A DNA stretch of 64,000 nt from Ramlibacter lithotrophicus (lineage in GTDB: Bacteria > Pseudomonadota > Gammaproteobacteria > Burkholderiales > Burkholderiaceae_C). The stretch is taken from the NCBI RefSeq assembly GCF_012184415.1, contig NZ_VTOX01000005.1, positions 1-64,000 of the forward strand, given 5' to 3'. Within the stretch, counting starts at the first letter, position 1; each line of letters begins with the position of its first letter. A program made the translations under genes and the position numbers. Positions 1 to 64,000 of the stretch are shown here, piece after piece. The notes below the pieces were generated by a model. The model saw only the letters and a program-made list of their open reading frames with translations, was not told the origin of the DNA and searched no databases.

Positions 1-120
1 GGATTCACGCAGGAGCAACTCGATGCAGTGGCAGACAGGCTCAACACCCGTCCTCGCAAGACCCTCGGCTACAGAACGCCAGCGGATAAACTCGCCGAGA
101 CCGTTGCAACGACTGGTTGA
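1..120 (+). mobile_element. IS30-family transposase, 3' end only
   Basis: The first 120 bases read in frame 1 as 39 residues and a TGA stop. They include the segment LNTRPRKTLGYRTPADKLAE, the typical C-terminus of IS30-family DDE transposases (the RPRKTLGYRTP signature). The start and catalytic core lie outside the window, so it is unknown whether the element is intact. No clear terminal inverted repeat is visible after the stop. The element sits just beyond galE, the last gene of the exopolysaccharide operon, so it may mark a rearrangement boundary. Confidence 0.85.
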
Positions 121-135
121 ACCCGCCCCGCAAAA

Positions 136-275
136 GTTACGCAGAAGCCGCAAAGAAGACAAGGAAATGAAGAGAATTTTTCAATTCTTCTTTCCTGAAT
201 TTTCTGCGGCTTCTGCGTAACCTCTGCGGCTTCTGCGTTCGGCTGTCCGCTCCCGCTCCCGCTCCCGCTCCCGCT
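136..275. repeat. Inverted intergenic repeat plus TCCCGC tandem repeat
   Basis: Bases 136-152 (GTTACGCAGAAGCCGCA) are the exact reverse complement of bases 205-221, enclosing a 52-base loop. A second copy of the TCTGCGGCTTCTGCGT arm follows at 223-238. About four TCCCGC hexamers then run to about 275. The arm resembles the block at 19843-19887, so it is a dispersed intergenic repeat. It lies between the IS30 fragment and the end of galE. No gene is seen here. Confidence 0.75.
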
Positions 276-279
276 TCCT

Positions 280-1314
280 CTAACGCGAGACAGCCTCGCC
301 CGCGTCGCGATAGCCGTTCGGATTCGCGCTCTGCCACCGCCATGCGTCCTCGCACATCTGCGCCAGCGTGCGCGTCGCGCGCCAGCCGAGCAGCCGCTGC
401 GCCAGCGCCGGGTCGGCGTAGCACTGCGCGACGTCGCCGGGTCGCCGTGCCACCTGCTGGTACGGCACCGGCCGGCCGCTGGCCGCCTCGAACGCACGCA
501 CGACCTCCAGCACGCTGTGGCCGCTGCCGGTGCCCAGGTTCACGGTCAGGCTGCGGCCGCTCTCGATCAGCGTCCTGAGCGCCGCGACGTGGCCTTCGGC
601 CAGGTCGCACACGTGGATGTAGTCGCGCACGCCGGTGCCGTCCGGCGTCGGGTAGTCGCTGCCGAACACCTGCAGGAACGGCCGCTGCCCGGTCGCCACC
701 TGTGCGATGTACGGCATCAGGTTGTTGGGGATGCCCGCCGGGTCCTCGCCGATCAGGCCGCTCGGATGCGCGCCGACCGGATTGAAGTAGCGCAGCGTCG
801 CCACTTTCCACGCGGGTTGCGCCACTTGCTGCGCCGCCAGCATGTCCTCGATCACCAGCTTGGTGTGGCCGTAGGGGTTGGTGTGGCTGCGCGGGAAGTC
901 CTCGCGGATCGGCACGCTCGCCGGGTCGCCATAGACGGTGGCGCTGCTGGAGAACACCAGCGTGTCGCAGCCGGCCGCCTCCATCGCCTGCATCAGGCTG
1001 ACGGCGCCGCCGAGGTTGTTGCGGTAGTACTTGAGCGGCTTGGCGACGCTCTCGCCCACCGCCTTGTCGCCGGCGAAATGGACCACGCCGCCGACGGCGT
1101 GGCGCCGCAGCACCTGTTCGACGAAGGGCGTGTCCAGCACGTCGCCGCGCTCGCACAGCACCGGCTTGCCGGTGATGGCCTGCAGCCGTTCCAGCACGCG
1201 CGGATGGCTGTTGGCGAAGTTGTCCAGGATCACGGGCGTGAAGCCGGCCTCGACGAGGGCCACGTACGTGTGGCTGCCGATGTAGCCGGCGCCGCCGGTC
1301 AGGAGGATGTTCAT
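280..1314 (-). CDS. galE: UDP-glucose 4-epimerase GalE
   Basis: Protein of 344 aa that interconverts UDP-glucose and UDP-galactose, a cytosolic NAD-dependent reaction feeding exopolysaccharide precursors. The start is the ATG followed by NILLTGGAGYIGSHT, the N-terminal Rossmann NAD-binding motif. The reading frame stays open upstream, but that part overlaps the wecG-like gene. Typical extended-SDR features follow: VVHFAGDKAVGES, the SSSATVYG serine region, and NPYGHTK containing the catalytic YxxxK. Length is normal for GalE (about 340 aa). It is the last gene of the eps operon, 8 bases after the wecG-like stop. Confidence 0.96.
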   Translation of the reverse strand: MNILLTGGAGYIGSHTYVALVEAGFTPVILDNFANSHPRVLERLQAITGKPVLCERGDVLDTPFVEQVLRRHAVGGVVHFAGDKAVGESVAKPLKYYRNNLGGAVSLMQAMEAAGCDTLVFSSSATVYGDPASVPIREDFPRSHTNPYGHTKLVIEDMLAAQQVAQPAWKVATLRYFNPVGAHPSGLIGEDPAGIPNNLMPYIAQVATGQRPFLQVFGSDYPTPDGTGVRDYIHVCDLAEGHVAALRTLIESGRSLTVNLGTGSGHSVLEVVRAFEAASGRPVPYQQVARRPGDVAQCYADPALAQRLLGWRATRTLAQMCEDAWRWQSANPNGYRDAGEAVSR

Positions 1315-1322
1315 GAACGGGA

Positions 1323-2105
1323 TCAGAGTGCCGTGCCGCGATTCGGTCTGGGGGTGCCCGCCGCCAGTGCCAGCGCGCGCGCGATGAACAGGGGATTGCC
1401 GATCACGTAGCGCTTGAACAGGCGACTGGGCTCGAGCGCGAGGCGGAACAGCCATTCCAGGCCGGCGCCGCGCATCCAGCGCGGCGCGCGCGAGGTCTTG
1501 CCGCCCATGAAGTCGATGATCGCGCCGCCGCAGACGATCAGGCACGGATGGTCGAGCGTCGCGCGCAGTTCGCGCGCCACCTCCTCCTGCCGGGGCATGC
1601 CCATGCCCAGCACGATCAGCGCGGGGCCATGGGCCACCGCCAGCCGGACGTACTCGGTCGTCGGCAGGAAGCCATGCGCCGTGTGGCACTCGCTGCCCGC
1701 CGCCAGCTCGGCCGTGACCTTCTCCCGCGCCCGCGACAGGTATGGCTCCTCGGTGCCGAACAGCGCGATCGGCCGGCCCGCGTAGCGCCGCAACAGCTTC
1801 GGGATCAGGTCGGTGCCGTTGAGGTTCAGGCCCGGATCCAGGTTCAGCAACTTGAGCAGGATCGCCATGCCACTGCCGTCGCGCAGCACCACGTCCGCCG
1901 CTCGCAGCGCCTCGAAGAAGTCGCGCGACGACGCCGCCGAATTCATGGCGTGGGCATTGACGAACGCCAGCACCGTCGGCTGCGCCGGCTGCGCCAAGTT
2001 GTCCAGCAGCCGGCGCTCGCCGCGTTCCGAATCGATGCGCACCAGCCCGCTCACCAGCTGCCGCCAGTGCCCTTGCCAGCCGCGCGCTTCAACGGCGATG
2101 GGCAT
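1323..2105 (-). CDS. WecG/TagA/CpsF-family glycosyltransferase (GT26)
   Basis: 260 aa. The family transfers N-acetylmannosamine-type or related sugars from UDP-sugars to a polyprenyl-linked acceptor at the inner face of the membrane. Recognisable blocks are FVNAHAMNSA, the ADVVLRDGSGMAILLKLL region, LNGTDLIP, the LFGT segment, and the late LGMGMPRQE and GGAIIDFMGGK motifs. The ATG lies inside the end of epsG (17-base overlap), so translation is probably coupled. It is the only glycosyltransferase of the operon visible here. The exact sugar cannot be told from sequence. Confidence 0.88.
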   Translation of the reverse strand: MPIAVEARGWQGHWRQLVSGLVRIDSERGERRLLDNLAQPAQPTVLAFVNAHAMNSAASSRDFFEALRAADVVLRDGSGMAILLKLLNLDPGLNLNGTDLIPKLLRRYAGRPIALFGTEEPYLSRAREKVTAELAAGSECHTAHGFLPTTEYVRLAVAHGPALIVLGMGMPRQEEVARELRATLDHPCLIVCGGAIIDFMGGKTSRAPRWMRGAGLEWLFRLALEPSRLFKRYVIGNPLFIARALALAAGTPRPNRGTAL

Positions 2106-3036
2106 GGTCGGGCGCTCCGTTGAGCACGGCGCCGACGACGGTGACGCCGAACTGGCGCAGGTCCTCGGACAGGCTGGCCAGCCGCGGCACCGAGCTGCGG
2201 TCGCGGCAGGCCACCATCAGCGCCGCGCCGGCTCGCGCGGCGATCGTCCCCGCGTCGGCGCAGGATTCGGCCGCCGGCGTGTCGACCAGGATCACCTCGT
2301 AGCTCGAACGCAGCGCCGAGATCAGGCGAGGAAAGCCCGGCCGCGCCAGCAGCTCCTGCGGGTTGGGCGGCACGGCGCCGGCCGGCAGCAGCCACAGGCC
2401 GGGCACGGCCTTGACTTCGCTCACGGCTTCCCAGCCGGCGCGGCCGGCCAGGAGCGCCGAGAGGCCGACGCGCCCGGGCACGCCGAACATCTGGTGCTGG
2501 CGCGGACGCCGCAGGTCGGCGTCGATGAGGATCGTGCGCTTGCCCAGTTGCGAGAACAGCACCGCCAGGTTGGCGGCGATCCAGCTGCGGCCCTCCCCGG
2601 CGCCGGGACTGACCACGGCCAGCGCGGCCTGGCGCTCGTCGTTCTCGAACCAGCGCAGCATCAGCTGGCTGCGCAGCGCCCGCAGGTGTTCCACGGCGTC
2701 GCTGTCGGGGTCGGTCGCGGCGACCAGTTCCGGCGCGAGGCCGGAATCGGGTGCCAGCGCGGAATGGCCGAACTGCGCCGCGAGCACCTGGTGCACGTCG
2801 TCGTCACCGAGCAGGCCGAGCGCCACGCCGGCGGCGCCGAACGGCAACCCGGCGCGGGTCTGGTAGTCGAGGATGCGCTGCACGTCCTCGGGGGCGAGCC
2901 GGCCGGACTCGACCAGCATGCGCCCCATCGGCTGCGCGGGCTCGCGCGTCGCGAGGCTGAAATCCATGTCGCCGCGCGCCGCCAGGCTGAGGTCGGTCTC
3001 GGAGCGTTGGGGCAGCGGATACACCTGGCTGTTCAT
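2089..3036 (-). CDS. epsG: Chain-length determinant tyrosine kinase EpsG
   Basis: 315 aa. BY-kinase of the exosortase-B-associated EPS type; it partners the EpsF membrane protein to control polymer length. Residues 35-95 look like a GspE-N/MshE-type regulatory domain (MLVESGRLAPEDVQRIL). The ATPase domain carries a modified Walker A, SPGAGEGRS, with Arg where most P-loops have Lys. To my knowledge that is usual for EpsG rather than a defect. Walker A' is LIDADLRRP and Walker B is VILVDTP. The ATG at 3036 follows AAAGGAG and overlaps the epsF stop by four bases (ATGA). The short tail has no tyrosine cluster. Confidence 0.92.
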   Translation of the reverse strand: MNSQVYPLPQRSETDLSLAARGDMDFSLATREPAQPMGRMLVESGRLAPEDVQRILDYQTRAGLPFGAAGVALGLLGDDDVHQVLAAQFGHSALAPDSGLAPELVAATDPDSDAVEHLRALRSQLMLRWFENDERQAALAVVSPGAGEGRSWIAANLAVLFSQLGKRTILIDADLRRPRQHQMFGVPGRVGLSALLAGRAGWEAVSEVKAVPGLWLLPAGAVPPNPQELLARPGFPRLISALRSSYEVILVDTPAAESCADAGTIAARAGAALMVACRDRSSVPRLASLSEDLRQFGVTVVGAVLNGAPDHAHRR

Positions 3037-4415
3037 GCAAGGCTCCTTTGGGGGGTGAGCGCCAGCCGGCGCGGGGCGTCCGCGAGGCGCAGCGGCGAAA
3101 TGCGCGACCTGGGTGCGGGCACGACGCCCAGGATCGGCAGCTGGGTGACCATCTCGAGGTCCTCCACCGAGCGCACGCGGCGGTTGGCCAGTTCGGCCAG
3201 CAGCGCGCCGGCCATGCCGAGCAGCAGGCCGCCGCCCAGGGCGACCAGCATGGCCTGCAGCGGCGTGGGGCCGCTCGGCTCGAGCGGTTCGACGGCCGAG
3301 CCCAGGAACAGCACGTTGCTCTGGGTCGACAGGCTTTGCAGGCGCGACTGCGCCGCGCTCGCGCTGACGGTCTCGAACGCCTTCTGGGCGGAATCGACTT
3401 CCCGCTGCAGCACGCTCAATTCGCCGCGCTGCTTGTTGGTGGCCAGCACTCGTGCCTTCTGGGCCGCCAGCGCTTCCTGCAGGTCCCGCACCCGGTTGGC
3501 GCTGGCCTGGCTGGAGACGGCGGCCGCGGCGCCCAGGCGCGAGCTTTCCGACGCCAGCCGGCCCCGCATGGCGCGCAGCTCGGCTTCCATCTGCTGCATC
3601 TTGGGATGGTTGGGGCCCATGGTGGCGGAGGCCTCCTGGACCTTGGATTCCAGCTTGGCGACGTCGGCGCGCATGTTGTTCACCAGCGGGCTCTGCAGCA
3701 CCTCGGTGGACGCTTCGCCGGCGCCGGCGCGGCGCCGGCCCTGCGCCACCATCAGCTGGGCCGACAGCTCGGCCAGGCGGGCCGTCTCGTAGTCGCCCTG
3801 CTCGTTGCTGGAGATGATGCCGGCCTTTTCCTGGAACGCGGACAGCTTCGTCTGCGCCTGCTCCAGGCGCTCGCGGGCGGCGGCAACCTGCTGGTCGAAC
3901 CACTCGGAATAGCGCTTGGCCGGGGCCGTCTTCAGGTTGAGGTTGGTGTCGAGGTAGGCCTGCGCGAACGCGTTGGCTACGCGCGCGGCCTCGGACGGGC
4001 TGCGGCCGATCCACGAGATGTTGATGATGTTGCTTTCGCGGGCCGGCTTGACGTCCAGCTGGCGCTGGATGGCGTTCACGATCCACTGCTGAGGCGACGA
4101 CCTCTTGCTCGCCTGCTCGCGCAGCCGCAGCATCGGCTGCTGGTCGGCCGGCAGCATCTCCACCACGCGCTCGGCCACCCGGTCGCTCTTGACGATGTCG
4201 ATCTGGGTCGAGATGTAGCCGGGCGAGACCATGCCCTGCAGCGGCGTGGTCCCGGTCGGGTCGGTGCGCACGTCGACCAGCACCGGGGCCCGCGCCACGT
4301 AGGTCGCCGGGCGCAGGACGACCCAGGCGAGTGCGAGCGCGAGCGTCGCCAGCAGGATCAGCCCTGCCAGGCCGCGCCGCGCGCGCATGATCGAAAAGAA
4401 TTGATGCAGACTCAT
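3033..4415 (-). CDS. epsF: Chain-length determinant protein EpsF (Wzz/GumC type)
   Basis: 460 aa inner-membrane polysaccharide co-polymerase. The N-terminal membrane helix spans about residues 17-35 (GLAGLILLATLALALAWVVL). A long periplasmic coiled-coil region rich in Ala, Gln, Glu and Arg covers roughly 150-350. A second membrane helix near 375-395 (AMLVALGGGLLLGMAGALLA) returns the chain to the cytoplasm, where EpsG binds. This topology is diagnostic of Wzz/GumC proteins. It sits between epsE and epsG, as in other XrtB-linked EPS operons, with a four-base overlap into epsG. Confidence 0.93.
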   Translation of the reverse strand: MSLHQFFSIMRARRGLAGLILLATLALALAWVVLRPATYVARAPVLVDVRTDPTGTTPLQGMVSPGYISTQIDIVKSDRVAERVVEMLPADQQPMLRLREQASKRSSPQQWIVNAIQRQLDVKPARESNIINISWIGRSPSEAARVANAFAQAYLDTNLNLKTAPAKRYSEWFDQQVAAARERLEQAQTKLSAFQEKAGIISSNEQGDYETARLAELSAQLMVAQGRRRAGAGEASTEVLQSPLVNNMRADVAKLESKVQEASATMGPNHPKMQQMEAELRAMRGRLASESSRLGAAAAVSSQASANRVRDLQEALAAQKARVLATNKQRGELSVLQREVDSAQKAFETVSASAAQSRLQSLSTQSNVLFLGSAVEPLEPSGPTPLQAMLVALGGGLLLGMAGALLAELANRRVRSVEDLEMVTQLPILGVVPAPRSRISPLRLADAPRRLALTPQRSLA

Positions 4416-4434
4416 CGGTGCTCCCTGGGACTCT

Positions 4435-5247
4435 TCAGAACAGGCTTTCCTTGACGAACAGGACGTCGCCGGGAAGGACGGGGTCGGTCAGCCGCGGCTC
4501 CAGCTGGACGACGGTGCCGTCCGGGCGCGTGCGGTTCAGGCGCACCCTCTCGCTGCCGCGATTGGTGGGGCCGCCGCCCTGGGCCAGGGCCTGCAGCACC
4601 GTCATCCCGCGCTCGATGCGGTAGGTGCCGGGGCGCTGCGCCTCGCCGTAGATGTAGAAGGTCGGAGCCTTGTTCACGTAGAGCGTGTCGCCGGGCTGCA
4701 GCAGGATGTCGTCGGCCGAGCGGTCGCCCTTGAATAAGTTGGGAATGTCGATGGACTTGCGGAACGGCTTGCCGTCGCGGTTGCCGCTGATGACGAGGAC
4801 GTCGTCGCCGGTCGGCGTGACGCCGCCGGCCGCCGCGAGCATGTCGCTCACGCGGACGGTCGTGGTTTCCAGCGGGAAGCGGCCCGGCCGCTGCACCTGG
4901 CCGAGCACCGTCACCTGGTTGCCGCGCACCTGCAGCAGCACGATGTTGACCTGCGGCTGCTTGAGGATCTGCTTCTTCTGCAGCGCGTCGGCGATCTTCT
5001 TCTCGGCCTGGGAGATGCTCATGCCGCCGATCGGAACGCTGCCGACCAGCGGGTAGCTGATCGAGCCGCTTTCCGACACCCGTGCCTCCAGCGTCAGGTC
5101 CGGGTTCTGGTAGACCTGGACCTTGATGGCGTCGCCGGGCGAGAGCTTGTACTCCGGCGCGGCGGCCGCGGCGCTGTCCTGCGCCGACGCGAGCGTGGCG
5201 CAGACAGCGAAGACGAGCGCTATTGCTGATCGGAACAGGTGTGGCAT
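4435..5247 (-). CDS. epsE: Polysaccharide export protein EpsE (Wza-like)
   Basis: 270 aa from the ATG at 5247, which has AGGGAG seven bases upstream; an in-frame TTG six bases earlier is less likely. A signal peptide is followed by ASAQDSA. The Poly_export/SLBB organisation is clear: YKLSPGDAIKVQVYQNPDL is the usual N-terminal export-domain opening, then two SLBB-like repeats (VTVLGQVQRPGRFPL and FYIYGEAQRPGTYRI). Each is followed by a pair resembling LQPGDTLYV. It should form the outer-membrane/periplasmic export channel. No lipobox cysteine is seen in the signal region. Confidence 0.93.
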   Translation of the reverse strand: MPHLFRSAIALVFAVCATLASAQDSAAAAAPEYKLSPGDAIKVQVYQNPDLTLEARVSESGSISYPLVGSVPIGGMSISQAEKKIADALQKKQILKQPQVNIVLLQVRGNQVTVLGQVQRPGRFPLETTTVRVSDMLAAAGGVTPTGDDVLVISGNRDGKPFRKSIDIPNLFKGDRSADDILLQPGDTLYVNKAPTFYIYGEAQRPGTYRIERGMTVLQALAQGGGPTNRGSERVRLNRTRPDGTVVQLEPRLTDPVLPGDVLFVKESLF

Positions 5248-5271
5248 GAGCAATCTCCCTTCATATGACCT

Positions 5272-6609
5272 CTAGAAAAATGCCTTCACGGCGGCCCCCA
5301 CGGTGGTGTTGCGGTAGCCGGCGTTCAGGTTGGACTTCTGCCGCTCGCCGCGGATGTAGCCGGACACGGCGAGCCAGCGCCGCGGTTCCCACTCCACGCC
5401 TGCGGAGAGCATGCGGATGGATTCGTTGCGCCCGACCTCGCGCGAGCCGCCCGGAACGTCCTTCCAGTCGCGCGAGATGTAGTCGTAGCGTGCGTTGACG
5501 GCGATCAGCGACGTGGCCTTCCAGACCGGGCCGACGAAGAAGCGGTTGCTCTGGACGTGGCCACCGGTGGCCAGGCCCGTCGCCGTCAGGTCGCGGCTGA
5601 CGCCGGCCAGCACGCGGGTCTTGCCGGTCACGTCCCAGGACACGGCGGCGCTGCCGACGATGCCGCTGAAGTCGCGCTGCGTGCCGGTGTCGTGGCTGCG
5701 GTCCAGGTGCGCCAGGCGTGCTTCCACCGCCGTCTTCCCGGTCACGGGCCACTTGAGGACGACGTCGAACTCGTCTTCCTCGAAGTCGCCGCGCGAAGCG
5801 CCGGGCGTCGGATCCGTGTACTCGCCATCGCCGCGGCGATAGCGCGCGGTGAGCGAGGTGCCGGAGCCGAGCTCGTACCCAACGCCGACGCGGCCGCTGC
5901 TGACTTCGGGGCTGGCGTCCCAGGTCGCGGGCTGGTCGCTGCTGGCCTTGCTGTGCGAGACCCCGGCCAGCAGCCGCAGCCGGGCGCCCGCTTCGTAGAC
6001 GCCCTCGAGCACTTCGTTGCGTTCGGTGCGCCGGCCGACGCGGTTCACGAGCGCGACCGGGTCGGTGGCGACCTCGCGGTACTGCTTGCGGTCGGCGCTG
6101 GCCACGCCATGGAAGCGCGGCGTCAGAGCCCAGTCCCAGGCCAGCGAGTAATTGACGACGTTGTAGTCCAGGTCGGACTGCTTGTCGTACTTGTAGGTGT
6201 TGGCTTCGACGTCGGCGCGCAGGCGCTGCAGGCCGAAGCGGCGGTCGGCGCGCAGACCGACACCGAGGATGAACGCGGTGTCCGAAACGCCGCCGCCCGG
6301 CGTGCGCAGCACGTTGCTGTCGTGTTCGACGCCGGCCATGGCCCGCAGCTGGAATGGCGGGCTCTCCTGGTCTGAGACCGTGGAGGCCTGGGTGCCGGCC
6401 GGCTGGAAGCCGCCGCCGGCCGGATACCAGATGCTGCCCGGATACGGCATGCCCGCGGGCTGCGACGGCGTCGCCGGCAGCGTGGGCGTGGTCGGCACCG
6501 ACGGCGCCGACGGTTGCGAGGCGGCCGGTGCCTGGGCGTGCACCGCCAGCGGCAGCACGCAGACCGATGCCACCGCGAGCAGGGGGCTGATGGTGAGATG
6601 TTTCTTCAA
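5272..6609 (-). CDS. epsL: Exopolysaccharide operon outer-membrane protein EpsL
   Basis: 445 aa if started at the TTG at 6609, which follows GAGGA and opens a clear signal peptide (KKHLTISPLLAVASVCVLPL, cleavage near HAQA). Longer in-frame starts upstream would add an unlikely leader. After a Pro/Ser-rich linker (about 25-75) the rest alternates short hydrophobic strands and ends in Phe-Phe, as expected of an outer-membrane beta-barrel. The segment AGVEHDSNVLRTP is typical of EpsL/DUF560-like proteins. The exact role in polymer secretion is unknown. It lies between the sugar transferase and epsE. Confidence 0.82.
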   Translation of the reverse strand: MKKHLTISPLLAVASVCVLPLAVHAQAPAASQPSAPSVPTTPTLPATPSQPAGMPYPGSIWYPAGGGFQPAGTQASTVSDQESPPFQLRAMAGVEHDSNVLRTPGGGVSDTAFILGVGLRADRRFGLQRLRADVEANTYKYDKQSDLDYNVVNYSLAWDWALTPRFHGVASADRKQYREVATDPVALVNRVGRRTERNEVLEGVYEAGARLRLLAGVSHSKASSDQPATWDASPEVSSGRVGVGYELGSGTSLTARYRRGDGEYTDPTPGASRGDFEEDEFDVVLKWPVTGKTAVEARLAHLDRSHDTGTQRDFSGIVGSAAVSWDVTGKTRVLAGVSRDLTATGLATGGHVQSNRFFVGPVWKATSLIAVNARYDYISRDWKDVPGGSREVGRNESIRMLSAGVEWEPRRWLAVSGYIRGERQKSNLNAGYRNTTVGAAVKAFF

Positions 6610-6747
6610 GGGAGTCCTCGCGCTTTCTTCTGAAGCGTCCCGTGCGCCGGGGCATGCGCCCATCGACTGCGCGCCATTCGGCATCGCATTGATGGGGATC
6701 TTCGCGTACACCCGGGTTCTCACCAATGGCTCCGTCGGACTAGTGGG

Positions 6748-8175
6748 CTAGTAGGCGGCGCTGTCCTGGAAGACCAGGCGTACGGTCTTCCAGATTATGT
6801 ACAGGTCGAGTCGCAGCGACCAGTTGCGCAGGTAGTCGAGATCGCAGTGGATGCGGGCCTCCATCTTCTCCAGCGAATCGGTCTCGCCGCGGAAGCCGTT
6901 CACCTGCGCCCAGCCCGTGATGCCGGGCTTGACCTTGTGGCGCACCATGTAGCTCTTGATCAGCGGGCGATAGAGCTCGTTGTGCGCGACGGCGTGGGGA
7001 CGCGGGCCGACGATGCTCATGCGGCCCTGCAGGACGTTGACGAACTGCGGCAGTTCGTCCATCGACGTCTTGCGCAGGATCGCGCCGATGCGGGTCACCC
7101 GCGCGTCGTTCTTGCGCGCCTGCTGGATCTGGCCGCCGTCCTCGGTGACGGTCATCGACCGGAACTTGTAGACGATGATCTCCTCGCCGTCGAGGCCGTA
7201 GCGGCGCTGGCGGAAGATGACCGGTCCCGGCGAGCTCAGCTTGACGGCGATCGCCACGCCGAGCATCACGGGGGAGATCAGCACCAGGATGATCGAGGCG
7301 AGCACCACGTCGCTGATCCGCTTGAGCACCCCGGCCGGGCCGCGGAACGGCGTCTCGCACACCGAGATCACCGGCAGCCCGCAGACGGAGTCGCTGCGGC
7401 CCTGGATCAGGTCGGTCACGAACATGTCGGGCACGAAGTAAACCGACGCGGTGGTGTCCTTGAGCGCGTCGAGCAGTTCCTTGATGCGCGGCTGCGACGC
7501 CATCGGCAGCGACAGGTAGATCAGGTTGATGCGGTTGGACTTCACGAACCCGGCGATCTCGGCCAGGCGCCCGAGGTGGCGGTGCCGGTCGCGGCCGTGC
7601 TGCCGGTCGGGGGTGCGGTCGTCGAAGAAGCCGACCAGCTCGATGCCGGCATCGGCGGCCGCGGCGAGCCGATCGGCCAGCGAGCAGCCCTGCTCGTTCA
7701 TGCCCACCACGACGGCGCGCAGCGCCGGCCCCTGCAGCCGCACGAGGTGCGGCGCGGCCCGCCGCAGCGCCCAGTGGGCGCCGAGCTGCGCCACCGGCGC
7801 GAACCACAGCCAGTTGAAGACGATCGCCGGGTCGAACAGCGACATCTGCCCGGTGGCGAAGCCCATCAGCAGCAGCAGCCCGGCGATCCAGAGCCAGCTG
7901 AGCAAGGTGCCGGCGACGACGCGGGACGGCGACAGCCGCAACTGGCGCCGGCCCGGGAACGCCAGCGCGAACACGACGATCGACGCGATCAGCCACGCGG
8001 GGCCGAGGTCGTCTTCGTGGAACCACACCAGCAACCACAGCGACAGCACCGTGACCAGCGGCTCGAGCACCGCCTCCAGCGCCTGCAGCAGCCGGTTCTG
8101 CCCCAGCACGGGCACCGTCGGAATCGGCGGGACGTGCGGTGCGGCAATGGCCATCATCGGATCGGCTTCACGCAT
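6748..8175 (-). CDS. Undecaprenyl-phosphate sugar phosphotransferase (WcaJ type)
   Basis: 475 aa. Initiates polysaccharide repeat-unit synthesis by moving a hexose-1-phosphate from a UDP-sugar to undecaprenyl phosphate. There are four or five N-terminal membrane helices (about 40-125), then a CoA-binding-like Rossmann segment (VVVGMNEQGCSLADRL). The conserved C-terminal domain begins with the helix LKRISDVVLASIILVLISPV and carries the signatures VIFRQRRYGLDGEEI, VYKFRSM, DELPQ, SIVGPRPHA and PGITGWAQVNG. The ATG overlaps the end of epsA by eight bases. Substrate is probably glucose or galactose, inferred from family and the galE neighbour. Confidence 0.93.
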   Translation of the reverse strand: MREADPMMAIAAPHVPPIPTVPVLGQNRLLQALEAVLEPLVTVLSLWLLVWFHEDDLGPAWLIASIVVFALAFPGRRQLRLSPSRVVAGTLLSWLWIAGLLLLMGFATGQMSLFDPAIVFNWLWFAPVAQLGAHWALRRAAPHLVRLQGPALRAVVVGMNEQGCSLADRLAAAADAGIELVGFFDDRTPDRQHGRDRHRHLGRLAEIAGFVKSNRINLIYLSLPMASQPRIKELLDALKDTTASVYFVPDMFVTDLIQGRSDSVCGLPVISVCETPFRGPAGVLKRISDVVLASIILVLISPVMLGVAIAVKLSSPGPVIFRQRRYGLDGEEIIVYKFRSMTVTEDGGQIQQARKNDARVTRIGAILRKTSMDELPQFVNVLQGRMSIVGPRPHAVAHNELYRPLIKSYMVRHKVKPGITGWAQVNGFRGETDSLEKMEARIHCDLDYLRNWSLRLDLYIIWKTVRLVFQDSAAY

Positions 8176-8956
8176 ACGCGGTCATGCGGGTGAGTTTGGC
8201 GACGGCTTGCGCCCGGTTGGTGACATCGAGCTTGGTGAAGATGCTCTTCATGTGGTTCTTCACGGTGAACTCGCTGATGCTCAGGATGCAGCCGATCTCG
8301 GGATTGGTCTTGCCCAGCGCCACCCAGTCCATGATCTGGCGCTCGCGCTCGCTGAGCGCCGCCGGCTTGACGCTGCTGGTGTGCACGCCGTCGCGGTCGC
8401 AGGCCGCCTGGCGCACCGGCGCGGGCGGAATGCGCCGCAGCGCCGTGTCGATGAAAGGCAGCAGGAGCTTCAGGGCCGTGCCGCCGCCCGGGCGGATGGC
8501 GGTGTGCGTGCTCAGCGCCGCGAAGATGCGCTCGCCGCCGCGCACGCCGTCGGCCGTGCCGTGCACGAGCGCCGTGCGCATGCTGGCGATGGCCTGGGTC
8601 GAGGCCCAGCTGCAGCGGCCCAGCAACTGCTGGCAGCCGGTGATATCCACCTGGCAAGGCGCCTGCTGCGCGGCCACCCAGCAGTCGCGGAAGTAGCTGA
8701 TCAGGGGCGCGATGCAGGCGGGCGTGAAGTTGTGGGAGCGCAGCCCGGCCACGCTGGACACGATGTCGTAGTGCAGTTCACCGGACCGGAAGTCGCCCCA
8801 GCCGACCAGCATGGCGTCGTGCGCGAGCCACTGCTGCACGTCGCCCTGCAACCACTGCCAGAGCTCGGCATGGGTGGCGACGGCGGCGCCCTGGCCGGCG
8901 ATCTCGAGGAATTTCGCCGGGTCGCGCTCGGGGAGGGGAGATGTGATGTTGTTCAT
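8168..8956 (-). CDS. epsA: LuxR-type transcriptional regulator EpsA of the EPS operon
   Basis: 262 aa from the ATG at 8956 (MNNITSPL). The N-terminal two thirds match the sensor region of EpsA-type regulators (WLQGDVQQWLAHDAMLVGWG). The C-terminus is a LuxR helix-turn-helix: LSERERQIMDWVALGKTN, followed by the recognition segment ISEFTVKNHMKSIFTKLDV. It heads the operon and probably activates it from the 650-base region upstream. The ribosome binding site at this ATG is weak, but longer in-frame starts run into unlikely sequence. Confidence 0.88.
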   Translation of the reverse strand: MNNITSPLPERDPAKFLEIAGQGAAVATHAELWQWLQGDVQQWLAHDAMLVGWGDFRSGELHYDIVSSVAGLRSHNFTPACIAPLISYFRDCWVAAQQAPCQVDITGCQQLLGRCSWASTQAIASMRTALVHGTADGVRGGERIFAALSTHTAIRPGGGTALKLLLPFIDTALRRIPPAPVRQAACDRDGVHTSSVKPAALSERERQIMDWVALGKTNPEIGCILSISEFTVKNHMKSIFTKLDVTNRAQAVAKLTRMTAYA

Positions 8957-9609
8957 GACGAAGGGCTGGCTCGCACGTGAAAAATGCTGTGCTTCGAGGG
9001 AGCCCACTGTAAGAACCGCGTCGATTTTGTTGGTGTGGGAAACACGGTGTTCTTCATGTAGGACGAGCCCCATAGCCGGGAATCAGGTGCAGACGACATC
9101 ACAAGCCGCCGGGGCGGACGTCATCGAAAGTGCTCGTCCCGTGTGCGTGTCGGAAGTGTCTGGCGGCAATACGCATGCCCGAAACAGACGGACACACCGA
9201 CGGCGCGGAACCCCCGCCGATCACGACGCAGCGCGGCCCGGCGGCTCAGCCGCAATTCGCACGCCGTTTACACGCGGCCGGCCAATGGCGCGCCTCGCGA
9301 CGGAAGTTACAGAAACCTGGCGCAAGGCCGCGTCGCGAACTGCCAACGAAGCGCCCGTCCGACGCGCCGCCCGGAGCCGCGGCGTGGTCCTGTCAGCCCG
9401 CAGCGGCGCCCGCTGGCGTGTGACCGGCGTCACAGTACGGCGTGGGCGGCGCGCCACGGTGCGGCGCCGGCAGGCTGCGTGCCGACCGGGGGACTGTAGG
9501 ACGACGCCGCAAGGCACGGCGATTTCCTTGCGGGGCCGGTACCCCGCACAGCAGAATGCGGCGCCGCCGCCCGGTCGCCCCGGTGCGCGTCACAGCGACT
9601 TCTCGACCC
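8957..9609. other. 653-base divergent intergenic region between epsA and the GH5 gene
   Basis: No credible gene is seen. Short open frames here have no ribosome binding site or recognisable product. It must hold the epsA promoter (minus) and the GH5 promoter (plus). Two small signals are visible: the palindrome AACACGGTGTT at 9041-9051 on the epsA side, and a perfect CRP-type site at 9419-9434 on the GH5 side. No riboswitch fold was recognised. Confidence 0.6.
9419..9434. promoter_or_regulatory. CRP-family binding site (TGTGA-N6-TCACA)
   Basis: TGTGACCGGCGTCACA is a perfect match to the CRP/Vfr/Clp consensus palindrome. It lies 175 bases before the GH5 start, so a CRP-family protein probably controls the glycosidase and possibly the divergent eps operon. 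Which member binds, cAMP- or c-di-GMP-responsive, is not visible from here. Confidence 0.65.
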
Positions 9610-10686
9610 ATGCTCCGAACCTTTCCTGCCAAGCTCCTTCTCGCCGCCGCCACCGTCGCCACGTTCGGCGCCGCCGCGGCCCAGCCTTCCCGGCGCGACG
9701 CCGTGCCGCCGCCCTCCTGCACGGCCGTCACCCGGCAGACCTGCGCCACCGCGCAGGCGCTGGGACGCGGCATCAACCTCGGAAACATGCTCGAAGCCCC
9801 GCGCGAAGGCGACTGGGGCGTGCGCCTGGAACCCGCCTACATCGACAAGGTCGCCGGCGCCTTCGGCACCGTCCGCGTGCCCGTGCGATGGAGCAACCAT
9901 GCGGCGCCGACGGCGGACGCCAGGCTCGACGAGGCGTTCGCGAAACGCGTGGACCAGGTGGTGGATGCGCTGCTGGCCAAGGGCGTGTACGTGATCATCA
10001 ACATGCATCACTACAACCAGCTGTCCGGCACCGCGTTGCACCCGAACGAAATAGAGGTCGATCCGGCAGTGCTGGAAACGCGCCTGGTCAACATGTGGCG
10101 GCAGATCGCGCAGCGCTACCGGGACCGGTCGCCCAGGCTGCTCTTCGAGCTGCTCAACGAGCCCCACGGGCGCCTCAACGGCGAGCCCTGGAACACGCTG
10201 GCGCCCAGGGTGCTGGGGGCGGTGCGCGCCACCAATCCGTCTCGCACCGTGCTGATCGGCCCCGGCGAATGGAACAGCGTCTACGAGCTGAAGAAGCTGC
10301 GGCTGCCGCCGGACCGCAACATCATCGTCTCGATCCACAACTACGACCCGTTCAACTTCACGCACCAGGGCGTGGAGCATCTGGCCAAGCCGTTCCCCCT
10401 GGGCACGACCTGCTGCGACGCGACGCAGCGCAAGGCGATCACCGACGCGCTCGACACCGCCCGCGGCTGGAGCGCCGCGAACGGCTATCCGCTGCACCTG
10501 GGCGAGTTCGGCACCTACGAGAAGGTCGACATGCCCTCTCGGGTGGCGTACACGCGGTTCGTGCGCGACGAAGCCGAGCGGCGCGGCATTCCATGGACCT
10601 TCTGGGAATTCGCCTCGGAGTTCGGCGTGTGGTCGCCCAAGACCGGCGAGTGGATCGAGCCGCTGCGGCGGGCGCTGCTGGATTAG
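9610..10686 (+). CDS. Secreted glycoside hydrolase family 5 (endoglucanase-like)
   Basis: 358 aa with an N-terminal signal peptide (cleavage near AAAQP, residue 25). The GH5 (beta/alpha)8 fold is shown by GRGINLGNMLEAP near the N-terminus, VRVPVRW, INMHHYN, the acid/base in LLFELLNEPHG (Glu184), SIHNYDPF, the nucleophile in LHLGEFGTY (Glu299), and a late W-F segment. It probably cleaves beta-1,4-glucan or a related chain in the periplasm or outside the cell. Its position divergent from an EPS operon suggests trimming or turnover of the cell's own polymer. EPS operons often carry such hydrolases, but this gene is on the opposite strand. Confidence 0.92.
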   Translation: MLRTFPAKLLLAAATVATFGAAAAQPSRRDAVPPPSCTAVTRQTCATAQALGRGINLGNMLEAPREGDWGVRLEPAYIDKVAGAFGTVRVPVRWSNHAAPTADARLDEAFAKRVDQVVDALLAKGVYVIINMHHYNQLSGTALHPNEIEVDPAVLETRLVNMWRQIAQRYRDRSPRLLFELLNEPHGRLNGEPWNTLAPRVLGAVRATNPSRTVLIGPGEWNSVYELKKLRLPPDRNIIVSIHNYDPFNFTHQGVEHLAKPFPLGTTCCDATQRKAITDALDTARGWSAANGYPLHLGEFGTYEKVDMPSRVAYTRFVRDEAERRGIPWTFWEFASEFGVWSPKTGEWIEPLRRALLD

Positions 10687-10701
10687 GGCCGGCCCGCCGG
10701 G

Positions 10702-11640
10702 TCAGGACACCCGCTGGTAGAAGATGTTCTGCGGGTGCCGCGCCTGGGCGAAGAACACCCAGCGCTCGGCCACCAGCCCCGCCGCCTGCACGGCGACGGC
10801 GGCGAGCAGGGGCAGGGCCGAGCCGGTGCGCCAGCCCCAGGCCACCAGCACCAGCGGCACGGCGAACCCGAACAGCATCGCGGCCCATTTCACGCGCCGC
10901 AGCGCCTGCGCGCCGAGGCGATGGAAGAACTCGCGCGTGTTGAAACTCCCAGCCGACATGCCCATCGACATCTGCACCAGGCGCCTGGCGTCGATGCCGG
11001 TGGCCGACTGGATGGTCGAGCGTGGCCTGAGCGCCGCGTTGCGGCGCAGGCTCGCCAGACGGCCCAGCGCCGCGGCGACCGTGAGCAGGACGGCGGCCGG
11101 CCCGGCCCCCGCGAGCAGGCGCGACTCGCCAGCCAGCGCCGCCAGCCCGGCGGCCAGCACGGCGCCGGACGCGAGCCCGATCAGCAGGTAATTGAGCAGC
11201 GTCAGCGGATGCGCCCATTCCTGGATGAAGCGGATGCCGGCGTAGATCATTCCCGTGCACAGCCACAGCAGCAGCGACAGGACGATGGTCGCGAGCGCGA
11301 ACAGCGCCCCGGCCGGCGGCCCGGCGCGCCCCGTGACCAGCGCCAGCCACCACAACGCGAGCACGCCCATCAGCGCTGGCAGCGCGAGCACCTCGCGCGA
11401 CAGCCACGAAGTGCGCCACATCGCCGCCGCCCGCCAGGCGCGCAACGGCCGCGCCAGGTGGAAGAACGAGGCGACGAGCCCGATCGCCAGCAGCCCGAAC
11501 GAGAGGGCGATGGCAGTCGACAGGAAGGCGCCGGCCGCCGGCAGTGCCCCCGCCAGGACGGCGACGGCAACGCACACGGCCAGCCCCTGGCCGAAGCCGG
11601 CCAGCACGGTGAAGAAGACGACGGACCAGGCTGGGTTCAT
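10702..11640 (-). CDS. soeC: Sulfite dehydrogenase membrane anchor SoeC (DmsC/NrfD-type)
   Basis: 312 aa with eight or so hydrophobic helices, DmsC-type quinone-linked anchor subunit. Typical pieces are the early FFTVLAGFGQGLAV helix, ASFFHLARPLRAWRA, SWLSREVLALP, and the terminal RHPQNIFYQRV motif. It starts within the soeB stop (ATGA overlap), so it belongs to the same transcript. A DMSO reductase anchor was considered. The adjacent catalytic subunit lacks a Tat signal and the dsr cluster is nearby, which favours sulfite:quinone oxidation at the cytoplasmic face. Confidence 0.86.
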   Translation of the reverse strand: MNPAWSVVFFTVLAGFGQGLAVCVAVAVLAGALPAAGAFLSTAIALSFGLLAIGLVASFFHLARPLRAWRAAAMWRTSWLSREVLALPALMGVLALWWLALVTGRAGPPAGALFALATIVLSLLLWLCTGMIYAGIRFIQEWAHPLTLLNYLLIGLASGAVLAAGLAALAGESRLLAGAGPAAVLLTVAAALGRLASLRRNAALRPRSTIQSATGIDARRLVQMSMGMSAGSFNTREFFHRLGAQALRRVKWAAMLFGFAVPLVLVAWGWRTGSALPLLAAVAVQAAGLVAERWVFFAQARHPQNIFYQRVS

Positions 11641-12347
11641 GGCTGGGGTTCGGACTGCGGTTGCGCCGCCGGTGAGCGGCGCGGCAGGTAGCGGTTGGCG
11701 GGCCGGGTGCCCCACTCCGGCATCAGCTCGTAGCCGCCGCGTTCGGCGATCGCGGTCGACACGGGCGAGCGCGGGTCGTTGACGTCGCCGAACAGGCGCG
11801 CGCCGGTGGGGCAGGCTTTCACGCAGGCGGGCTGGCGGTCGGCTTCGGGCAGCCCGCGGTCGTAGATGCGGTCGACGCACAAGGTGCACTTGGTCATCAC
11901 GCGCATTTCTTCGTCGAACTCGCGGGCCCCGTACGGACACGCCCACGAGCAGTACTTGCAGCCTATGCACTTGTCGTAGTCCACCAGCACGATGCCGTCT
12001 TCCTTGCGCTTGTAGCTGGCGCCGGTCGGGCACACCGGCACGCAAGGCGGGTCCTGGCAATGCAGGCAGCTCTTGGGGAAGTGCACCGTGTCGGTGGCCG
12101 GGAAGGTGCCGGCCTCGTAGGTCTGCACCCGGTTGAAGAAGGTGCCGGTCGGCTGCGCGCCGTACGCCGACTGGTCGGACAGCGGGCCGGCCGCGCCCGA
12201 CGTGTTCCACTGCTTGCACGAGGTCACGCACGCATGGCAGCCGACGCACACGTCCAGGTCGATCACCAGGGCCAGCTGGCGCGCGAGCGTCGGCTCTGGC
12301 CGCTCGCGCACGCCGCCCGCCTCCGTGCGCCAGTCGCGCGCGTTCAT
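11637..12347 (-). CDS. soeB: Sulfite dehydrogenase iron-sulfur subunit SoeB
   Basis: 236 aa ferredoxin-like electron-transfer subunit with four cysteine clusters: CVGCHACVTSC, CLHCQDPPCVPVCPTGA, CIGCKYCSWACPYGAR, and the split CTLCVDR...ACVKACPTGA. That is the DmsB/NrfC pattern binding four [4Fe-4S] centres that pass electrons from SoeA to SoeC. There is no signal peptide, so it is cytoplasmic. The ATG follows GGAGGA and overlaps the soeA stop by four bases. Confidence 0.92.
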   Translation of the reverse strand: MNARDWRTEAGGVRERPEPTLARQLALVIDLDVCVGCHACVTSCKQWNTSGAAGPLSDQSAYGAQPTGTFFNRVQTYEAGTFPATDTVHFPKSCLHCQDPPCVPVCPTGASYKRKEDGIVLVDYDKCIGCKYCSWACPYGAREFDEEMRVMTKCTLCVDRIYDRGLPEADRQPACVKACPTGARLFGDVNDPRSPVSTAIAERGGYELMPEWGTRPANRYLPRRSPAAQPQSEPQP

Positions 12348-15250
12348 CGGCTCCTCCTGCCGGCGAAGTAGGCCAGCCACGCCGGCGGCCGGGCGCGGGT
12401 GCCGGGCACGGCCGGCATCGCCGCCACCTGCGGATACGTTTCGTGCGGCTCGCCGCCCGCGGCCGGGCGCAGGCGCACCCGCACGTCGTACCAGCCGGCC
12501 TGGCCGGTGACCGGGTCGCTGTTGCTGACGATCGAGCGCGGCGAACCCGGCGCCGGCAGCTCGCTGGAGATCAGGTGATTGAGCAGGAAACCCTGGCGCG
12601 ACTCGTCGGCGTCGTCGGCCAGCCGCCACGCGCCGCGGCCCTTGCCGATCGCGTTCCAGGTCCACACCGTCCCAGGCTCCACGGCCTCGCTGTAGCGCAG
12701 CTGGCAGCGCACCCGGCCCCACTGGCTCTCGACCCAGGCCCAGCCGCCGTCGGCGACGCCGGCGGCGCGCGCCGTCGCCGGGTGCGCGTGCAGCCAGTTG
12801 TGGCTGTGGATCTGCCGCAGCCAGGCATTCTGCGAGTCCCACGAGTGGTACATCGCCATCGGCCGCTGGGTGACGGCATTGAGCGGGTAGGCGCCGCGGT
12901 CGGTCGCGCCGTCTTCCAGCGGCGGATACCAGAACGGCAGCGGGTCGAAATACGTTGCGATGCGCTCGCGCAGGTGCGGCGGCGGCTGCCGCCCTGTCGA
13001 CTTGCCTTGCGCGGCAAGCCGGAATCCCTGCAGGACATCGGAATAGATCGCCAGCTGGATGGGGTCGTTCTTCTGGCGCCAACCCTTGGCCTGCGCAAAG
13101 TCCAGGTAGGCCCGGTTCCAGTTGCGCATGTACTGCATGTCCTCGGGCAGGTGGTGCTGGAAGACGCAGTTGTTGGCCGCGTACATCTCCCACTGCTTCG
13201 GGTTGGGCGCGCCGCGCAGCGGCTCGGTGCCTTCGCTGCCGCGCCAGCCCATGAGAAAGCCGACGCCGGGCTGCGCCTCGAAGTTGACGATGAAGTCCTG
13301 GTAGCCGCTGAACTTGCGGCCGCCCTGCGCCGTCGTGAACGCCGGCAGCTTCAGGCGCGAGGCGAGTTCCACCAGCACTTCCTGGAACGGCTTGCAGCCC
13401 GGTGGCGGCGCCACCACCGGGACCCGCACCGAGTCGACCGGGCCGTCGAACTCGGAGATCGGGCGGTCCAGCATGCTCATCACGTCGTGCCGCTCCAGGT
13501 ACGTGGTGTCGGGCAGCACCAGGTCGGCGAAGGCGACGGTCTCGCTCTGGAAGGTGTCGCACACCGCCAGGAACGGGATCATGTAGCCGCCGTCTGCGTC
13601 CTTGCGCGTGAGCAGCTCGCGCGTGGCCAGCGGGTCCATGCTGGAGTTCCAGGCCATGTTGGCCATGAACAGCAGCAGCGTGTCGATGCGGTACGGGTCG
13701 CCCCGGGCGGCATTGGCGATCACGTTGTGCATCAGGCCGTGGGCGGCCAGCGGGTACTCCCACGAGAACGCGTGGTCGATACGCAAAGGCGTGCCGTCGG
13801 GCAGCACGGCCAGTTCCTCGGGGCTGGCGGGAAAGCCCAGCGGCGCGGCATTCAAGGGCGTGTTCGGTTGCACCTGCTCCGGCGAATTGAATGGCCGGTA
13901 ATTGGGAACGATGTGGCGCGGGTACGGCGCCTTGTGGCGAAAGCCCCCGGGCGCGTCGATGGTGCCGAGCACCGACATCAGCACCGCCAGCGCACGCACG
14001 GTCTGGAAACCGTTCGAGTGCGCCGCCAGGCCGCGCATGGCGTGGAACGCGACCGGGCGCGCCGGCGTCGTCTCGTGCCGGCGGCCCCACGCATCGATCC
14101 AGGGGATCGGCAGTTCGAACGCCTGGTGCAGCGCCGTCTCGCCCATTTCGCGCGCCAGCTGTGCGATGCGCTCGGCCGGGATGCCGGTGATCGCCGACGC
14201 CCACGCGGGTGTGCAGTCCGCAACGCGCTCGACCAGCAACTGGAACGCGGTCGCCACCCGGGTGCCGTCGGCCAGCGTGAACCGCCCTTCCAGCGCCGGA
14301 TCGGCGGCGCCGGCGACGCCCTCGGGATATGCAGCGATGGCCCGGCCCGCCGCGAGGTCCCACACCAGCTTGTTGTGGGGATGGCGGCCGTCGGGCGGCG
14401 GGCCGGCCGCCGGGTCGAAAGCGAACAGCCCTTCGCGCTCGCCCTCGTCCAGCACCACCAGCTGCGGCGCGTTGGTGAAGCGCTTGAGGAAGGCGCGGTC
14501 GACCAGGTCGTTGGCGACCAGCTCGTGCAGCAGCGCCATCAGCAACGCCCCGTCGGTGCCCGGCCTGATCGGGATCCACTCGTCCGCGATCGCCGAGTAG
14601 CCGGTGCGCACCGGGTTGACCGAGATGAAGCGGCCGCCGCCGCGCTTGAAGCGCGAGAGCGCCGCCTTGAGCGGGTTGCTGTGGTGGTCCTCGGCCGTGC
14701 CGAGCATCACGAACAGCTTCGCGTGCTCCAGGTCGGGGCCGCCGAACTCCCAGAAACTGCCGCCGACCGAATAGATCATGCCGGCGGCCATGTTGACCGA
14801 GCAGAAGCCGCCGTGCGCCGCGTAATTGGGCGTGCCGAACTGGCGCGCGAAGAGGCCGGTGAGCGCCTGCATCTGGTCGCGCCCGGTGAACAGGGCGAAC
14901 TGCTTCGGGTCGGTCGCACGGACGCGCGACAGTCGTTCCTCCAGGATCGCGAAGGCGCGGTCCCACGAGATCGGCTCGAACTCGCCGGCGCCGCGCTCGC
15001 TGCCCCGCTTGCGCAGGAGCGGTTGCGTCAGCCGCGCCGGCGACAGCTGCTTCATGATCCCCGACGACCCCTTGGCGCAGATCACGCCCTTGTTGATCGG
15101 GTGCGCCGGGTTGCCGTCGATGTAGCGGATCTCGCCGTCCCGCAGGTGCACCCGGATTCCGCAGCGGCAGGCGCACATGTAGCAGGTGGTCGTCTTCACC
15201 TGCGTGCCCGCCGCCGCGAACGGCGGTCCCAGCGGGTCGTGCAGCGGCAT
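12344..15250 (-). CDS. soeA: Sulfite dehydrogenase molybdopterin subunit SoeA
   Basis: 968 aa molybdenum-bisMGD oxidoreductase that oxidises sulfite to sulfate and feeds the quinone pool through SoeBC. The N-terminal [4Fe-4S] motif is TTCYMCACRCG, with Cys58 in GVICAKGSSG. The likely Mo ligand is Cys150 in AAHGGFCSVNM. The C-terminal molydopterin-dinucleotide domain holds HSHNWLHAHPATARAAGV. No Tat signal is present, unlike periplasmic DMSO or thiosulfate reductases, and the length fits SoeA. The ATG at 15250 overlaps the porin stop by one base. Assignment to sulfite rather than another S/N-oxide rests on family resemblance plus the adjoining dsr cluster. Confidence 0.88.
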   Translation of the reverse strand: MPLHDPLGPPFAAAGTQVKTTTCYMCACRCGIRVHLRDGEIRYIDGNPAHPINKGVICAKGSSGIMKQLSPARLTQPLLRKRGSERGAGEFEPISWDRAFAILEERLSRVRATDPKQFALFTGRDQMQALTGLFARQFGTPNYAAHGGFCSVNMAAGMIYSVGGSFWEFGGPDLEHAKLFVMLGTAEDHHSNPLKAALSRFKRGGGRFISVNPVRTGYSAIADEWIPIRPGTDGALLMALLHELVANDLVDRAFLKRFTNAPQLVVLDEGEREGLFAFDPAAGPPPDGRHPHNKLVWDLAAGRAIAAYPEGVAGAADPALEGRFTLADGTRVATAFQLLVERVADCTPAWASAITGIPAERIAQLAREMGETALHQAFELPIPWIDAWGRRHETTPARPVAFHAMRGLAAHSNGFQTVRALAVLMSVLGTIDAPGGFRHKAPYPRHIVPNYRPFNSPEQVQPNTPLNAAPLGFPASPEELAVLPDGTPLRIDHAFSWEYPLAAHGLMHNVIANAARGDPYRIDTLLLFMANMAWNSSMDPLATRELLTRKDADGGYMIPFLAVCDTFQSETVAFADLVLPDTTYLERHDVMSMLDRPISEFDGPVDSVRVPVVAPPPGCKPFQEVLVELASRLKLPAFTTAQGGRKFSGYQDFIVNFEAQPGVGFLMGWRGSEGTEPLRGAPNPKQWEMYAANNCVFQHHLPEDMQYMRNWNRAYLDFAQAKGWRQKNDPIQLAIYSDVLQGFRLAAQGKSTGRQPPPHLRERIATYFDPLPFWYPPLEDGATDRGAYPLNAVTQRPMAMYHSWDSQNAWLRQIHSHNWLHAHPATARAAGVADGGWAWVESQWGRVRCQLRYSEAVEPGTVWTWNAIGKGRGAWRLADDADESRQGFLLNHLISSELPAPGSPRSIVSNSDPVTGQAGWYDVRVRLRPAAGGEPHETYPQVAAMPAVPGTRARPPAWLAYFAGRRSR

Positions 15251-16536
15251 CAGAACTTCTTGCCCCACGACAGGCCGGCGGAGAACTGCCGCATGCGCAC
15301 GGTTTCGCTGCCGCCTCCACCGGGTCCGAACATCGCGTCCATCAGCGAGGGCCCGGTGACGCTGACCCGCGGCGCGTACATGAAGGCGGCGGTGATCTCG
15401 CTGTTGCCGGCCATCGCGTAGGTGAAGCCGGCCGTGTAGTGGCTCTTCATCACGCCGGGCGCCAGGATGTTGAAGCTCACGTCCGCCGGCTGGACCGGGT
15501 TCTCGCTGCGGTTGTAGCCGGCGCGCACGGTCCACTGGGGCGTCATCTGCCAGGCCGCCCCCAGGATGAACACGTCGATGTCGCGCCAGCCGAAGCCGGG
15601 GCCGCCGGGCGCGCCCAGCGGCGCCTGCGGCATGCTGGCACGGCCGACCGAGGGGACTCCTGAGTAATTGATGCGCTCGTAGTCCGCGGCCACCGTCCAG
15701 TTGGGCGCCGGCCGGAAGGCGACGCCGAGCCCGAAGTGCCCGGGGATGTCGAAGTCGCCGTTGTTGGCGAACAGGCCCCGGTACTTGTCGAACTCGCTCA
15801 TGCGCATGCGCGGCGCGTAGGCGAGCCCCAGGTCGAAGTTGTCCGTGAGCCGGCCGAAGTAGCCCAGACGCACGCCGACGCCGCGCGAGCTGTCGCTGCC
15901 AACGTTGGTGACGTTCCCCGGCGCCTGCGAGAAGCCCGGCATGCCCGCGAACGCGTGGATGCCCTCGGCCTTGAAGCGCTGCCAGCCCAGCAGCAGCGAG
16001 GCCCCGACCGAGTGACGCTCGTTGAACTTGTACGCCACTGTCGGTGCCACGATCAGCTGCATCAGGTCGACGCCGAGGCTGCCCTGGCCGCACAGGATGT
16101 TGGCCGGACCCTGGCCGCAGTTGAAGCCGCCGCCGGGATAGTCGGTATTCATGCCGCCGTTGCCGTAGACGGTGACGCCGACCGACAGGTTGTTGCCGAT
16201 CATCCGGTTGTAGCCGCCTTCGGGCACGAGGAACCACTCGCTGTCGCTCTCCACGAAGCCGTTGAGCGAAGGCATCGCGGCGCCAGTTCGCCGGGCATCG
16301 CGCCGCGGGCTGAAGAGGTTGACGCCGACGTCGAAGCGGTTGCCCGACCACACCATGCTCGCCGGGTTGGTGGCGCCGCCCATGCTGTCCTGCGCCATGG
16401 CGGTGGACGCGCCGCCCATGCCCAGGGCCTTCATCCCGTAGCCGTGCGGAAAGTAGCCGTTCGTCGCCAGGGCCGGGCCGGCCGCCAGTGCGGCCGCGAA
16501 CGGCGCGAGCCTGGCAAGTCCCTTCAGGATCGTCAT
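15250..16536 (-). CDS. OmpP1/FadL-family outer-membrane transport protein
   Basis: 428 aa. The signal peptide ends ALA, and the mature protein begins TNGYFPHGYGMKALGMGGAS, the conserved N-terminal plug (hatch) opening of FadL porins. QDSMGGATNPASM follows, then repeated amphipathic strands and a C-terminal Phe (WGKKF), as in barrel proteins. The ATG at 16536 has AGAGGAG upstream. FadL proteins carry hydrophobic molecules across the outer membrane. It is translationally coupled to soeA, so uptake of hydrophobic sulfur (S8 or organic sulfur) is an attractive but unproven role; fatty-acid transport is the default. Confidence 0.88.
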   Translation of the reverse strand: MTILKGLARLAPFAAALAAGPALATNGYFPHGYGMKALGMGGASTAMAQDSMGGATNPASMVWSGNRFDVGVNLFSPRRDARRTGAAMPSLNGFVESDSEWFLVPEGGYNRMIGNNLSVGVTVYGNGGMNTDYPGGGFNCGQGPANILCGQGSLGVDLMQLIVAPTVAYKFNERHSVGASLLLGWQRFKAEGIHAFAGMPGFSQAPGNVTNVGSDSSRGVGVRLGYFGRLTDNFDLGLAYAPRMRMSEFDKYRGLFANNGDFDIPGHFGLGVAFRPAPNWTVAADYERINYSGVPSVGRASMPQAPLGAPGGPGFGWRDIDVFILGAAWQMTPQWTVRAGYNRSENPVQPADVSFNILAPGVMKSHYTAGFTYAMAGNSEITAAFMYAPRVSVTGPSLMDAMFGPGGGGSETVRMRQFSAGLSWGKKF

Positions 16537-16583
16537 GGGTTGTCTCCTCTTTGTGTGACAGAAAAATCGTGATCGCGCGCGCT

Positions 16584-17204
16584 TCACCAGCACGCCTGCA
16601 GCGTGCCGCCGGCGACGCGGCACTCCAGTGACTGCAGCGGCCGCTGTCCCTGCGTGCAGGCGCCCGAGCGCACGTCGAAGCGCCAGCCGTGGCGCGGACA
16701 GGTCAGCGTGTTGCCGTCCAGCGCCGCCAGCGCGATGGCGTTGCCTTCGTGCGGACAGCGCGCGTCGAACACGCGCCAGCCCTGCGCGCCGCGGTGCGCG
16801 AACACCGCGCGGCCGTCGCGTTCGATGCGCTGCGTGGCGCCGGCCGCAATGGTGTCTTCGGCGGCGAGGTCGTGCCAGCGCGACGGTGCGCCGGCGGACG
16901 CCGCGGGCTGCGGCAGGTCCATCGCGAGCATCACGTCGACGGCCCACACGATCTTCGCCAGGCCCAGCGCCGGCATCGCCATCAGCAGCGCGTCGAGCAC
17001 TTCATCGCGCGTGCAGCCTTCGCGCAGCGCGCGGGCGAGGTACTGCCGCAAGCCGCGCTCGGTGCGGGCATGCACCTTGGTGATCACCGAGATCAGGTTG
17101 CGCGTCTTCGGGTCGAGCCGGCTGCCGCAGTCCTTGAGGAACGCGAAGTAATGGCCCATCGCCTCGGGCCGCGCCTTGACGAGGTGATTCAGGGCATCGC
17201 TCAT
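16584..17204 (-). CDS. Fusion: carboxymuconolactone decarboxylase/AhpD-like domain plus Rieske [2Fe-2S] domain
   Basis: 206 aa. Residues 1-95 are an all-helical AhpD-like domain (PKTRNLISVITKVHARTERG). It lacks the CxxC redox pair of AhpD, having only Cys64 in REGCTRDEVL. Residues 108-206 are a Rieske domain with ligands Cys150 and His152 (CPH) and Cys169 and His172 (CPRHGW), the soluble-ferredoxin spacing. It is first in the operon leading into the FadL porin and soeABC, starting beside the shared palindromes at 17380-17446. It may deliver electrons to or protect an enzyme of the pathway. The function is unknown and I do not recall this fusion as a named family. Confidence 0.8.
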   Translation of the reverse strand: MSDALNHLVKARPEAMGHYFAFLKDCGSRLDPKTRNLISVITKVHARTERGLRQYLARALREGCTRDEVLDALLMAMPALGLAKIVWAVDVMLAMDLPQPAASAGAPSRWHDLAAEDTIAAGATQRIERDGRAVFAHRGAQGWRVFDARCPHEGNAIALAALDGNTLTCPRHGWRFDVRSGACTQGQRPLQSLECRVAGGTLQACW

Positions 17205-17379
17205 TGGGCAACCCTCGCGCGCAGCGCGGGCCCGCGGCGGCCGCAGCGTCGAGGTGGCACGGGCACCGGCATCTGAAGTGGTCTCCCTGGCGATGCACCG
17301 CGCACCGCGTCTTCGTGTGGGGACCGATTACCGCAGCGCGCGCCGGATGCGTCTATCACCGCGAAGGGGGAGCGGGCAC

Positions 17380-17446
17380 TACCCAGAGTGGGTATGGATG
17401 GGAAGAAGCCCGCGCGGGCTACTCCTTGGGGATACTCCCCATGGTA
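17380..17446. promoter_or_regulatory. Paired TACYC palindromes between the soe operon and the NarXL-like pair
   Basis: TACCCAGAGTGGGTA at 17380-17394 is an inverted repeat of two 7-base half-sites with one central base. It runs into GGGTATGGATGGG (17390-17402). A second element, TACTCCTTGGGGATA (17420-17434), has the same 7-1-7 layout. TACTCCCCATGGTA (17433-17446) overlaps it. Half-sites TACCCAG, TACCCAC, TACTCCT and TATCCCC resemble the NarL-family heptamer TACYYMT. The region lies between divergent starts at 17204 and 17524. The same pattern occurs at 35497-35543. Confidence 0.6.
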
Positions 17447-17523
17447 GCCGGCAGGCAAAGACGATTGAATCGCGATGCCACTGCCAGCCACCTGCCCCTT
17501 CTCTCTTCAGACGAACCAATTCC

Positions 17524-18681
17524 GTGATTGCCGACAGCGCCGCAGGCGGCGCGGACCCCGCCATCCTGGCCGAGATCACGGCGGGACTCGCCGCCGGCCA
17601 GGAACTGCGCGAACTGCTCGAGCGGTTCCTCGAACCGGTCGTGCGGCTGGCCCAGGCGCAAGGCGGGGCCGTGCGCATGCTGTCGCTCGCCGGCGAAGGC
17701 TTCGAGCTCGTCAGCAGCATCGGCCTCGCGCCCGACGTCGAAAAGCAGGAGCACTGGGTCTCCAGCCACTGCGGCTTCTGCGGCGTCGCCTCCGACGAGG
17801 CACGCACCGTGTGGTCGACCGACCTCTCCGCCTGCGCCCGCCGCAGCCGCGGTGCGTTCTTCGGCCGCGAGTGCCGCGGCGCGCTGGCCGTTCCGCTGCA
17901 GCATCGCGGCCGCGTGCTGGGCGTCTACAACCTGTTCTTCGACGCCGGCCACCAGCCCGGCCCCGCCGTCGCGCCGCTGCTGCGCTCAGTGGGCGACCTG
18001 CTGGGGCTGGCGCTGGACCACCTGCGGCTCGAGGCTGAACACATGCGGGTGACCGTAACGCAGGAGCGCCAGCGGATGGCCGGCGAGGTGCACGACGCGC
18101 TGGCGCAGAACCTCGCCTTCGTCAAGTTGCGGCTGCCGCTCCTGCGCGACGCGATCGAGACGCATCACGATCAGGATGCGCTGCGCTACCTGGACGAAGT
18201 GCGCGACACCGTCGGCGACGCGCATTCCAGCCTGCGCGAGATCATCACGCACTTCCGCACGCGCGGCGAGGCGGGGGGCCTGAACGCCGCGCTGGAGTCG
18301 CTGGCGGCCCGCTTCGGCGTGCGCACCGGCATTGCGCTCCAGCTCATCAACAGGATGCCGCAATTGAGGATGAACTCCGAAGCCGAAGCCGATGTCTACT
18401 ACATCGTGCAGGAAGCGCTCGCGAACGTGGAGCACCACGCGCGGGCCCGCCACGGCTGGCTGCGCGTCGAGCCGGCGCCGGCAGGCGCGGAGATCCGCAT
18501 CGAGGACGACGGCGTCGGCGTGGCGGGGGCCTCGGGCAGCCCGGGCCACCATGGCGTGGAGATCATGCGCGAGCGCGCACAGCGCCTGGGCGCCGAGCTC
18601 ACGCTCGATGCACGGCGCGGAGGCGGGACAGTGGTGCGACTGGTGCTGCCGGTCGCCAACGGAGAGGGAGGCGCTGCTTGA
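17524..18681 (+). CDS. NarX-like sensor histidine kinase with cysteine-containing GAF domain
   Basis: 385 aa from GTG at 17524; no in-frame ATG gives a better start. There are no membrane helices, so it is cytoplasmic. A GAF domain covers about 20-165 and includes Cys83 and Cys86 (SSHCGFCGVAS), Cys104 and Cys117 (RECRGALAVPL). These could bind an Fe-S cluster or respond to sulfane sulfur; this is inference. The HisKA_3 dimerisation helix has the phospho-acceptor His190 in GEVHDALAQNL. The HATPase domain has YYIVQEALANVEHHA (N box) and IEDDGVGV (G1). TTGA overlap with the regulator gene means they are co-expressed. Confidence 0.9.
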   Translation: MIADSAAGGADPAILAEITAGLAAGQELRELLERFLEPVVRLAQAQGGAVRMLSLAGEGFELVSSIGLAPDVEKQEHWVSSHCGFCGVASDEARTVWSTDLSACARRSRGAFFGRECRGALAVPLQHRGRVLGVYNLFFDAGHQPGPAVAPLLRSVGDLLGLALDHLRLEAEHMRVTVTQERQRMAGEVHDALAQNLAFVKLRLPLLRDAIETHHDQDALRYLDEVRDTVGDAHSSLREIITHFRTRGEAGGLNAALESLAARFGVRTGIALQLINRMPQLRMNSEAEADVYYIVQEALANVEHHARARHGWLRVEPAPAGAEIRIEDDGVGVAGASGSPGHHGVEIMRERAQRLGAELTLDARRGGGTVVRLVLPVANGEGGAA

Positions 18682-19334
18682 ACCAGCCATTGAAGATCGT
18701 GATCGTCGAGGACCATTCCCTGTGCCGCACGGGGCTCACGGACCTGCTCAACCAGCGCGGCCAGATGCAGGTGGTCGCGGCCACCGGCGACGGGGAACTG
18801 GTCGCGCAACTGTTGCGCGACCACCAGCCGGACCTGCTGGTGCTGGACCTGCGGATGCCGTCCATCGACGGCCTGTCGCTGCTGCGCCGCCTGCGGGCCG
18901 CCGGCTTCGAGACGCCGGCGCTCATCCTCACGATGAGCGATGCGCAGGAAGACCTGAGCGCTGCGCTGCGGCTGGGCGTGCGCGGCTACCTGCTCAAGGA
19001 CATGGAGCCCGAGGACGTGATCGCCGCGATCGGACGCGCCGCGCGCGGCGAACTGGTCGTCGCACCATCGCTGATGCTGAAGCTGGCGCAGATGCTGCAG
19101 ACCGGCGCGCCCGGCACCGAGCGCAAGGACCTGATGGGGTCGCTGACCGAGCGCGAACTGCAGATCCTCGAGCACCTCGCGCGCGGCGAGAGCAACAAGA
19201 CCATCGCCCGCGCGCTGGAGATCAGCCACGACACCGTGAAGCTGCACGTGCGCCACATCCTGGCCAAGCTCAATCTCAGCTCGCGCGTCGAGGCGGCGGT
19301 GTTCGCGGTGGAGGCCCGGGCGAAGGCACGATAG
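18678..19334 (+). CDS. NarL/FixJ-family response regulator
   Basis: 218 aa from TTG at 18678, overlapping the kinase stop and preceded by GAGGGAGG. The receiver domain spans 5-120 with acidic pocket Glu11-Asp12, phospho-acceptor Asp57 in LVLDLRMPS, and Lys in GYLLKDMEP. The LuxR-type HTH at about 150-210 reads LTERELQILEHLARGESNKTIA followed by SHDTVKLHVRHILAKLN. It is the obvious candidate to bind the TACYC palindromes beside its own operon and beside dsrA. Nitrate control is not implied by family membership alone. Confidence 0.93.
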   Translation: MNQPLKIVIVEDHSLCRTGLTDLLNQRGQMQVVAATGDGELVAQLLRDHQPDLLVLDLRMPSIDGLSLLRRLRAAGFETPALILTMSDAQEDLSAALRLGVRGYLLKDMEPEDVIAAIGRAARGELVVAPSLMLKLAQMLQTGAPGTERKDLMGSLTERELQILEHLARGESNKTIARALEISHDTVKLHVRHILAKLNLSSRVEAAVFAVEARAKAR

Positions 19335-19351
19335 GCGGTTGTACGCCGCGC

Positions 19352-19493
19352 GTCATCGGGGTCAGACCACGATTCGGGACGACGCCGTGGCCGGAGGGTT
19401 GGCTCGCGAGTCATCGGGGTCAGATCACGATTCAGGACGGGGGGTCGCCGGAGGGCTGGACCGCATACGAAATCGTGCTCTGACCCCGATGAC
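19352..19493. repeat. Three copies of an ATCGGGGTCAGA-NCACGATT repeat, two direct and one inverted
   Basis: Copies at 19352-19375 and 19411-19433 run in the same direction (TCATCGGGGTCAGAYCACGATTC). The copy at 19469-19493 is inverted (AATCGTGCTCTGACCCCGATGAC). The outer pair can fold into a long hairpin. It lies just after the response-regulator gene, as intergenic palindromic repeats often do. From 19494 to 19796 nothing else is recognised. Confidence 0.8.
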
Positions 19494-19796
19494 GTTGCTC
19501 GCACGTTGCACCGTGCCTGCGGCAGGCGCTGCCCGGCGTGACCTCATACCGGGTCGGTCGCCGCTCGCGCGCCGACTTCGCTGCGCTGTTCGCCCCGGGG
19601 CCGGCGCCGTCGAACTCGCTGCGCGCCGCAAACGGCGCTCCGCTCAAATAAACGCCGGCGAGTCAGACCACGAAGCGGGCCCAGGGGCCCGCTCCGGCCC
19701 CAGGGCGAACACCGCAGCCGCCCCAGAAATCGGCCTCGCCGGACAGCGCCCGCCGCAGCAGTGACGTTCCAGCGCTCCAACGGCGATACACGACTC

Positions 19797-19890
19797 CTTC
19801 TTCCTCCTCTCCTCTCTCCTCTCTCCTCTCTCCTGTCTGCTGCCTTCTCTGCGGCTTCTTCGCGTCCTTTGCGTCCTCTGCGTCCACCTG
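19797..19890. repeat. CT-rich microsatellite followed by TCTGCGGCTTCT-type dispersed repeat
   Basis: About 40 bases of TCTCC/CTCT units (19797-19835) precede TTCTCTGCGGCTTCTTCGCGTCC with further GCGTCCTCTGCGTCC units. The second part is a diverged copy of the arm at 205-238. It lies between the repeat cluster and the end of the SCP2-like gene. No coding capacity is apparent. Confidence 0.65.
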
Positions 19891-19910
19891 CCCGCTTTCG
19901 CATTCGAATC

Positions 19911-20429
19911 TCACGGACACGTCCCCCAGTCCCCCGCCACCTTTCCCACCAGCAGCAGGAAACTCTCGAACGGCACCATGTTGCCCATGGCTTCCATCTT
20001 CGGCCCCTCGAAGTTCAGCCGGCCGAACATCATCGCCCGCATCGGGCCGTATTCGCCGGCGCCCATCTCGCGCCAGCGCGGCGTCTCGGCCCACATCCGG
20101 TAGTCCGAGCCCGGATCCAGCGCCTGCGCCGTCGCCGCGCCGGCCGCGACGCACTGCGCCTTGTCCTGCTTGAGCGCGATGCGCATCTCCACCCGCTCGC
20201 TGCCCTGGCAGTCGGCGCGCCAGATCTGCATCGTCTTGAACCCGCGGCCGGCGTCGTTCTTCACCCAGCCGCTCTCGACCAGCCTGGCGGTCAAGGTCTC
20301 GTCCTCGTTCCACGCCGCGCACAGCGCCTTGGCCCAGGCGGAGGACATGGCGCGGCTCGATTGCGCGGCGGCCGGCAGCGCGAGCGCCAGGGAGGCTGCC
20401 GCGAGCAGCATCGGTCGAACGAATGGCAT
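19911..20429 (-). CDS. Exported SCP2 sterol-carrier-like protein
   Basis: 172 aa. A signal peptide (MPFVRPMLLAAASLALALPA, cleavage near AAAQS) precedes an SCP2-like fold. Supporting features are the ELRI-type strand VEMRIALKQDKAQCV, the acidic DPGSDYRMW turn, and the FGRLNFEGPKMEAMGNM segment ending in an FLLLVGKV helix. SCP2 folds bind lipids or acyl chains. It is the last gene of the dsr transcript, two bases after cobA, and would be periplasmic. Its substrate is unknown; carriage of hydrophobic sulfur or quinone-like molecules is speculation. Confidence 0.72.
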   Translation of the reverse strand: MPFVRPMLLAAASLALALPAAAQSSRAMSSAWAKALCAAWNEDETLTARLVESGWVKNDAGRGFKTMQIWRADCQGSERVEMRIALKQDKAQCVAAGAATAQALDPGSDYRMWAETPRWREMGAGEYGPMRAMMFGRLNFEGPKMEAMGNMVPFESFLLLVGKVAGDWGTCP

Positions 20430-20431
20430 GG

Positions 20432-21271
20432 TCAGGCTCCGGTGAGGATGGAAGGCGTTTCCGTGGCGGCGGCGAAGCGGCCCTGCGGCTCGAACCACGC
20501 GAGTTGCTCGCGCAGCCGCACCACTTCGCCGACGATCGTGAGGCATGGCGACTTCAGCCCGGCGGCGTCCACGGCGGCTGGCAGCGTGGCCAGGGTGCCG
20601 GCCACCACCCGCTGGTCGAGCAACGTTCCCTGCTGGACGACGGCCGCGGGCCAGTCGGGCGGCAGGCCGTGTGCGACGAGCTGCTTGCAGATGCGCTGCA
20701 GGCCGGCCAGTCCCATGTAGATCACCACCGTCTGGCGTGGCCGCGCGAGCGCCGCCCAGTCCAGGTCGCCGCTGCCGTCTTTCAGGTGGCCGGTGACGAA
20801 CACGCAGCTGTGCGCGTAATCGCGGTGAGTCAGCGGGATGCCGGCGTAAGCCGCCACCCCGCAACCGGCCGTGATGCCCGGCACGACCTCGAACGGCACG
20901 CCTTCGGCCGCGAGCACCTGCAGCTCCTCGCCGCCGCGGCCGAACACGAACGGATCGCCGCCCTTGAGCCGCACGACGCAGTCGCATTCTCGGGCCAGCC
21001 GCACCAGCAGCGTGTTGATGTCCTCCTGCACCACCGTATGCCGGCTGCGCTCCTTGCCGACGTAGATGCGCCTGGCCTGCGGCCGCACCAGCGCCATCAC
21101 CTCGGGGCCGACCAGGTGGTCGTAGACGACGGCGTCGGCTTGCGCCAGCAGGCGCGCCGCGCGCAGCGTCAGCAGGTCAGGATCGCCCGGGCCGGCGCCA
21201 ACCAGGTACACGGTGCCGCAGCTCGCCCGGCACGCGGCCAGCATCGTCGGCAGGTCGACAAACGAATTCAT
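20432..21271 (-). CDS. cobA: Uroporphyrinogen-III C-methyltransferase (SUMT)
   Basis: 279 aa. SAM-dependent bis-methylation of uroporphyrinogen III to precorrin-2, the entry to siroheme. SUMT signatures are [43 protein letters not shown] and [21 protein letters not shown]. The ATG at 21271 is chosen because AAGGAG lies eight bases upstream; an in-frame start 27 bases earlier lacks this. Unlike CysG, it has no fused ferrochelatase/dehydrogenase domain. Its place in the dsr cluster suits supply of siroheme/siroamide for DsrAB. Confidence 0.95.
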
Positions 21272-21294
21272 GCCTGGTCTCCTTGGTGTCTCAT

Positions 21295-21642
21295 TCAATC
21301 GCAGCTGGAGCAGCCGCCGCTGCCGCAGCCACGGCGCCGGGTGGCGCAGTCTGGCGGCTGCGGTGGCTGGACGAAGATGAAGTCGTGCCCGCCGCCGTCG
21401 AGTTCGACGTAATCGAGCACGGTATCCGCGAGCAAGGGTCGGCTCGGCCCGGCGATCAGCACCGTGAGACCGGCGAACACGGCCACCTCGTCCTCGGGCG
21501 CCGGCTCGTCGAAGCCCATGCCGTACGCGATGCCGTCGGGCGCGGGCTTGGCGGCGACGCGCAAGGCCATGCCGGTGGCGCCGCTGCGCGCGGCGGCAGC
21601 CTGGATCTCGCGCGCGGCGGCAGCGGTGAGTTGAAAGCTCAT
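21295..21642 (-). CDS. dsrR: DsrR-like A-type (IscA/HesB fold) protein
   Basis: 115 aa. The N-terminal 90 residues follow the HesB/IscA fold ([17 protein letters not shown], then MALRVAAKP and YGMGFDE, then [15 protein letters not shown]). The first conserved Cys of IscA is absent, as reported for DsrR. A cysteine-rich tail is present instead: Cys99, Cys106, Cys111 and Cys114 ([10 protein letters not shown]). DsrR in Allochromatium is needed for full dsr expression after transcription. Position between cobA and a DsrC paralogue supports the name. The tail could bind a metal or cluster, which would differ from the described protein. Confidence 0.75.
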
Positions 21643-21653
21643 GGACGGCCCCT

Positions 21654-22013
21654 TCAGTGTTCGCCCTTGGTGCGCAGCAGGCCGGCGAGGCGGTTGCCCT
21701 GCTTCTGCGGGCCGCCGACCGGAAACAGCTCGTGCAGGTGGTGGTTGCTCCCGCGCTGGGGACCCCAGGCCTGCGTGAAGTGACGGATCATTACCCGCAC
21801 CTGGGCCTGCACGCCGTGCTGCTGGTAGTGCTCGCGCAGGAAGCGGATCACTTCCCAGTGTTCGTCGGTCAGGGTGAGGTTCTCCTCCCGTGCCAGGGCC
21901 CGGGCGAAGTCCTCGGACCAGTCCTGCAGGTTGCGCAGGTAGCCTTCGGAATCGGTGGCGATGTCGCGTCCATTGACGCGCACGCTGCGCTGCAGGTTGG
22001 TGTGCATGTGCAT
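21654..22013 (-). CDS. DsrC-family paralogue without either redox cysteine
   Basis: 119 aa with the DsrC/TusE fold ([36 protein letters not shown], and the C-terminal [13 protein letters not shown]). In DsrC the arm reads KQAC(x)10C. Here the positions are Asn107 (QGNRLAG) and Glu118 (TKGEH), so it cannot carry persulfide or form the Cys-Cys trisulfide. Cysteine-lacking members of the family have been proposed to be regulatory. It is encoded inside the dsr operon between dsrN and dsrR. Two adjacent ATGs (22013, 22007) are both possible; GGAG favours 22013. Confidence 0.85.
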
Positions 22014-22029
22014 GCGGATCTCCGTGCGG

Positions 22030-23436
22030 TCAGGCGGCGAACAGCGCTTCGCCGGCGGCGCGAGCACTGCGGCGCGCGCGCCATTCGCGCGCGAACGCCA
22101 CGAACCGCGGCGCCCACCCCGAAGCCGCGGCGCTGCGCAAGTGGGTGTAGGAAGCCAGGAGGTTGTGCACCCGCAGTCCGTCGCGCGCGCCGGCGATGCC
22201 TTCGCCGCGCGTCACTTCCCAGGCGTAGTCGAGGCCTGCCGGCAGGTTTTCGAGCCGCGAATGGTGGAACTCGTGTCCGCGCGCGAGTCCGCCCGGCGCA
22301 CCCCCCGGCCACGGCATGGCGGCGGTCTCGCGCAGGTGGGCGTACCCGCGGCCGACCGGGTGTGGCTGCATCACAGCGTCCCCCGGGATCACGCCGGCCA
22401 TGCGCGCGCTGCTGCCGTTCCACGCGATGCCGCGGGCCAGGTACATGAGGCCGCCGCATTCGGCATAGGCCGGCAGGCCGTCCTCGATCGCCTCGCGCAC
22501 CGACGTGCGCATCGCGACGTTGGCTTCCAGCTCGGCCATGCAGGTCTCCGGAAAGCCGCCGCCGATGAACAGGGCGTCGGCATCCGGCAGGCGCGTATCG
22601 TGCAAGGTGTCGAACGGCACCAGTTGCGCGCCGGCCTGCTCCAGTGCCGCGAGGTCGTCGGGGTAGTAGAAGCTGAAAGCGCGGTCGCGGGCGATGGCGA
22701 TGCGCACGTCGGCCGGCCCCGGCCGGCCGGGGGCCAGCGGATCGAGCCCGGCGCCCGCCGCAGCCGCGGCCGCGCGCACCGCCGCGAGGTCGACCTGCGC
22801 CCCGACGATGCGCCCGACGCGCTGCACGCGAGGCCTGGCGTCCTCCACCTCGGCGCAGGTGACCAGTCCGAGGTGGCGCTCGTCCAGCGTGAGCCGCGAG
22901 TCCTCGGCCACCGCGCCCAGCACCGGGATGTCGGTGTAATGCTCGACGGCCGCCCGCAGCTTGCCCTCATGCCGCGAGCCGCCCACCCGGTTGAGGATCA
23001 CCCCGGCAATGCGGACGCCCCGGTCGAAGGCCTGGAAGCCGAGCAGCAGCGGCGCAATGCCGCGCGTCATCCCGCGCGCGTCAATGACCAGGACCACCGG
23101 CAGGCCGAGCCGCGCCGCCAGCGCCGCGTTGCTGTTGCTGCCGTCCAGCGCCATGCCGTCGTGCAGCCCCTTGTTGCCTTCGACGACGGCAAGCTGCGCG
23201 CCGTGCAGCCCTTCGCGAAAGCAGCGCTCCACCCCGGCGTCGTCCATCAGATACGGATCGAGGTTGAGGCACGGCCGCCCGGCCGCGTGCCCCAGCCACA
23301 TCGGGTCGATGTAGTCCGGTCCCTTCTTGAATGGCTGCACGCGCGTGCCTTGTGCCGCCAGCGCGGCGCACAGGCCCACCGTCACGATGGTCTTGCCGGA
23401 CGACTTGTGGGCGGCGGAGACGAGCAGGCGGTCCAT
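22030..23436 (-). CDS. dsrN: Siroheme amidase / cobyrinate a,c-diamide synthase homologue DsrN
   Basis: 468 aa, CbiA-type glutamine-dependent amidotransferase that converts siroheme to siroamide for sulfite reductase. The N-terminal P-loop is SAAHKSSGKTIVTVGL, followed by FKKGPDYIDPMWL, VEGNKGLHDG and VLNRVGGSRHEGKL. The C-terminal GATase-3 domain has FIGGGFPETC and the nucleophile Cys in AYAECGGLMYLA; its partner His is in GHEFHHS. Length and motifs match DsrN. It is adjacent to dsrP. No other corrin-ring genes are nearby, so a B12 role is unlikely. Confidence 0.92.
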   Translation of the reverse strand: MDRLLVSAAHKSSGKTIVTVGLCAALAAQGTRVQPFKKGPDYIDPMWLGHAAGRPCLNLDPYLMDDAGVERCFREGLHGAQLAVVEGNKGLHDGMALDGSNSNAALAARLGLPVVLVIDARGMTRGIAPLLLGFQAFDRGVRIAGVILNRVGGSRHEGKLRAAVEHYTDIPVLGAVAEDSRLTLDERHLGLVTCAEVEDARPRVQRVGRIVGAQVDLAAVRAAAAAAGAGLDPLAPGRPGPADVRIAIARDRAFSFYYPDDLAALEQAGAQLVPFDTLHDTRLPDADALFIGGGFPETCMAELEANVAMRTSVREAIEDGLPAYAECGGLMYLARGIAWNGSSARMAGVIPGDAVMQPHPVGRGYAHLRETAAMPWPGGAPGGLARGHEFHHSRLENLPAGLDYAWEVTRGEGIAGARDGLRVHNLLASYTHLRSAAASGWAPRFVAFAREWRARRSARAAGEALFAA

Positions 23437-24624
23437 TCAGGCCCTTTTCGCGGCCGGCGCCGCATCGTCGTGCGGCGCCATGTCGAACAGGCGCAGGCCG
23501 GCGACGGTGATCAGGAACGCCGCGCCGATACCGCCCAGCCCGAGCAGCAGTTCCGGCAGGCTGGGCGCGTACGCTGCGACGGCGCCGTCAGCGAAGCTGC
23601 TGGTTACCGCCCGCCCCGGGAAGATCTCGAGCGGATACGCCTGGCCGCCGATGATGAAGGCGTACAGCCAGGCGAAGGCCCCCAGTACCACCAGCCCACT
23701 GGCCGCGAGACTGCAGCGCTCGCGGCCCAGGCGCGGATGAAACACCAGCACCAGCGGCAGCACCGACCCGAGCAGCACGTAACCCAGCCAGAACAGGAGC
23801 GCGTAGCGGGCGCCGCCGCCCTGCCCCAGCAGCAGGAAGGCTTCGAAGCCGCCCCGCCGCGTCTCGTACAGGTGGGTCATGTGCTGCACGGCCACGAAAT
23901 ACAGGCTCGCGGCGACGAAGATCCCGAGCAGGCGCACCATGCGGGCGCGCACCTCGGGCGGCCACCAGCGGCCGCTCCAGGCGGAGACGCCCGCCTGCAC
24001 CAGCACCAACACAGCCAGTCCCCACGCCAGCGACAGCACGATGAACAGCGGCGCCAGCACCGCCGACTGATAGGCCTCGCGGGCCACCAGGAAGCCGAAG
24101 ATGGACCCGGTGCCGGTGGTCAGCACGAAGCGCCACATCAGCACGGCGATGCCGGCGGGCTTTGTCCAGCGGCCCAGGCCCGGCTCCAGCATGGTCCACA
24201 GGTAGACGATGACCACGGCGGCCATGCCGGAGTACAGGAACACGTTCCAGGCGAACACGGAGCGGAAGTTGTAGTGGGTGGCCGCGACGACGACCCGGTC
24301 CGGACGGCCCAGGTCGAGCATCAGCACCATCAAGCCGCCCGCGAGCAGCGCCAGCGAGAGGAGTCCCGACAGCCGGGCCCGCGCCTTGTACGCCGGCTGG
24401 CCGAAGACGGAGCCGACCGACGCCACGTTGAGCACGCCCGAGGCGGCCACGATCATGAAGATCGCGAACACATGCGGCAGGCCCCACACCACCTCGTTGC
24501 CCATGCCCGTGATGGCGTGGCCGTGCGTTTCCATGAGGTGCGCAGCGCCCAGGCCGGTGGCCGTCACGGCGCCGCCCACGGCCAGCAATAGCCAGAACAT
24601 GCGGGTGGAACGGATGCTTTCCAT
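23437..24624 (-). CDS. dsrP: DsrP, NrfD-type membrane subunit of DsrMKJOP
   Basis: 395 aa integral membrane protein with about ten helices, NrfD/PsrC type. It exchanges electrons between quinones and the periplasmic DsrJO part of the complex. Notable segments are the first helix FWLLLAVGGAVTATGLGAAHLMETHGHA, WGLPHVFAIFMIVAASGVL, LDLGRPDR (conserved in the family), and YNFRSVFAWNVFLYSG. The ATG at 24624 is two bases from the dsrO stop, and it ends one base before dsrN starts. The neighbours leave little doubt. Confidence 0.94.
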   Translation of the reverse strand: MESIRSTRMFWLLLAVGGAVTATGLGAAHLMETHGHAITGMGNEVVWGLPHVFAIFMIVAASGVLNVASVGSVFGQPAYKARARLSGLLSLALLAGGLMVLMLDLGRPDRVVVAATHYNFRSVFAWNVFLYSGMAAVVIVYLWTMLEPGLGRWTKPAGIAVLMWRFVLTTGTGSIFGFLVAREAYQSAVLAPLFIVLSLAWGLAVLVLVQAGVSAWSGRWWPPEVRARMVRLLGIFVAASLYFVAVQHMTHLYETRRGGFEAFLLLGQGGGARYALLFWLGYVLLGSVLPLVLVFHPRLGRERCSLAASGLVVLGAFAWLYAFIIGGQAYPLEIFPGRAVTSSFADGAVAAYAPSLPELLLGLGGIGAAFLITVAGLRLFDMAPHDDAAPAAKRA

Positions 24625-24626
24625 GG

Positions 24627-25370
24627 TCACACTCCGCGGTAGCGCACGCCCGGGTCGAGCCGGAGGTCGGCCCGCAGCTGCACCGTGTTCCACTCGCGCA
24701 CCCGGCGCGAGATCTCGCTGTCCGGATCGTTCAGGTCCCCGAACACGATGGCGTGGTGCCCAGCCTTGGCGCAGGCCTCGGCGCAGGCGGTGACCTTGTT
24801 GCCGCTGTCGAGCCGGTGCACGCACAAGGTGCAACCTTCGACGCAGCCCTTGCCGCGCGGCACGTCGGCCCGCTGGTCCTGGAGCGGCTCGTGAACGAAC
24901 GATCGCGCCTTGTACGGGCAGGCCATCATGCAGTAGCGGCAACCGATGCAGGTGTGCCGGTCGACCAGGACGATGCCGTCGGCCCGCTTGAACGAGGCGC
25001 CGGTCGGGCAGACGTCGACGCAAGGCGGTTGCGCGCAGTGCTGGCACATCACCGGCGCCGACACGGTGCGGCCGCTGCTGATCTCCTTGATCTCGATCTT
25101 GCGCACCCACTGCGCGTCGGTCGGCCTGGGGTCGGCCGGCAGGCCGTTCTCGGCGCGGCACGCCTTGACGCAGTCGTCGCAGCCGGGCGCGCATTTGGTC
25201 GCGTCGATCAACATGCCCCAGCGCACCCCCGGTGCGGCCTGCGCCGGCGCGGCCTGCGCGATCTCGACCAGGCGCACGCCCGGGGCCAGCATCACGCCGC
25301 CGAGGCCAGCCGCCGCGACCGCCAGGAAGCCGCGGCGGCTGGGGCGGGTTTCCTCTTGCGCCGCGCTCAC
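24627..25370 (-). CDS. dsrO: DsrO, periplasmic iron-sulfur subunit of DsrMKJOP
   Basis: 247 aa from GTG at 25370, which overlaps the dsrJ stop (GTGA). A Tat signal, SRRGFLAVAAAGLGGVMLAP, sends the folded protein to the periplasm. Cysteine clusters follow in ferredoxin-like order: CAPGCDDCVKACRA, CQHCAQPPCVDVCPTGA, CIGCRYCMMACPYKAR, and CVEGCTLCVHR with CAEACAKAG. These fit four Fe-S centres as in NrfC/DmsB relatives. It links the DsrJ cytochrome to DsrP. Confidence 0.94.
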   Translation of the reverse strand: MSAAQEETRPSRRGFLAVAAAGLGGVMLAPGVRLVEIAQAAPAQAAPGVRWGMLIDATKCAPGCDDCVKACRAENGLPADPRPTDAQWVRKIEIKEISSGRTVSAPVMCQHCAQPPCVDVCPTGASFKRADGIVLVDRHTCIGCRYCMMACPYKARSFVHEPLQDQRADVPRGKGCVEGCTLCVHRLDSGNKVTACAEACAKAGHHAIVFGDLNDPDSEISRRVREWNTVQLRADLRLDPGVRYRGV

Positions 25371-25795
25371 TGCCTTGCTCCCCTCAGCGCCGGCTGCACC
25401 ACCGGCACCGCCAGCGTCGCGCCGGCAGGATGCGGCGCCGGCCCCGACGGCTTCGAAGCGTGGCATTCGAAGCAGTCGATCCTCACGGCCGCGTACGCGT
25501 GGCAGCTCACGCAGAAATTCGTTTCGCCCCTGGCGACGCTGCCGGTCTCGCGGCTGGCATGGCAGTTGATGCAGCCCTTCAGGCTGAACTGGCCGCTGCG
25601 CGCGCCGGCTCGCACCGTGTCGTCGCGCTGGTGCTTGAGCATCTCCATGTGGTTGCGTCGCATCACGGCCGGCTCGGCGACGCACTGGCTGCCTTGCACC
25701 GCCCGCTCCACGACGGGCAGCGGCGTGCGCCCCGCAGGCTGCGCGAGCGCGGCCGAGGCGGCGACGGTCCAGGCGAGCACCAGCGCGAGCCGCAT
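25367..25795 (-). CDS. dsrJ: DsrJ, triheme cytochrome c of DsrMKJOP
   Basis: 142 aa with a Sec signal (cleavage near ALAQP). Three c-heme motifs are present: CINCH (75-79), CVSCH (95-99) and CFECH (108-112). Cys38 in the segment GSQCVAEPAVMRRNHM corresponds to the cysteine that DsrJ proteins offer as an unusual heme axial ligand. It is periplasmic, probably membrane-attached by an uncleaved or retained leader as described for the family. The spacing of hemes and the C38 block confirm DsrJ rather than a generic multiheme protein. Confidence 0.94.
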   Translation of the reverse strand: MRLALVLAWTVAASAALAQPAGRTPLPVVERAVQGSQCVAEPAVMRRNHMEMLKHQRDDTVRAGARSGQFSLKGCINCHASRETGSVARGETNFCVSCHAYAAVRIDCFECHASKPSGPAPHPAGATLAVPVVQPALRGARQ

Positions 25796-25798
25796 GCC

Positions 25799-27757
25799 TT
25801 ACTCTCCGAGCCCCATCTGGATGTAGCCCGTCGGGCACACGTCCTTGCAGATGTGGCAGCCGATGCACTTGCTGTAGTCGGTGTCGACATAGCGGCCCGT
25901 CGTCGACTTCGCCTTGGGCACCTTGAACACCGCGGTCTGCGGGCAGTACACCACGCAGTTGTCGCACTCGAAGCACTGGCCGCAGCTCATGCAGCGCTTG
26001 GCTTCGGCCTGCGCCTGGGCCTCCAGCAGCGGCAGCATCCGCTCCTCGAAGTTGTCCAGCGCCTCCTCCTTGCTGAGGGTCAACACCTTGCGCCGGTTGC
26101 GCGGCGTGTACTGGAAGTGGCCCAGGAACAGCTCGGTGCTCGGAATCACGTAGCGGTCGGAGCGGTTCTCGTAGTTGTGGATGGCGCCCACGTTCTGGTC
26201 GGTGCCGTGCAAGGGCGCCTCGATCCTGGCGGTCGGCAGCCCCTTCTCCACCATCTTGCGCATCAGGTCGAAACCGTGGACGTCGATCTTCGGGCGCTTG
26301 TCGATGGCCTCCCCGCGCAGGTGCCGGTCGATGCCATCCGCCGCGATGGCCCCCTGCCCGATCGCCGTCGTCAGCAGGTGCGGTCGCACCACGTCGCCGC
26401 CGACGAACATGCCGGGCTGGCCCTGCACCTGGTAGTTCCTGTCGGCGGTGATGCCGCCCTTGCCGTTGTTCAGCCTCTCCAGGCCGGTGAAGTCGACCGC
26501 CTGGCCGATCGCCGAGACAATCAGGTCGGCTGCTATGTCCTCTTCGGTGCCGGCCACGGTCTTGATCTCCAGCCGGCCACCGACGAACTTCGCCTCGCAC
26601 TGCGCCACGCGCAATGCCGTGGCACGGCCGGTGGCGTCGCGCACCACGCCCACCGGCGACAGCCCGCCGCGGATCGCGATCCCTTCGGCCAGCGCCTGCT
26701 CGATCTCGTGCTTGTTGGCCTGCATCTTGTCGACGGTGAAGACCGAGGTCAGCGTGACTTCGGCACCCTGCCGCGCGGACAGCGCGGCGACGTCGTGCGC
26801 GGTCTGCCCGGCGATCACGTGCTCGGGCCGGTCGCTCTCGTGCGCATGCTCGATATGGCCCAGGCGGCGCGCCACCGTGGCGACGTCGATCGACGTGTCG
26901 CCGCCGCCGACCACCACCACCCGCTTGCCGACGTGCCGCATCCGCCCGTCGTTGAAGGCCTTCAGGAACGCGGTCGCCGTCACGCAGTTGGGCGCCTCGG
27001 CGCCATCCACCGGCAACGCCCGCCCGGCCTGGGCGCCCAGCCCCAGGAACACGGCGTCGTAATCGGCCTTCAGCTGCTCCAGCGTCACGGCGGTGCCGAT
27101 GCGGCAATTCATCCGCGTCTGCACGCCCAGGTCGAGGATGCGCTGGATCTCGGCGTCGAGCACCTCGCGCGGCGTGCGGAAGCCCGGGATCCCGTAACGC
27201 ATCATCCCGCCCAGGTGCTCGCGTTCGTCGAAGATCGTGACCGAATGGCCTTTGCGCGCGAGCTGGTACGCAACCGACAGCCCGGCCGGCCCGCCGCCGA
27301 TCACCGCCACGGTCTTGCCGGTGCGCTCCCTGGGCGCCGGAAACGCCAGCTTGTGCTCGATCGCCCACTCGCCGAGGAAGTGCTCGACCGAGTTGATGCC
27401 GACGAAGTCCTCGACCTCGTTGCGGTTGCAGCCCGATTCGCAGGGCGCCGGACACACGCGGCCCATGACCGAAGGCAGCGGATTGGCTTCCGTCAGGCGG
27501 CGCCAGGCGTATTCCTGCCACGGCACGCCCGCTGGCGGTTTCTCGATCCCGCGCACGATGTTGAGGTAGCCCCGGATGTCCTCGCCCGAGGGGCAGCTGC
27601 CCTGGCACGGCGGCGTGCTCTGGACATACGTCGGGCACTTGTGCGAATGGTCCGCGTCGAAGATCTCCTGCTGCCAGGCGAGCGGCTGGTGGTCGCCGTC
27701 CTTGAAGCGGCGAAAGGTGACCGGCTTGGCCTGGACGTTCTCAGGGATGGCGGACAT
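25799..27757 (-). CDS. dsrL: DsrL, iron-sulfur flavoprotein NAD(P)H oxidoreductase
   Basis: 652 aa, GltD-like flavoprotein acting as redox partner of DsrAB in the cytoplasm, moving electrons between sulfite reductase and NAD(P). N-terminal cysteines (CPTYVQSTPPCQGSCPSGEDI; CPAPCESGC) hold Fe-S clusters. The FAD site is VAVIGGGPAGLSVAYQLARKG and the second nucleotide site VVVVGGGDTSIDVA. A C-terminal ferredoxin region (CMSCGQCFECDNC, CIGCHICKDVCPTG) is typical of DsrL. Its length matches the oxidative-pathway enzyme. The start ATG lies within the sqr 3' end (17-base overlap). Confidence 0.95.
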   Translation of the reverse strand: MSAIPENVQAKPVTFRRFKDGDHQPLAWQQEIFDADHSHKCPTYVQSTPPCQGSCPSGEDIRGYLNIVRGIEKPPAGVPWQEYAWRRLTEANPLPSVMGRVCPAPCESGCNRNEVEDFVGINSVEHFLGEWAIEHKLAFPAPRERTGKTVAVIGGGPAGLSVAYQLARKGHSVTIFDEREHLGGMMRYGIPGFRTPREVLDAEIQRILDLGVQTRMNCRIGTAVTLEQLKADYDAVFLGLGAQAGRALPVDGAEAPNCVTATAFLKAFNDGRMRHVGKRVVVVGGGDTSIDVATVARRLGHIEHAHESDRPEHVIAGQTAHDVAALSARQGAEVTLTSVFTVDKMQANKHEIEQALAEGIAIRGGLSPVGVVRDATGRATALRVAQCEAKFVGGRLEIKTVAGTEEDIAADLIVSAIGQAVDFTGLERLNNGKGGITADRNYQVQGQPGMFVGGDVVRPHLLTTAIGQGAIAADGIDRHLRGEAIDKRPKIDVHGFDLMRKMVEKGLPTARIEAPLHGTDQNVGAIHNYENRSDRYVIPSTELFLGHFQYTPRNRRKVLTLSKEEALDNFEERMLPLLEAQAQAEAKRCMSCGQCFECDNCVVYCPQTAVFKVPKAKSTTGRYVDTDYSKCIGCHICKDVCPTGYIQMGLGE

Positions 27758-29069
27758 TGGTGAGATCCTGTGCTGTGGTTGCGACCGGCTGGCCGTGCTT
27801 GATCACCCGCACGATGCCCAGCGCCTTGAGGATGTATTTCTCGTAGATCGGTTCGGACGTCCCGGTGCGCAGCTTGCGCATGAAGTACTTCTCGTAGGCG
27901 ATCTTGGCCAGATGCACCCACTTGCCCTTCTTGAACCAGTTCACGTTGCGCGGCGGAATCTGCGGCAGCGCCACGAAGGCGGCGCCGGTGTCGCCCATGT
28001 CGGCCAGGCAGATCGCGTTCCAGGTGCCCTTGGTGCTGGCCGTGCTGCCGGCGAGTTCGTCGGCGATGTTGTGGACGATCGCCGTGACCATGGTTTCGAT
28101 CATGTAACCGGTCTTGGGCGCGCCCGTCGCCACCGGCGTCACCTCGACCGGGGGAATGGCCACGCAGACGCCGGCCGAGAAGATGTTCTTGTAGGCCTTG
28201 CTGCGCTGGTAGTCGTCGATCAGGACGAAGCCGCGCGGATTGCACAGGTTGGGCACGGCAGCCACCGCGTCCACGCCCTTGAACGCGGGCAGCATCATGG
28301 AAAGCCTGAACGCGATCTCGTGCTCCTTGAACACGTCGCCGCGGTCGTCGAGCTGCGTCACGAACAGCTTCCCGGGCTCCACCTTCGTGGTCTTCGCGTT
28401 GGTGATCCACTTGATGTCGTGGTTGCGCATGTCGGACTCGAGCAGCGACTTGGAGTCGCCGACGCCGCCCAGCCCCAGGTGGCCGATGTACGGTTCGCTG
28501 GTCACGAAGGTGATCGGCACCTTGTGGCGCAATTTGCGGCGGCGCAGGTCGGTGTCCAGGATGAACGCGAACTCGTAGGCCGGGCCGAAGCAGCTCGCGC
28601 CCGGCATGGCGCCGACGACGACCGGACCCGGGTTCTGGAGGAACTCCTGGTAATCGGCCCAGAACATCTCGGCATGGCCGACGGCGCAGACCGAATGGGT
28701 GTGGCCGCCGTGCGGGCCCGATCCCGGCACTTCGGCGAAGCTCAGCTTCGGCCCGGTCGTGATGACGAGATAGTCGTAGTCGAGGACTTCCCCGCCTTCG
28801 AGCTCCATCCGGTTGTGGTCGGCGTCGATCCTGGTCGCGGCCTTTGGAATGAAGCCCACGCCCTTGCGCTCCAGCAGCGGCGCGATCTGCACCACCACGT
28901 CCTCGCGCTTGCGCCAGCCGACCGCCAGCCAGGGATTGGACGGGACGAACTGGAAGTAGTCCAGCGCGCTGACGACAGTGATGCGGTGCTCCTTGGGGAG
29001 CATGTCGCGCATCTCGATCGCGCAGGGCATGCCGCCGATGCCGGCGCCGAGGATGACGATGTGGGCCAT
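27741..29069 (-). CDS. sqr: Sulfide:quinone oxidoreductase
   Basis: 442 aa membrane-associated FAD enzyme that oxidises sulfide to sulfane sulfur and reduces quinone. HIVILGAGIGGM is the FAD Rossmann motif. The three catalytic cysteines are present: Cys128 (HSVCAV), Cys160 (MPGASCFGPAYE) and Cys354 (NAICLADMGD). That is nearly the same numbering as in Acidithiobacillus ferrooxidans SQR, which it resembles throughout (TFVTSEPYIGHLGLGGVGDSK). The second of two ATGs (29069) is chosen, as GGGAGG is seven bases upstream. It is unusually inserted between dsrK and dsrL. Confidence 0.93.
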   Translation of the reverse strand: MAHIVILGAGIGGMPCAIEMRDMLPKEHRITVVSALDYFQFVPSNPWLAVGWRKREDVVVQIAPLLERKGVGFIPKAATRIDADHNRMELEGGEVLDYDYLVITTGPKLSFAEVPGSGPHGGHTHSVCAVGHAEMFWADYQEFLQNPGPVVVGAMPGASCFGPAYEFAFILDTDLRRRKLRHKVPITFVTSEPYIGHLGLGGVGDSKSLLESDMRNHDIKWITNAKTTKVEPGKLFVTQLDDRGDVFKEHEIAFRLSMMLPAFKGVDAVAAVPNLCNPRGFVLIDDYQRSKAYKNIFSAGVCVAIPPVEVTPVATGAPKTGYMIETMVTAIVHNIADELAGSTASTKGTWNAICLADMGDTGAAFVALPQIPPRNVNWFKKGKWVHLAKIAYEKYFMRKLRTGTSEPIYEKYILKALGIVRVIKHGQPVATTAQDLTNVRHP

Positions 29070-29173
29070 GGTCATGCCTCCCGACGAGCCGCCTCTAGGG
29101 AGGCATGCGCCCCCTCGGGGGGCAGCGAACAAATGTGAGCGTGGGGGTTCATATCGCCTCCTCTGCAATCGAT

Positions 29174-30670
29174 TCAATGCGGCTCGCCGAGCCGGATGGC
29201 CTTGGAGACCAGCTGGTGCACGCCGCCGACCATGCTCATGTCGAAGCCGTAGTAGGGCAGCACCTTGCTGAACTGCGCCTTGCAGATGGCGCAGATCGTG
29301 GCCATGAAATTGACGCCGTGCTGGTCGACGACGTGCTTGAGCGCTTCCATCCGGGGCAGCGCGCCCTTGACGCGCAGCTCCATCAGGTCGTCGGTGAGCA
29401 GCCCGCCGCCGCCCCCGCAGCAGAAAGTGCCCTCGTGGATGGTCTCCGGCGCCATGTCGTGGAACCGGTTGGCCACGGCCTTGATGATCTCGCGCGGGAT
29501 GACGAACTGCCCGCCCGGCATGGTTCCCATGCGCGAGCCGCGTGCGACGTTGCACGAATCGTGAAAGGTGATGATGCGGTCGTCGTTCCTTTCCTTGTCG
29601 AACTTCAGGGCCCCAGCCTGGATCAGGTCGTAGGTCAATTCGCAGATGTGCTGCGGCACCGGATAGCGCCGGTCCAGCCAGTCGAACGGACCCATCAGCG
29701 TGTTCCAGAAGCTGTAGGCCACGCGCCAGGCGTGGCCGCATTCGCCGACCACGATTCGCCGCACGCCCAACTCCTGCGCCGCTTCCTTGACGCGCAAGGA
29801 GATGTTGCGCATTTGCTCGTAGTTGCCGATGAAGAGGCCGAAATTGCCGGCTTCGCTGGCCTTGGAGCTCAAGGTCCAGGAGATTCCCGCGGCATGGAAC
29901 ACCTTGGCATAGCCGATCAGGCTTTCCACGTGCGGCTCGGAGAAGAAGTCGGCCGATGGCGTCACCAGCAGCACTTCGGCCCCTTCGACGTCCAGGGGGA
30001 AGCGGACGTCGATGCCGGTCTCTTCCTTCGTGTCCTCTTCCAGGCCGGCGAGCGTGTCGGCCAGCGCCGGCTCGGGAATGCCCAGGTTGTTGCCGATGCG
30101 GTGCACCTTGCCGATGATCTCGTTGGCGTACTTCTGGCCCAGTCCGACCGAGTCCATGATCTCGCGCGCCGCCATGGTGATCTCGGCGGTGTCTATGCCG
30201 TAGGGGCAGAACACCGAACAGCGCCGGCATTCGGAGCACTGGTTGTAATAGCTCCACCACTGGTCCAGCACGTCCTTCGTCAGATCGGTGGCGCCGACCA
30301 GCTTCGGGAAGTGCTTGCCGGCGAACGTGAAGTAGCGGCGGTAGACCGAACGCATCAGGTCCTGGCGGGCGACCGGCATGTTCTTCGGATCGCCGGTGCC
30401 CAGGAAGTAATGGCACTTGTCGGAACAGGCGCCGCAGTGCACGCAGGCGTCCATGTAAACGCGCAAGCTGCGGTACTTGTCCAGCAGTTCGCCCATCCTG
30501 GCGAGCGCGCGCTGCTCCCAGCCGTCCGCCACCTCGCCCGGAAAGCCGATCGCCGACTGGATCGCCGCGGAGGCGACGAACGGCTTGCTGTGCGCCATCG
30601 CCCCGACGGCGACCAGCGGGATCACCGGATAGGGCTTGAGCGTGGGCGTGTCGAAAGCTGCGGCGGCCAC
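29174..30670 (-). CDS. dsrK: DsrK, cytoplasmic HdrD-like iron-sulfur subunit
   Basis: 498 aa from GTG at 30670 (GAGGAAAGATC upstream). An internal ATG at 30597 would cut 24 residues. Two [4Fe-4S] motifs come first: CVHCGACSDKCHYF and CSECRRCSVFCPYGID. The HdrD-type cysteine motifs follow (GECGHAW, FHDSCNVARG, FCCGGGGG, ATICAICK), the site thought to handle the DsrC trisulfide. It forms the DsrMK module with the next gene. The gap of about 100 bases before sqr has no gene. Confidence 0.95.
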   Translation of the reverse strand: MAAAAFDTPTLKPYPVIPLVAVGAMAHSKPFVASAAIQSAIGFPGEVADGWEQRALARMGELLDKYRSLRVYMDACVHCGACSDKCHYFLGTGDPKNMPVARQDLMRSVYRRYFTFAGKHFPKLVGATDLTKDVLDQWWSYYNQCSECRRCSVFCPYGIDTAEITMAAREIMDSVGLGQKYANEIIGKVHRIGNNLGIPEPALADTLAGLEEDTKEETGIDVRFPLDVEGAEVLLVTPSADFFSEPHVESLIGYAKVFHAAGISWTLSSKASEAGNFGLFIGNYEQMRNISLRVKEAAQELGVRRIVVGECGHAWRVAYSFWNTLMGPFDWLDRRYPVPQHICELTYDLIQAGALKFDKERNDDRIITFHDSCNVARGSRMGTMPGGQFVIPREIIKAVANRFHDMAPETIHEGTFCCGGGGGLLTDDLMELRVKGALPRMEALKHVVDQHGVNFMATICAICKAQFSKVLPYYGFDMSMVGGVHQLVSKAIRLGEPH

Positions 30671-30681
30671 GATCTTTCCTC

Positions 30682-31416
30682 TCAGGAACGGCGTTCCAGC
30701 CGGGCCGCCCAGGGGGCGACATGGCGCTGTTCGCGCGACGTGTCGGCCTGGTTGCGGGTGGGGCTGAAGAACAGCGCCGGGCCGTGCATCAGCTTGCTGA
30801 TCGGGAAGATCGCCATCAGCAGCGCGACCAGCGCCAGGTGCACCAGCAGCGGCGGATCCAGCGGCAGCGGCTGCAGGTCCAGGCGCAGCAGGCCCAGGGT
30901 GAATGCCTTCACCGCCACGATGTCGGTGTGGTTCACGAAGCGCATCACGAGCCCGCTGGCGCCGATGGCGACGAGGAGCAGCAGGTGCAGGTGGTCCGAC
31001 GGCGTGGAGATGTAGCGCACCCGGTCGACCAGCCAGCGCCGCGCCCACAGGCCGGCCAGCCCCAGCACCATCGCGATGCCGGCGTATGCGCCCACCGACT
31101 GCACCAGCACGATCGGTTCCCATACCGGCTGCTGGAAATAGCGCACGTGGCGCAGCAGCACGACCAGCAGCGCGGCGTGGAAGGTCCAGCCGAACAACCA
31201 GGTCCACTTGCTGGAGCGGAACAGGCTTTCGAAGAACACCACTTCGCGCGCCATCCGCAGCGCGACCCCACGCCGCGTGGTGGGTGCCGGCGTGGTCGGG
31301 ATCTTCAGCGGCGCGGGCGTGCGCAGGTAGCCGCGGAGCTTCAGCGCGACGCCGGCCACCAGCACCGATGCCGACAGGTACAGCAGCGCGGCGTAGACGG
31401 CGGACAGGGTGGCCAT
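30682..31416 (-). CDS. dsrM: DsrM, membrane cytochrome b subunit
   Basis: 244 aa with five predicted helices, NarI-like diheme cytochrome b. Histidines in or near helices, such as WTFHAALLVVLLRHVRYF and STPSDHLHLLLLVAIG, could bind the two hemes. It anchors DsrK and exchanges electrons with quinones. Short length (about 240 aa) suits the DsrM of sulfur oxidisers. It is followed by dsrK after 11 bases. Confidence 0.94.
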   Translation of the reverse strand: MATLSAVYAALLYLSASVLVAGVALKLRGYLRTPAPLKIPTTPAPTTRRGVALRMAREVVFFESLFRSSKWTWLFGWTFHAALLVVLLRHVRYFQQPVWEPIVLVQSVGAYAGIAMVLGLAGLWARRWLVDRVRYISTPSDHLHLLLLVAIGASGLVMRFVNHTDIVAVKAFTLGLLRLDLQPLPLDPPLLVHLALVALLMAIFPISKLMHGPALFFSPTRNQADTSREQRHVAPWAARLERRS

Positions 31417-31444
31417 GGTGCGGACTTCGCGCTGACGGATGGCC

Positions 31445-31777
31445 TCAGACGCAGCCGGTCGGCTTGGGCAGGCCGGCGATCTTGCACGCCTGCTTGGCCG
31501 GGCCGTAGGGAAACAGCTCGTACAGGTACTTGCTGTTGCCCTTGTCGGGCCCCAGCTGCTTGCCGATGGCCTTGGTCAGCACCCGCACGGCCGGGGCGAT
31601 CTGGTACTCGTTGTAGTAGTCGCGCAGGAAATTGACGACCTCCCAGTGGTTGGGCGTCATGTCCACGTTCTCCGTCTTGGCGATGATGTTGGCCAGGTCC
31701 TCGTTCCATTCGGCGAGGTTGACCAGGTAGCCCTCCTCGTCCGTCTCGTAGGTGGCGCCGTTGATTTCGATGGGCAT
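31445..31777 (-). CDS. dsrC: DsrC, sulfur-carrier protein with both redox cysteines
   Basis: 110 aa. Canonical C-terminal arm KQACKIAGLPKPTGCV with Cys98 and Cys109. The latter accepts sulfur from DsrEFH, and both form the trisulfide/disulfide exchanged with DsrAB and DsrK. Body motifs are YETDEEGYLVNLAEWNEDL and MTPNHWEVVNFLRDYYNEY. It is the only one of three DsrC homologues in this window that keeps the cysteines, so it is the working carrier. It sits in the classic dsrEFHCMK order. Confidence 0.96.
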   Translation of the reverse strand: MPIEINGATYETDEEGYLVNLAEWNEDLANIIAKTENVDMTPNHWEVVNFLRDYYNEYQIAPAVRVLTKAIGKQLGPDKGNSKYLYELFPYGPAKQACKIAGLPKPTGCV

Positions 31778-31795
31778 GGGTGCTCCTCTTTCGCG

Positions 31796-32095
31796 TCAAA
31801 GCCAGGATTGGCAGGTTGGATGTCCGGCGGCCAGGTCGACGAAGCCGGCGTAATCGACGGGCTCGATGCCCGCAAGGCGGCGCGCGGCCATGCCGCGCGC
31901 CTCGAGGTCCGGCAGCAGCACGTAGACCTTCAGCCGCTGCAGCGCGCTGTCCAGGCCGCAGCGAGCCGCCAGCGCGGGGCTCGCGGCGTACACCGCGTCC
32001 TCGATCAGCAGGACGCTGTGCCCGTCCTGCGCCAGGCGCAGGCAGCTTTGCAGCGCGCCGGCGGCATCCGGAGACTTGTTGACGATGTGCAGCAT
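31796..32095 (-). CDS. dsrH: DsrH, subunit of the DsrEFH sulfur relay (TusB type)
   Basis: 99 aa. MLHIVNKSPDAAGALQSCLR is the standard N-terminus; VLLIEDAVYAA is the central strand-loop. It forms the DsrE2F2H2 heterohexamer in the cytoplasm that passes sulfane sulfur to DsrC. It starts ten bases after dsrF ends. Confidence 0.94.
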   Translation of the reverse strand: MLHIVNKSPDAAGALQSCLRLAQDGHSVLLIEDAVYAASPALAARCGLDSALQRLKVYVLLPDLEARGMAARRLAGIEPVDYAGFVDLAAGHPTCQSWL

Positions 32096-32105
32096 GGGTG
32101 GCCCT

Positions 32106-32462
32106 TCAGAAGGAAAGGACGACGTCCTGCGCCGCCATCAGGTCGGCCAGTTCGGCGCCGGAGAGCACCGCCACCGGCACCATCAGGTCGTCTTCGGTGA
32201 GGCCGCGCCGCTGCAGCGACTCGCGTTCGACGTACAGCTTGTTGATGTCGTAGTCGTCCAGCGCCCGGTAGGTGGGCGAGAAGTTCTTGACGCCGATCGC
32301 CTTGGTGTTCTGCGCCTTGGCGAGCTGCCAGACGCCGTCGTCCATGAAGACGAGGCTGCAGTCCTGGTCGAACGTCGCGGCGATCAGGACGACCTCGAGG
32401 CTCTCGAGCGCATAGACGGTGCCGTACGGCGCCTTGCGGTTGACGAACATGAATTTCTTCAT
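32106..32462 (-). CDS. dsrF: DsrF, subunit of the DsrEFH sulfur relay (TusC type)
   Basis: 118 aa from the ATG at 32462 (MKKFMFVNRKAPYGTVYALE). The frame continues upstream through a palindromic repeat, so the first ATG of the conserved region is used. The body QDCSLVFMDDGVWQLAKAQ and terminal MAAQDVVLSF are typical of the DsrF/TusC family. It has no catalytic persulfide cysteine equivalent to DsrE Cys78. Confidence 0.93.
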   Translation of the reverse strand: MKKFMFVNRKAPYGTVYALESLEVVLIAATFDQDCSLVFMDDGVWQLAKAQNTKAIGVKNFSPTYRALDDYDINKLYVERESLQRRGLTEDDLMVPVAVLSGAELADLMAAQDVVLSF

Positions 32463-32515
32463 CGCGATTGCTCCGCCGCTGTGCGCGCCATCCGCGGCGC
32501 ATGAAAACCGGGTGC

Positions 32516-32612
32516 TCCCTCTCCCGCCTGGCGGGAGAGGGTTGGGGTGAGGGTTGGCGCGCCACTTGGCACCCTCGTCCCCCGCCTTCTCGCGCAAGCG
32601 GGAGAAGGCGCC
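32516..32612. repeat. Two palindromic repeat units between dsrE and dsrF
   Basis: CCCTCTCCCGCCTGGCGGGAGAGGG (32518-32542) is a near-perfect hairpin followed by TTGGGGTGAGGG, a widely dispersed proteobacterial intergenic repeat. A second hairpin, CGCCTTCTCGCGCAAGCGGGAGAAGGCG, lies at 32583-32610. Neither is followed by a T-run on the minus strand, so they are not simple intrinsic terminators. The 192-base gap is the largest between consecutive genes of the dsrA-to-dsrM stretch. Confidence 0.8.
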
Positions 32613-32654
32613 AGGGCGGCGGCGCAGGCGGTGCGATAAGAGCCGGCCTTCATC

Positions 32655-33014
32655 TCAGTCCCCGAACGTCACCAGCCGGTCGCTCTTGATGCCGGCGTCG
32701 ACCAGCTGCCCCAGCCCGGAGATGCGGAACCCCGGGGCCAGCACTTCGTCCTTGATGCCGCGGCGCAGCGCCGCGGCGACGCAGACCACCAGGTCGACCT
32801 GGTGCTCCGCATTCAGCTTTGACCAGCGGTTGACGATGTGGCGGTCGTCCTGCGGCGGCTCGGTCAGCTTCGTCGCGTTGTAGACGCCGTCGTGATAGAA
32901 GAAGACGCGCTTGACCTCGTGGCCGCGTGCGATGGCCGCGGCCGCGAAGTTCCAGGCGGTGTCGGCCGCCTGGTGGGTGTAAGGGCCTTCGCTGACCAGC
33001 AGGGAGAATCGCAT
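32655..33014 (-). CDS. dsrE: DsrE, sulfurtransferase subunit of DsrEFH
   Basis: 119 aa. MRFSLLVSEGPYTHQAADTA is the usual opening; the active-site Cys78 lies in DLVVCVAAALRRG. It takes up sulfane sulfur from upstream donors and hands it to DsrC. Presence of DsrEFH marks an oxidative Dsr system. It starts two bases after dsrB ends. Confidence 0.95.
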   Translation of the reverse strand: MRFSLLVSEGPYTHQAADTAWNFAAAAIARGHEVKRVFFYHDGVYNATKLTEPPQDDRHIVNRWSKLNAEHQVDLVVCVAAALRRGIKDEVLAPGFRISGLGQLVDAGIKSDRLVTFGD

Positions 33015-33016
33015 GA

Positions 33017-34084
33017 TTAGAAGCGGATGTGCGCCGACGCGTTCAGGTTGGCGCGCGAGCCGCGCCAATCGTCGATCAGGTACTTGGTGAACGGCAGGTC
33101 GCACTTCTCGAAGAAGCGCGGCCAGCCGATGCGCTCGACCCAGTCCGACAGGCGCTCCCAGGGCCGCGCGTCTTCCTTGTACGTGTACAGGATCTTCTTG
33201 ACGATGGCCGACACTTCCGGCCAGCGCGGCGGGTTGTTTGGGATGCCCGAGGCGACCATCTTCATGAAGGTCGGCTTGCCGCGGGCGTTGGAATTCTTGC
33301 CGCCCACCCAGATCGCGAGCTTGGAATGCTCGGGATCGTTGATCTGCATCGGCGGGCACGGCGGGTAGCAGGCGCCGCAGCAGATGCATTTCTTCTCGTC
33401 GACTTCCAGCGACGGCTTGCCGTTCACCAGCGCCGGCCGGATCGCCGCGACCGGGCAGCGCGCCACCACGGCCGGCCGCTCGCAGACGTTGGCCACCAGA
33501 TCGTGGTTGATCTTCGGCGGCTTGGTGTGCTGCATGATGATCGCGATGTCGGCCTGGCCGCCGCAGTTGATCTCGCAGCAGGAGGTCGACATGTGGACGC
33601 GGTTGGGCATCTCCTCGCGGATGAACTCGGTGTAGAGGTCGTCCATGAGCGCCTTGACGGCGCCGGAGGCGTCGGTGCCCGGAATGTCGCAGTGCAACCA
33701 GCCCTGGGTGTGGGCGATCATCGAGACCGAGTTGCCGGTGCCGCCGACCGGGAACCCGCTCTCGGTGAGCGCGTTGATCAGCGGCGCCACCTTGTTCGGG
33801 TCGCCCACCATGAACTCGATGTTCGAGCGGATGGTGAAGCGCACGTGGCCGTCGGCGTAGGTGTCGGCGATGTCGCACAGCTTGCGGATGGTGTACACGT
33901 CCATCTGCCGCTGCGTGCCGGCGCGCACGGTCCACACCTCGTCGCCGTCCCACGCGACGTGGTGCAGCACGCCGGGGCGCGGGCGGTCGTGGTACTTCCA
34001 GTTGCCGTAGTTCTTCGCGAGTTTCGGGTGCAGGAACGGCCTGTTGTCGGGGCAGCCGCTTTCGATGGGGGTGCGATGGGCCAT
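33017..34084 (-). CDS. dsrB: Reverse dissimilatory sulfite reductase beta subunit DsrB
   Basis: 355 aa. Partner of DsrA in the cytoplasmic siroheme enzyme that, in oxidisers, converts DsrC-bound sulfur to sulfite. The siroheme/cluster region has MSTSCCEINCGGQADI. The ferredoxin domain has KKCICCGACYPPCPPMQI. The ending SLNASAHIRF-like tail (NLNASAHIRF) is the common DsrB C-terminus. Length is normal. It starts 14 bases after dsrA stops. Confidence 0.97.
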   Translation of the reverse strand: MAHRTPIESGCPDNRPFLHPKLAKNYGNWKYHDRPRPGVLHHVAWDGDEVWTVRAGTQRQMDVYTIRKLCDIADTYADGHVRFTIRSNIEFMVGDPNKVAPLINALTESGFPVGGTGNSVSMIAHTQGWLHCDIPGTDASGAVKALMDDLYTEFIREEMPNRVHMSTSCCEINCGGQADIAIIMQHTKPPKINHDLVANVCERPAVVARCPVAAIRPALVNGKPSLEVDEKKCICCGACYPPCPPMQINDPEHSKLAIWVGGKNSNARGKPTFMKMVASGIPNNPPRWPEVSAIVKKILYTYKEDARPWERLSDWVERIGWPRFFEKCDLPFTKYLIDDWRGSRANLNASAHIRF

Positions 34085-34098
34085 GCTGGCGCTCTCCT

Positions 34099-35391
34099 TC
34101 AGGCGGCCTTGCGGGCAGTGATCTTGGCGACTTCCTCGTCCCAGCCGTCGGTGCGGACGTACGGGTTGGTGCGCGGCGTCGACACCATGTGCGGGTCGAT
34201 CTCGACGCCGACGCCCTCGAGGAAGTTGACGAGGCCGATGCGCTCGATCATTTCGCCGGTGCGCTCGTGTTCCAGCGCGTTCTCGGCGAAGAAGTCGATC
34301 ACCCGCTGGCCCAGGTCGACCAGCGCCGCATAGTCCTCCTCGGTCTTGAGCGGCATGAACGGCACCACCACGGTGCCCATCAGGTCGCCGATCTTCAGCG
34401 TGCGCTTGCCGCCGACCAGAATCGTGGCGCCGGTGTCGGTGCCGTGGGCCAGGGCGCCCGTCATCACGTTGATGCAGTGCATGCAGCGCACGCAGTCGCC
34501 GTTGTCGATCTCCAGGGCGTGCGTGTCGCTGACCTTGACGCTGGTGATCTTCGGGCCGGCGCGGACGTCCTTCACCTCCTTGAGCATGATCGCCTTGGTC
34601 GGGCAGCGCGTCACCACGTCGTTGACCAGTTCGTTCATGCCGTGCTTGTCGAACCACTTCCGGGCCAGCGTCTCGTCGCTGCGCATGTTGTCGCGCCAGG
34701 TGCCGATGACGGCCATGTCGGCACGCTGGATCGAGTTCATGCAGTCGTTCGGGCAGCCCGAGAACTTGAACTTGAACTTGTAGGGCAGCGCCGGGCGGTG
34801 GATGTCGTCGGTGAAGGTGTTGATCACCGTGCGGTGCGCCTTCGCCTCGTCGTAGCAGCTCTGCTCGCAGCGGGCCGCGCCGACGCAGCTCATCGACGTG
34901 CGCACCGCCGGGCCGGCGCCGCCGAGGTCGAAGCCAAGCTCGTTGATCTCGTCGAAGGCGTCCTGGACCTTGTCGGTCTTCGCGCCCTGGAACATGATGT
35001 CGCCCGATTGCCCGTGGAAGGCGATCAGGCCCGAACCGTGCCGCTCCCAGATGTCGCACATCCTGCGCAGGATGTCGCTGGTGTAGTGCATGCCCGGCGG
35101 CGGCTGCACGCGCAGGGTGTGGAACTCGGCGGCGTCGGGAAAGACCGGCTTCTCATGCTCGTCCTTCAGCTCGGTGAAGCGCGGGATCACGCCCCCGCCG
35201 TAGCCGAACACGCCGACGGTACCGCCCTTCCAGTAGCCCTTCTTGGTGCGGTACGAGGTCTCCAGCGTTCCGAGCACGTCGACCATGTAGTCCTTGTCCT
35301 GGGCCAGGCGCTTCAGGCCCGTGACGAAACTGGGCCAGGGCCCGCCCTCGAGCTGGTCGAGGTTCGGCGTCTCATGCATCTTCTTCGCCAT
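34099..35391 (-). CDS. dsrA: Reverse dissimilatory sulfite reductase alpha subunit DsrA
   Basis: 430 aa from the ATG at 35391 (AGGAG nine bases upstream). The siroheme-[4Fe-4S] ligands are Cys169 and Cys175 (SCVGAARCEQSC) with Cys213 and Cys217 (SGCPNDC). A ferredoxin insert follows (CPTKAIML and DCVRCMHCINVM). Length and motifs fit DsrA. It is first in the dsr operon, divergent from the nine-gene operon, with palindromes 106-144 bases upstream. Oxidative direction is inferred from co-encoded DsrEFH and DsrL and absence of DsrD. Confidence 0.97.
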   Translation of the reverse strand: MAKKMHETPNLDQLEGGPWPSFVTGLKRLAQDKDYMVDVLGTLETSYRTKKGYWKGGTVGVFGYGGGVIPRFTELKDEHEKPVFPDAAEFHTLRVQPPPGMHYTSDILRRMCDIWERHGSGLIAFHGQSGDIMFQGAKTDKVQDAFDEINELGFDLGGAGPAVRTSMSCVGAARCEQSCYDEAKAHRTVINTFTDDIHRPALPYKFKFKFSGCPNDCMNSIQRADMAVIGTWRDNMRSDETLARKWFDKHGMNELVNDVVTRCPTKAIMLKEVKDVRAGPKITSVKVSDTHALEIDNGDCVRCMHCINVMTGALAHGTDTGATILVGGKRTLKIGDLMGTVVVPFMPLKTEEDYAALVDLGQRVIDFFAENALEHERTGEMIERIGLVNFLEGVGVEIDPHMVSTPRTNPYVRTDGWDEEVAKITARKAA

Positions 35392-35496
35392 GTGCTTGTC
35401 TCCTGCACGTTGAAGGCACGAATGTGCTTTCGGCGGCCGCCGCGCGCCATCACCCTCGTTGGTTAGTGGCGCGAATCGGAAGGGGCAGGCGCCACC

Positions 35497-35543
35497 TACC
35501 CGGATGGCGTAGCCGGCGCTCACCCGCAGCGGGTATGGACGGG
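35497..35543. promoter_or_regulatory. Paired 15-bp TACYC palindromes plus GGGTATGGAYGGG block, shared with 17380-17446
   Basis: TACCCGGATGGCGTA (35497-35511) and CACCCGCAGCGGGTA (35521-35535) each have two 7-base half-sites around one central A. Centres are 24 bases apart. The second runs into GGGTATGGACGGG (35531-35543), which differs in one base from 17390-17402 and points toward the plus-strand genes in both places. It lies between the divergent starts of dsrA (35391) and the nine-gene operon (35583), so it could control both. The NarL-like regulator at 18678 is the natural candidate. Confidence 0.62.
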
Positions 35544-35582
35544 CAGCGGGCGCCTCGCGCTCAATGCCGGACTCGAACCGCC

Positions 35583-35798
35583 ATGAAAGCAACCCTGTCC
35601 CTCTCCAAGCTGCGCGTGCCCGTCGGCGGGCAGGAGATCGAGCTGCAGCAGGTCGACCACGAGAGCGGCGGCATGAGCCTGCTGCGCACCCGGATCCGGG
35701 AGAAGAGCCGCTTCACCGTGTTCGACATCGACCCGATCACCGCGCGGCAATGGGGCGAAGCGCTGCTCCAGTGGGCGCGTGCCCAGCCCGAGGAGTGA
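35583..35798 (+). CDS. Small conserved-looking protein, first gene of the nine-gene operon
   Basis: 71 aa, MKATLSLSKLRVPVGGQEIE onward, no cysteine, no membrane segment. Alternating strands then a C-terminal helix rich in Arg, Gln and Trp (ITARQWGEALLQWARAQPEE). No function recognised. It follows the shared palindromes by about 40 bases. Only one base separates it from the GTG of the Cas6-like gene, so the two are co-translated. The frame stays open upstream, but no better start lies there. Confidence 0.75.
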   Translation: MKATLSLSKLRVPVGGQEIELQQVDHESGGMSLLRTRIREKSRFTVFDIDPITARQWGEALLQWARAQPEE

Positions 35799-35799
35799 C

Positions 35800-36414
35800 G
35801 TGGCAGCCGTGGTCGCCGAGATGATCGACGTCGCCTTCGCGCTGGAGGGCGATGCCGTGCCGCGGGAGCACCGGTTTGCGCTCGCCGAGGCGCTGCAGGA
35901 CGCGCTGCCCTGGCTCGGCGACGAGCAGCATGCCGGCGTGCACCGGCTCAAGCTGGTGGCGAGCGGCGACGGCGCCGAAGCGCTCGTGTCGCCTCGCACC
36001 CGCCTCATGCTGCGCGTGCCGCGCGGCCGCGCCGAGGCGGTCGATGCCCTGGCCGGGGCCGAACTGTCGCTCGGCAGGCGCCGGATTCGCGCCGGCCGGT
36101 CGCAGCGGCGCGAATTGCTGCCGCACGGCACCCTGTACGCGCCGCTGGTTGCCGCGGACAGCCGCGACGAAGCGCAGTTCCTGGTCGCAGTACAGCTCGC
36201 GCTCGACGCGCTGGGCGTGCGGGCGCAGCCGGTGTGCGGCCGCTGGCAGGCGGCCGAAGCCGGCCGGCTGATCGGCTGCAGCCTGATGCTGTCGGGACTG
36301 GACCGCGACCAGTCGCTGGCACTGCTGCAACGGGGGCTCGGTCCGCACCGGCGACTCGGCTGCGGCCTGTTCGTCCCGCACCGGTCGGCGGCCGCCGTCG
36401 GCACGCCGGCCTGA
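35800..36414 (+). CDS. Cas6/Cmx6-like RNA-binding protein, no CRISPR context
   Basis: 204 aa from GTG at 35800 (GAGGAG four bases upstream). It resembles the Cas6 subfamily annotated in type I-MYXAN systems (Cmx6). The N-terminal strand-helix is VAFALEGDAVPREHRFALAEAL, followed by DALPWL. The C-terminal glycine-rich RNA-binding loop is QRGLGPHRRLGCGLFVPH (residues 178-194). Cas6 cuts CRISPR repeats in pre-crRNA, but no repeat array or other cas gene is in this window. The next gene encodes a DsrC paralogue. It may process or bind another RNA. Whether His24 or other residues retain nuclease activity cannot be judged from sequence. Confidence 0.72.
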   Translation: MAAVVAEMIDVAFALEGDAVPREHRFALAEALQDALPWLGDEQHAGVHRLKLVASGDGAEALVSPRTRLMLRVPRGRAEAVDALAGAELSLGRRRIRAGRSQRRELLPHGTLYAPLVAADSRDEAQFLVAVQLALDALGVRAQPVCGRWQAAEAGRLIGCSLMLSGLDRDQSLALLQRGLGPHRRLGCGLFVPHRSAAAVGTPA

Positions 36415-36443
36415 CGCCAGACTTTCATCCCAGGGAGAAACAC

Positions 36444-36773
36444 ATGGCATACACCGTCGATGACCACGAACTCCTCGCCGACGAGCAGGGCTTCCTGCTC
36501 GGCCCCGACTACCGCGACGAGGTGGTCGACGCGATCGCCGCCGCCGAAGGCATCACTTTGACCGCCGACCACTGGACGGTCGTCCGCTACCTGCGCGACC
36601 AGTTCCGCGAGCACGGCCACACGCCCAATTTCCGCAACATGCTCAAGGACCTGGCCGAAGTGATGCCGGGGTGCGACAGCAAGTCGCTGTACGCCCTCTT
36701 CCCGACCGGGCCCGCGAAACAAGGCGCCAAGGTCGCCGGACTGCCGCAGCCGCTCGGCAAGGGCGGCTACTGA
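36444..36773 (+). CDS. Second cysteine-less DsrC-family paralogue
   Basis: 109 aa. Full DsrC/TusE fold: LLADEQGFLLGPDYRDEVV, LTADHWTVVRYLRDQFREHG, and KSLYALFPTGPAKQGAKVAGLPQP. The two arm cysteines are replaced by Ala95 and Lys106 (PLGKGGY), so it cannot carry sulfur. Cys77 elsewhere is not in the arm. AGGGAG precedes the ATG. Such members are proposed to be regulatory. Pairing with a Cas6-like protein on an operon divergent from dsrA suggests a partner or control role, not sulfur transfer. Confidence 0.85.
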   Translation: MAYTVDDHELLADEQGFLLGPDYRDEVVDAIAAAEGITLTADHWTVVRYLRDQFREHGHTPNFRNMLKDLAEVMPGCDSKSLYALFPTGPAKQGAKVAGLPQPLGKGGY

Positions 36774-36792
36774 AACTGGAATCCGACCCCAA

Positions 36793-37440
36793 TTGAGCGC
36801 GCTGCCCACTCCCGCCACGCCGCGACTGAAGACGCACTGGTTCCGCCATGCCGGCAGCCGCGGCGCCGACCAGCAGGCCAGCGCCGCCGCGTTCATCGTC
36901 TGGCGGGTGGCGCGGCACACGCTGGACCGCACGCGCCATGCCGGCTTCGGCGTCGAGATCGGCGAGCCGTATTTCCGCTTCCTGCGCGAGGTGCTCGCGT
37001 TCCTGGTCGCCGTCGCCGACCGCATCGCCCACGCGCGGCTGGAGCCGGTGCAGCGCATCGGGTTCACCACGGCCCTGGTGCATCACCTGGCGCGCATCCT
37101 GCAGGACAGCGAGGACGACCTGATCGGTCCCGCGCCGCCGGGCGAGCCAGCCAACGGCGAGCGCTTCATCGACCTGGTGAACGAGTTGTGTGCTCACTAT
37201 GCCGAGTTCGGCGCTGACCCCACCGCCGGCGCCGGCGGCTTCCACCCCGACTTCGCGTTCCTGCGCTACCTCGGCACCCGGCTGGAGCCGGCCCTGCCGC
37301 CGCACGACCGGCGCTGGATCGTCGACCAGGTCATCGACGTGCAGGCGCCCGAGGCGGTGGCCATGTTGCGCCGGTCGCTCGCCGACCTGTTCGATCCGCC
37401 CGCGCGGGCCAGGCGCGCGGCTTCCGTGAGCGGCGACTGA
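36793..37440 (+). CDS. Helical protein of unknown function
   Basis: 215 aa if started at TTG 36793; the ribosome binding site is weak and the true start is uncertain. Mostly alpha-helical, rich in Arg, Ala and His, with no signal or membrane segment. Distinct stretches are EPYFRFLREVLAFLVAVADR, FTTALVHHLARILQDSEDDL and RWIVDQVIDVQAPEAVAMLR. The protein has one cysteine. One base separates it from the TauD-type gene. No family recognised; the conserved-looking His-His and Asp-Asp pairs could bind metal. Confidence 0.7.
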   Translation: MSALPTPATPRLKTHWFRHAGSRGADQQASAAAFIVWRVARHTLDRTRHAGFGVEIGEPYFRFLREVLAFLVAVADRIAHARLEPVQRIGFTTALVHHLARILQDSEDDLIGPAPPGEPANGERFIDLVNELCAHYAEFGADPTAGAGGFHPDFAFLRYLGTRLEPALPPHDRRWIVDQVIDVQAPEAVAMLRRSLADLFDPPARARRAASVSGD

Positions 37441-37441
37441 G

Positions 37442-38368
37442 ATGCTCGTGATCGAACCGCGTTCGCGCTGCCGGGCCGCCAATCCGTTCGACCTCGGCAA
37501 CGAAGCCGGCTACCGGCGCTGGCGCCACTGGAAGCTGGCGCTGCAGCCGCGCCAGTTGCAGGACCTGTTCGTCGACGTGCGCGATCCGCACGACCTCTCG
37601 GCCGGCGAACGCAGCGCCCTGCAGGCATGCATCGCCCGAGCCGGCGTCGCCATCTACCGCTCGCGCGTGGTGGACGACGACCCGGACCTGCCGCGCCGGC
37701 TCGGCGCGCAACTGGGCCTGCACCGCCTCGACGCCAACTGGTTGGCGCAGGAGGACGGCGTCTCCAGGATCACCGTGTCCGGCGCGAGCGACGGCCACGG
37801 CTTCATCCCGTACACCAACCATCCGATCGGCTGGCACACCGACGGCTATTACCACCCGCAGCGGCGGCGCATCCGCGGCATGGTGCTGCATTGCGTGCGG
37901 CCGGCCGCCAGCGGCGGCGAGAACGCCCTGCTGGATCACGAGCTGGCGTACATCGCACTGCGTGACCGCTCGCCTCGGCTGGTGCAGGCGCTGATGGAGC
38001 CGGATGCCATGACCATCCCGGAGCGTCGCGGCGAGGATGGCGTCGCCCGGCCCGCGCAGGGCGGTCCGGTGTTCTCCATCGACGATGACGGTTGCCTGCA
38101 CATGCGGTACACGGCGCGCACGCGCTCCATCGCCTGGAAGGACGACGAAGTCACGGCCGCGGCGGTCGCGATGCTGCGCGACGTCATGAAGCAGTCCCCC
38201 GCGGTGTGGCGGGTGCGCCTGCAACCCGGCATGGGCATGGTCGGCCACAACGTGCTGCACGAGCGCAGCGCCTTCACGGACGACCCGCGTTCGCCGCGCC
38301 TGCTGCTGCGCGCGCGCTTCCTCGACCGGGTGCAGCCCCCCACGGAGGCCTCGTGGCGCAATGGGTGA
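37442..38368 (+). CDS. TauD/TfdA-type Fe(II)/2-oxoglutarate-dependent dioxygenase
   Basis: 308 aa. Double-stranded beta-helix enzyme with the iron facial triad: His132 and Asp134 in GWHTDGYY, and distal His273 in GHNVLHERSAF, with Arg275 placed to bind 2-oxoglutarate. The N-terminal 90 residues are a less typical helical region. The family hydroxylates taurine, gamma-butyrobetaine and similar small molecules. The substrate is unknown; desulfonation of an organosulfonate would suit the sulfur context but is only a guess. It overlaps the reductase gene by 16 bases. Confidence 0.85.
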   Translation: MLVIEPRSRCRAANPFDLGNEAGYRRWRHWKLALQPRQLQDLFVDVRDPHDLSAGERSALQACIARAGVAIYRSRVVDDDPDLPRRLGAQLGLHRLDANWLAQEDGVSRITVSGASDGHGFIPYTNHPIGWHTDGYYHPQRRRIRGMVLHCVRPAASGGENALLDHELAYIALRDRSPRLVQALMEPDAMTIPERRGEDGVARPAQGGPVFSIDDDGCLHMRYTARTRSIAWKDDEVTAAAVAMLRDVMKQSPAVWRVRLQPGMGMVGHNVLHERSAFTDDPRSPRLLLRARFLDRVQPPTEASWRNG

Positions 38369-39828
38369 GCATCTGGCGCGCCGCCCAACTGGCCGGCATT
38401 CCGCGCGCGACGCTGCAGCGGCAGGTGCGCGCGGGCGAGCTCGAGGAGAACGAGGGGCTGGTGTCCACGCGCTCGCTGCTGGCGCTCTATCCGCAACTGC
38501 AACTGGAGTCGGCCGGCCTGGCCGAGCGGGTGGCGCAGATTCGCGACGAGTCGTTCGGCCGGCGCGTGCGCGAGCGCCTGCTGCCGAGCCAGGAAGTGCT
38601 GGCGCAGCGGCTGTTCCGCCAGAGCCAGGAACTGGCCGACGCCCAGCGCCACCTGCAGCGCTACCACGCGCTGGTGGTGGTCTTGCGCGACGGGATCCGG
38701 CAACGCCAGCGCGAAGCGGGTGGCGATGACCCGCGGCTCGCAGCGCTGGAGCGCGAGCTCGCCGCCGGGCTGGCGCGGGTGCTGGCCACCGAGGCGGTGG
38801 ACGCCCTGCACGTGATGGACGACATGCTCAAGCTGATCTCGGCGCACGTCACGGTGCGACCCAGCGGCCGCCAGTTTGTGGTCGAAGGCCACGACACGCT
38901 GCTGCAGGCGGCACTGCGCGCCGGGGTGAACATCAATTACGGCTGTGGCAACGGCAGCTGCGGCATGTGCAAGGTCCGGGTCATCGCCGGCGAGGTGGCG
39001 CGCACCGGCCACAGCGACTACGCGCTGTCCGAGGCCGAGCGCAGCCAGGGCCATGTGCTGGCCTGCACCCACACCGCCGCCAGCAGCGAGCTCACGATCG
39101 AGACGCTGGAGGCGGGCGGGCCGGCCGACATCCCGCTGCAGCACATCACCGCGACGGTGCGGGCGCTGCGCGAGCTGGCGCCGGACATCTTGCACCTGCA
39201 CCTGCAGACGCCGCGCACGCACCGGCTGCGCTTCCTGGCCGGGCAGTCGGTCGCGCTGGGCCTGGCCGGCGTCGACGGCGCGCCGGCCCGGCACCCGGTC
39301 GCCAGCTGCCCTTGCGACGACCGCAACCTGCACTTCTTCCTGCCGCGCGATGCGGAGGACCCCGTCGCCACCCGCCTGTTCGAGGGCGCGGTGCGGGCGG
39401 GGGACGCGATCAGCGTGTGGGGACCTTACGGCCGCTTCACTCTGGCCGAGGGCTCGCAACCGCTGGTGTTCGTCGCCTGCGACCATGGTTTCGCGCCGGT
39501 CAAGAGCCTGATCGAGCATGCGCTGTCGCTGGACGCGGCGCCGTCGATCACCTTGTTCTGGCTGGCGACCCGCGCCGGCGGGCACTTCCTCGCCAACCAG
39601 TGCCGCGCCTGGTCGGCCGCCATCGACCTGTTCGAGTACAGCCTGTTCACCGACACGGAGGCCGCCGCCGGCGCCCTGCAGGTAGCCCGCGCGATGCGCG
39701 CCGACGTGTTCCAGATCGACTGCGAGTTCCATCTCGCGGGCCCGGTCGACTTCGTGATGACGATCGCCGCGCAACTGGCCGAGGCCGGCGTGTCCGAAGG
39801 CCAGATCCACGTGGAGGTGCTGCCATGA
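38353..39828 (+). CDS. HTH-like domain / [2Fe-2S] ferredoxin / FAD-NAD reductase fusion
   Basis: 491 aa from GTG at 38353 (GGAGG upstream). Residues 1-50 resemble a MerR/excisionase helix-turn-helix (WRAAQLAGIPRATLQRQVRAGEL). Residues 55-160 are helical and probably coiled coil. A plant-type ferredoxin follows with Cys197, Cys202, Cys205 and Cys237 (YGCGNGSCGMCK ... VLACTH). The C-terminal half is an FNR-like reductase (RHPVASC, GPYGRF). Its pyridine-nucleotide loop is VACDHGFAPVKS, diverged from the usual GGTG. It likely feeds electrons to an operon partner or senses redox state through the HTH-like end. Confidence 0.82.
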   Translation: MAQWVSIWRAAQLAGIPRATLQRQVRAGELEENEGLVSTRSLLALYPQLQLESAGLAERVAQIRDESFGRRVRERLLPSQEVLAQRLFRQSQELADAQRHLQRYHALVVVLRDGIRQRQREAGGDDPRLAALERELAAGLARVLATEAVDALHVMDDMLKLISAHVTVRPSGRQFVVEGHDTLLQAALRAGVNINYGCGNGSCGMCKVRVIAGEVARTGHSDYALSEAERSQGHVLACTHTAASSELTIETLEAGGPADIPLQHITATVRALRELAPDILHLHLQTPRTHRLRFLAGQSVALGLAGVDGAPARHPVASCPCDDRNLHFFLPRDAEDPVATRLFEGAVRAGDAISVWGPYGRFTLAEGSQPLVFVACDHGFAPVKSLIEHALSLDAAPSITLFWLATRAGGHFLANQCRAWSAAIDLFEYSLFTDTEAAAGALQVARAMRADVFQIDCEFHLAGPVDFVMTIAAQLAEAGVSEGQIHVEVLP

Positions 39829-40184
39829 GTTGCCACTGCGCCAGTCCGCCGCCTTCCGAACCCCAGGCGGAGGCCGGCTGCAGCGGCGGGGAATCCTTCG
39901 CCTTGCGCGTGCTCGGCTGCGACATGGAGCCCGAGTTCCGCGAAGGCGACATCATCATCGTCGAGCCCGACGGCGCACTGAAGGACGGCAGCTTCGTGCT
40001 GGCGCGCCCCGGCGGCGAATGGACGCTGCGCCAGCTCGCGCGCACGGAGGCTGGCTGGTTCCTGCGCGCCCTGAATGCCCCGACGGCGCCCGAATTGCCG
40101 CTGGCCGACCTCTCCTGCGTGCACGGCGTGGTGATCCAGAAAGCCGTGCCCGGCCGGCGCCGACTCACCAGGAGCTACATCTGA
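39825..40184 (+). CDS. S24/LexA-type fold protein lacking the catalytic dyad
   Basis: 119 aa. FALRVLGCDMEPEFREGDIIIVEPD follows the S24 peptidase core (normally GDSM-P...GD.v.v). The nucleophile Ser is replaced by Asp33, and the Lys expected near residue 68 is Leu or Arg (WTLRQL). No N-terminal DNA-binding domain is attached, so it is not a LexA or phage repressor. A cysteine-rich N-terminus (MSCHC, GCSGG) is notable. It may be a non-catalytic binding module. It starts in the stop of the reductase gene (ATGA). Confidence 0.78.
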   Translation: MSCHCASPPPSEPQAEAGCSGGESFALRVLGCDMEPEFREGDIIIVEPDGALKDGSFVLARPGGEWTLRQLARTEAGWFLRALNAPTAPELPLADLSCVHGVVIQKAVPGRRRLTRSYI

Positions 40185-40185
40185 A

Positions 40186-40404
40186 ATGCCTTACTTCCTC
40201 TACGCCGTCCAGCCGTTCGCCCAGCTGGAACAGCTCGCCGAATGCCCCACCTTCCCCGAGGCCTCGCGCCAGGCCAAGTCGCTGCGGGCCGCGCAGCCGG
40301 CGCCGGGCGCGCGGCGAATCCGCATCGTCTTCGCCGACACGCCGCTGGCCGCGGAGGACCTGCTGCTGCAGGTGCGCGAGGCGCCCCCGGACGGCGACGA
40401 CTGA
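40186..40404 (+). CDS. Small protein of unknown function
   Basis: 72 aa, MPYFLYAVQPFAQLEQLAEC onward, with one helix containing ASRQAKSLRAAQP and an acidic C-terminus ending in VREAPPDGDD. No signal, no membrane segment, one Cys. It starts one base after the S24-like stop and its own stop overlaps the next ATG, so it is firmly in the operon. No recognised family. Confidence 0.7.
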   Translation: MPYFLYAVQPFAQLEQLAECPTFPEASRQAKSLRAAQPAPGARRIRIVFADTPLAAEDLLLQVREAPPDGDD

Positions 40405-40838
40405 TGGACGAGCACGCACCGTCCGGCGAGTGCTGCGGCAGTGCCGCCGCCTGCGTGTTCGCCAAGGCGCTGCTGGCACGGACCGCGGCCTGCGAACTCG
40501 CGCAGCGTTCGAGCCTGGGCGAGCAGGAGCTGATCGTGTGCGGCTCACCGATGGCCCGCGTGGACTGCGCCACGGTCGCGGCCCTGCTGCACGAGCGCGC
40601 CCGGTTCGCGCTGCGGCTGCCAGCGCCTGGGCGTCCCCTGATGCACGTGCACGCGCTGCGGCTGCAGTGCGGCGGCCTGGCGGCGCTGACCGAGGTCATG
40701 GGTGGCCACGCGGATGTTCACCGGCTGGTCGCCGCTGCGCACGAGCGCCGCGGCGGCCTCGCGGATCTGCCCTGGGACCGCATCGTGCCCACCGTCGCGG
40801 GCTGGCAGCCGCGGCGCCGCGCCGCGCGGCGCGAGTAG
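40404..40838 (+). CDS. Protein of unknown function, last gene of the nine-gene operon
   Basis: 144 aa. An N-terminal pair of cysteines (SGECCGSAAACVFAKALL), then CELAQ, VCGSP and VDCATVAAL, gives seven cysteines in the first 90 residues with irregular spacing. The C-terminus is Arg-rich (RRRAARRE). There is no signal peptide. The ATG overlaps the previous stop by one base. Codon use and length look coding, but no family is recognised; a metal-binding role is possible from the cysteines and the histidines at 110-130. Confidence 0.65.
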   Translation: MDEHAPSGECCGSAAACVFAKALLARTAACELAQRSSLGEQELIVCGSPMARVDCATVAALLHERARFALRLPAPGRPLMHVHALRLQCGGLAALTEVMGGHADVHRLVAAAHERRGGLADLPWDRIVPTVAGWQPRRRAARRE

Positions 40839-41038
40839 CAGCCGCGCCGTCGCAGCGGGCGCGCCACTGTCGCAGATTGAGACCAGCGCGCTCGTTCTTG
40901 TCCTTCCTCAAAAGCGTCCCGGAACGCCACACCCGTGGCCGATCGCGTCCATAAAATCGGCGCCATCTGCTCCGGGGGGCTGCACTGGCTGCCGTCGACG
41001 TACTCACCAATCCATCCCTGGCGACCGCCTTCCAGTCC

Positions 41039-41953
41039 TTGCGCCTCGGGAAGACGGCGCCGGTGCGCCGCGCGGCCCATGCGATCGCCAGGCGCGGCCG
41101 TCCCGGCGCCGACACCCATCTGCAAGGGCAGGCCCTGCTGGTGCTGGCGCACGCCTACGTGCTGGAATCGAGGTTTCGCCTCGCGTATCGCTGTTGCTCG
41201 CAGGCGCGCGAGCGCTTCGCGCGGCATTCCGACGACCGGGGCCTCGCCGAATCGGCCGGGGTGCTCAGTTACGTCCTGAGCACACTGGGCCTGCACGAGC
41301 TCGCGGCGCGGGCGGCCGTCGAATGCATCTCGATGCCGCGGAGCGCCCGCGCGCCGCTGGTCCAGGCGTTCGGGCTCAACTATTCCGGCGTGGCAGCGTT
41401 CTGGGCCCAGGACTTCGCTACCGCCAGCGGCGTGCTGGAGGCGTCGGCCTGGTACGCGGGCGAGGCGCCGGGCGGCGGCGCCGGCTTCCACCCCCTCGTG
41501 AACGCCGGCCTCTGCGAGGCCCTGCGGATCGTGCACGGCGAGGCGGACGCAGATCTCTCGCAGATGGAATTCATCGTCGCGCGGGCCCGCGCCATGGAAC
41601 ATCGGGGCCGGGTAGGCACCTTGCCACTGGGAAGCCGCGACATCGGGCTGCTGTTGCTCGCGTTCGAGGAGTGCTTCCTGGCCTGCCGCCTGGGTAACCT
41701 CGAGGAGGCGGACGTGTGCTACCAGGTCTGCCGGGACCTCGCGACGCGCCTGCCGCCCACGAGCTGGCTGTACGCCGTCACCTGGTGGGCCAGGGTCGAA
41801 TGGGCGCAGGCCCGCGGACGCCGCGCGGAAGCACGCTCGTCCGCGGCGCAGATGGCGGCGTCGGCCAGGCTCGGAGAGCACACGCCGTTGCGGGTCCTGG
41901 GTCTCTCGATCGAGCACAGCCTGCGCTTCGCCGGCGGGCAGCGACAGCCCTGA
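41039..41953 (+). CDS. Helical-repeat (TPR-like) protein of unknown function
   Basis: 304 aa from TTG at 41039. No ATG or GTG precedes it in frame before the stop at 40952, so the start is uncertain. Repeated paired helices (ALLVLAHAYVLESRFRLAYR, FATASGVLEASAWYA, LGNLEEADVCYQVCRDLA) resemble tetratricopeptide repeats. No signal, enzyme or DNA-binding domain is seen. It is on the plus strand downstream of the nine-gene operon after a 200-base gap, and ends against a convergent hydrolase gene. Such proteins are often sensor-like scaffolds. Confidence 0.65.
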   Translation: MRLGKTAPVRRAAHAIARRGRPGADTHLQGQALLVLAHAYVLESRFRLAYRCCSQARERFARHSDDRGLAESAGVLSYVLSTLGLHELAARAAVECISMPRSARAPLVQAFGLNYSGVAAFWAQDFATASGVLEASAWYAGEAPGGGAGFHPLVNAGLCEALRIVHGEADADLSQMEFIVARARAMEHRGRVGTLPLGSRDIGLLLLAFEECFLACRLGNLEEADVCYQVCRDLATRLPPTSWLYAVTWWARVEWAQARGRRAEARSSAAQMAASARLGEHTPLRVLGLSIEHSLRFAGGQRQP

Positions 41954-42760
41954 TCAGCCCGTGGCGCCGGGCGTGCGCTGCGCCGAACCGGCCAGCGGCG
42001 TCTCGGCCGCCGGCCCGGTCTTGCCGGCGCGAGCGCCGAGCACCATCTCGGTCATCCAGTTGACCAACAGCGAGGTGTACGTCTGCTGCCACTCCTTCTC
42101 CGACAGGGCGTGGTCCGCGCCGGTGATCATGCGGTAGGTCAGCGACTGGGCCTGGGCGCAAGCCCCAATGTAGTTCTGGATCACCTGGTGCGGCACCAGC
42201 GAATCGTGCTCCGATTCGACGATCAGCACGTCGCCGCCGAACGCCGCGCAGGCGCGCAGCGCGCGGTTGTCCTCGGGACGCACCGCGCCATGCCGGTACG
42301 CGGCGAGTTCCTGGCGGTTCAGCTTGCCCTTGGGAACGTCCCAGTCGCCGTCCTGGTACAACGCCGGCACCCGCAGCGCCAGCCATCGCACCGGACGAAG
42401 CGCACTGGCGATCGCCGCCAGGTAGCCGCCGTAGCTGCTGCCGACGATCGCGACCGCAGCCGGGTCCACCGCCGGATGGCCGACCAGCACGTCGTAGGCG
42501 CAGACGACGTCGCGCAGGTTTTGTTCGCGGCTGACCGTTTCGCGCTGGTCCTGGTGCCGCACGTGGCCGCGCAGGTCGAACGTGAGGCAGATGCAGCCGA
42601 GCGCGGCGATCTCGTGGGCCCGCGCGATGTACTGGTCCTGGCTGCCGTCCCAGCCGTGCACCAGCAGCACGCCGGGCACCATGGTGTCGGGGCCGACCAG
42701 CGTGCCGGCGATGTGCTGGCCGTCCACCGGAATGTCGATCGGGTTAGTGCGCGTCGACAT
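41954..42760 (-). CDS. Alpha/beta hydrolase (dienelactone hydrolase-like)
   Basis: 268 aa. The oxyanion/strand region is VLLVHGWDGSQDQY. The nucleophile elbow VGSSYGGYLAA gives Ser109. An acidic residue in VESEHDSLVP and His in TGADHAL complete a likely triad. It is cytoplasmic, with no signal. The substrate is unknown. The ATG lies inside the end of the DUF3182 gene (17-base overlap), so both are made together. Confidence 0.85.
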   Translation of the reverse strand: MSTRTNPIDIPVDGQHIAGTLVGPDTMVPGVLLVHGWDGSQDQYIARAHEIAALGCICLTFDLRGHVRHQDQRETVSREQNLRDVVCAYDVLVGHPAVDPAAVAIVGSSYGGYLAAIASALRPVRWLALRVPALYQDGDWDVPKGKLNRQELAAYRHGAVRPEDNRALRACAAFGGDVLIVESEHDSLVPHQVIQNYIGACAQAQSLTYRMITGADHALSEKEWQQTYTSLLVNWMTEMVLGARAGKTGPAAETPLAGSAQRTPGATG

Positions 42761-43877
42761 GCGGTTCGACCACCGTGTACTTGGTGAGCAGGCCGACCTG
42801 CGGATCGATCGCCCGGAAATGGACCGTCGCGCCCGGCGGCGGCTCGGGGCTGGCGCCGAAGATCTCCACGCACCTGGTGCGCACACGGGTGCGCGCCGGC
42901 TCGCGGCGGAAGACCTCCAGCGCGGCCAGCTCGGCGCCGGTAGCGCCGCCGGCGCGCCAGGACTGTTCCAGCACGCCCGAGCGCCATTGCCCGGCCGCGT
43001 CGCGCCCCAGCGCGACGTCGTAATTCCTGCGTGAGGCGAAGAAGCCGGGATAACACGAGGCGACGCAGGCGTCGTAGCGCCGCGCCTGCTCGATCGCGTG
43101 GCGGATCTCGGGCCCCGGATCGGGCTCGAGCAGCGATTCGAGACCGCCGCGAGCTACAACGAGCTCCGAGCCGCCGAACACCTCCTCGCCGCGGTTGTCG
43201 CGCGTCAGCCGCTGCCAGCCGTAATAGCTGGCCATGAGGCCGGCAACCTGGACCTGCCCGACGCTGAACGTGCGGACCTGGTCCAGGTCCTGTTCCAGGA
43301 CCAGTCCGTGCCGGGCGAGTTCGGATGCGTCCGCTGCTGCCAGCGACCGTTCCAGTTCGGCCGCGTCGCGCGCGACCGACTGGCCGCGCCCGCCGGTGGC
43401 GCGCACCGGCTTGACCCGCACCGGCCCTTGCGCGAGCAGTTTCATGCCGGCCCGGCCGGCATCCTGGAGACTGAAGACGCTGTAGCCGGCCAGCACGGTG
43501 TCTCCGGCGCATGACGCGAACGCGGGGTTCCAGCCGGGAATCGCCGCTGCATCGGGCCCGACCAGTGGATGGCTGATCGCCTTGGTGGCCACGAAGGGGT
43601 ATGGCACGACGCCGCCGAAGAGATCGTCGACACAGTGGATGCCGAGCGCCACCGCCTGGTCGGTGGTCAACGTGGTGGACGGCAGGAAGTACAGGTGCGA
43701 CGCGCCATGACGGCCTGGCTGGTAGGCGCCGCTCGCTTCGTATCCCCGCAGCGCGGCCAGTTGCCGGGCGAACGCCAGGTGCGTGATGCGCTCGTGCTCG
43801 CTCGCATGGTCGTGCTCGTCGGGCGCATGGGTCACGACGACGCCGCGCGGGCCGGCAGGACTGGGCTGCAGGGACAC
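42744..43877 (-). CDS. DUF3182-family protein
   Basis: 377 aa from GTG at 43877 (SLQPSPAGPRGVVVTHAPDE follows). It matches the DUF3182 pattern, seen by me as LYFLPSTTLTTDQA, PYPFVATKAISHPLV, VRVKPVRATGGRGQ and YGWQRLTRDNRG. The KPVRATGGRGQ stretch recalls an ATP-grasp glycine-rich loop, so a ligase-like fold is possible. No activity is established to my knowledge. It is transcribed away from the bzd operon; 256 bases separate the two starts. Confidence 0.8.
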   Translation of the reverse strand: MSLQPSPAGPRGVVVTHAPDEHDHASEHERITHLAFARQLAALRGYEASGAYQPGRHGASHLYFLPSTTLTTDQAVALGIHCVDDLFGGVVPYPFVATKAISHPLVGPDAAAIPGWNPAFASCAGDTVLAGYSVFSLQDAGRAGMKLLAQGPVRVKPVRATGGRGQSVARDAAELERSLAAADASELARHGLVLEQDLDQVRTFSVGQVQVAGLMASYYGWQRLTRDNRGEEVFGGSELVVARGGLESLLEPDPGPEIRHAIEQARRYDACVASCYPGFFASRRNYDVALGRDAAGQWRSGVLEQSWRAGGATGAELAALEVFRREPARTRVRTRCVEIFGASPEPPPGATVHFRAIDPQVGLLTKYTVVEPHVDAH

Positions 43878-44042
43878 GGTATGGCTCCCGAAGGCTGTGG
43901 CGCATTCTGACGGGTGCGCCGGTCGCGGCCGTGTCGGACGGGAAGCCGAACCCGGGCGGGACTGGCCGGGCAGCGGGCGGCGGCTCGCGCCCGCGCGCAG
44001 GCTGGACGGCGTCGCGGCCATTGATGCATCGACGAAGAATGT

Positions 44043-44056
44043 TTGATCCAGATCAA
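44043..44056 (+). promoter_or_regulatory. FNR/ANR-type binding site and class II promoter of the bzd operon
   Basis: TTGATCCAGATCAA is an exact match to the FNR/ANR consensus TTGAT-N4-ATCAA. It is centred at 44049.5. Thirty bases further on, CAATAT at 44080-44085 could serve as a -10 hexamer, which would put the site near -41.5 of a start at about 44091, the class II activator position. The bzdN ATG is at 44134. It predicts expression when oxygen is low. Confidence 0.75.
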
Positions 44057-44133
44057 AACCACACCGCATGGCGGCGAGGCAATATTGGTATTCCGGTACC
44101 GCAATACGCCTATAGCCGTTCACAGGAGACGAC

Positions 44134-45309
44134 ATGGAGACCCAAGGACCAGGCCCCGAGGCCGAACTGGACGAGATCCTCGAGTACTGCAACAGCCTCA
44201 GGCAGTCGCCGGTCCCCCGCGACGACGCCCTGCCCGACGGCTTCAGCGGCACGCTCGGGCACTTTCCCGTCTACTTCCCCGAGGAAATCGCACACGCGGC
44301 CGGCCTGCTGCCGGTGGGTGTCCTGGGCGGCGGCAACAAGCTCGAGCTCAAGCATGCGGACGCCCACATGGGATCGTTCATCTGCTCGATCTGCCGCTCG
44401 ACCTCCGAGATGGGGCTGAACGGCTCCCTGCAGGGGCTCAAGGGCTTCATCACCCACCCGATCTGCGACGCGGCCAAGCACCTGGCCGGCATCTGGAGCC
44501 GCAACTTTCCCGACCAGCTGGCGCAGATCCTGTACCTGCCGCAGAACCCCAACACCCCCGGCGCCATGCGCTACGTCGCCGCCGAGTACCAGCGGCTGCG
44601 CGGCGAGCTGGAGCGCAAGTCCGGCCAGGAAGCCAGCGACGACAAGCTGCGCGCCAGCATCCGCGCCTACAACCGCAACCGCGCCCTGTTGCGCGAGCTG
44701 TACGCCATCCGCCGCGACGAGCCGTGGAAGCTGAGCTGCACCGAGTCGTACCTGCTGGTGCGGGCGCGCACCCGCATTCCGTGCGAAGCCCACAACGACC
44801 TGCTGGAGCAGGCGATCGCCGGCATCCGCGCGCGCAACCGCCAGGCCCAGGACAAGCCGCGGGTGGTGTTCGTCGGCGGATTCTGCGAGCAGCCGCCGCT
44901 GGAGATGCTGGAGGCGATCGACGACAACTGCTACGTGGTCGACGACGACCTGCTGATCGGCCTGCGCTGGATCACCGGCGACGTGCCGGGCAACGGCGAC
45001 CCGATCTGGGCCCTGGCCGAAAGCTTCATCCAGCGGTCGGCGGCCAGCCCGGTGCAGCACGACGAGCGCAAGACCAAGGAAGGCTACCTGATGGACATGA
45101 TCGCCGGCAGCCGCGCCGAGGCGGCGATCGTGACGGCCGCCAAGTTCTGCGAGCCGGGCCTGGACGAGCAGGTGGCCTGGTCCAAGCACCTGGACGAGGT
45201 CGGCGTGCAGTACCTGGTCCTCGAGTTCGAGGAAAAGATGACCTCGTTCGAGCAGATGGCGATGCAGCTCGAGACCTTCGCCGAATCCCTGCTCTTCGCC
45301 ACCGCCTGA
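44134..45309 (+). CDS. bzdN: Benzoyl-CoA reductase subunit, BcrC/BzdN type
   Basis: 391 aa member of the HgdB/BcrB-C iron-sulfur family that, together with BzdO, forms the catalytic half of ATP-dependent class I benzoyl-CoA reductase. Cysteines that may bind the [4Fe-4S] cluster include SFICSICRSTSEM, THPICDAAKH and KFCEPGLDEQ. Length fits BzdN/BcrC (about 390). CAGGAGA precedes the ATG. Order N-O-P-Q equals that of Azoarcus bzd. A related ring reductase or a 2-hydroxyacyl-CoA dehydratase is a less likely alternative because both ATPase subunits are present. Confidence 0.85.
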   Translation: METQGPGPEAELDEILEYCNSLRQSPVPRDDALPDGFSGTLGHFPVYFPEEIAHAAGLLPVGVLGGGNKLELKHADAHMGSFICSICRSTSEMGLNGSLQGLKGFITHPICDAAKHLAGIWSRNFPDQLAQILYLPQNPNTPGAMRYVAAEYQRLRGELERKSGQEASDDKLRASIRAYNRNRALLRELYAIRRDEPWKLSCTESYLLVRARTRIPCEAHNDLLEQAIAGIRARNRQAQDKPRVVFVGGFCEQPPLEMLEAIDDNCYVVDDDLLIGLRWITGDVPGNGDPIWALAESFIQRSAASPVQHDERKTKEGYLMDMIAGSRAEAAIVTAAKFCEPGLDEQVAWSKHLDEVGVQYLVLEFEEKMTSFEQMAMQLETFAESLLFATA

Positions 45310-45325
45310 CCCGGAAGGACACACC

Positions 45326-46675
45326 ATGACCACAGCCACGCTCGAACGGCCCGACGCGCCAGCCCTCGCCGGGGAATTCGATCCGATCGCGGACGGCCAG
45401 CGCCTGATGAAGGCCTGGTACGCCAACCTGGAGCAGGCCAAGGCGCGCGGGCAGAAGGTCGCCAACGTCTTCGTGATGGGCAACGCCATCGAGATCCTGC
45501 GCACCTTCGACTTCCAGCTGGTCTTTCCGGAGATCAACTCGCTGCAGACGGGCGTCAAGAAGGTGTCCGAGGAGTACCTGCGCGAGTCCGAGGACTACGG
45601 TTACTCGCCGGACGTGTGTTCCTACGTCAAGGCCGACGTCGGCCTGATCCTGCGCCAGCAGAAGCACCCGGCGGGCACCATCCCGCACGCGGATATCGCG
45701 ATCACCTCGAACATGTGCAGCACGTTCATCAAGTGGGGCGAGATCTGGGAGCGCATGCTCAAGACCCCCACTTTCACGCTGGACCTGCCCGGCCAGCGCG
45801 GCGCGGGCTGGCAGGTGCGGCGCGGCGACGCCCAGCACATGGCGGACGCCCATTGGGTGGAAGCCCAGTTCCGCGAACTCATCACCCGCTGCGAGAACAT
45901 CACAGGCCAGCGCTTCAGCTTCGACCGCCTCGCCGAGGTACAGGATCGCGTCAACCGGATGGTCTACCACTGGAACAACGTGATGGCGCTCAACCGGATG
46001 TGCCCGGCGCCGTACAACGCGATGCTCGACGGGCTGACCTACATCGGCATCATGAACGTCTACCGCGGCACCGAGGAAGGTGTCGAGTACATGCGCCGCC
46101 TGGAGGAGCAGTTGCGCGCGAAGGTGGCCCGAGGCGAAGGCCGGGTGCCCGAGGAGCGCTTCCGGCTGCTGTTCTCCGGCACCCCCTGCTACGTGTCGAT
46201 GCGCCGGCTGGTCGAGCTGTTCGAGTCCTGGGGCGGCGTGTTCGCCTATTCCGACTATCTCACGTTCGCGGCCGGCGGCATGGACGCGGGCGAGATGGTC
46301 TACGACACGTCCCGTCCGCTGGAGAGCCTGGCCGAGATCTCGGCCCTGGCGGCGCAGCGGGGCCTGTCGAACCAGTTCTTCGCCCACGAGCGGCTGGCCC
46401 AGCAGATCAAGGACTACGAGGTCGACGGCGTCGTCTTCCACGGCATCAAGAGCTGCCGCTTCGTGTCCTCGGGCATGGCCGACACGCGGAACTACCTGAG
46501 CCAGCGCATGAACATCCCGAGCCTGTACGTCGAGTCGGACCTGATCGACCCGCGCTACTGGTCCGACGCCCAGATCAAGAACCGGGTCGATGCGTTCTTC
46601 GAGTCGCTGCACCAGCGCGGCGGGCCGCCGCCCAGCGAGCGGGTGCAGGCAGCCACCAAAGGAGGTGTGAAATGA
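45326..46675 (+). CDS. bzdO: Benzoyl-CoA reductase subunit, BcrB/BzdO type
   Basis: 449 aa. Second catalytic subunit with HgdB/BcrB family signatures: [69 protein letters not shown] and [19 protein letters not shown]. Several of the Cys are placed as cluster ligands. AAGGA precedes the ATG. It overlaps bzdP by four bases, behind GGAGGTG. Length matches BzdO/BcrB (about 440-450). Confidence 0.86.
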
Positions 46676-47496
46676 GGTACGTCGGCGGCGTCGACGTCGG
46701 ATCCACCCAGACCAAGGCGGTGATCCTGGACGAGGACGGCAAGGTGGTCGGGCGGGCCCTGCTCGACATGGAGACCAGCATGGTCACGATCGCGCAGGAC
46801 GCCTTCCGGGCGGCCCTGGCGGACGCGGGCCTGCAGGAAGAACAGGTGGCGCGCGTCGCCAGCACCGGCTACGGGCGCTACAACGTGTCGTTCGGCGACG
46901 AGCAGGTGACCGAGATCACCTGCCACGCGCGCGGCGCCGTGGCCCTGTTCCCCGGCACCCGCACGGTGATCGACATCGGCGGCCAGGACACGAAGGCGAT
47001 CGCCGTCAAGCCCGACGGCCAGGTCGCCGACTTCACGATGAACGACAAGTGCGCCGCCGGCACCGGGCGCTTCCTCGGCGCGGCGTCGTACGCACTGGAG
47101 ATGTCGCTGGGCGAGCTGGGGCCGCTGGCGCTGAAGTCGCGCAACCCGGTGCGCATCACGACCACCTGCACCGTGTTCGCCGAGTCCGAGATCATCAGCC
47201 ACCTGGCCAAGGGCATCCTGCCCGAGGACGTGCTGATGGGCGTGCACCAGGCGATCACCAGCCGTTGCGTGTCGCTGGCCCGGCGGGTCGGCGTGCACTC
47301 GGAAGTCACCTTCACCGGCGGCGTGAGCCGCAACGTGGCGATCGTCAAGCTGCTGGAGGACGCCGTTGGCATGAAGATCAACGTCAGTCCCGACGCGCAT
47401 TTCTGCGGCGCCCTCGGCGCCGCCCTGTTCGCCCGCGAACACGCGTTCGCGCCCGCCGCGCAACCGGCCGAAGCCCTCGCCCAGGAGGCAGCATGA
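46672..47496 (+). CDS. bzdP: Benzoyl-CoA reductase ATPase subunit, BzdP type
   Basis: 274 aa ASKHA-fold ATPase that binds a bridging [4Fe-4S] cluster and drives electron transfer at low potential. Motifs: [13 protein letters not shown] (phosphate 1), [12 protein letters not shown] (phosphate 2), [13 protein letters not shown] with a cluster Cys, [19 protein letters not shown] with the second Cys, and [10 protein letters not shown] (adenosine). Short length (under 300) matches the bzd type and not the longer BcrA of Thauera. Confidence 0.87.
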
Positions 47497-48479
47497 CCCA
47501 CGTCGTCGGATTGGACATCGGATCGACCTACACCAAGGCGATCTGCCTCGACGGCGACCGCAAGGTCGTCGGCACCGCGGTGCGGCGCACCGGCTTCAAG
47601 CTGGCGCAGGCCTCGGAGGCCGTGTTCGAGGACCTGCTGGCCAACTGCGGGCTGCAGCGCCCGGACATCCTCTACGTCGGCGCCACCGGCTACGGCCGCT
47701 ACACCGTGCCGTACCGCCACGCGCAGATCACCGAGCTGACGGCGCATGCCCAGGCGGCGGTGCACCTGTTCCCGGACACCCGCACCATCCTCGACATCGG
47801 CGGCCAGGACATCAAGGCGATCAAGGTCGACGCACAAGGCCGGGTGAAGGCGTTCCGCCTCAACGACAAGTGCGCCGCCGGCACCGGTGCCTTCCTGGAG
47901 AAGACCGCGCGCTACCTGGGCCTGACGACGGAGGACATCGGTCCCTACGCGCTGCGCTCGACGGCCCCAAAGTCGATCAGCAGCGTCTGCGCCGTGTTCG
48001 CCGAGTCGGAGGTGATCAACCACCTGTCCAACGGCATTCCGGCCGAGGACATCATGATGGGGGCGATGGTGTCGCTGGGCGGCCGCGCGATCCAGCTGAT
48101 GCGCCGCGTCGGGCTGGAGCCCGGCTTCATGCTGACCGGCGGCATGACGCGCAACGAGGCCATGGTCAAGGCGCTCGAACAGGCGCTGGGCGAAACCTTC
48201 CACGTCGCGCCCAACGGGCTGGGGCAGCTCAACGGCGCCTACGGCGCGGCCTACCTGGGCCTGCGGCGGGTCGAGAAGCTGCTGGCCGAAGGCAAGCCGA
48301 TCCCGCCGACCGCGGCCCAGCTCGGCCAGGCGCAGACCACCGCCACCGTGCGCCGCTGGTCGGCCATGGCGGCGACGCGCAGGCGCTTCGAGCCGTGCGG
48401 CGACACCGGCGAGTGCCCGGTCGTCATCAAGGTGACGAAGCCGGCGCCGGCCGCCGCATCCGAGCAGGCCCCCGCCTGA
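47493..48479 (+). CDS. bzdQ: Benzoyl-CoA reductase ATPase subunit, BzdQ type
   Basis: 328 aa paralogue of BzdP with the same ASKHA motifs: [64 protein letters not shown] and [12 protein letters not shown]. It would form the second half of the ATPase heterodimer. A 70-residue C-terminal extension with two more Cys ([13 protein letters not shown]) goes beyond the ATPase fold. AGGAGG precedes the ATG, which overlaps the bzdP stop by four bases. Confidence 0.86.
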
Positions 48480-48513
48480 GGGTGGCGCCGGTCACCCGAA
48501 TGCGGAGGCAGCC

Positions 48514-48840
48514 ATGACCCATGTCGTCACCGAATCGTGCATCAACTGCAAGCACACCGACTGCGTGGAGGTGTGCCCCGTGGACGCGTTCCACGAAGGA
48601 CCGAACTTCCTGGTCATCGACCCCGACGTCTGCATCGACTGCATCGCCTGCGTCGCCGAGTGCCCCGTGGCCGCGATCTACGTCGACAGCGACGTGCCGG
48701 CCAGCCAGCGCCAGTTCCTGGCATTGAACGCGGAGCTGGCGCGCGACTGGCCCGTGATCGTCAGGAAGCGCGAGCCCCTGCCCGACGCGGCCCACTGGGC
48801 CGACGTGACCGGCAAGATCGACCATCTGCAGCACCCATGA
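48514..48840 (+). CDS. fdxA: FdxA-type 7Fe ferredoxin
   Basis: 108 aa. The first motif is ESCINCKHTDCVEVCPVDAF and the second CIDCIACVAECPVAAIY, the FdxA pattern for one [3Fe-4S] and one [4Fe-4S] cluster. The C-terminal 50 residues are the usual FdxA tail. Position right after bzdQ equals that of the ferredoxin gene bzdM, so it is probably the electron donor to the reductase. The usual aromatic donor is a 2[4Fe-4S] ferredoxin, so the type is slightly unexpected. GGAGG precedes the ATG. Confidence 0.9.
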   Translation: MTHVVTESCINCKHTDCVEVCPVDAFHEGPNFLVIDPDVCIDCIACVAECPVAAIYVDSDVPASQRQFLALNAELARDWPVIVRKREPLPDAAHWADVTGKIDHLQHP

Positions 48841-48866
48841 GCGGGCGCGCACCGAAGGAAAGCACC

Positions 48867-49310
48867 ATGGAAACGATCAGCAGCTATATGCAGCAGGACC
48901 ATGTCCTCATCGACGGCATCGCGGAGCGCGCCGCCGCAGCCGCGGCCGCGCGCGACTGGACCGCGTTCGCGCGCGATGGCGCCGAGTTCCTGCAGCGCCT
49001 GCGGCGGCACATCCAGGTGGAGGAGCGGCTGCTGTTCCCTGCATTCGAGCTGCGCACCGGGATGACGACCGCCGGCCCGAGCGTGCAGACGCGGGTGGAG
49101 CACGAGCAGATGGCGCCTATCCTCCAGCAGATGGAGGCCGCCCTGGCGGCGCGCGACGCCACCGGCTTCCAGCTCTCGACGAAGGCCCTGTTCGACATCC
49201 TCGTGCCGCACAACCAGAAGGAGGAACAGATGATGTACCCCATGCTGGACGAAGCGGTGGGCGCCGAGGCAGGGGCGCTGCTGGCGCAGGCCAGGGAGAT
49301 GGCGAGCTGA
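48867..49310 (+). CDS. Hemerythrin-like HHE-domain protein
   Basis: 147 aa four-helix bundle. Diiron ligands are visible as QQDHVLIDG (His near residue 10), FLQRLRRHIQVEERLLFPAFE (H and E), RVEHEQM and HNQKEEQMMYPMLDE. No signal or fused domain. The ATG at 48867 with AAGGAA is preferred over the one overlapping fdxA. It binds oxygen, nitric oxide or iron. As the last gene after an oxygen-sensitive reductase and its ferredoxin, it may scavenge oxygen or nitric oxide. Confidence 0.88.
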   Translation: METISSYMQQDHVLIDGIAERAAAAAAARDWTAFARDGAEFLQRLRRHIQVEERLLFPAFELRTGMTTAGPSVQTRVEHEQMAPILQQMEAALAARDATGFQLSTKALFDILVPHNQKEEQMMYPMLDEAVGAEAGALLAQAREMAS

Positions 49311-49326
49311 GATAGATATCGATGAG

Positions 49327-49350
49327 GCAATACACCGATTGGTGTATTGC
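49327..49350. promoter_or_regulatory. Perfect 10-4-10 palindrome, operator-like
   Basis: GCAATACACC-GATT-GGTGTATTGC is an exact inverted repeat, 17 bases after the hemerythrin stop and 56 bases before the next ATG. No T-run follows on either strand, so it is not a terminator. The size suits a TetR- or GntR-type operator, but no such regulator is in the window. Confidence 0.55.
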
Positions 49351-49405
49351 GATGCGCAGCCTGGGGTGGTCTCTTTGTGTTCCCTTCCGTCGCCAAGGAA
49401 CCGTC

Positions 49406-49819
49406 ATGCCTCACGCCCTCATCATGCGATCCGCCGCCGTCGTCTCGTTGATCTTCGGCCTTTCGCTTCTGTTTGCGCCCAACGCCTTGCTCGCGTTGTA
49501 CAAGGCCCAGGGCCTGAACTCGCCCGGCGTGTACAACTCGATGCTGCTCGGCGCCTACCTGATCGCCATTGCAGTCATCAACTGGAACGCGGCCAGGGAG
49601 AGTGCGCACGACGCGAGGCACGTGATCCTGGGGACATTCATTGCCATGGCCATCGGGTTCGTGGTCGCCCTGCAGAGGCAGTTGACCGACCCGAGCGTGA
49701 CGCCGGCGGCATGGCTGAACGTGGCGATCTTCCTCGTGTTCTCGCTGCTGTACGGTTACCTGCAGTTCGCCCACCTGATGGCTGCCACCCTCGCCGAAGG
49801 CCCGGCCATTCGACCATGA
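49406..49819 (+). CDS. Small membrane protein, four helices, unknown function
   Basis: 137 aa from the ATG at 49406 (AAGGAA upstream). Four hydrophobic helices: SAAVVSLIFGLSLLFAPNAL, YNSMLLGAYLIAIAVIN, VILGTFIAMAIGFVVAL and WLNVAIFLVFSLLYGYLQF. The layout resembles small DUF4345-like integral membrane proteins, but I cannot name the family with confidence. The palindrome at 49327 probably controls it. Confidence 0.72.
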   Translation: MPHALIMRSAAVVSLIFGLSLLFAPNALLALYKAQGLNSPGVYNSMLLGAYLIAIAVINWNAARESAHDARHVILGTFIAMAIGFVVALQRQLTDPSVTPAAWLNVAIFLVFSLLYGYLQFAHLMAATLAEGPAIRP

Positions 49820-49858
49820 GTGGAGCAAGGCGGCTGGCGCAAGAGTCAAACAGCCAAC

Positions 49859-49889
49859 GAAAAAAGGGTCAGCTCGTGCGAGCTGACCC
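49859..49889 (-). terminator. Intrinsic terminator of the tRNA transcript
   Basis: On the minus strand the hairpin GGGTCAGCTCG-CA-CGAGCTGACCC has an 11-base perfect stem and is followed by six T residues. It lies about ten bases downstream of the tRNA-Asp 3' end, so it ends the tRNA-Ala-Glu-Asp transcript. Confidence 0.85.
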
Positions 49890-49899
49890 CTTGAAGACT

Positions 49900-49976
49900 T
49901 GGCGGAGTGGACGGGACTCGAACCCGCGACCCCCGGCGTGACAGGCCGGTATTCTAACCAACTGAACTACCACTCC
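49900..49976 (-). tRNA. tRNA-Asp (anticodon GTC)
   Basis: 77 bases with encoded CCA. Acceptor stem GGAGTGG pairs with CCACTCC; anticodon loop CTGTCAC gives GTC; T arm GGGTTCGAGTCCC is standard. Last of three tRNAs on this transcript. Confidence 0.96.
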
Positions 49977-50044
49977 GCGTGGTGCAGCGTCCGCCCTTGC
50001 GGGCCAAGTGCTGCGGCTTGTGCTTCATCCACCTGCGTGGAATC

Positions 50045-50120
50045 TGGCGACCCTACGGGGATTCGAACCCCGGTACTCACCGTGAAAGGGTGATGTCCTA
50101 GGCCTCTAGACGATAGGGTC
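50045..50120 (-). tRNA. tRNA-Glu (anticodon TTC)
   Basis: 76 bases with encoded CCA. Acceptor GACCCTA pairs with TAGGGTC; anticodon loop CCTTTCACG region gives TTC; T arm GGGGTTCGAATCCCC. Near gltX, whose enzyme charges it. Confidence 0.96.
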
Positions 50121-50149
50121 AAAACCTTGGACGAACCGATCGACAACCT

Positions 50150-50225
<76 letters not shown>

Positions 50226-50244
50226 GTCGGGTGTCGAGCCTCAA

Positions 50245-50273
50245 ATTATAGCGTGATTTTCCGGGCCGGTTGA
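50245..50273 (-). promoter_or_regulatory. Promoter of the tRNA operon
   Basis: A perfect TATAAT is read on the minus strand at 50250-50245, about 20 bases before the tRNA-Ala 5' end. With a 17-base spacer the -35 region would be TCAACC (50273-50268), a weak match to TTGACA. The placement fits a stable-RNA promoter. Confidence 0.55.
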
Positions 50274-50315
50274 GCATCGGACGATTCGACGCTCATTTTT
50301 TTCATCCATCCGCCG

Positions 50316-51725
50316 TCACGCCGCCTGCAGGCGCCGCAGCACCGCGTCGCGCCCGCACAGTTCCAGCACGGCATCGACCGACGGCGTCTGCGGCGTGCCC
50401 ATCACCAGCACCCGCACCGGCATCGCCAGTTGCGGCATCTTCAGGCCGGTGGCGCGCAGCACTTCCTTGATCGCTTCGCCGATGGCCTGCCGGTTCCACG
50501 GACAGGTCTCGAGCATCTTCGCGAGCATCCCGATCGCCGGCCGCACCTGCTCCGTGACGTGCTTCCCCACTTCTTCCACGGCTGGCTGCACCGGGCGGTA
50601 GAACTTCTCGGCCCAGTCGGCGAGCGCGACGGTCGTGTCGCAGCGGTCCTTGAACACGGCGCAGATCCGCGCGACATGGTCCTCGAAGATGCTCTCGACG
50701 CCGCGCTTCTTCAGCTGCTGCGCCACCAGCACCGCCAGCTGGTCGTCGGCCGTCATCCTGATGTGCTGCGCATTCACCCAGCGCAGCTTGGCCTCGTCGA
50801 ACTGCGCGGCGCTGCGGCCCAGGTGGTCGAGGTCGAACCATGAAATGAACTGCTCGCGGCTGAAGATCTCGTCGTCGCCGTGCGACCAGCCCAGGCGCGC
50901 CAGGTAGTTGACGACGCCGTCGGCCAGGAAGCCTTCTTCGCGGTACTGCGTCACCGGCTTGGCGCCGTTGCGCTTGCTCATCTTCTCGCCCTGCTCGTTC
51001 AGGACCGTGGGCAGGTGTGCGTACACCGGCGGCTCCTGCCCGAGCGCGCGGAAGATGTTGATCTGGCGCGGCGTGTTGTTCACGTGGTCGTCGCCGCGGA
51101 TCACGTGCGTGATCTTCATGTCGATGTCGTCGACCACCACGCAGAAGTTGTACGTGGGCGTGCCGTCGGGCCGGGCGATGACCAGGTCGTCGAGTTCGTC
51201 GTTGCTGATCTCGATGCGGCCCTTGACCTTGTCGTCCCATGCCACCACGCCGCCCTGCGGATTGCGGAAGCGCCAGACCGGCTGCACGCCTTCGGGCACC
51301 GGCGGCAGCGTCTTGCCTGCCTCCGGACGCCAGGTGCCGTCGTAACGCGGCTTCTCCTTGTTGGCCATCTGCCGCTCGCGCAGCGCATCCAGCTCCGCCA
51401 CGCTCATGTAGCAGGGGTAGACCAGCCCCTTGGCCTGCATCTGCGCGATCACCTCGCGGTAGCGGTCCATCCGCTGCATCTGGTAGTACGGGCCCTCGTC
51501 GGGATCGAGCCCGAGCCACGACATGCCTTCCAGGATGACGTCGACGGCGGCTTGCGTCGACCGCTCGAGGTCCGTGTCCTCGATGCGCAGGATGAAGTCG
51601 CCGCCGGTCGCGCGCGCGAAAGCCCACGGATAGAGCGCGGAGCGGATGTTGCCCAGGTGGATGAAGCCGGTCGGCGACGGTGCGAAGCGGGTGCGCACGC
51701 GCGCCCCGGTGGGAGTGGTGCTCAT
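50316..51725 (-). CDS. gltX: Glutamyl-tRNA synthetase
   Basis: 469 aa class I synthetase that charges tRNA-Glu. HIGH-type motif in [24 protein letters not shown]-type motif in [11 protein letters not shown]; the GluRS/GlnRS core segments [15 protein letters not shown] and [16 protein letters not shown] are present. Normal length. The ATG overlaps the metZ stop by four bases. The tRNA array, including tRNA-Glu, lies just downstream. Confidence 0.97.
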
Positions 51726-52933
51726 AGAGTGTCCAGGCCGCGCGCGAGGTCGGCCTTCAGGTCGTCGAGGTGTTCCAGGCCCACCGCGACGCGGATCAGG
51801 CCCTGCCCGATGCCGGCGGCCTGCCGCTGTTCTTCCTTCAGGCGGCCGTGCGAGGTCGTTGCCGGATGCGTGATGGTGGTCTTGGTGTCGCCCAGGTTGG
51901 CGGTGATGCTGACGATGCGCGTGTGGTCGATGACGTGGAACGCATTGCGGCGCAGCGCCTCGGGTCCATCGCCTTGCACGTCGAAGGAGACGACGGCCCC
52001 GCCCTGCCCCGACTGCTGGCGCATGGCCAGTTCATGTTGCGGATGCGATGGCAGGCCCGGATAGTAGACGCGCGCCACCTTCGGCTGCGCCTCGAGCCAG
52101 CGCGCGAGTTCGAGCGCACTGGCGCATTGCGCCTGCATGCGGATGCCCAGCGTCTCCATGCCCTTCAGCACCACCCACGCGTTGAACGGCGACAGCGCCA
52201 TGCCGGCGGTGCGCACCACTGGATCGAACACGTCGCGGATGTACTTCGCCGGGCCGCAGATGGCGCCGGCCAGCACTCGCCCCTGGCCGTCGAGGTACTT
52301 GGTGCCGGAGTGGATGATCAGGTCGGCGCCGAGTTCGGCCGGCCGCTGCAGGGCCGGCGTGCAGAAGCAGTTGTCCACCACCAGCAGCGCGCCGACCGAA
52401 TGCGCGAGTTCCGCCAGCGCGGCGATGTCGCACACGTCCGTCAGCGGATTGGTCGGCGTCTCGGCGAACAGCAGTTTCGTGTCCGGCCGCAGCGCCGCGC
52501 GCCACTCACCGACGTCGGTCTGCGACACGAACGTGGTCTGCACGCCGAACTTGCCGAACTCGCGGCCGATCAGGTTGAGCGTCGAGCCGAACACGGAGCG
52601 CGAGCACACGACGTGGTCGCCCGCCTTCAGCAGCCCCATGCACAACATGAGGATCGCGCCCATGCCGCTCGACGCGCCGATCGCGGCTTCGGTGCCTTCC
52701 AGCGCCGCCAGTCGGTGCTCGAAGGCGGTCACCGTCGGATTGGAGGTACGCGAGTAGGTGTAGCCTTCCTCGGTGCCGGCGAAGCGGCGCGCGGCGGTCT
52801 CGGCGTCCGGCTGCACGAAGCTGGAGCTGAGGTACAGCGCCTCGGAGTTCTCGCCGTACTGGCTCGGTTCGATGCCGGCACGCACCGCCAGGGTCTCGCG
52901 GTGCAGGCCGGGGGGAAGCTTTCTCTCGGTCAT
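51722..52933 (-). CDS. metZ: O-succinylhomoserine sulfhydrylase
   Basis: 403 aa PLP-dependent Cys/Met metabolism enzyme that joins sulfide to O-succinylhomoserine to give homocysteine. [24 protein letters not shown] is the MetZ-type N-terminus; [20 protein letters not shown] and the PLP lysine in [17 protein letters not shown] follow. Cystathionine gamma-synthase and beta-lyase are relatives; the [14 protein letters not shown] opening favours MetZ. Ten bases separate it from purF. Confidence 0.93.
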
Positions 52934-52943
52934 GGCAGGCGGG

Positions 52944-54452
52944 TCAGGCGTCCTGCGCGTTGGGCAGCGCCAGGCGCGAACTGTTTTCCTCGAGCGGATC
53001 TTCCTGGCCGACGCGCGCCTCGTTGATCTTCGCGATGTCGTCGGGGTTGATGTCGCCGGTGATGTAGACGCCGTCGAAGCAGGAAGCCTCGAAGCCGTCG
53101 AGCTTCGGGTTGAGCGAGCCGATCGCCTTCTTCATGCCCTCGACGTCCTGGTAGATCAGCGCGTCGCAGCCGATGATCTCGCGCACCTCCTCGATCGTGC
53201 GGCCATGCGCCACCAGCTCGCGGCCGGTCGGCATGTCGATGCCGTACACGTTGGGGTAGCGCACCGGCGGCGCGGCGCTGGCCAGGTACACCTTGCGCGC
53301 GCCGGCGTCGCGCGCCATCTGCACGATCTCCTGGCTGGTGGTGCCGCGCACGATCGAGTCGTCGACCAGCAGCACGTTGCGGCCCTTGAACTCGCTGGCG
53401 ATCGCGTTGAGCTTCTGCCGCACCGAGCGCTTGCGCACGCCCTGCCCCGGCATGATGAAGGTGCGACCGACGTAGCGGTTCTTCACGAACCCCTCGCGGT
53501 ACGGGATGCCGGTCAGCTGCGCCAGCTGCATGGCGCTGGGCCGGCTCGACTCGGGAATCGGGATCACGACGTCGATCTCGTTGGGCGGCACGGTGGAGAT
53601 GACGCGCTTGGCCAGCGCCTCGCCCAGGTTCAGGCGGGCCTGGTACACCGAGATGCCGTCCAGCACCGAATCCGGACGGGCGAGGTAGACGTACTCGAAG
53701 ATGCACGGCTGCAGGGTGGGGGCGTCGGCGCATTGCTGGCTGTGGACCTGGCCCTGCAGGTCGATGAACACCGCTTCCCCGGGCGCGACGTGCCGCTCCA
53801 GCGCGTGGCCCGTGCCCTCCAGCGTCACCGATTCGCTCGCGACCATCACCGTGCCGTCCTTGCCGCGGCCGATCGACAGCGGGCGGATGCCGAAGGGGTC
53901 GCGGAAGGCCAGCACGCCGTGGCCGGCGATCAGCGCGATGACGGCATACGAGCCCCGGATGCGACGGTGCACGTTGCGCACGGCCTCGAACACTTCCTCC
54001 GGCTTGAGCGGGAGCCCGCGCGTGGTCTTCTCGAGTTCATGCGCGAAGACGTTCAGCAGCACCTCGGAGTCGCTCTCGGTGTTGATGTGCCGGTGGTCGG
54101 TCGAGAACAGCTCCGCGCGCAGCGCCTGCGCGTTGGTCAGGTTGCCGTTGTGCACCAGCACGATGCCGAACGGCGCGTTGACGTAGAACGGCTGGGCCTC
54201 CTCCTCGCTGTAGGCGTTGCCGGCGGTCGGATAGCGCACCTGGCCCAGGCCGACGTTGCCTGGCAGCGCGCGCATGTTGCGCGTGCGGAACACGTCCCGC
54301 ACCATGCCCTTGTCCTTGTGCATGAAGAACTTGCGGCCACGCTGCGTGACGATGCCGGCCGCATCCTGGCCGCGATGCTGCAGCAGCAGCAAGGCGTCGT
54401 AGATCAGCTGGTTGACGGGGGCGCTGCTGACAACGCCGACGATTCCACACAT
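52944..54452 (-). CDS. purF: Amidophosphoribosyltransferase
   Basis: 502 aa. First step of de novo purine synthesis, making phosphoribosylamine from PRPP and glutamine. The catalytic Cys is residue 2 (MCGIVGVVS), with no propeptide. The glutamine site shows LQHRGQDAAGI and GQVRYPTAGNAYSEEAQ-like residues (GNAYSEEEAQPF). The PRPP motif is VLLVDDSIVRGTTS. The purF-cvpA order is conserved in proteobacteria. Confidence 0.98.
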   Translation of the reverse strand: MCGIVGVVSSAPVNQLIYDALLLLQHRGQDAAGIVTQRGRKFFMHKDKGMVRDVFRTRNMRALPGNVGLGQVRYPTAGNAYSEEEAQPFYVNAPFGIVLVHNGNLTNAQALRAELFSTDHRHINTESDSEVLLNVFAHELEKTTRGLPLKPEEVFEAVRNVHRRIRGSYAVIALIAGHGVLAFRDPFGIRPLSIGRGKDGTVMVASESVTLEGTGHALERHVAPGEAVFIDLQGQVHSQQCADAPTLQPCIFEYVYLARPDSVLDGISVYQARLNLGEALAKRVISTVPPNEIDVVIPIPESSRPSAMQLAQLTGIPYREGFVKNRYVGRTFIMPGQGVRKRSVRQKLNAIASEFKGRNVLLVDDSIVRGTTSQEIVQMARDAGARKVYLASAAPPVRYPNVYGIDMPTGRELVAHGRTIEEVREIIGCDALIYQDVEGMKKAIGSLNPKLDGFEASCFDGVYITGDINPDDIAKINEARVGQEDPLEENSSRLALPNAQDA

Positions 54453-54480
54453 TTGATGCTCTCGTTGGCAGCGGCGGCCT

Positions 54481-54987
54481 TCAGCCGTCCCGCTCGCCCG
54501 GAAGGTAACGCCCGAACTGCTCGGGCAACATGGGTTTCAAGCCCTTCAGCACCGCCAGCGACCACTGGGCGCCGGTCGCCTCGGTCCACCAGCCGGCCCT
54601 GCGCGCCGGCGACATGTTGATCACGATCGCCACCACCAGCAGCAGCACGGCGCCGCGCAGCAGCCCGAACAGCGCGCCCAGCCCGCGATCGATCGGCCGC
54701 AGGCCCACCGAGTCGACCAGCTTCTTGGTGAGCCACGCCAGCAGCCCGCCGGCGAACACCACCACGATGAACACCGCCACAAAGCCTACCGCATACCGGC
54801 CCGCCTCGGGTGCGCGCTCGACGGGCAGCAGGGCTGCCGCATCCGGTGCCAGCCACTGCGCCACGACGAACGCCGCGATCCAGCTCAGCACCGACAGCAC
54901 CTCGTAGACCAGCCCCCGCCACGCCCCCACCAGGAAGGAGACGGCGAGCACGGCGACGAACACCCAGTCGAGCGGCGCGAGGTCCAA
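54481..54987 (-). CDS. cvpA: CvpA-family membrane protein
   Basis: 168 aa with four hydrophobic helices. Opening LDWVFVAVLAVSFLVGAWRGLVYEVLSVLSW is the CvpA signature, as is LRPIDRGLGALFGLLRGAVLL. Linked to colicin V production and envelope homeostasis in Escherichia coli. It precedes purF, as usual. Confidence 0.94.
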   Translation of the reverse strand: MDLAPLDWVFVAVLAVSFLVGAWRGLVYEVLSVLSWIAAFVVAQWLAPDAAALLPVERAPEAGRYAVGFVAVFIVVVFAGGLLAWLTKKLVDSVGLRPIDRGLGALFGLLRGAVLLLVVAIVINMSPARRAGWWTEATGAQWSLAVLKGLKPMLPEQFGRYLPGERDG

Positions 54988-54995
54988 GGCGCGCC

Positions 54996-55739
54996 TTACA
55001 GCGTGAGGATGGCGGCCGGCATGTCCAGGCCCTTGATCTTGCTGGCCGCCTTGTCCGCGTCGGCCCGGCTCGGAAACGGCCCGACCCGCACGCGGATGCG
55101 CTTGCCGGCCTTGGTCTCGGCCACGTTGGTGTAGGTCTTGAGGCCGGCGCGCTCCAGGCGCGCCCTCGCCTCGCGGGCCTTGTCGGGGTCGGCGAAGGCG
55201 CCTACCTGCACCACGAAGCGGCCATCCGCCGCGGCTTCCGCGGCCGCCTTGCCTTCCAGCAACGCCTTGGCGCGGGTCGCATCGGCCGGCGGCTCGGCCT
55301 TCGCCGCGGCCGGCCTGGGCTCGGGCTTGGGCTCCGGCTTGGGCGTCGCCACCGCTTCCGGCTTCGGAGCGGCAGGGGCGGGCGCTTCCGCCTTCGGCGC
55401 GGGCGCTGGCGCAACGGGCACCGGCGCCACGCCCGCCGTGCCGGCGACGCCGGCCGCCGGGCTGACCTTGCCGCTGGCAACGGGGGCCGACGGCGCGGGC
55501 CGTGCCGGGACCGGCAGCGGCGCCGCCTTGTTGCGATCCGGGATCTCGATCGGGATGTCCACCGGGATCGGGCGCGGCTGCGTGTCGAACAGCAACGGAA
55601 AGCCGACCACGCCGGCCAGCACCAGCACCGTGGCGCCGATCAGGCGATGGCGCGCGCGCCGCCGCATCGCTTCGATGCTTTCCGGCTGGCGCGCCGCCGA
55701 CGTGGCTTCCCCTGCGGTGCGGAACTTGAAGAAAGCCAT
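54996..55739 (-). CDS. SPOR-domain membrane protein (DedD/FtsN-like)
   Basis: 247 aa from the ATG at 55739 (MAFFKFRT). A single membrane helix lies at about 33-50 (LIGATVLVLAGVVGFPLLF), then a Pro/Ala/Lys-rich periplasmic linker. The C-terminal SPOR domain spans about 172-247 (RFVVQVGAFADPDKAREARARL), binding denuded septal peptidoglycan. Between folC and cvpA, the usual burkholderial position. Confidence 0.92.
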   Translation of the reverse strand: MAFFKFRTAGEATSAARQPESIEAMRRRARHRLIGATVLVLAGVVGFPLLFDTQPRPIPVDIPIEIPDRNKAAPLPVPARPAPSAPVASGKVSPAAGVAGTAGVAPVPVAPAPAPKAEAPAPAAPKPEAVATPKPEPKPEPRPAAAKAEPPADATRAKALLEGKAAAEAAADGRFVVQVGAFADPDKAREARARLERAGLKTYTNVAETKAGKRIRVRVGPFPSRADADKAASKIKGLDMPAAILTL

Positions 55740-55761
55740 GAAACCCTTGGCCTGGCGGCGC

Positions 55762-57051
55762 TTAGCTCGCAAGATGTTTGGCTTGAAGGCGGGGCACGCC
55801 GTCCCGCAGGACGCCGCCCACCGTGTGGAACGATCCGAAGACGATGATTCTATCAGTGGGGTTCGCGGCGGCCACCGCGGCGGCGAACGCCTCCATGGGG
55901 CTCGCGTGGATGCTCACCGGCACCTTGGAAGCGGGCTGCTGCGCCTGCCAGCGGGCGGCCAGTCCCTGCGCCGTTTCGGCCCGCGCGATCGGCAGGTCGG
56001 TGAAATACCAGCGGTCCACCAGCAGGCCGATCTTGCGGAACATCGCCTCCAGGTCCTTGTCCGCCATCGCGCCGAACACCGCATGCGTGGCCGGATAGAA
56101 GCCTTGTGCGTCCAGGTTGGCCGTGAGCGCCGCCACCGAGTGCGGGTTGTGCGCGACGTCCAGCACCAGGACCGGCTGCCCCGGCACCACCTGGAAGCGC
56201 CCGGGCAGTTCCACCATCGCCAGGCCGTTGCGGACCGCCTGCGCCGTCACGGGAATGCGCGAGCGCAGCGACTCCAGCGCCGCCAGCGCGCCCGACGCGT
56301 TGATCAACTGGTTGGCGCCGCGCAGCGCCGGGTACGCCAGGCCGGCATACCGGCGGCCGCGCCCGGCCCAGGCCCACTGCTGCTGGTCGCCGGAGAAGTT
56401 GAAGTCGTGCCCCAGCCGCCAGAGGTCCGCGTCGATCTCCTTGGCCCGGTCGATCACGCTTTGCGGCGGGACCGGGTCGCTGACGATGGCGGGCCGGCCG
56501 GTGCGCAGGATGCCCGCCTTCTCGGCACCGATCGTCTCGCGGTCCGGCCCCAGGTGGTCCATGTGGTCGAGGTCCACGCTGGTGATGACGGCGCAGTCGG
56601 GATCGATGACGTTCACGGCGTCCAGCCGCCCGCCGAGCCCCACTTCCAGGATCGCCAGGTCCAGCGGCGCGGCGGCCATCAGGCTCAGGATCGCCAGCGT
56701 CGTGAACTCGAAGTAGGTCAGCGCGACGTCCTGGCGCGCCGCTTCCACCCGCTCGAAGTGCGGCACGAGGGCGGCGGCCTCGACGATCTCGCCGTGGATG
56801 CGGCAACGTTCCTCGAAGTGCACCAGGTGCGGCGACGTGTACACCCCCGTGCGGTACCCCGCCTGCAGCGCGATCGCTTCCAGCATGGCGCAGGTGGAGC
56901 CCTTGCCGTTGGTGCCGGCCACCGTGATCACCGGGCAGGTGAAGGCGAGCTGCAGGCGCTGCGCGACGGCGCGGACGCGGTCCAGGCCCAGTTCGATGGT
57001 CTTCGGGTGCAGGCGCTCGCAGTGCGCGAGCCAGTCGGCGAGGGTGTCCAT
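55762..57051 (-). CDS. folC: Folylpolyglutamate/dihydrofolate synthase
   Basis: 429 aa. Adds glutamate to dihydropteroate and folates. Mur-ligase-like P-loop VAGTNGKGSTCAMLEAIAL, GVYTSPHLVHFEERCRI, LEVGLGGRLDAVN, DHLGPDRETIGAEKAGILR and LVLDVAHNPHS are all FolC signatures. ATG at 57051 (MDTLADWL) is the start of the conserved region. Confidence 0.97.
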   Translation of the reverse strand: MDTLADWLAHCERLHPKTIELGLDRVRAVAQRLQLAFTCPVITVAGTNGKGSTCAMLEAIALQAGYRTGVYTSPHLVHFEERCRIHGEIVEAAALVPHFERVEAARQDVALTYFEFTTLAILSLMAAAPLDLAILEVGLGGRLDAVNVIDPDCAVITSVDLDHMDHLGPDRETIGAEKAGILRTGRPAIVSDPVPPQSVIDRAKEIDADLWRLGHDFNFSGDQQQWAWAGRGRRYAGLAYPALRGANQLINASGALAALESLRSRIPVTAQAVRNGLAMVELPGRFQVVPGQPVLVLDVAHNPHSVAALTANLDAQGFYPATHAVFGAMADKDLEAMFRKIGLLVDRWYFTDLPIARAETAQGLAARWQAQQPASKVPVSIHASPMEAFAAAVAAANPTDRIIVFGSFHTVGGVLRDGVPRLQAKHLAS

Positions 57052-57079
57052 CCCCCGATTGTCTCCCGGGCAGCGCCCG

Positions 57080-57631
57080 CTATCGCCCTTCGCCGCGCGC
57101 CCCGGGTGGCCGGTTCGCGCCGCCCGGCTGCTGCTGCGGCCACTGCGCGCCATAGGGCTCCAGGGCCCGGCACGGCCCCAGCACGGTGAGTGCGATCACG
57201 GCCTGCCGCATACCGGCGGCGGAGCGGAACCGGTCGGCCTTGCGGGCGGTAGTGGCGGCGGCCGTCCGGATGTTGGAGGCTGCCGTCGGCGCGCCCGCCA
57301 CCGTCGGGCGCGGGGCCCGGGTCGCCACCGGCGGCGTCCACGGCGGCAACGCAGCCGCTTCCGGACGCGCGGGCGCCTCGCGCCAGTCCGGCGGAATTTC
57401 CGGCGGCGGCACCGCCACGGCCGGCCCGCGGCCCCATGAAGTGTCAGGCACCGGGCCGGCTTGCACCGGCACCGGGGTGGCGAGCGGCTCGACCTCCACC
57501 GGCACGGACATCGCCTTCATGCGTTCTTCACGGCGGCGCCGGTCGCGCTGCTGCCGCCAGGCCGTGAACGCGAACATCGCGCCGAAGACCAGCAGGAACC
57601 ACAGGAACTCCGACAGCCCGGTGAAGTTCAC
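57080..57631 (-). CDS. Membrane-anchored protein of unknown function
   Basis: 183 aa. One N-terminal helix (LSEFLWFLLVFGAMFAFTAW), then an Arg-rich stretch (RQQRDRRRREER) and a low-complexity Pro/Ala region. It stops four bases before the floA stop side, so it follows floA on the same strand by four bases. No conserved catalytic motif. Because of its composition the C-terminal part may not be folded. Confidence 0.62.
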   Translation of the reverse strand: MNFTGLSEFLWFLLVFGAMFAFTAWRQQRDRRRREERMKAMSVPVEVEPLATPVPVQAGPVPDTSWGRGPAVAVPPPEIPPDWREAPARPEAAALPPWTPPVATRAPRPTVAGAPTAASNIRTAAATTARKADRFRSAAGMRQAVIALTVLGPCRALEPYGAQWPQQQPGGANRPPGARGEGR

Positions 57632-57635
57632 GGCG

Positions 57636-58610
57636 TCAACCCCGGGGCGGCTTGGCCGGGCCGCCGTCGGTGGCGGCGATGCCGGTGCGCATGTCGGTGT
57701 CGGCCTGCAGGTTCTTCATGCGGTAGTAGTCCATGATGCCGAGGTTGCCCTCGCGGAACGCCTCGGCCATCGCGCGCGGCACCTCAGCCTCGGCCTCCAC
57801 GACACGCGCCCGCATCTCCTGTTCGAGCGCGACCGCCATGGCGCGCCGTTCCTCGGCCTTCGCCTGGGCGATCTGCTTGTCGGCGTCGGCCTGGTCGATC
57901 TGCAGCTTGGCGCCGATGTTGGCGCCGACGTCGACGTCGGCGATGTCGATGGACAGGATCTCGTACGCCGTACCCGCGTCCAGCCCGCGGCTGAGGATGT
58001 TCTTCGAGATGTGGTCCGGATTCTCCAGCACGCTCTTGTGGTTGGCCGCCGAGCCGATGGTGCTGACCATGCCTTCGCCCACGCGGGCGATGATGGTTTC
58101 CTCGCCGGCACCGCCGACCAGGCGGTCGATGTTGGTACGCACCGTGATGCGCGAGACCACGATCAGCTGGATGCCGTCCTTGGCGACGGCCGCGATGCGC
58201 GGCGTCTCGATCACCTTGGGCAGCACCGACATCTGCACCGCCTCCAGCACGTCGCGGCCGGCCAGGTCGATCGCCGCGGCCCGCTTGAACGGCAGCGGGA
58301 TGCTGGCCTTGTCGGCCGAAATCATCGCGTTGACCACCCGCACCACGTTGCCGCCGGCCAGGAAGTGTGCCTCCAGGTCGTTGAGCGGTATGTCGATGCC
58401 CGCCTTCACGGCACTGATGCGGGCAGTGACGATGGTGTGCGGCGGCACCCGGCGCAGCCGCATCGCGATCAGCGTGAACAGCCCCACGTAGGCGCCCGAG
58501 GCCCAGGCGGCGATCCACAGCGGCACCGGCACCAGATACAGCAGCAGCGCCAGGAAGGCAATCACCACCACCAGCAGCCCGAAGCCGCCGACCAGACCGG
58601 TCTCGATCAT
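57636..58610 (-). CDS. floA: Flotillin-like protein FloA
   Basis: 324 aa. An N-terminal membrane hairpin ([22 protein letters not shown]) precedes the SPFH domain ([28 protein letters not shown]). The flotillin coiled coil follows, rich in Ala-Glu repeats ([18 protein letters not shown]). Organises membrane microdomains. Overlaps the nfeD stop by four bases; the floA-nfeD pair is typical. Confidence 0.95.
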
Positions 58611-59977
58611 GTTCCACTCCTGCCAGGCGCTTGCGCGCGTTTCACGACGATGCGATTGCCGTCCACCCGCGTCACCAGGACCGGTGTTCCCGCCTCGATG
58701 AGTTCCCCGTCCGACACCACGTCGACCCGCCGGCCCTCGATCTCGGCGATGCCGGCCGGGTGCAACATGGACCAGGCGGTGCCCGACTTGCCGAGCCAGT
58801 GCGCGTCGTCCTGCGGCGGCGAGGCGTAGCCCTGGCCCGCGGCCAGTTCCGTCTCCAGCACCAGCTTGCGCCCGAGGGGCGACTTCGCCATGAATCGCAG
58901 CAGGAACAGGCTGGCGAGCAGCGCGACGAGCAGCGAGAACACGACCCGCCCGGCCACCACCATCAGCATCTGGGCGCTGTTGCCCGAGCCAAGCATGCTC
59001 AAGGCGATACCGGTCACCAGCGCCGCGATGCCCAGCGCCCCGGCGATGCCGAACCCGGGGATCACGAAGAGCTCCAGCACCAGCAGCACCAGCCCCGCGA
59101 CGACCAGCAGCATTTCCTCCCAGCCGGCCAGCTGCACGATCCAGTGGCCCCACAGGAACAGCGCGAGGCTGGCGAGGCCCAGCACGCCGGCGGCGCCGAA
59201 GCCGGGTGTACGCAGTTCGAGCACGATGCCCAGCATGGCCACGGTGACGAGCAGCGAGCTGACGAGCGGGTGCGTCAGCAGCCGCACGACGCCTTCGGCC
59301 CAGTTGGGCGCCGTGCGCCGCACCTGCGCGCCCGCCAGCCCGGCTTGCCGCAGCACCTCCTCGAGCGTTTCCGCGCGGCCGTCCGCCAGCTTGTGCGCGA
59401 TCGCCTCGTCGGTCGTCAGCGTCAGCAGCTTGCCCTTGTCGACCAGGCCCGGGATGACGACGTCGGCGTCGACCATCGCCTCGGCCAGCAGCGGCGGCCG
59501 CCGCCGGCTCTCCGCCGTCGCGCGGAACTCCTTGCGCACGTAGGAGACGGTCTTCTCCTCCACCGGCAGCATCCCGCCGCCGCCTTGCCCGATCTGCACC
59601 GGCGTGGCCGCGCCTATCGTGCCGCCGCCGCTCATGACAATGCGCTCGGCCGCCAGCGCGATGAGGGCGCCAGCGGAGATCGCCCGCTTGTTGACGAAGG
59701 CAATGGTCGGCACGGAAGTCGTGAGCAGCGCATCGCGGATCTGCACGGCGGCGTCCACCCGGCCGCCGAAGGTGTTGATCTCCAGCACCACGGCCGCAGC
59801 CCTGGCCGCCGCCGCTTCGCGCAGCACCCGCTGCACGTACGGCGCCAGCCCGAGGTCGATCACCCCTTCGATCTGCGCCACGTACACCACGCGCCGCGGC
59901 TCCTGCGCCTGCAGCGCCGCGAGCAACGCCAGCAGCAGCAGCGAAAGCAGCAACCTGGAGCGCCGGAGGAGGCTCAT
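58607..59977 (-). CDS. NfeD-family membrane serine protease (ClpP class)
   Basis: 456 aa. A signal/anchor helix, then a ClpP-class protease domain ([33 protein letters not shown]; catalytic Ser in [14 protein letters not shown]). Five or six membrane helices cover about 235-375. A C-terminal OB-fold NfeD domain carries [20 protein letters not shown]. Paired with floA. The ATG at 59977 lies 50 bases from the divergent ArsC-like start. Confidence 0.94.
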
Positions 59978-60026
59978 GCGGCGGAGTGTAGGGCCTGGCC
60001 GGGGGCGGCGCTCTATGATTCCGCGC

Positions 60027-60383
60027 ATGACGACGACCCTGTACGGAATCTCCAACTGCGACACGGTGAAGAAGGCGCGGGCCTGGCTGGCCAGCCACGG
60101 CGTCGAGCACCAGTTCCACGATTTCCGCAAGGAAGGCGTGCCGCAGCCGCAGCTCGACGAATGGCTGCGGGACTTCGGCTGGGAGAAAGTGGTGAATCGC
60201 CAGGGCACCACCTGGCGCAAGCTCGACGCCGCGCAGCAGGCGGGCGTCAGGGACGACGCCAGCGCGCGCCGCTTCGTGCTGGCGCATCCCAGCGCCATCA
60301 AGCGGCCGGTGGTCGAGTGGGCCGGTGGGCACCGCACCATCGGCTTCGATCCGGCGGCGTGGGCGTTGGCCGCCGGGCAATGA
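60027..60383 (+). CDS. ArsC/Spx-family thioredoxin-fold protein (YffB type)
   Basis: 118 aa. [22 protein letters not shown] contains the single redox Cys of the ArsC family; [13 protein letters not shown] and IKRPVVEW follow. The YffB group is GSH-dependent in studied cases, with the role in arsenate resistance doubtful. No ars operon is nearby, so it is a housekeeping paralogue. Confidence 0.93.
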
Positions 60384-60478
60384 ACCCGGCACTTTTACCG
60401 CCGCTTTACCCGAAAGCGACGGGGCGGGCCCCCCGCCTGCCTAGAATTTCCAGGAACGGGATCAACGAAGGAGCGGCG

Positions 60479-61204
60479 ATGAAAAAATCTGTTCTGTTTT
60501 CCGCCGCCGGCATGGTGCTTGCCGGCGCAACGGCCGCGCAGGCGCAGGAAGTCGGCCGGGTCATCTCCTCGACGCCGGTGATCCAGCAGGTCGCGGTGCC
60601 GCGCCAGGTCTGCGCACCGCAGCCGGTCGTGGTCCAGCAGCAGCCGGCCACCGGCGGTGGCGGCGCCGTGATCGGCGCCGTCGTGGGAGGCCTCGCCGGC
60701 AACCAGATCGGCGGCGGCAGCGGCCGGGCCGCGGCCACGGCGCTGGGCGTGATCGGCGGCGCGCTGCTGGGCAACAGCATCGAGGGCAGCCAGGCGCAGG
60801 CGGCACAGGTGCAGAACGTGCAGCAGTGCACGACCCAGACGGTCTACGAGAACCGCACTACCGGCTACCACGTGCGCTACGAGTTCAACGGCAAGGAATA
60901 CAACGTGCAGCTGCCGTACGACCCGGGCCCGACGATCCGGCTGCAGGTCACGCCCATGAGCTCGGTCGAACCGGCGTTCGATTCGGCCACGGCCGCGGAA
61001 GGCACCGCTGTCGGAACCATCGTCGGTGCCGGCGCGCCGGTGGTGACGACGAGCGCCCCGGTCGTCGTTGCGCCGGCGCCCGTATACCCGATCTACCCCG
61101 CCTACGCGTACCGGCCGTACTACGCCTATCCGCCGGTGGCGTTCTCCTTCAGCCTCGGCTACGTCGGCGGCCACGGGCACCGCCACCACAGACGCTGGCG
61201 CTGA
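60479..61204 (+). CDS. Outer-membrane glycine-zipper protein (17 kDa antigen-like)
   Basis: 241 aa. Signal peptide ends near AAQAQE. A glycine zipper, GGGGAVIGAVVGGLAGNQIGG and ALGVIGGALLGNSIEG, spans about 56-100 and is typical of the 17-kDa surface antigen family. A C-terminal beta-like stretch (YHVRYEFNGKEYNVQLPYDPG) and a Pro/Tyr-rich, His-rich tail (GGHGHRHHRRWR) follow. It probably stabilises the envelope. Confidence 0.86.
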   Translation: MKKSVLFSAAGMVLAGATAAQAQEVGRVISSTPVIQQVAVPRQVCAPQPVVVQQQPATGGGGAVIGAVVGGLAGNQIGGGSGRAAATALGVIGGALLGNSIEGSQAQAAQVQNVQQCTTQTVYENRTTGYHVRYEFNGKEYNVQLPYDPGPTIRLQVTPMSSVEPAFDSATAAEGTAVGTIVGAGAPVVTTSAPVVVAPAPVYPIYPAYAYRPYYAYPPVAFSFSLGYVGGHGHRHHRRWR

Positions 61205-61222
61205 GCGGCCGCCAGGGGCCGC

Positions 61223-61705
61223 TCACAGGGAAAGCAGCCGCTGGAAGAACGAACGGTAGCGCCGCAGCGCGACCCGCATCAGCTCGGTGTCGCCCTGGTC
61301 CATCTGGCTTTCCACGTTCGCGCGCTCGTCGGCAAAGGTCTCGGCCAGGTTCTTCATGACCTGGGCCACCAGTTCGTCCGCCCGGCGCACGGCCTGCGTC
61401 GGATCGTCGACGAATCCGATCTGCACCTCGTCCCACTGGTCCTTGAACTTCTGCGCGATCTGCGGCAGGAAGAGCGGAGCCAGCCGCTCGTCCTGATGCT
61501 GCAGGTGTGCGTCGGGCTGCGGCCCGGCAAACTCGTCGGTGCGCCCGCGCGTTTCCACCTGCGTCGGCGGACCGCCGTCGGCCTGCGGCGGAAGCATCTG
61601 GTCGCCCCTGGCAAGACGATCCTGCTCGGGCGCGCGCTCGCGCTGGTCGGCGGCCGCGGCAAAGTCCGCGGTGCTGAGCTTCTGGTCGTGGGTCGTCGTG
61701 TTCAT
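61223..61705 (-). CDS. Protein of unknown function, paralogous to the upstream gene
   Basis: 160 aa, soluble and polar. Residues 85-160 (WDEVQIGFVDDPTQAVRRADELVAQVM, then RYRSFFQRLLSL) repeat a domain of the gene before it. The first 80 residues are low-complexity, rich in Gln and Arg. No catalytic motif. The overlap of one base with the upstream stop means co-translation. Confidence 0.72.
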   Translation of the reverse strand: MNTTTHDQKLSTADFAAAADQRERAPEQDRLARGDQMLPPQADGGPPTQVETRGRTDEFAGPQPDAHLQHQDERLAPLFLPQIAQKFKDQWDEVQIGFVDDPTQAVRRADELVAQVMKNLAETFADERANVESQMDQGDTELMRVALRRYRSFFQRLLSL

Positions 61706-62289
61706 CAGTGATGCACCTCCATGGTTTGCGCTGCGCGCTGGTCGTCGCGACGCGGTGGCTCGCCCACTTCCAGCAGTTCGCCGAAGAGGGCGCGGTAGTG
61801 GACGACTGCCTGGCGCAGGTCCTCGGTATCGGCTTCGCCGCGGTGGTCGCGCCGGGCGATCGCGTGGGCAGCGCGGTAGTGCTCGACCACCGCCGGGTGG
61901 TGGACCGAGATGTCGGCCGCGCGGTGCTCGAAATCACCCATCGGGTAGCCGCGGCGCAGCATCAGCTCGCGCACCAGCTGGTCGGCATCGGCCAGCGTGC
62001 CTTTCGGGTTGTCGATGAAGCGCGCCTGCAGCCCGCGCCAGGCCTGGCTGAAGTGGGCGGCGTCGGCGGGGGAAAGCGGCACGATGTGCAGCTTCTCGAC
62101 CCGCTTTTCCCGCGACCGCAGCTCGGCCTCGGCCTTGGCCACGTCGCCATGCCGGTGCAAGGCGCGCTCGTATTCGGGCCCGAAGCGTTGTTCGAGCCGT
62201 TTGCTCTGCTGCTTGCGGCTCCACAACCAGGCGCCGACGGCGACCAGTGCCAGCAGCACGACCACCGCGACCATCAAGGTGTTGTCCAT
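61705..62289 (-). CDS. Membrane-anchored protein with the same repeated domain
   Basis: 194 aa. An N-terminal membrane helix (MVAVVVLLALVAVGAWLW) and a basic stretch, then residues 70-170 matching the neighbour: WRGLQARFIDNPKGTLADADQLVRELM and VVHYRALFGELL. FxDxPxxAxxxADxLVxxxM is the shared pattern. Function unknown; a stress-related role is possible but not shown. Confidence 0.75.
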   Translation of the reverse strand: MDNTLMVAVVVLLALVAVGAWLWSRKQQSKRLEQRFGPEYERALHRHGDVAKAEAELRSREKRVEKLHIVPLSPADAAHFSQAWRGLQARFIDNPKGTLADADQLVRELMLRRGYPMGDFEHRAADISVHHPAVVEHYRAAHAIARRDHRGEADTEDLRQAVVHYRALFGELLEVGEPPRRDDQRAAQTMEVHH

Positions 62290-62522
62290 TTGACTCTCTC
62301 CTTCAAAATGCGATGCGGGAATTGGGGCACACGCGCGAACCCTGCGGTGTCGGACCTCAGGCCGGCCGGGCCCCGGCGCCGCTGATCAGCGGGTAGGACT
62401 CGTCGGGCCAGCGGTGGCCCCTTGGTGCGCCGGCGCACGCAAGGTCCGCGGCGAGCGCAGCGGTAAAATCGCCTGCTTTGCCGGCGCGCGCCTCGCCACC
62501 GGCGCCACAACGCCGAACCCGC

Positions 62523-64000
<1,478 letters not shown>

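Follow-up and report, generated by a model that had tools for sequence, protein, structure and literature searches.

What is a CRISPR-type, Cas6-like protein doing opposite dsrA, beside a DsrC that has lost its sulfur-carrying cysteine? The locus lies in the window, that is, the whole stretch of 64,000 nucleotides of Ramlibacter lithotrophicus DNA analysed here. The ORF list and the sequence place nine plus-strand genes between 35583 and 40838 (Table 1), all overlapping or spaced by 29 bp at most, as a preliminary description made from the letters alone had claimed. With start codons of our own choice, the gaps from g1 to g5 are, in order, 1, 29, 19 and 1 bp; g5 and g6 then overlap by 16 bp, g6 and g7 by 4 bp, g7 and g8 are 1 bp apart and g8 and g9 overlap by 1 bp. 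Three imperfect repeats of the form ACCC-N4-GGGT stand at about 35450-35469, 35495-35513 and 35520-35538; by eye, this motif was read in the 40 sequences inspected out of 75. A search for the strict pattern TACCCNNNNGGGTA that allowed two mismatches scored nothing in the window's own dsrA-g1 intergenic region.

Table 1. The gene block, its divergent partner and related features of the window (named loci are explained in the text)
Feature	Coordinates	Strand	Length (aa)	Remarks
canonical dsrC of the dsr operon	31451..31795	-		ends GCV
dsrA	34102..35391	-		divergent partner; first of dsrABEFHCMK, then L, J, O
dsrA-g1 divergent intergenic region	35392..35582	.		three operator-like inverted repeats, form ACCC-N4-GGGT
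g1, DUF6967 small protein	35583..35798	+	71	PF22295 1.6e-29; in 78 of best 80 named loci
g2, Cas6/Cmx6-like	35800..36414	+	204	PF09559 1e-48; G-x-G-x5-G-C-G loop at 179-189
g3, thiol-less DsrC paralogue	36444..36773	+	109	PF04358 6.8e-30; ends LPQPLGKGGY
g4, all-helical protein	36793..37440	+	215	model pLDDT 88.7, six helices
g5, TauD-type Fe/2-oxoglutarate oxygenase	37442..38368	+	308	PF02668 4.1e-26
g6, fusion	38353..39828	+	491	weak HTH, coiled region, 2Fe-2S ferredoxin, ferredoxin-reductase-like part
g7, S24-fold protein	39825..40184	+	119	Peptidase_S24 PF00717 4.2e-15; in 33 of best 80 named loci
g8	40186..40404	+	72	in 29 of best 80 named loci
g9	40404..40838	+	144	in 20 of best 80 named loci

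The nine genes had been proposed as the unit, which our comparison does not support; g1-g5 form an older core. All nine genes share one strand in 18 of the named loci (the 80 best-matching out of at least 585, a set biased to close relatives), which is more than chance. Complete sets of g6-g9 were found in the block in only these 18, which are labelled Rubrivivax, Rhodoferax, Hydrogenophaga, Polaromonas, Leptothrix or similar; no complete set occurs in the 35 remaining beta loci from the order sample. g6-g9 were first sought in 36 fetched beta regions by iterated single-sequence search, which distant homologues may escape. A sulfurtransferase stands in the block in 32 of these 35 beta loci (20 with a rhodanese, 13 with a double TusA, one with both), and the window's clade has g6-g9 in its place. 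According to sequence comparison, g1-g5 are the form that a widespread module divergent from dsrAB takes in the window. Its core consists of the Cas6-like, DsrC-like, helical and TauD-type proteins plus a small protein, to which betas add the sulfurtransferase or its replacement; in both beta- and gammaproteobacteria, this core is linked to dsrAB. The composition varies: no TauD gene lies close to the block in 12 gamma regions out of 37 and in 7 beta loci out of 35, some of which are at contig ends. Of the 37 gamma regions, all searched with beta-derived profiles, only 17 have the helical protein on the module strand and only 2 a sulfurtransferase. Kinship between DUF6967 and c9, a similarly placed small protein of the gammas, was not shown (probability 1.6%).

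The block follows the dsr genes closely. In a class sample of 369 genomes, 118 have PF09559 and 119 have dsrA; 111 of them have the two together, 7 have Cas6 only, 8 dsrA only and 243 neither. The order sample of 200 genomes gives the same picture (PF09559 in 37, dsrA in 40, both in 36, one Cas6 only, four dsrA only, 159 neither); these are raw counts that ignore relatedness. The lone Cas6-only genome of the order sample (G075) has a weak match, E 5e-4, and no surrounding module. A phylum sample of 229 genomes yielded PF09559 in two, both already known. The PF09559 protein is nearly always single-copy and mostly adjoins dsr genes, across many sampled families. The opposite strand carries dsrAB in 34 of the 35 beta loci (the exception, L062, has a piece of dsrA at a contig edge), in 76 of the best 80 named loci and in 30 of 37 Cas6-bearing gamma regions; in the other seven gamma regions dsrAB was not seen in the fetched stretch, and two of these end at contig edges. 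To see whether purple phototrophs lack TauD, reaction-centre proteins were sought: among 117 tested of the 119 dsrA genomes, none has one, the single match being in a genome without a dsrA hit (G305). Scattered, unlinked homologues had been named as an outcome that would refute a joint system. We found the opposite: the homologues track dsrA and sit mostly linked. This linkage strongly supports a role of the block in Dsr sulfur oxidation, and we consider it almost certain that the block belongs to the rDsr pathway.

Further information came from the individual proteins; the alignments show that the Cas6-like, DsrC-like and TauD-type members each have fixed residues of their own. The identity proposed for g2 is borne out by its Pfam family, by the cas6_cmx6 model TIGR02807 (126.8 bits, above the cut-off of 98.85) and by its predicted fold. 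The structure model (pLDDT 94.9) superposes on the CRISPR Cas6 8fcj_B with Z 24.8 and rmsd 2.2 over 193 aligned residues, and phmmer matches the same protein at 5.9e-11. As modelled, g2 has a true Cas6 fold and retains the glycine-rich loop, which we take to be the RNA-binding element of Cas6, though its neighbours are dsr genes. It shares the whole fold, the G-x-G-x5-G-C-G loop and Arg72 with the Cas6 proteins of type I-B CAST and type I-MYXAN CRISPR systems (8fcj_B; cyanobacterial plasmid loci), but is only 23% identical and has no cas genes beside it. The loop is kept throughout the dsr samples (G179, G187 and G189 in 149/149, G181 in 147/149), where the group also has fixed residues of its own compared with CRISPR Cas6: R66 (148/149), E124 and G147 (149/149 each) and K195 (147/149), which are not fixed in five CRISPR proteins, and H194 (140/149). 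A candidate catalytic His48 is present in 119 of 149 sequences; none of the five CRISPR proteins has it at the corresponding position. These counts cover 149 sequences, 146 of them distinct since a few genomes were entered twice, and omit 4 of the 80 named sequences, which were over-long reads. A tree of 99 of 155 sequences separates 93 proteins of the dsr samples from six cyanobacterial plasmid proteins, five of which have adjoining cas genes, by a branch with 100/99 support.

The DsrC-like protein differs from its family at its C-terminal end. Its body is that of DsrC/TusE, scoring above the cut-offs of both PF04358 and TIGR03342 (90.5 bits against 53.5 for the latter), and its family profile matches the DsrC structure 1yx3 at E 1.3e-30. 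However, the penultimate cysteine is gone and a fixed KGGY end replaces it in 134 of 140 module-strand DsrC proteins, in agreement with the cysteine-less DsrC of the preliminary description; g3 itself has the tail GKGGY. Of the six others, one ends in KAGY, two are cut-off reads and three are further DsrC copies. Only 12 of the 134 KGGY-ending proteins have a cysteine at position -15. DsrC proteins on the opposite strand end in GCI or GCV in 90 of 93 cases. Cys-less members have reportedly been named as possible regulators in a review of the DsrC family, and Allochromatium vinosum DsrC has reportedly been found to bind the dsr promoter, though our literature search did not bring up the latter. 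PMC3397948 describes the penultimate cysteine of DsrC as strictly conserved. Five phage DsrC proteins carry neither cysteine motif, and cysteine-lacking DsrC most likely act as TusE, according to PMC8190135. We found a KGGY-type protein on one IMG/VR contig (L261); none of seven pattern matches in viral contigs gave a Cas6.

The assignment of g5 to the TauD-type dioxygenases also stood. Its metal triad and arginine (H132, D134, H273, R286) are intact in 120/120 homologues, as are the aromatic residues Y124, W131, Y136, Y137, Y170 and W232 (homologues with more than 250 aligned residues, 3 of 123 shorter rows being omitted). With the TauD/TfdA oxygenases, among which TmpA and trimethyllysine dioxygenase are nearest, it shares the Fe/2-oxoglutarate family and the triad, but it scores far under the curated cut-offs of both models (38.8 of 400 bits and 36.6 of 268.3 bits, respectively). 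For g4, a Pfam search gave zero families above cut-off. In the fusion g6, Fer2 matches at 6.5e-18, and FAD_binding_6 and the HTH only weakly; it is on the module strand in 41 of the best 80 named loci, a few of these matches being weak. g7 had been described as an S24 fold without its dyad. At what we take to be the dyad positions, the window copy indeed lacks both residues, with GCDM at the Ser position and Arg replacing Lys, which separates it from the self-cleaving S24 proteins LexA and UmuD. However, 7 of the 9 aligned homologues retain Ser; over all ten rows, by eye, Lys occurs in none and Arg in every one. Profile searches with g8 and g9 gave zero family matches; g9 has five cysteines (Cys17, Cys30, Cys46, Cys55 and Cys89) that are invariant in a ten-row alignment.

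We consider the block to be an accessory module, as yet unnamed, of the oxidative Dsr (rDsr) pathway of sulfur oxidation. Together with the mechanism proposed below, this is the best explanation overall, to which we give a little less than even odds. We favour an RNA-level or assembly control of Dsr, exerted by a Cas6-like RNA binder and a thiol-less DsrC mimic. Of the guesses in the preliminary description (RNA-level control, redox sensing or a modification pathway), RNA-level control is favoured by the Cas6 fold with its glycine loop. The DsrC-like protein has the DsrC body and lacks the sulfur-carrying cysteine, and thus we infer that it docks at DsrC sites as a mimic or occupancy sensor; DsrAB, DsrEFH or DsrMK are candidate sites. 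The Cas6-like protein would use its CRISPR-type fold as an RNA binder, with dsr transcripts as the most likely ligand, and Dsr expression or assembly would thereby track the state of the enzyme. Where present, the oxygenase could modify a module partner or a small molecule in a manner that depends on oxygen or 2-oxoglutarate. These parts differ in strength. The Cas6-like protein probably binds RNA in the cell and docking of the DsrC-like protein to Dsr proteins is equally probable, while dsr mRNA as the bound RNA is a tentative suggestion.

Folding the intergenic regions of the dsr operon did not reveal an RNA target, and Rfam gave zero matches at gathering scores between 20000 and 42000. Of 113 loci, 75 have a hairpin fold after dsrC with an energy below -15. 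Shuffling the sequences still leaves 64, and most of these folds are therefore a matter of base composition; in 56 of the 113, the fold beats all five of its own shuffles. The sequences of these hairpin-like folds differ by eye. They are present in 66 of 92 loci with His48 and in 9 of 21 without it, a weak link (p 0.012, relatedness ignored) that we do not count as support. The window's 28-bp gap after dsrC has no strong hairpin, and the folds are also missing in several Rhodoferax loci. Given the shuffle control and these absences, we dropped the post-dsrC hairpins as the RNA target.

Other readings of the block can be weighed against this control. The family models annotate g2 as a type I-MYXAN Cas6/Cmx6, as would suit a relict or orphan CRISPR processing protein that serves arrays elsewhere and stands next to dsr by chance or hitch-hiking. 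We rejected this reading, which seems to us very improbable: the window's genome has no cas1, the fixed residues are confined to the dsr group, and the protein is found nearly always once per genome, mostly beside dsr in many families. Between 30000 and 45000 there are at least 60 repeat families; the 20 largest include no regularly spaced array, in line with the preliminary description. The block could also be a branch of RNA sulfur modification, in which parts of the tRNA 2-thiouridine relay (TusA, a TusE/DsrC relative, a rhodanese and DsrEFH, relatives of TusBCD) would join the Cas6-like protein and the oxygenase to modify an RNA base in sulfur oxidisers. The module does share TusA and TusE-like parts, with DsrEFH adjoining, with the relay TusA-TusBCD-TusE-MnmA described in PMC3397948; the frequent sulfurtransferase of the beta blocks, the family membership of the DsrC-like protein and the glycine loop of the Cas6 fold all suit it. 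However, the penultimate cysteine that would relay sulfur is absent, the nine genes include no thiouridylase-like (MnmA-like) family, and the block sulfurtransferase is absent from the window and from the 33 named loci with g6 and g7, and rare in gamma regions. We regard this branch as unlikely.

A slightly better, still improbable candidate is protein modification: the oxygenase would hydroxylate the lysine or tyrosine of the KGGY end, and the tail would then act in DsrAB. The fixed tail and the invariant aromatic residues of g5 agree with it, as does TmpA, the sole PDB match of g5 (E 9e-4), whose relatives act on trimethylated amines including trimethyllysine; the matches to the TmpA and trimethyllysine dioxygenase models are weak, though. 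Against it, some genomes keep KGGY with no TauD near the block (e.g. L119, L129, L137 and L141). Assembly chaperones for Dsr membrane or sirohaem enzymes, with g4 as a Cbp3-like cytochrome b chaperone and the others as scaffolds, are about as unlikely as the RNA sulfur-modification branch. VIA-align does rank the Cbp3 homologue 6rwt first for the g4 model (Z 9.7, rmsd 5.0, 165 aligned; the next row has Z 6.0), but helical folds reach comparable Z by chance, the best Foldseek match has E 0.21 and 6rwt is not among the 50 matches listed. Profile-profile comparison (hhalign) of g4 with 25 Cbp3 proteins gave a probability of 0.1%, and PF03981 is absent from the 20 families listed for 38 g4 members. 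Kinship of g4 with Cbp3 is a structural lead only.

The rDsr pathway, whose set of genes is regarded as known, drives much of the oxidation of sulfur that takes place in sediments, aquifers and symbioses. The block is nearly as tied to dsrA as a pathway gene, being present in 111 of the 119 dsrA genomes of the class sample. We found no account of it in searches of the open-access literature of PubMed Central, PMC5728499, PMC10952691, PMC3397948 and PMC8190135 included. It was overlooked because its main member carries the label of a CRISPR protein; in these bacteria, the PF09559/Cmx6 label is not by itself evidence of CRISPR. The module also offers a host counterpart for the Cys-less DsrC genes of phages. 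A more doubtful proposal is that two large groups of proteobacteria use a CRISPR-type Cas6 as the RNA-binding component of a module controlling dissimilatory sulfur oxidation, with a thiol-less DsrC sensing Dsr occupancy. If true, it would extend the use of Cas6 beyond CRISPR or transposon guidance, and would provide a feedback loop linking energy metabolism and RNA.

We demonstrate linkage, co-occurrence, fold and fixed residues for a module in which a core of g1-g5-type genes stands divergent from dsrAB. In the window, the nine genes of the block (g1 to g9; table) are separated by gaps of at most 29 bp by ORF and sequence reading, and the block begins 191 bp from the start of divergent dsrA, the head of the dsr operon (dsrA-B-E-F-H-C-M-K, then L, J and O). 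Mapped beta relatives mostly lack the roughly 1.4-kb stretch that separates dsrK from dsrL in the window, and the sole ORF scanned there matched no Pfam family. Among the 200 genomes of the order sample, the Cas6-like protein was found in 37 and DsrA in 40, 36 being common to both; the sole Cas6-only genome gave a weak partial match. In the class sample (369 genomes), the PF09559 profile was detected in 118 genomes and DsrA in 119, with 111 in common, 7 with Cas6 only and 8 with DsrA only. Fisher p values, which ignore the kinship of the genomes, are 5e-34 (order) and 7e-75 (class). Part of the seven Cas6-only genomes may be due to assembly breaks, since the contig of one of them (G325) stops at the TauD gene. 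DUF6967 is scarce in the class sample (7/369 genomes).

Features of the block, its dsr neighbours and two loci outside the window
Feature	Position	Strand	Family searches or C-terminus
Nine-gene block	35583-40838	+	
g1			DUF6967
g2, Cas6-like			Cas6/Cmx6
g3, module DsrC			DsrC; ends GKGGY
g4, helical			no match
g5, oxygenase			TauD
g6			ferredoxin-type fusion
g7			S24
g8			no match
g9	40404-40838	+	no match
ACCC-N4-GGGT repeats	35392-35582		
Canonical DsrC, dsr operon			ends GCV
Third DsrC-family protein	21663-21977	-	ends TKGEH, without terminal cysteine
dsrK-dsrL spacing	27758-29182	-	
ORF between dsrK and dsrL	27496-29094		
L261 DsrC gene	3974-4315		KGGY-type, thiol-less
L231 Cas6 gene	3974-4765		Cas6/Cmx6

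The usual order in 35 beta loci (order sample) is reversed dsrA, DUF6967, Cas6-like, DsrC-like, rhodanese or double TusA, helical protein and TauD; in some loci the sulfurtransferase precedes the DsrC-like gene. The helical protein is present in 35/35, DUF6967 in 33, TauD in 28 and a sulfurtransferase in 32 (rhodanese 20, double TusA 13, both in one). Reversed dsrAB lies nearby in 30 of the 37 Cas6-bearing gamma regions (class sample) and was not seen in the fetched stretch of 7, two of which reach contig edges. TauD is on the module strand (that of the core) in 25/37 and stands first there, usually followed by a small protein (cluster c9), Cas6-like and DsrC-like. The helical protein, often several kb downstream, is on the module strand in 17/37 and reversed in one, and a sulfurtransferase of the beta kind occurs in 2/37. 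In the gamma loci L107-L146, DUF6866 and clusters c11 and c13 recur a few kilobases downstream of the module, the two clusters presumably being further 2-oxoglutarate oxygenase families.

Among the named loci (the best 80 of at least 585 sequence matches, leaning to close relatives), dsrAB is reversed in 76 and all nine genes are present in 18. In 33/80, g6 and g7 are present and the module strand has neither rhodanese nor double TusA; g7 accompanies either of them in 0/80. By this distribution, g6-g9 appear to replace or extend the block in the window's clade, whose version has lost the sulfurtransferase. There are exceptions: in Thiobacillus-type L195, L198, L199 and L225, a g6 homologue stands behind TauD alongside a rhodanese. 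Many loci with g6 and g7 have a lone TusA gene on the other strand, a few kb onward. Moreover, g6 and g8 lie a few kb off on the other strand in L190, L197, L209 and L221, as does g9 in L190, and are therefore able to part from the module. Five invariant cysteines in g9 (17, 30, 46, 55 and 89; alignment of 10 rows) suggest that this unnamed family has a site for a metal or an Fe-S cluster.

The predicted model of g2 (pLDDT 94.9) superimposes on type I-B CAST Cas6 (Z 24.8, rmsd 2.2, 193 aligned, identity 23%), and all 50 structure matches listed are CRISPR proteins. Its glycine loop is fixed across 149 dsr-sample sequences (146 distinct) and is the same in five CRISPR proteins, whereas R66, E124, G147 and K195 are invariant, or almost, in the dsr group only. 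In a tree of 99 sequences, one branch (support 100/99) has on one side all 93 dsr-sample sequences, including a few whose gene does not adjoin dsr. The five comparison proteins are encoded on cyanobacterial plasmids next to cas3 and further cas genes. A sixth, from a Gloeobacter morelensis plasmid (L231), has a PAPS-reductase-like gene and a cupin two genes away and no cas genes annotated within the stretch shown.

An RNA target of the Cas6-like protein was sought in dsr regions and none was found, nor was there any Rfam match in the window region searched. Folds after dsrC (75/113 loci vs 64 expected) largely reflect base composition. In 56/113 loci, stem-loops that follow canonical dsrC in the dsrC-dsrM intergenic region outscore each of the five shuffles made from them, and these could possibly be segmental mRNA control of dsrC; the window has no such fold after dsrC. 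Up to three ACCC-N4-GGGT inverted repeats lie between dsrA and the module in the window and in many of the beta relatives read (L149-L190). They resemble DNA operator sites serving both directions more than they do an RNA signal, and are likely those of an unnamed dsr regulator.

The oxygenase retains its metal triad and arginines in 120/120 homologues, several aromatic residues also being fixed; TmpA is its sole solved relative by sequence (E 9e-4). The helical protein model (confidence 88.7) had no good structure match, the best row being Cbp3 (Z 9.7), a kinship to which sequence comparison gives no support.

Searching with g3 gave three DsrC-type proteins in the window's genome. The KGEH ending is also found on a second DsrC in L181 and L228. 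KGGY ends 134/140 module-strand DsrC proteins, and GCI or GCV ends 90/93 on the opposite strand (gamma and named loci). The penultimate cysteine of DsrC is described as strictly conserved (PMC3397948); its loss and the fixation of a new tail mean that the module protein has a conserved but different function. A KGGY-type DsrC is also encoded by L261 (IMGVR_UViG_3300032087_002997), a contig with phage-like gene size and order whose viral nature rests on the IMG/VR collection. A phage survey counts five DsrC in which both cysteine motifs are missing, and supposes that most cysteine-lacking DsrC act as TusE (PMC8190135). Given L261, the KGGY module protein, and not TusE alone, may be the host counterpart of these phage genes.

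Every recognised part of the block belongs to a known family. We know of no system that matches the combination, or Cas6 outside CRISPR, and our searches, made in open-access literature, brought up no account of a Cas6-like protein, or of the block, alongside dsr genes. It is tempting to propose that the thiol-less DsrC would dock as DsrC does and take no sulfur, that the Cas6-like protein would bind RNA and that the oxygenase, where present, would contribute an oxygen-dependent step, the module tuning Dsr expression or assembly.
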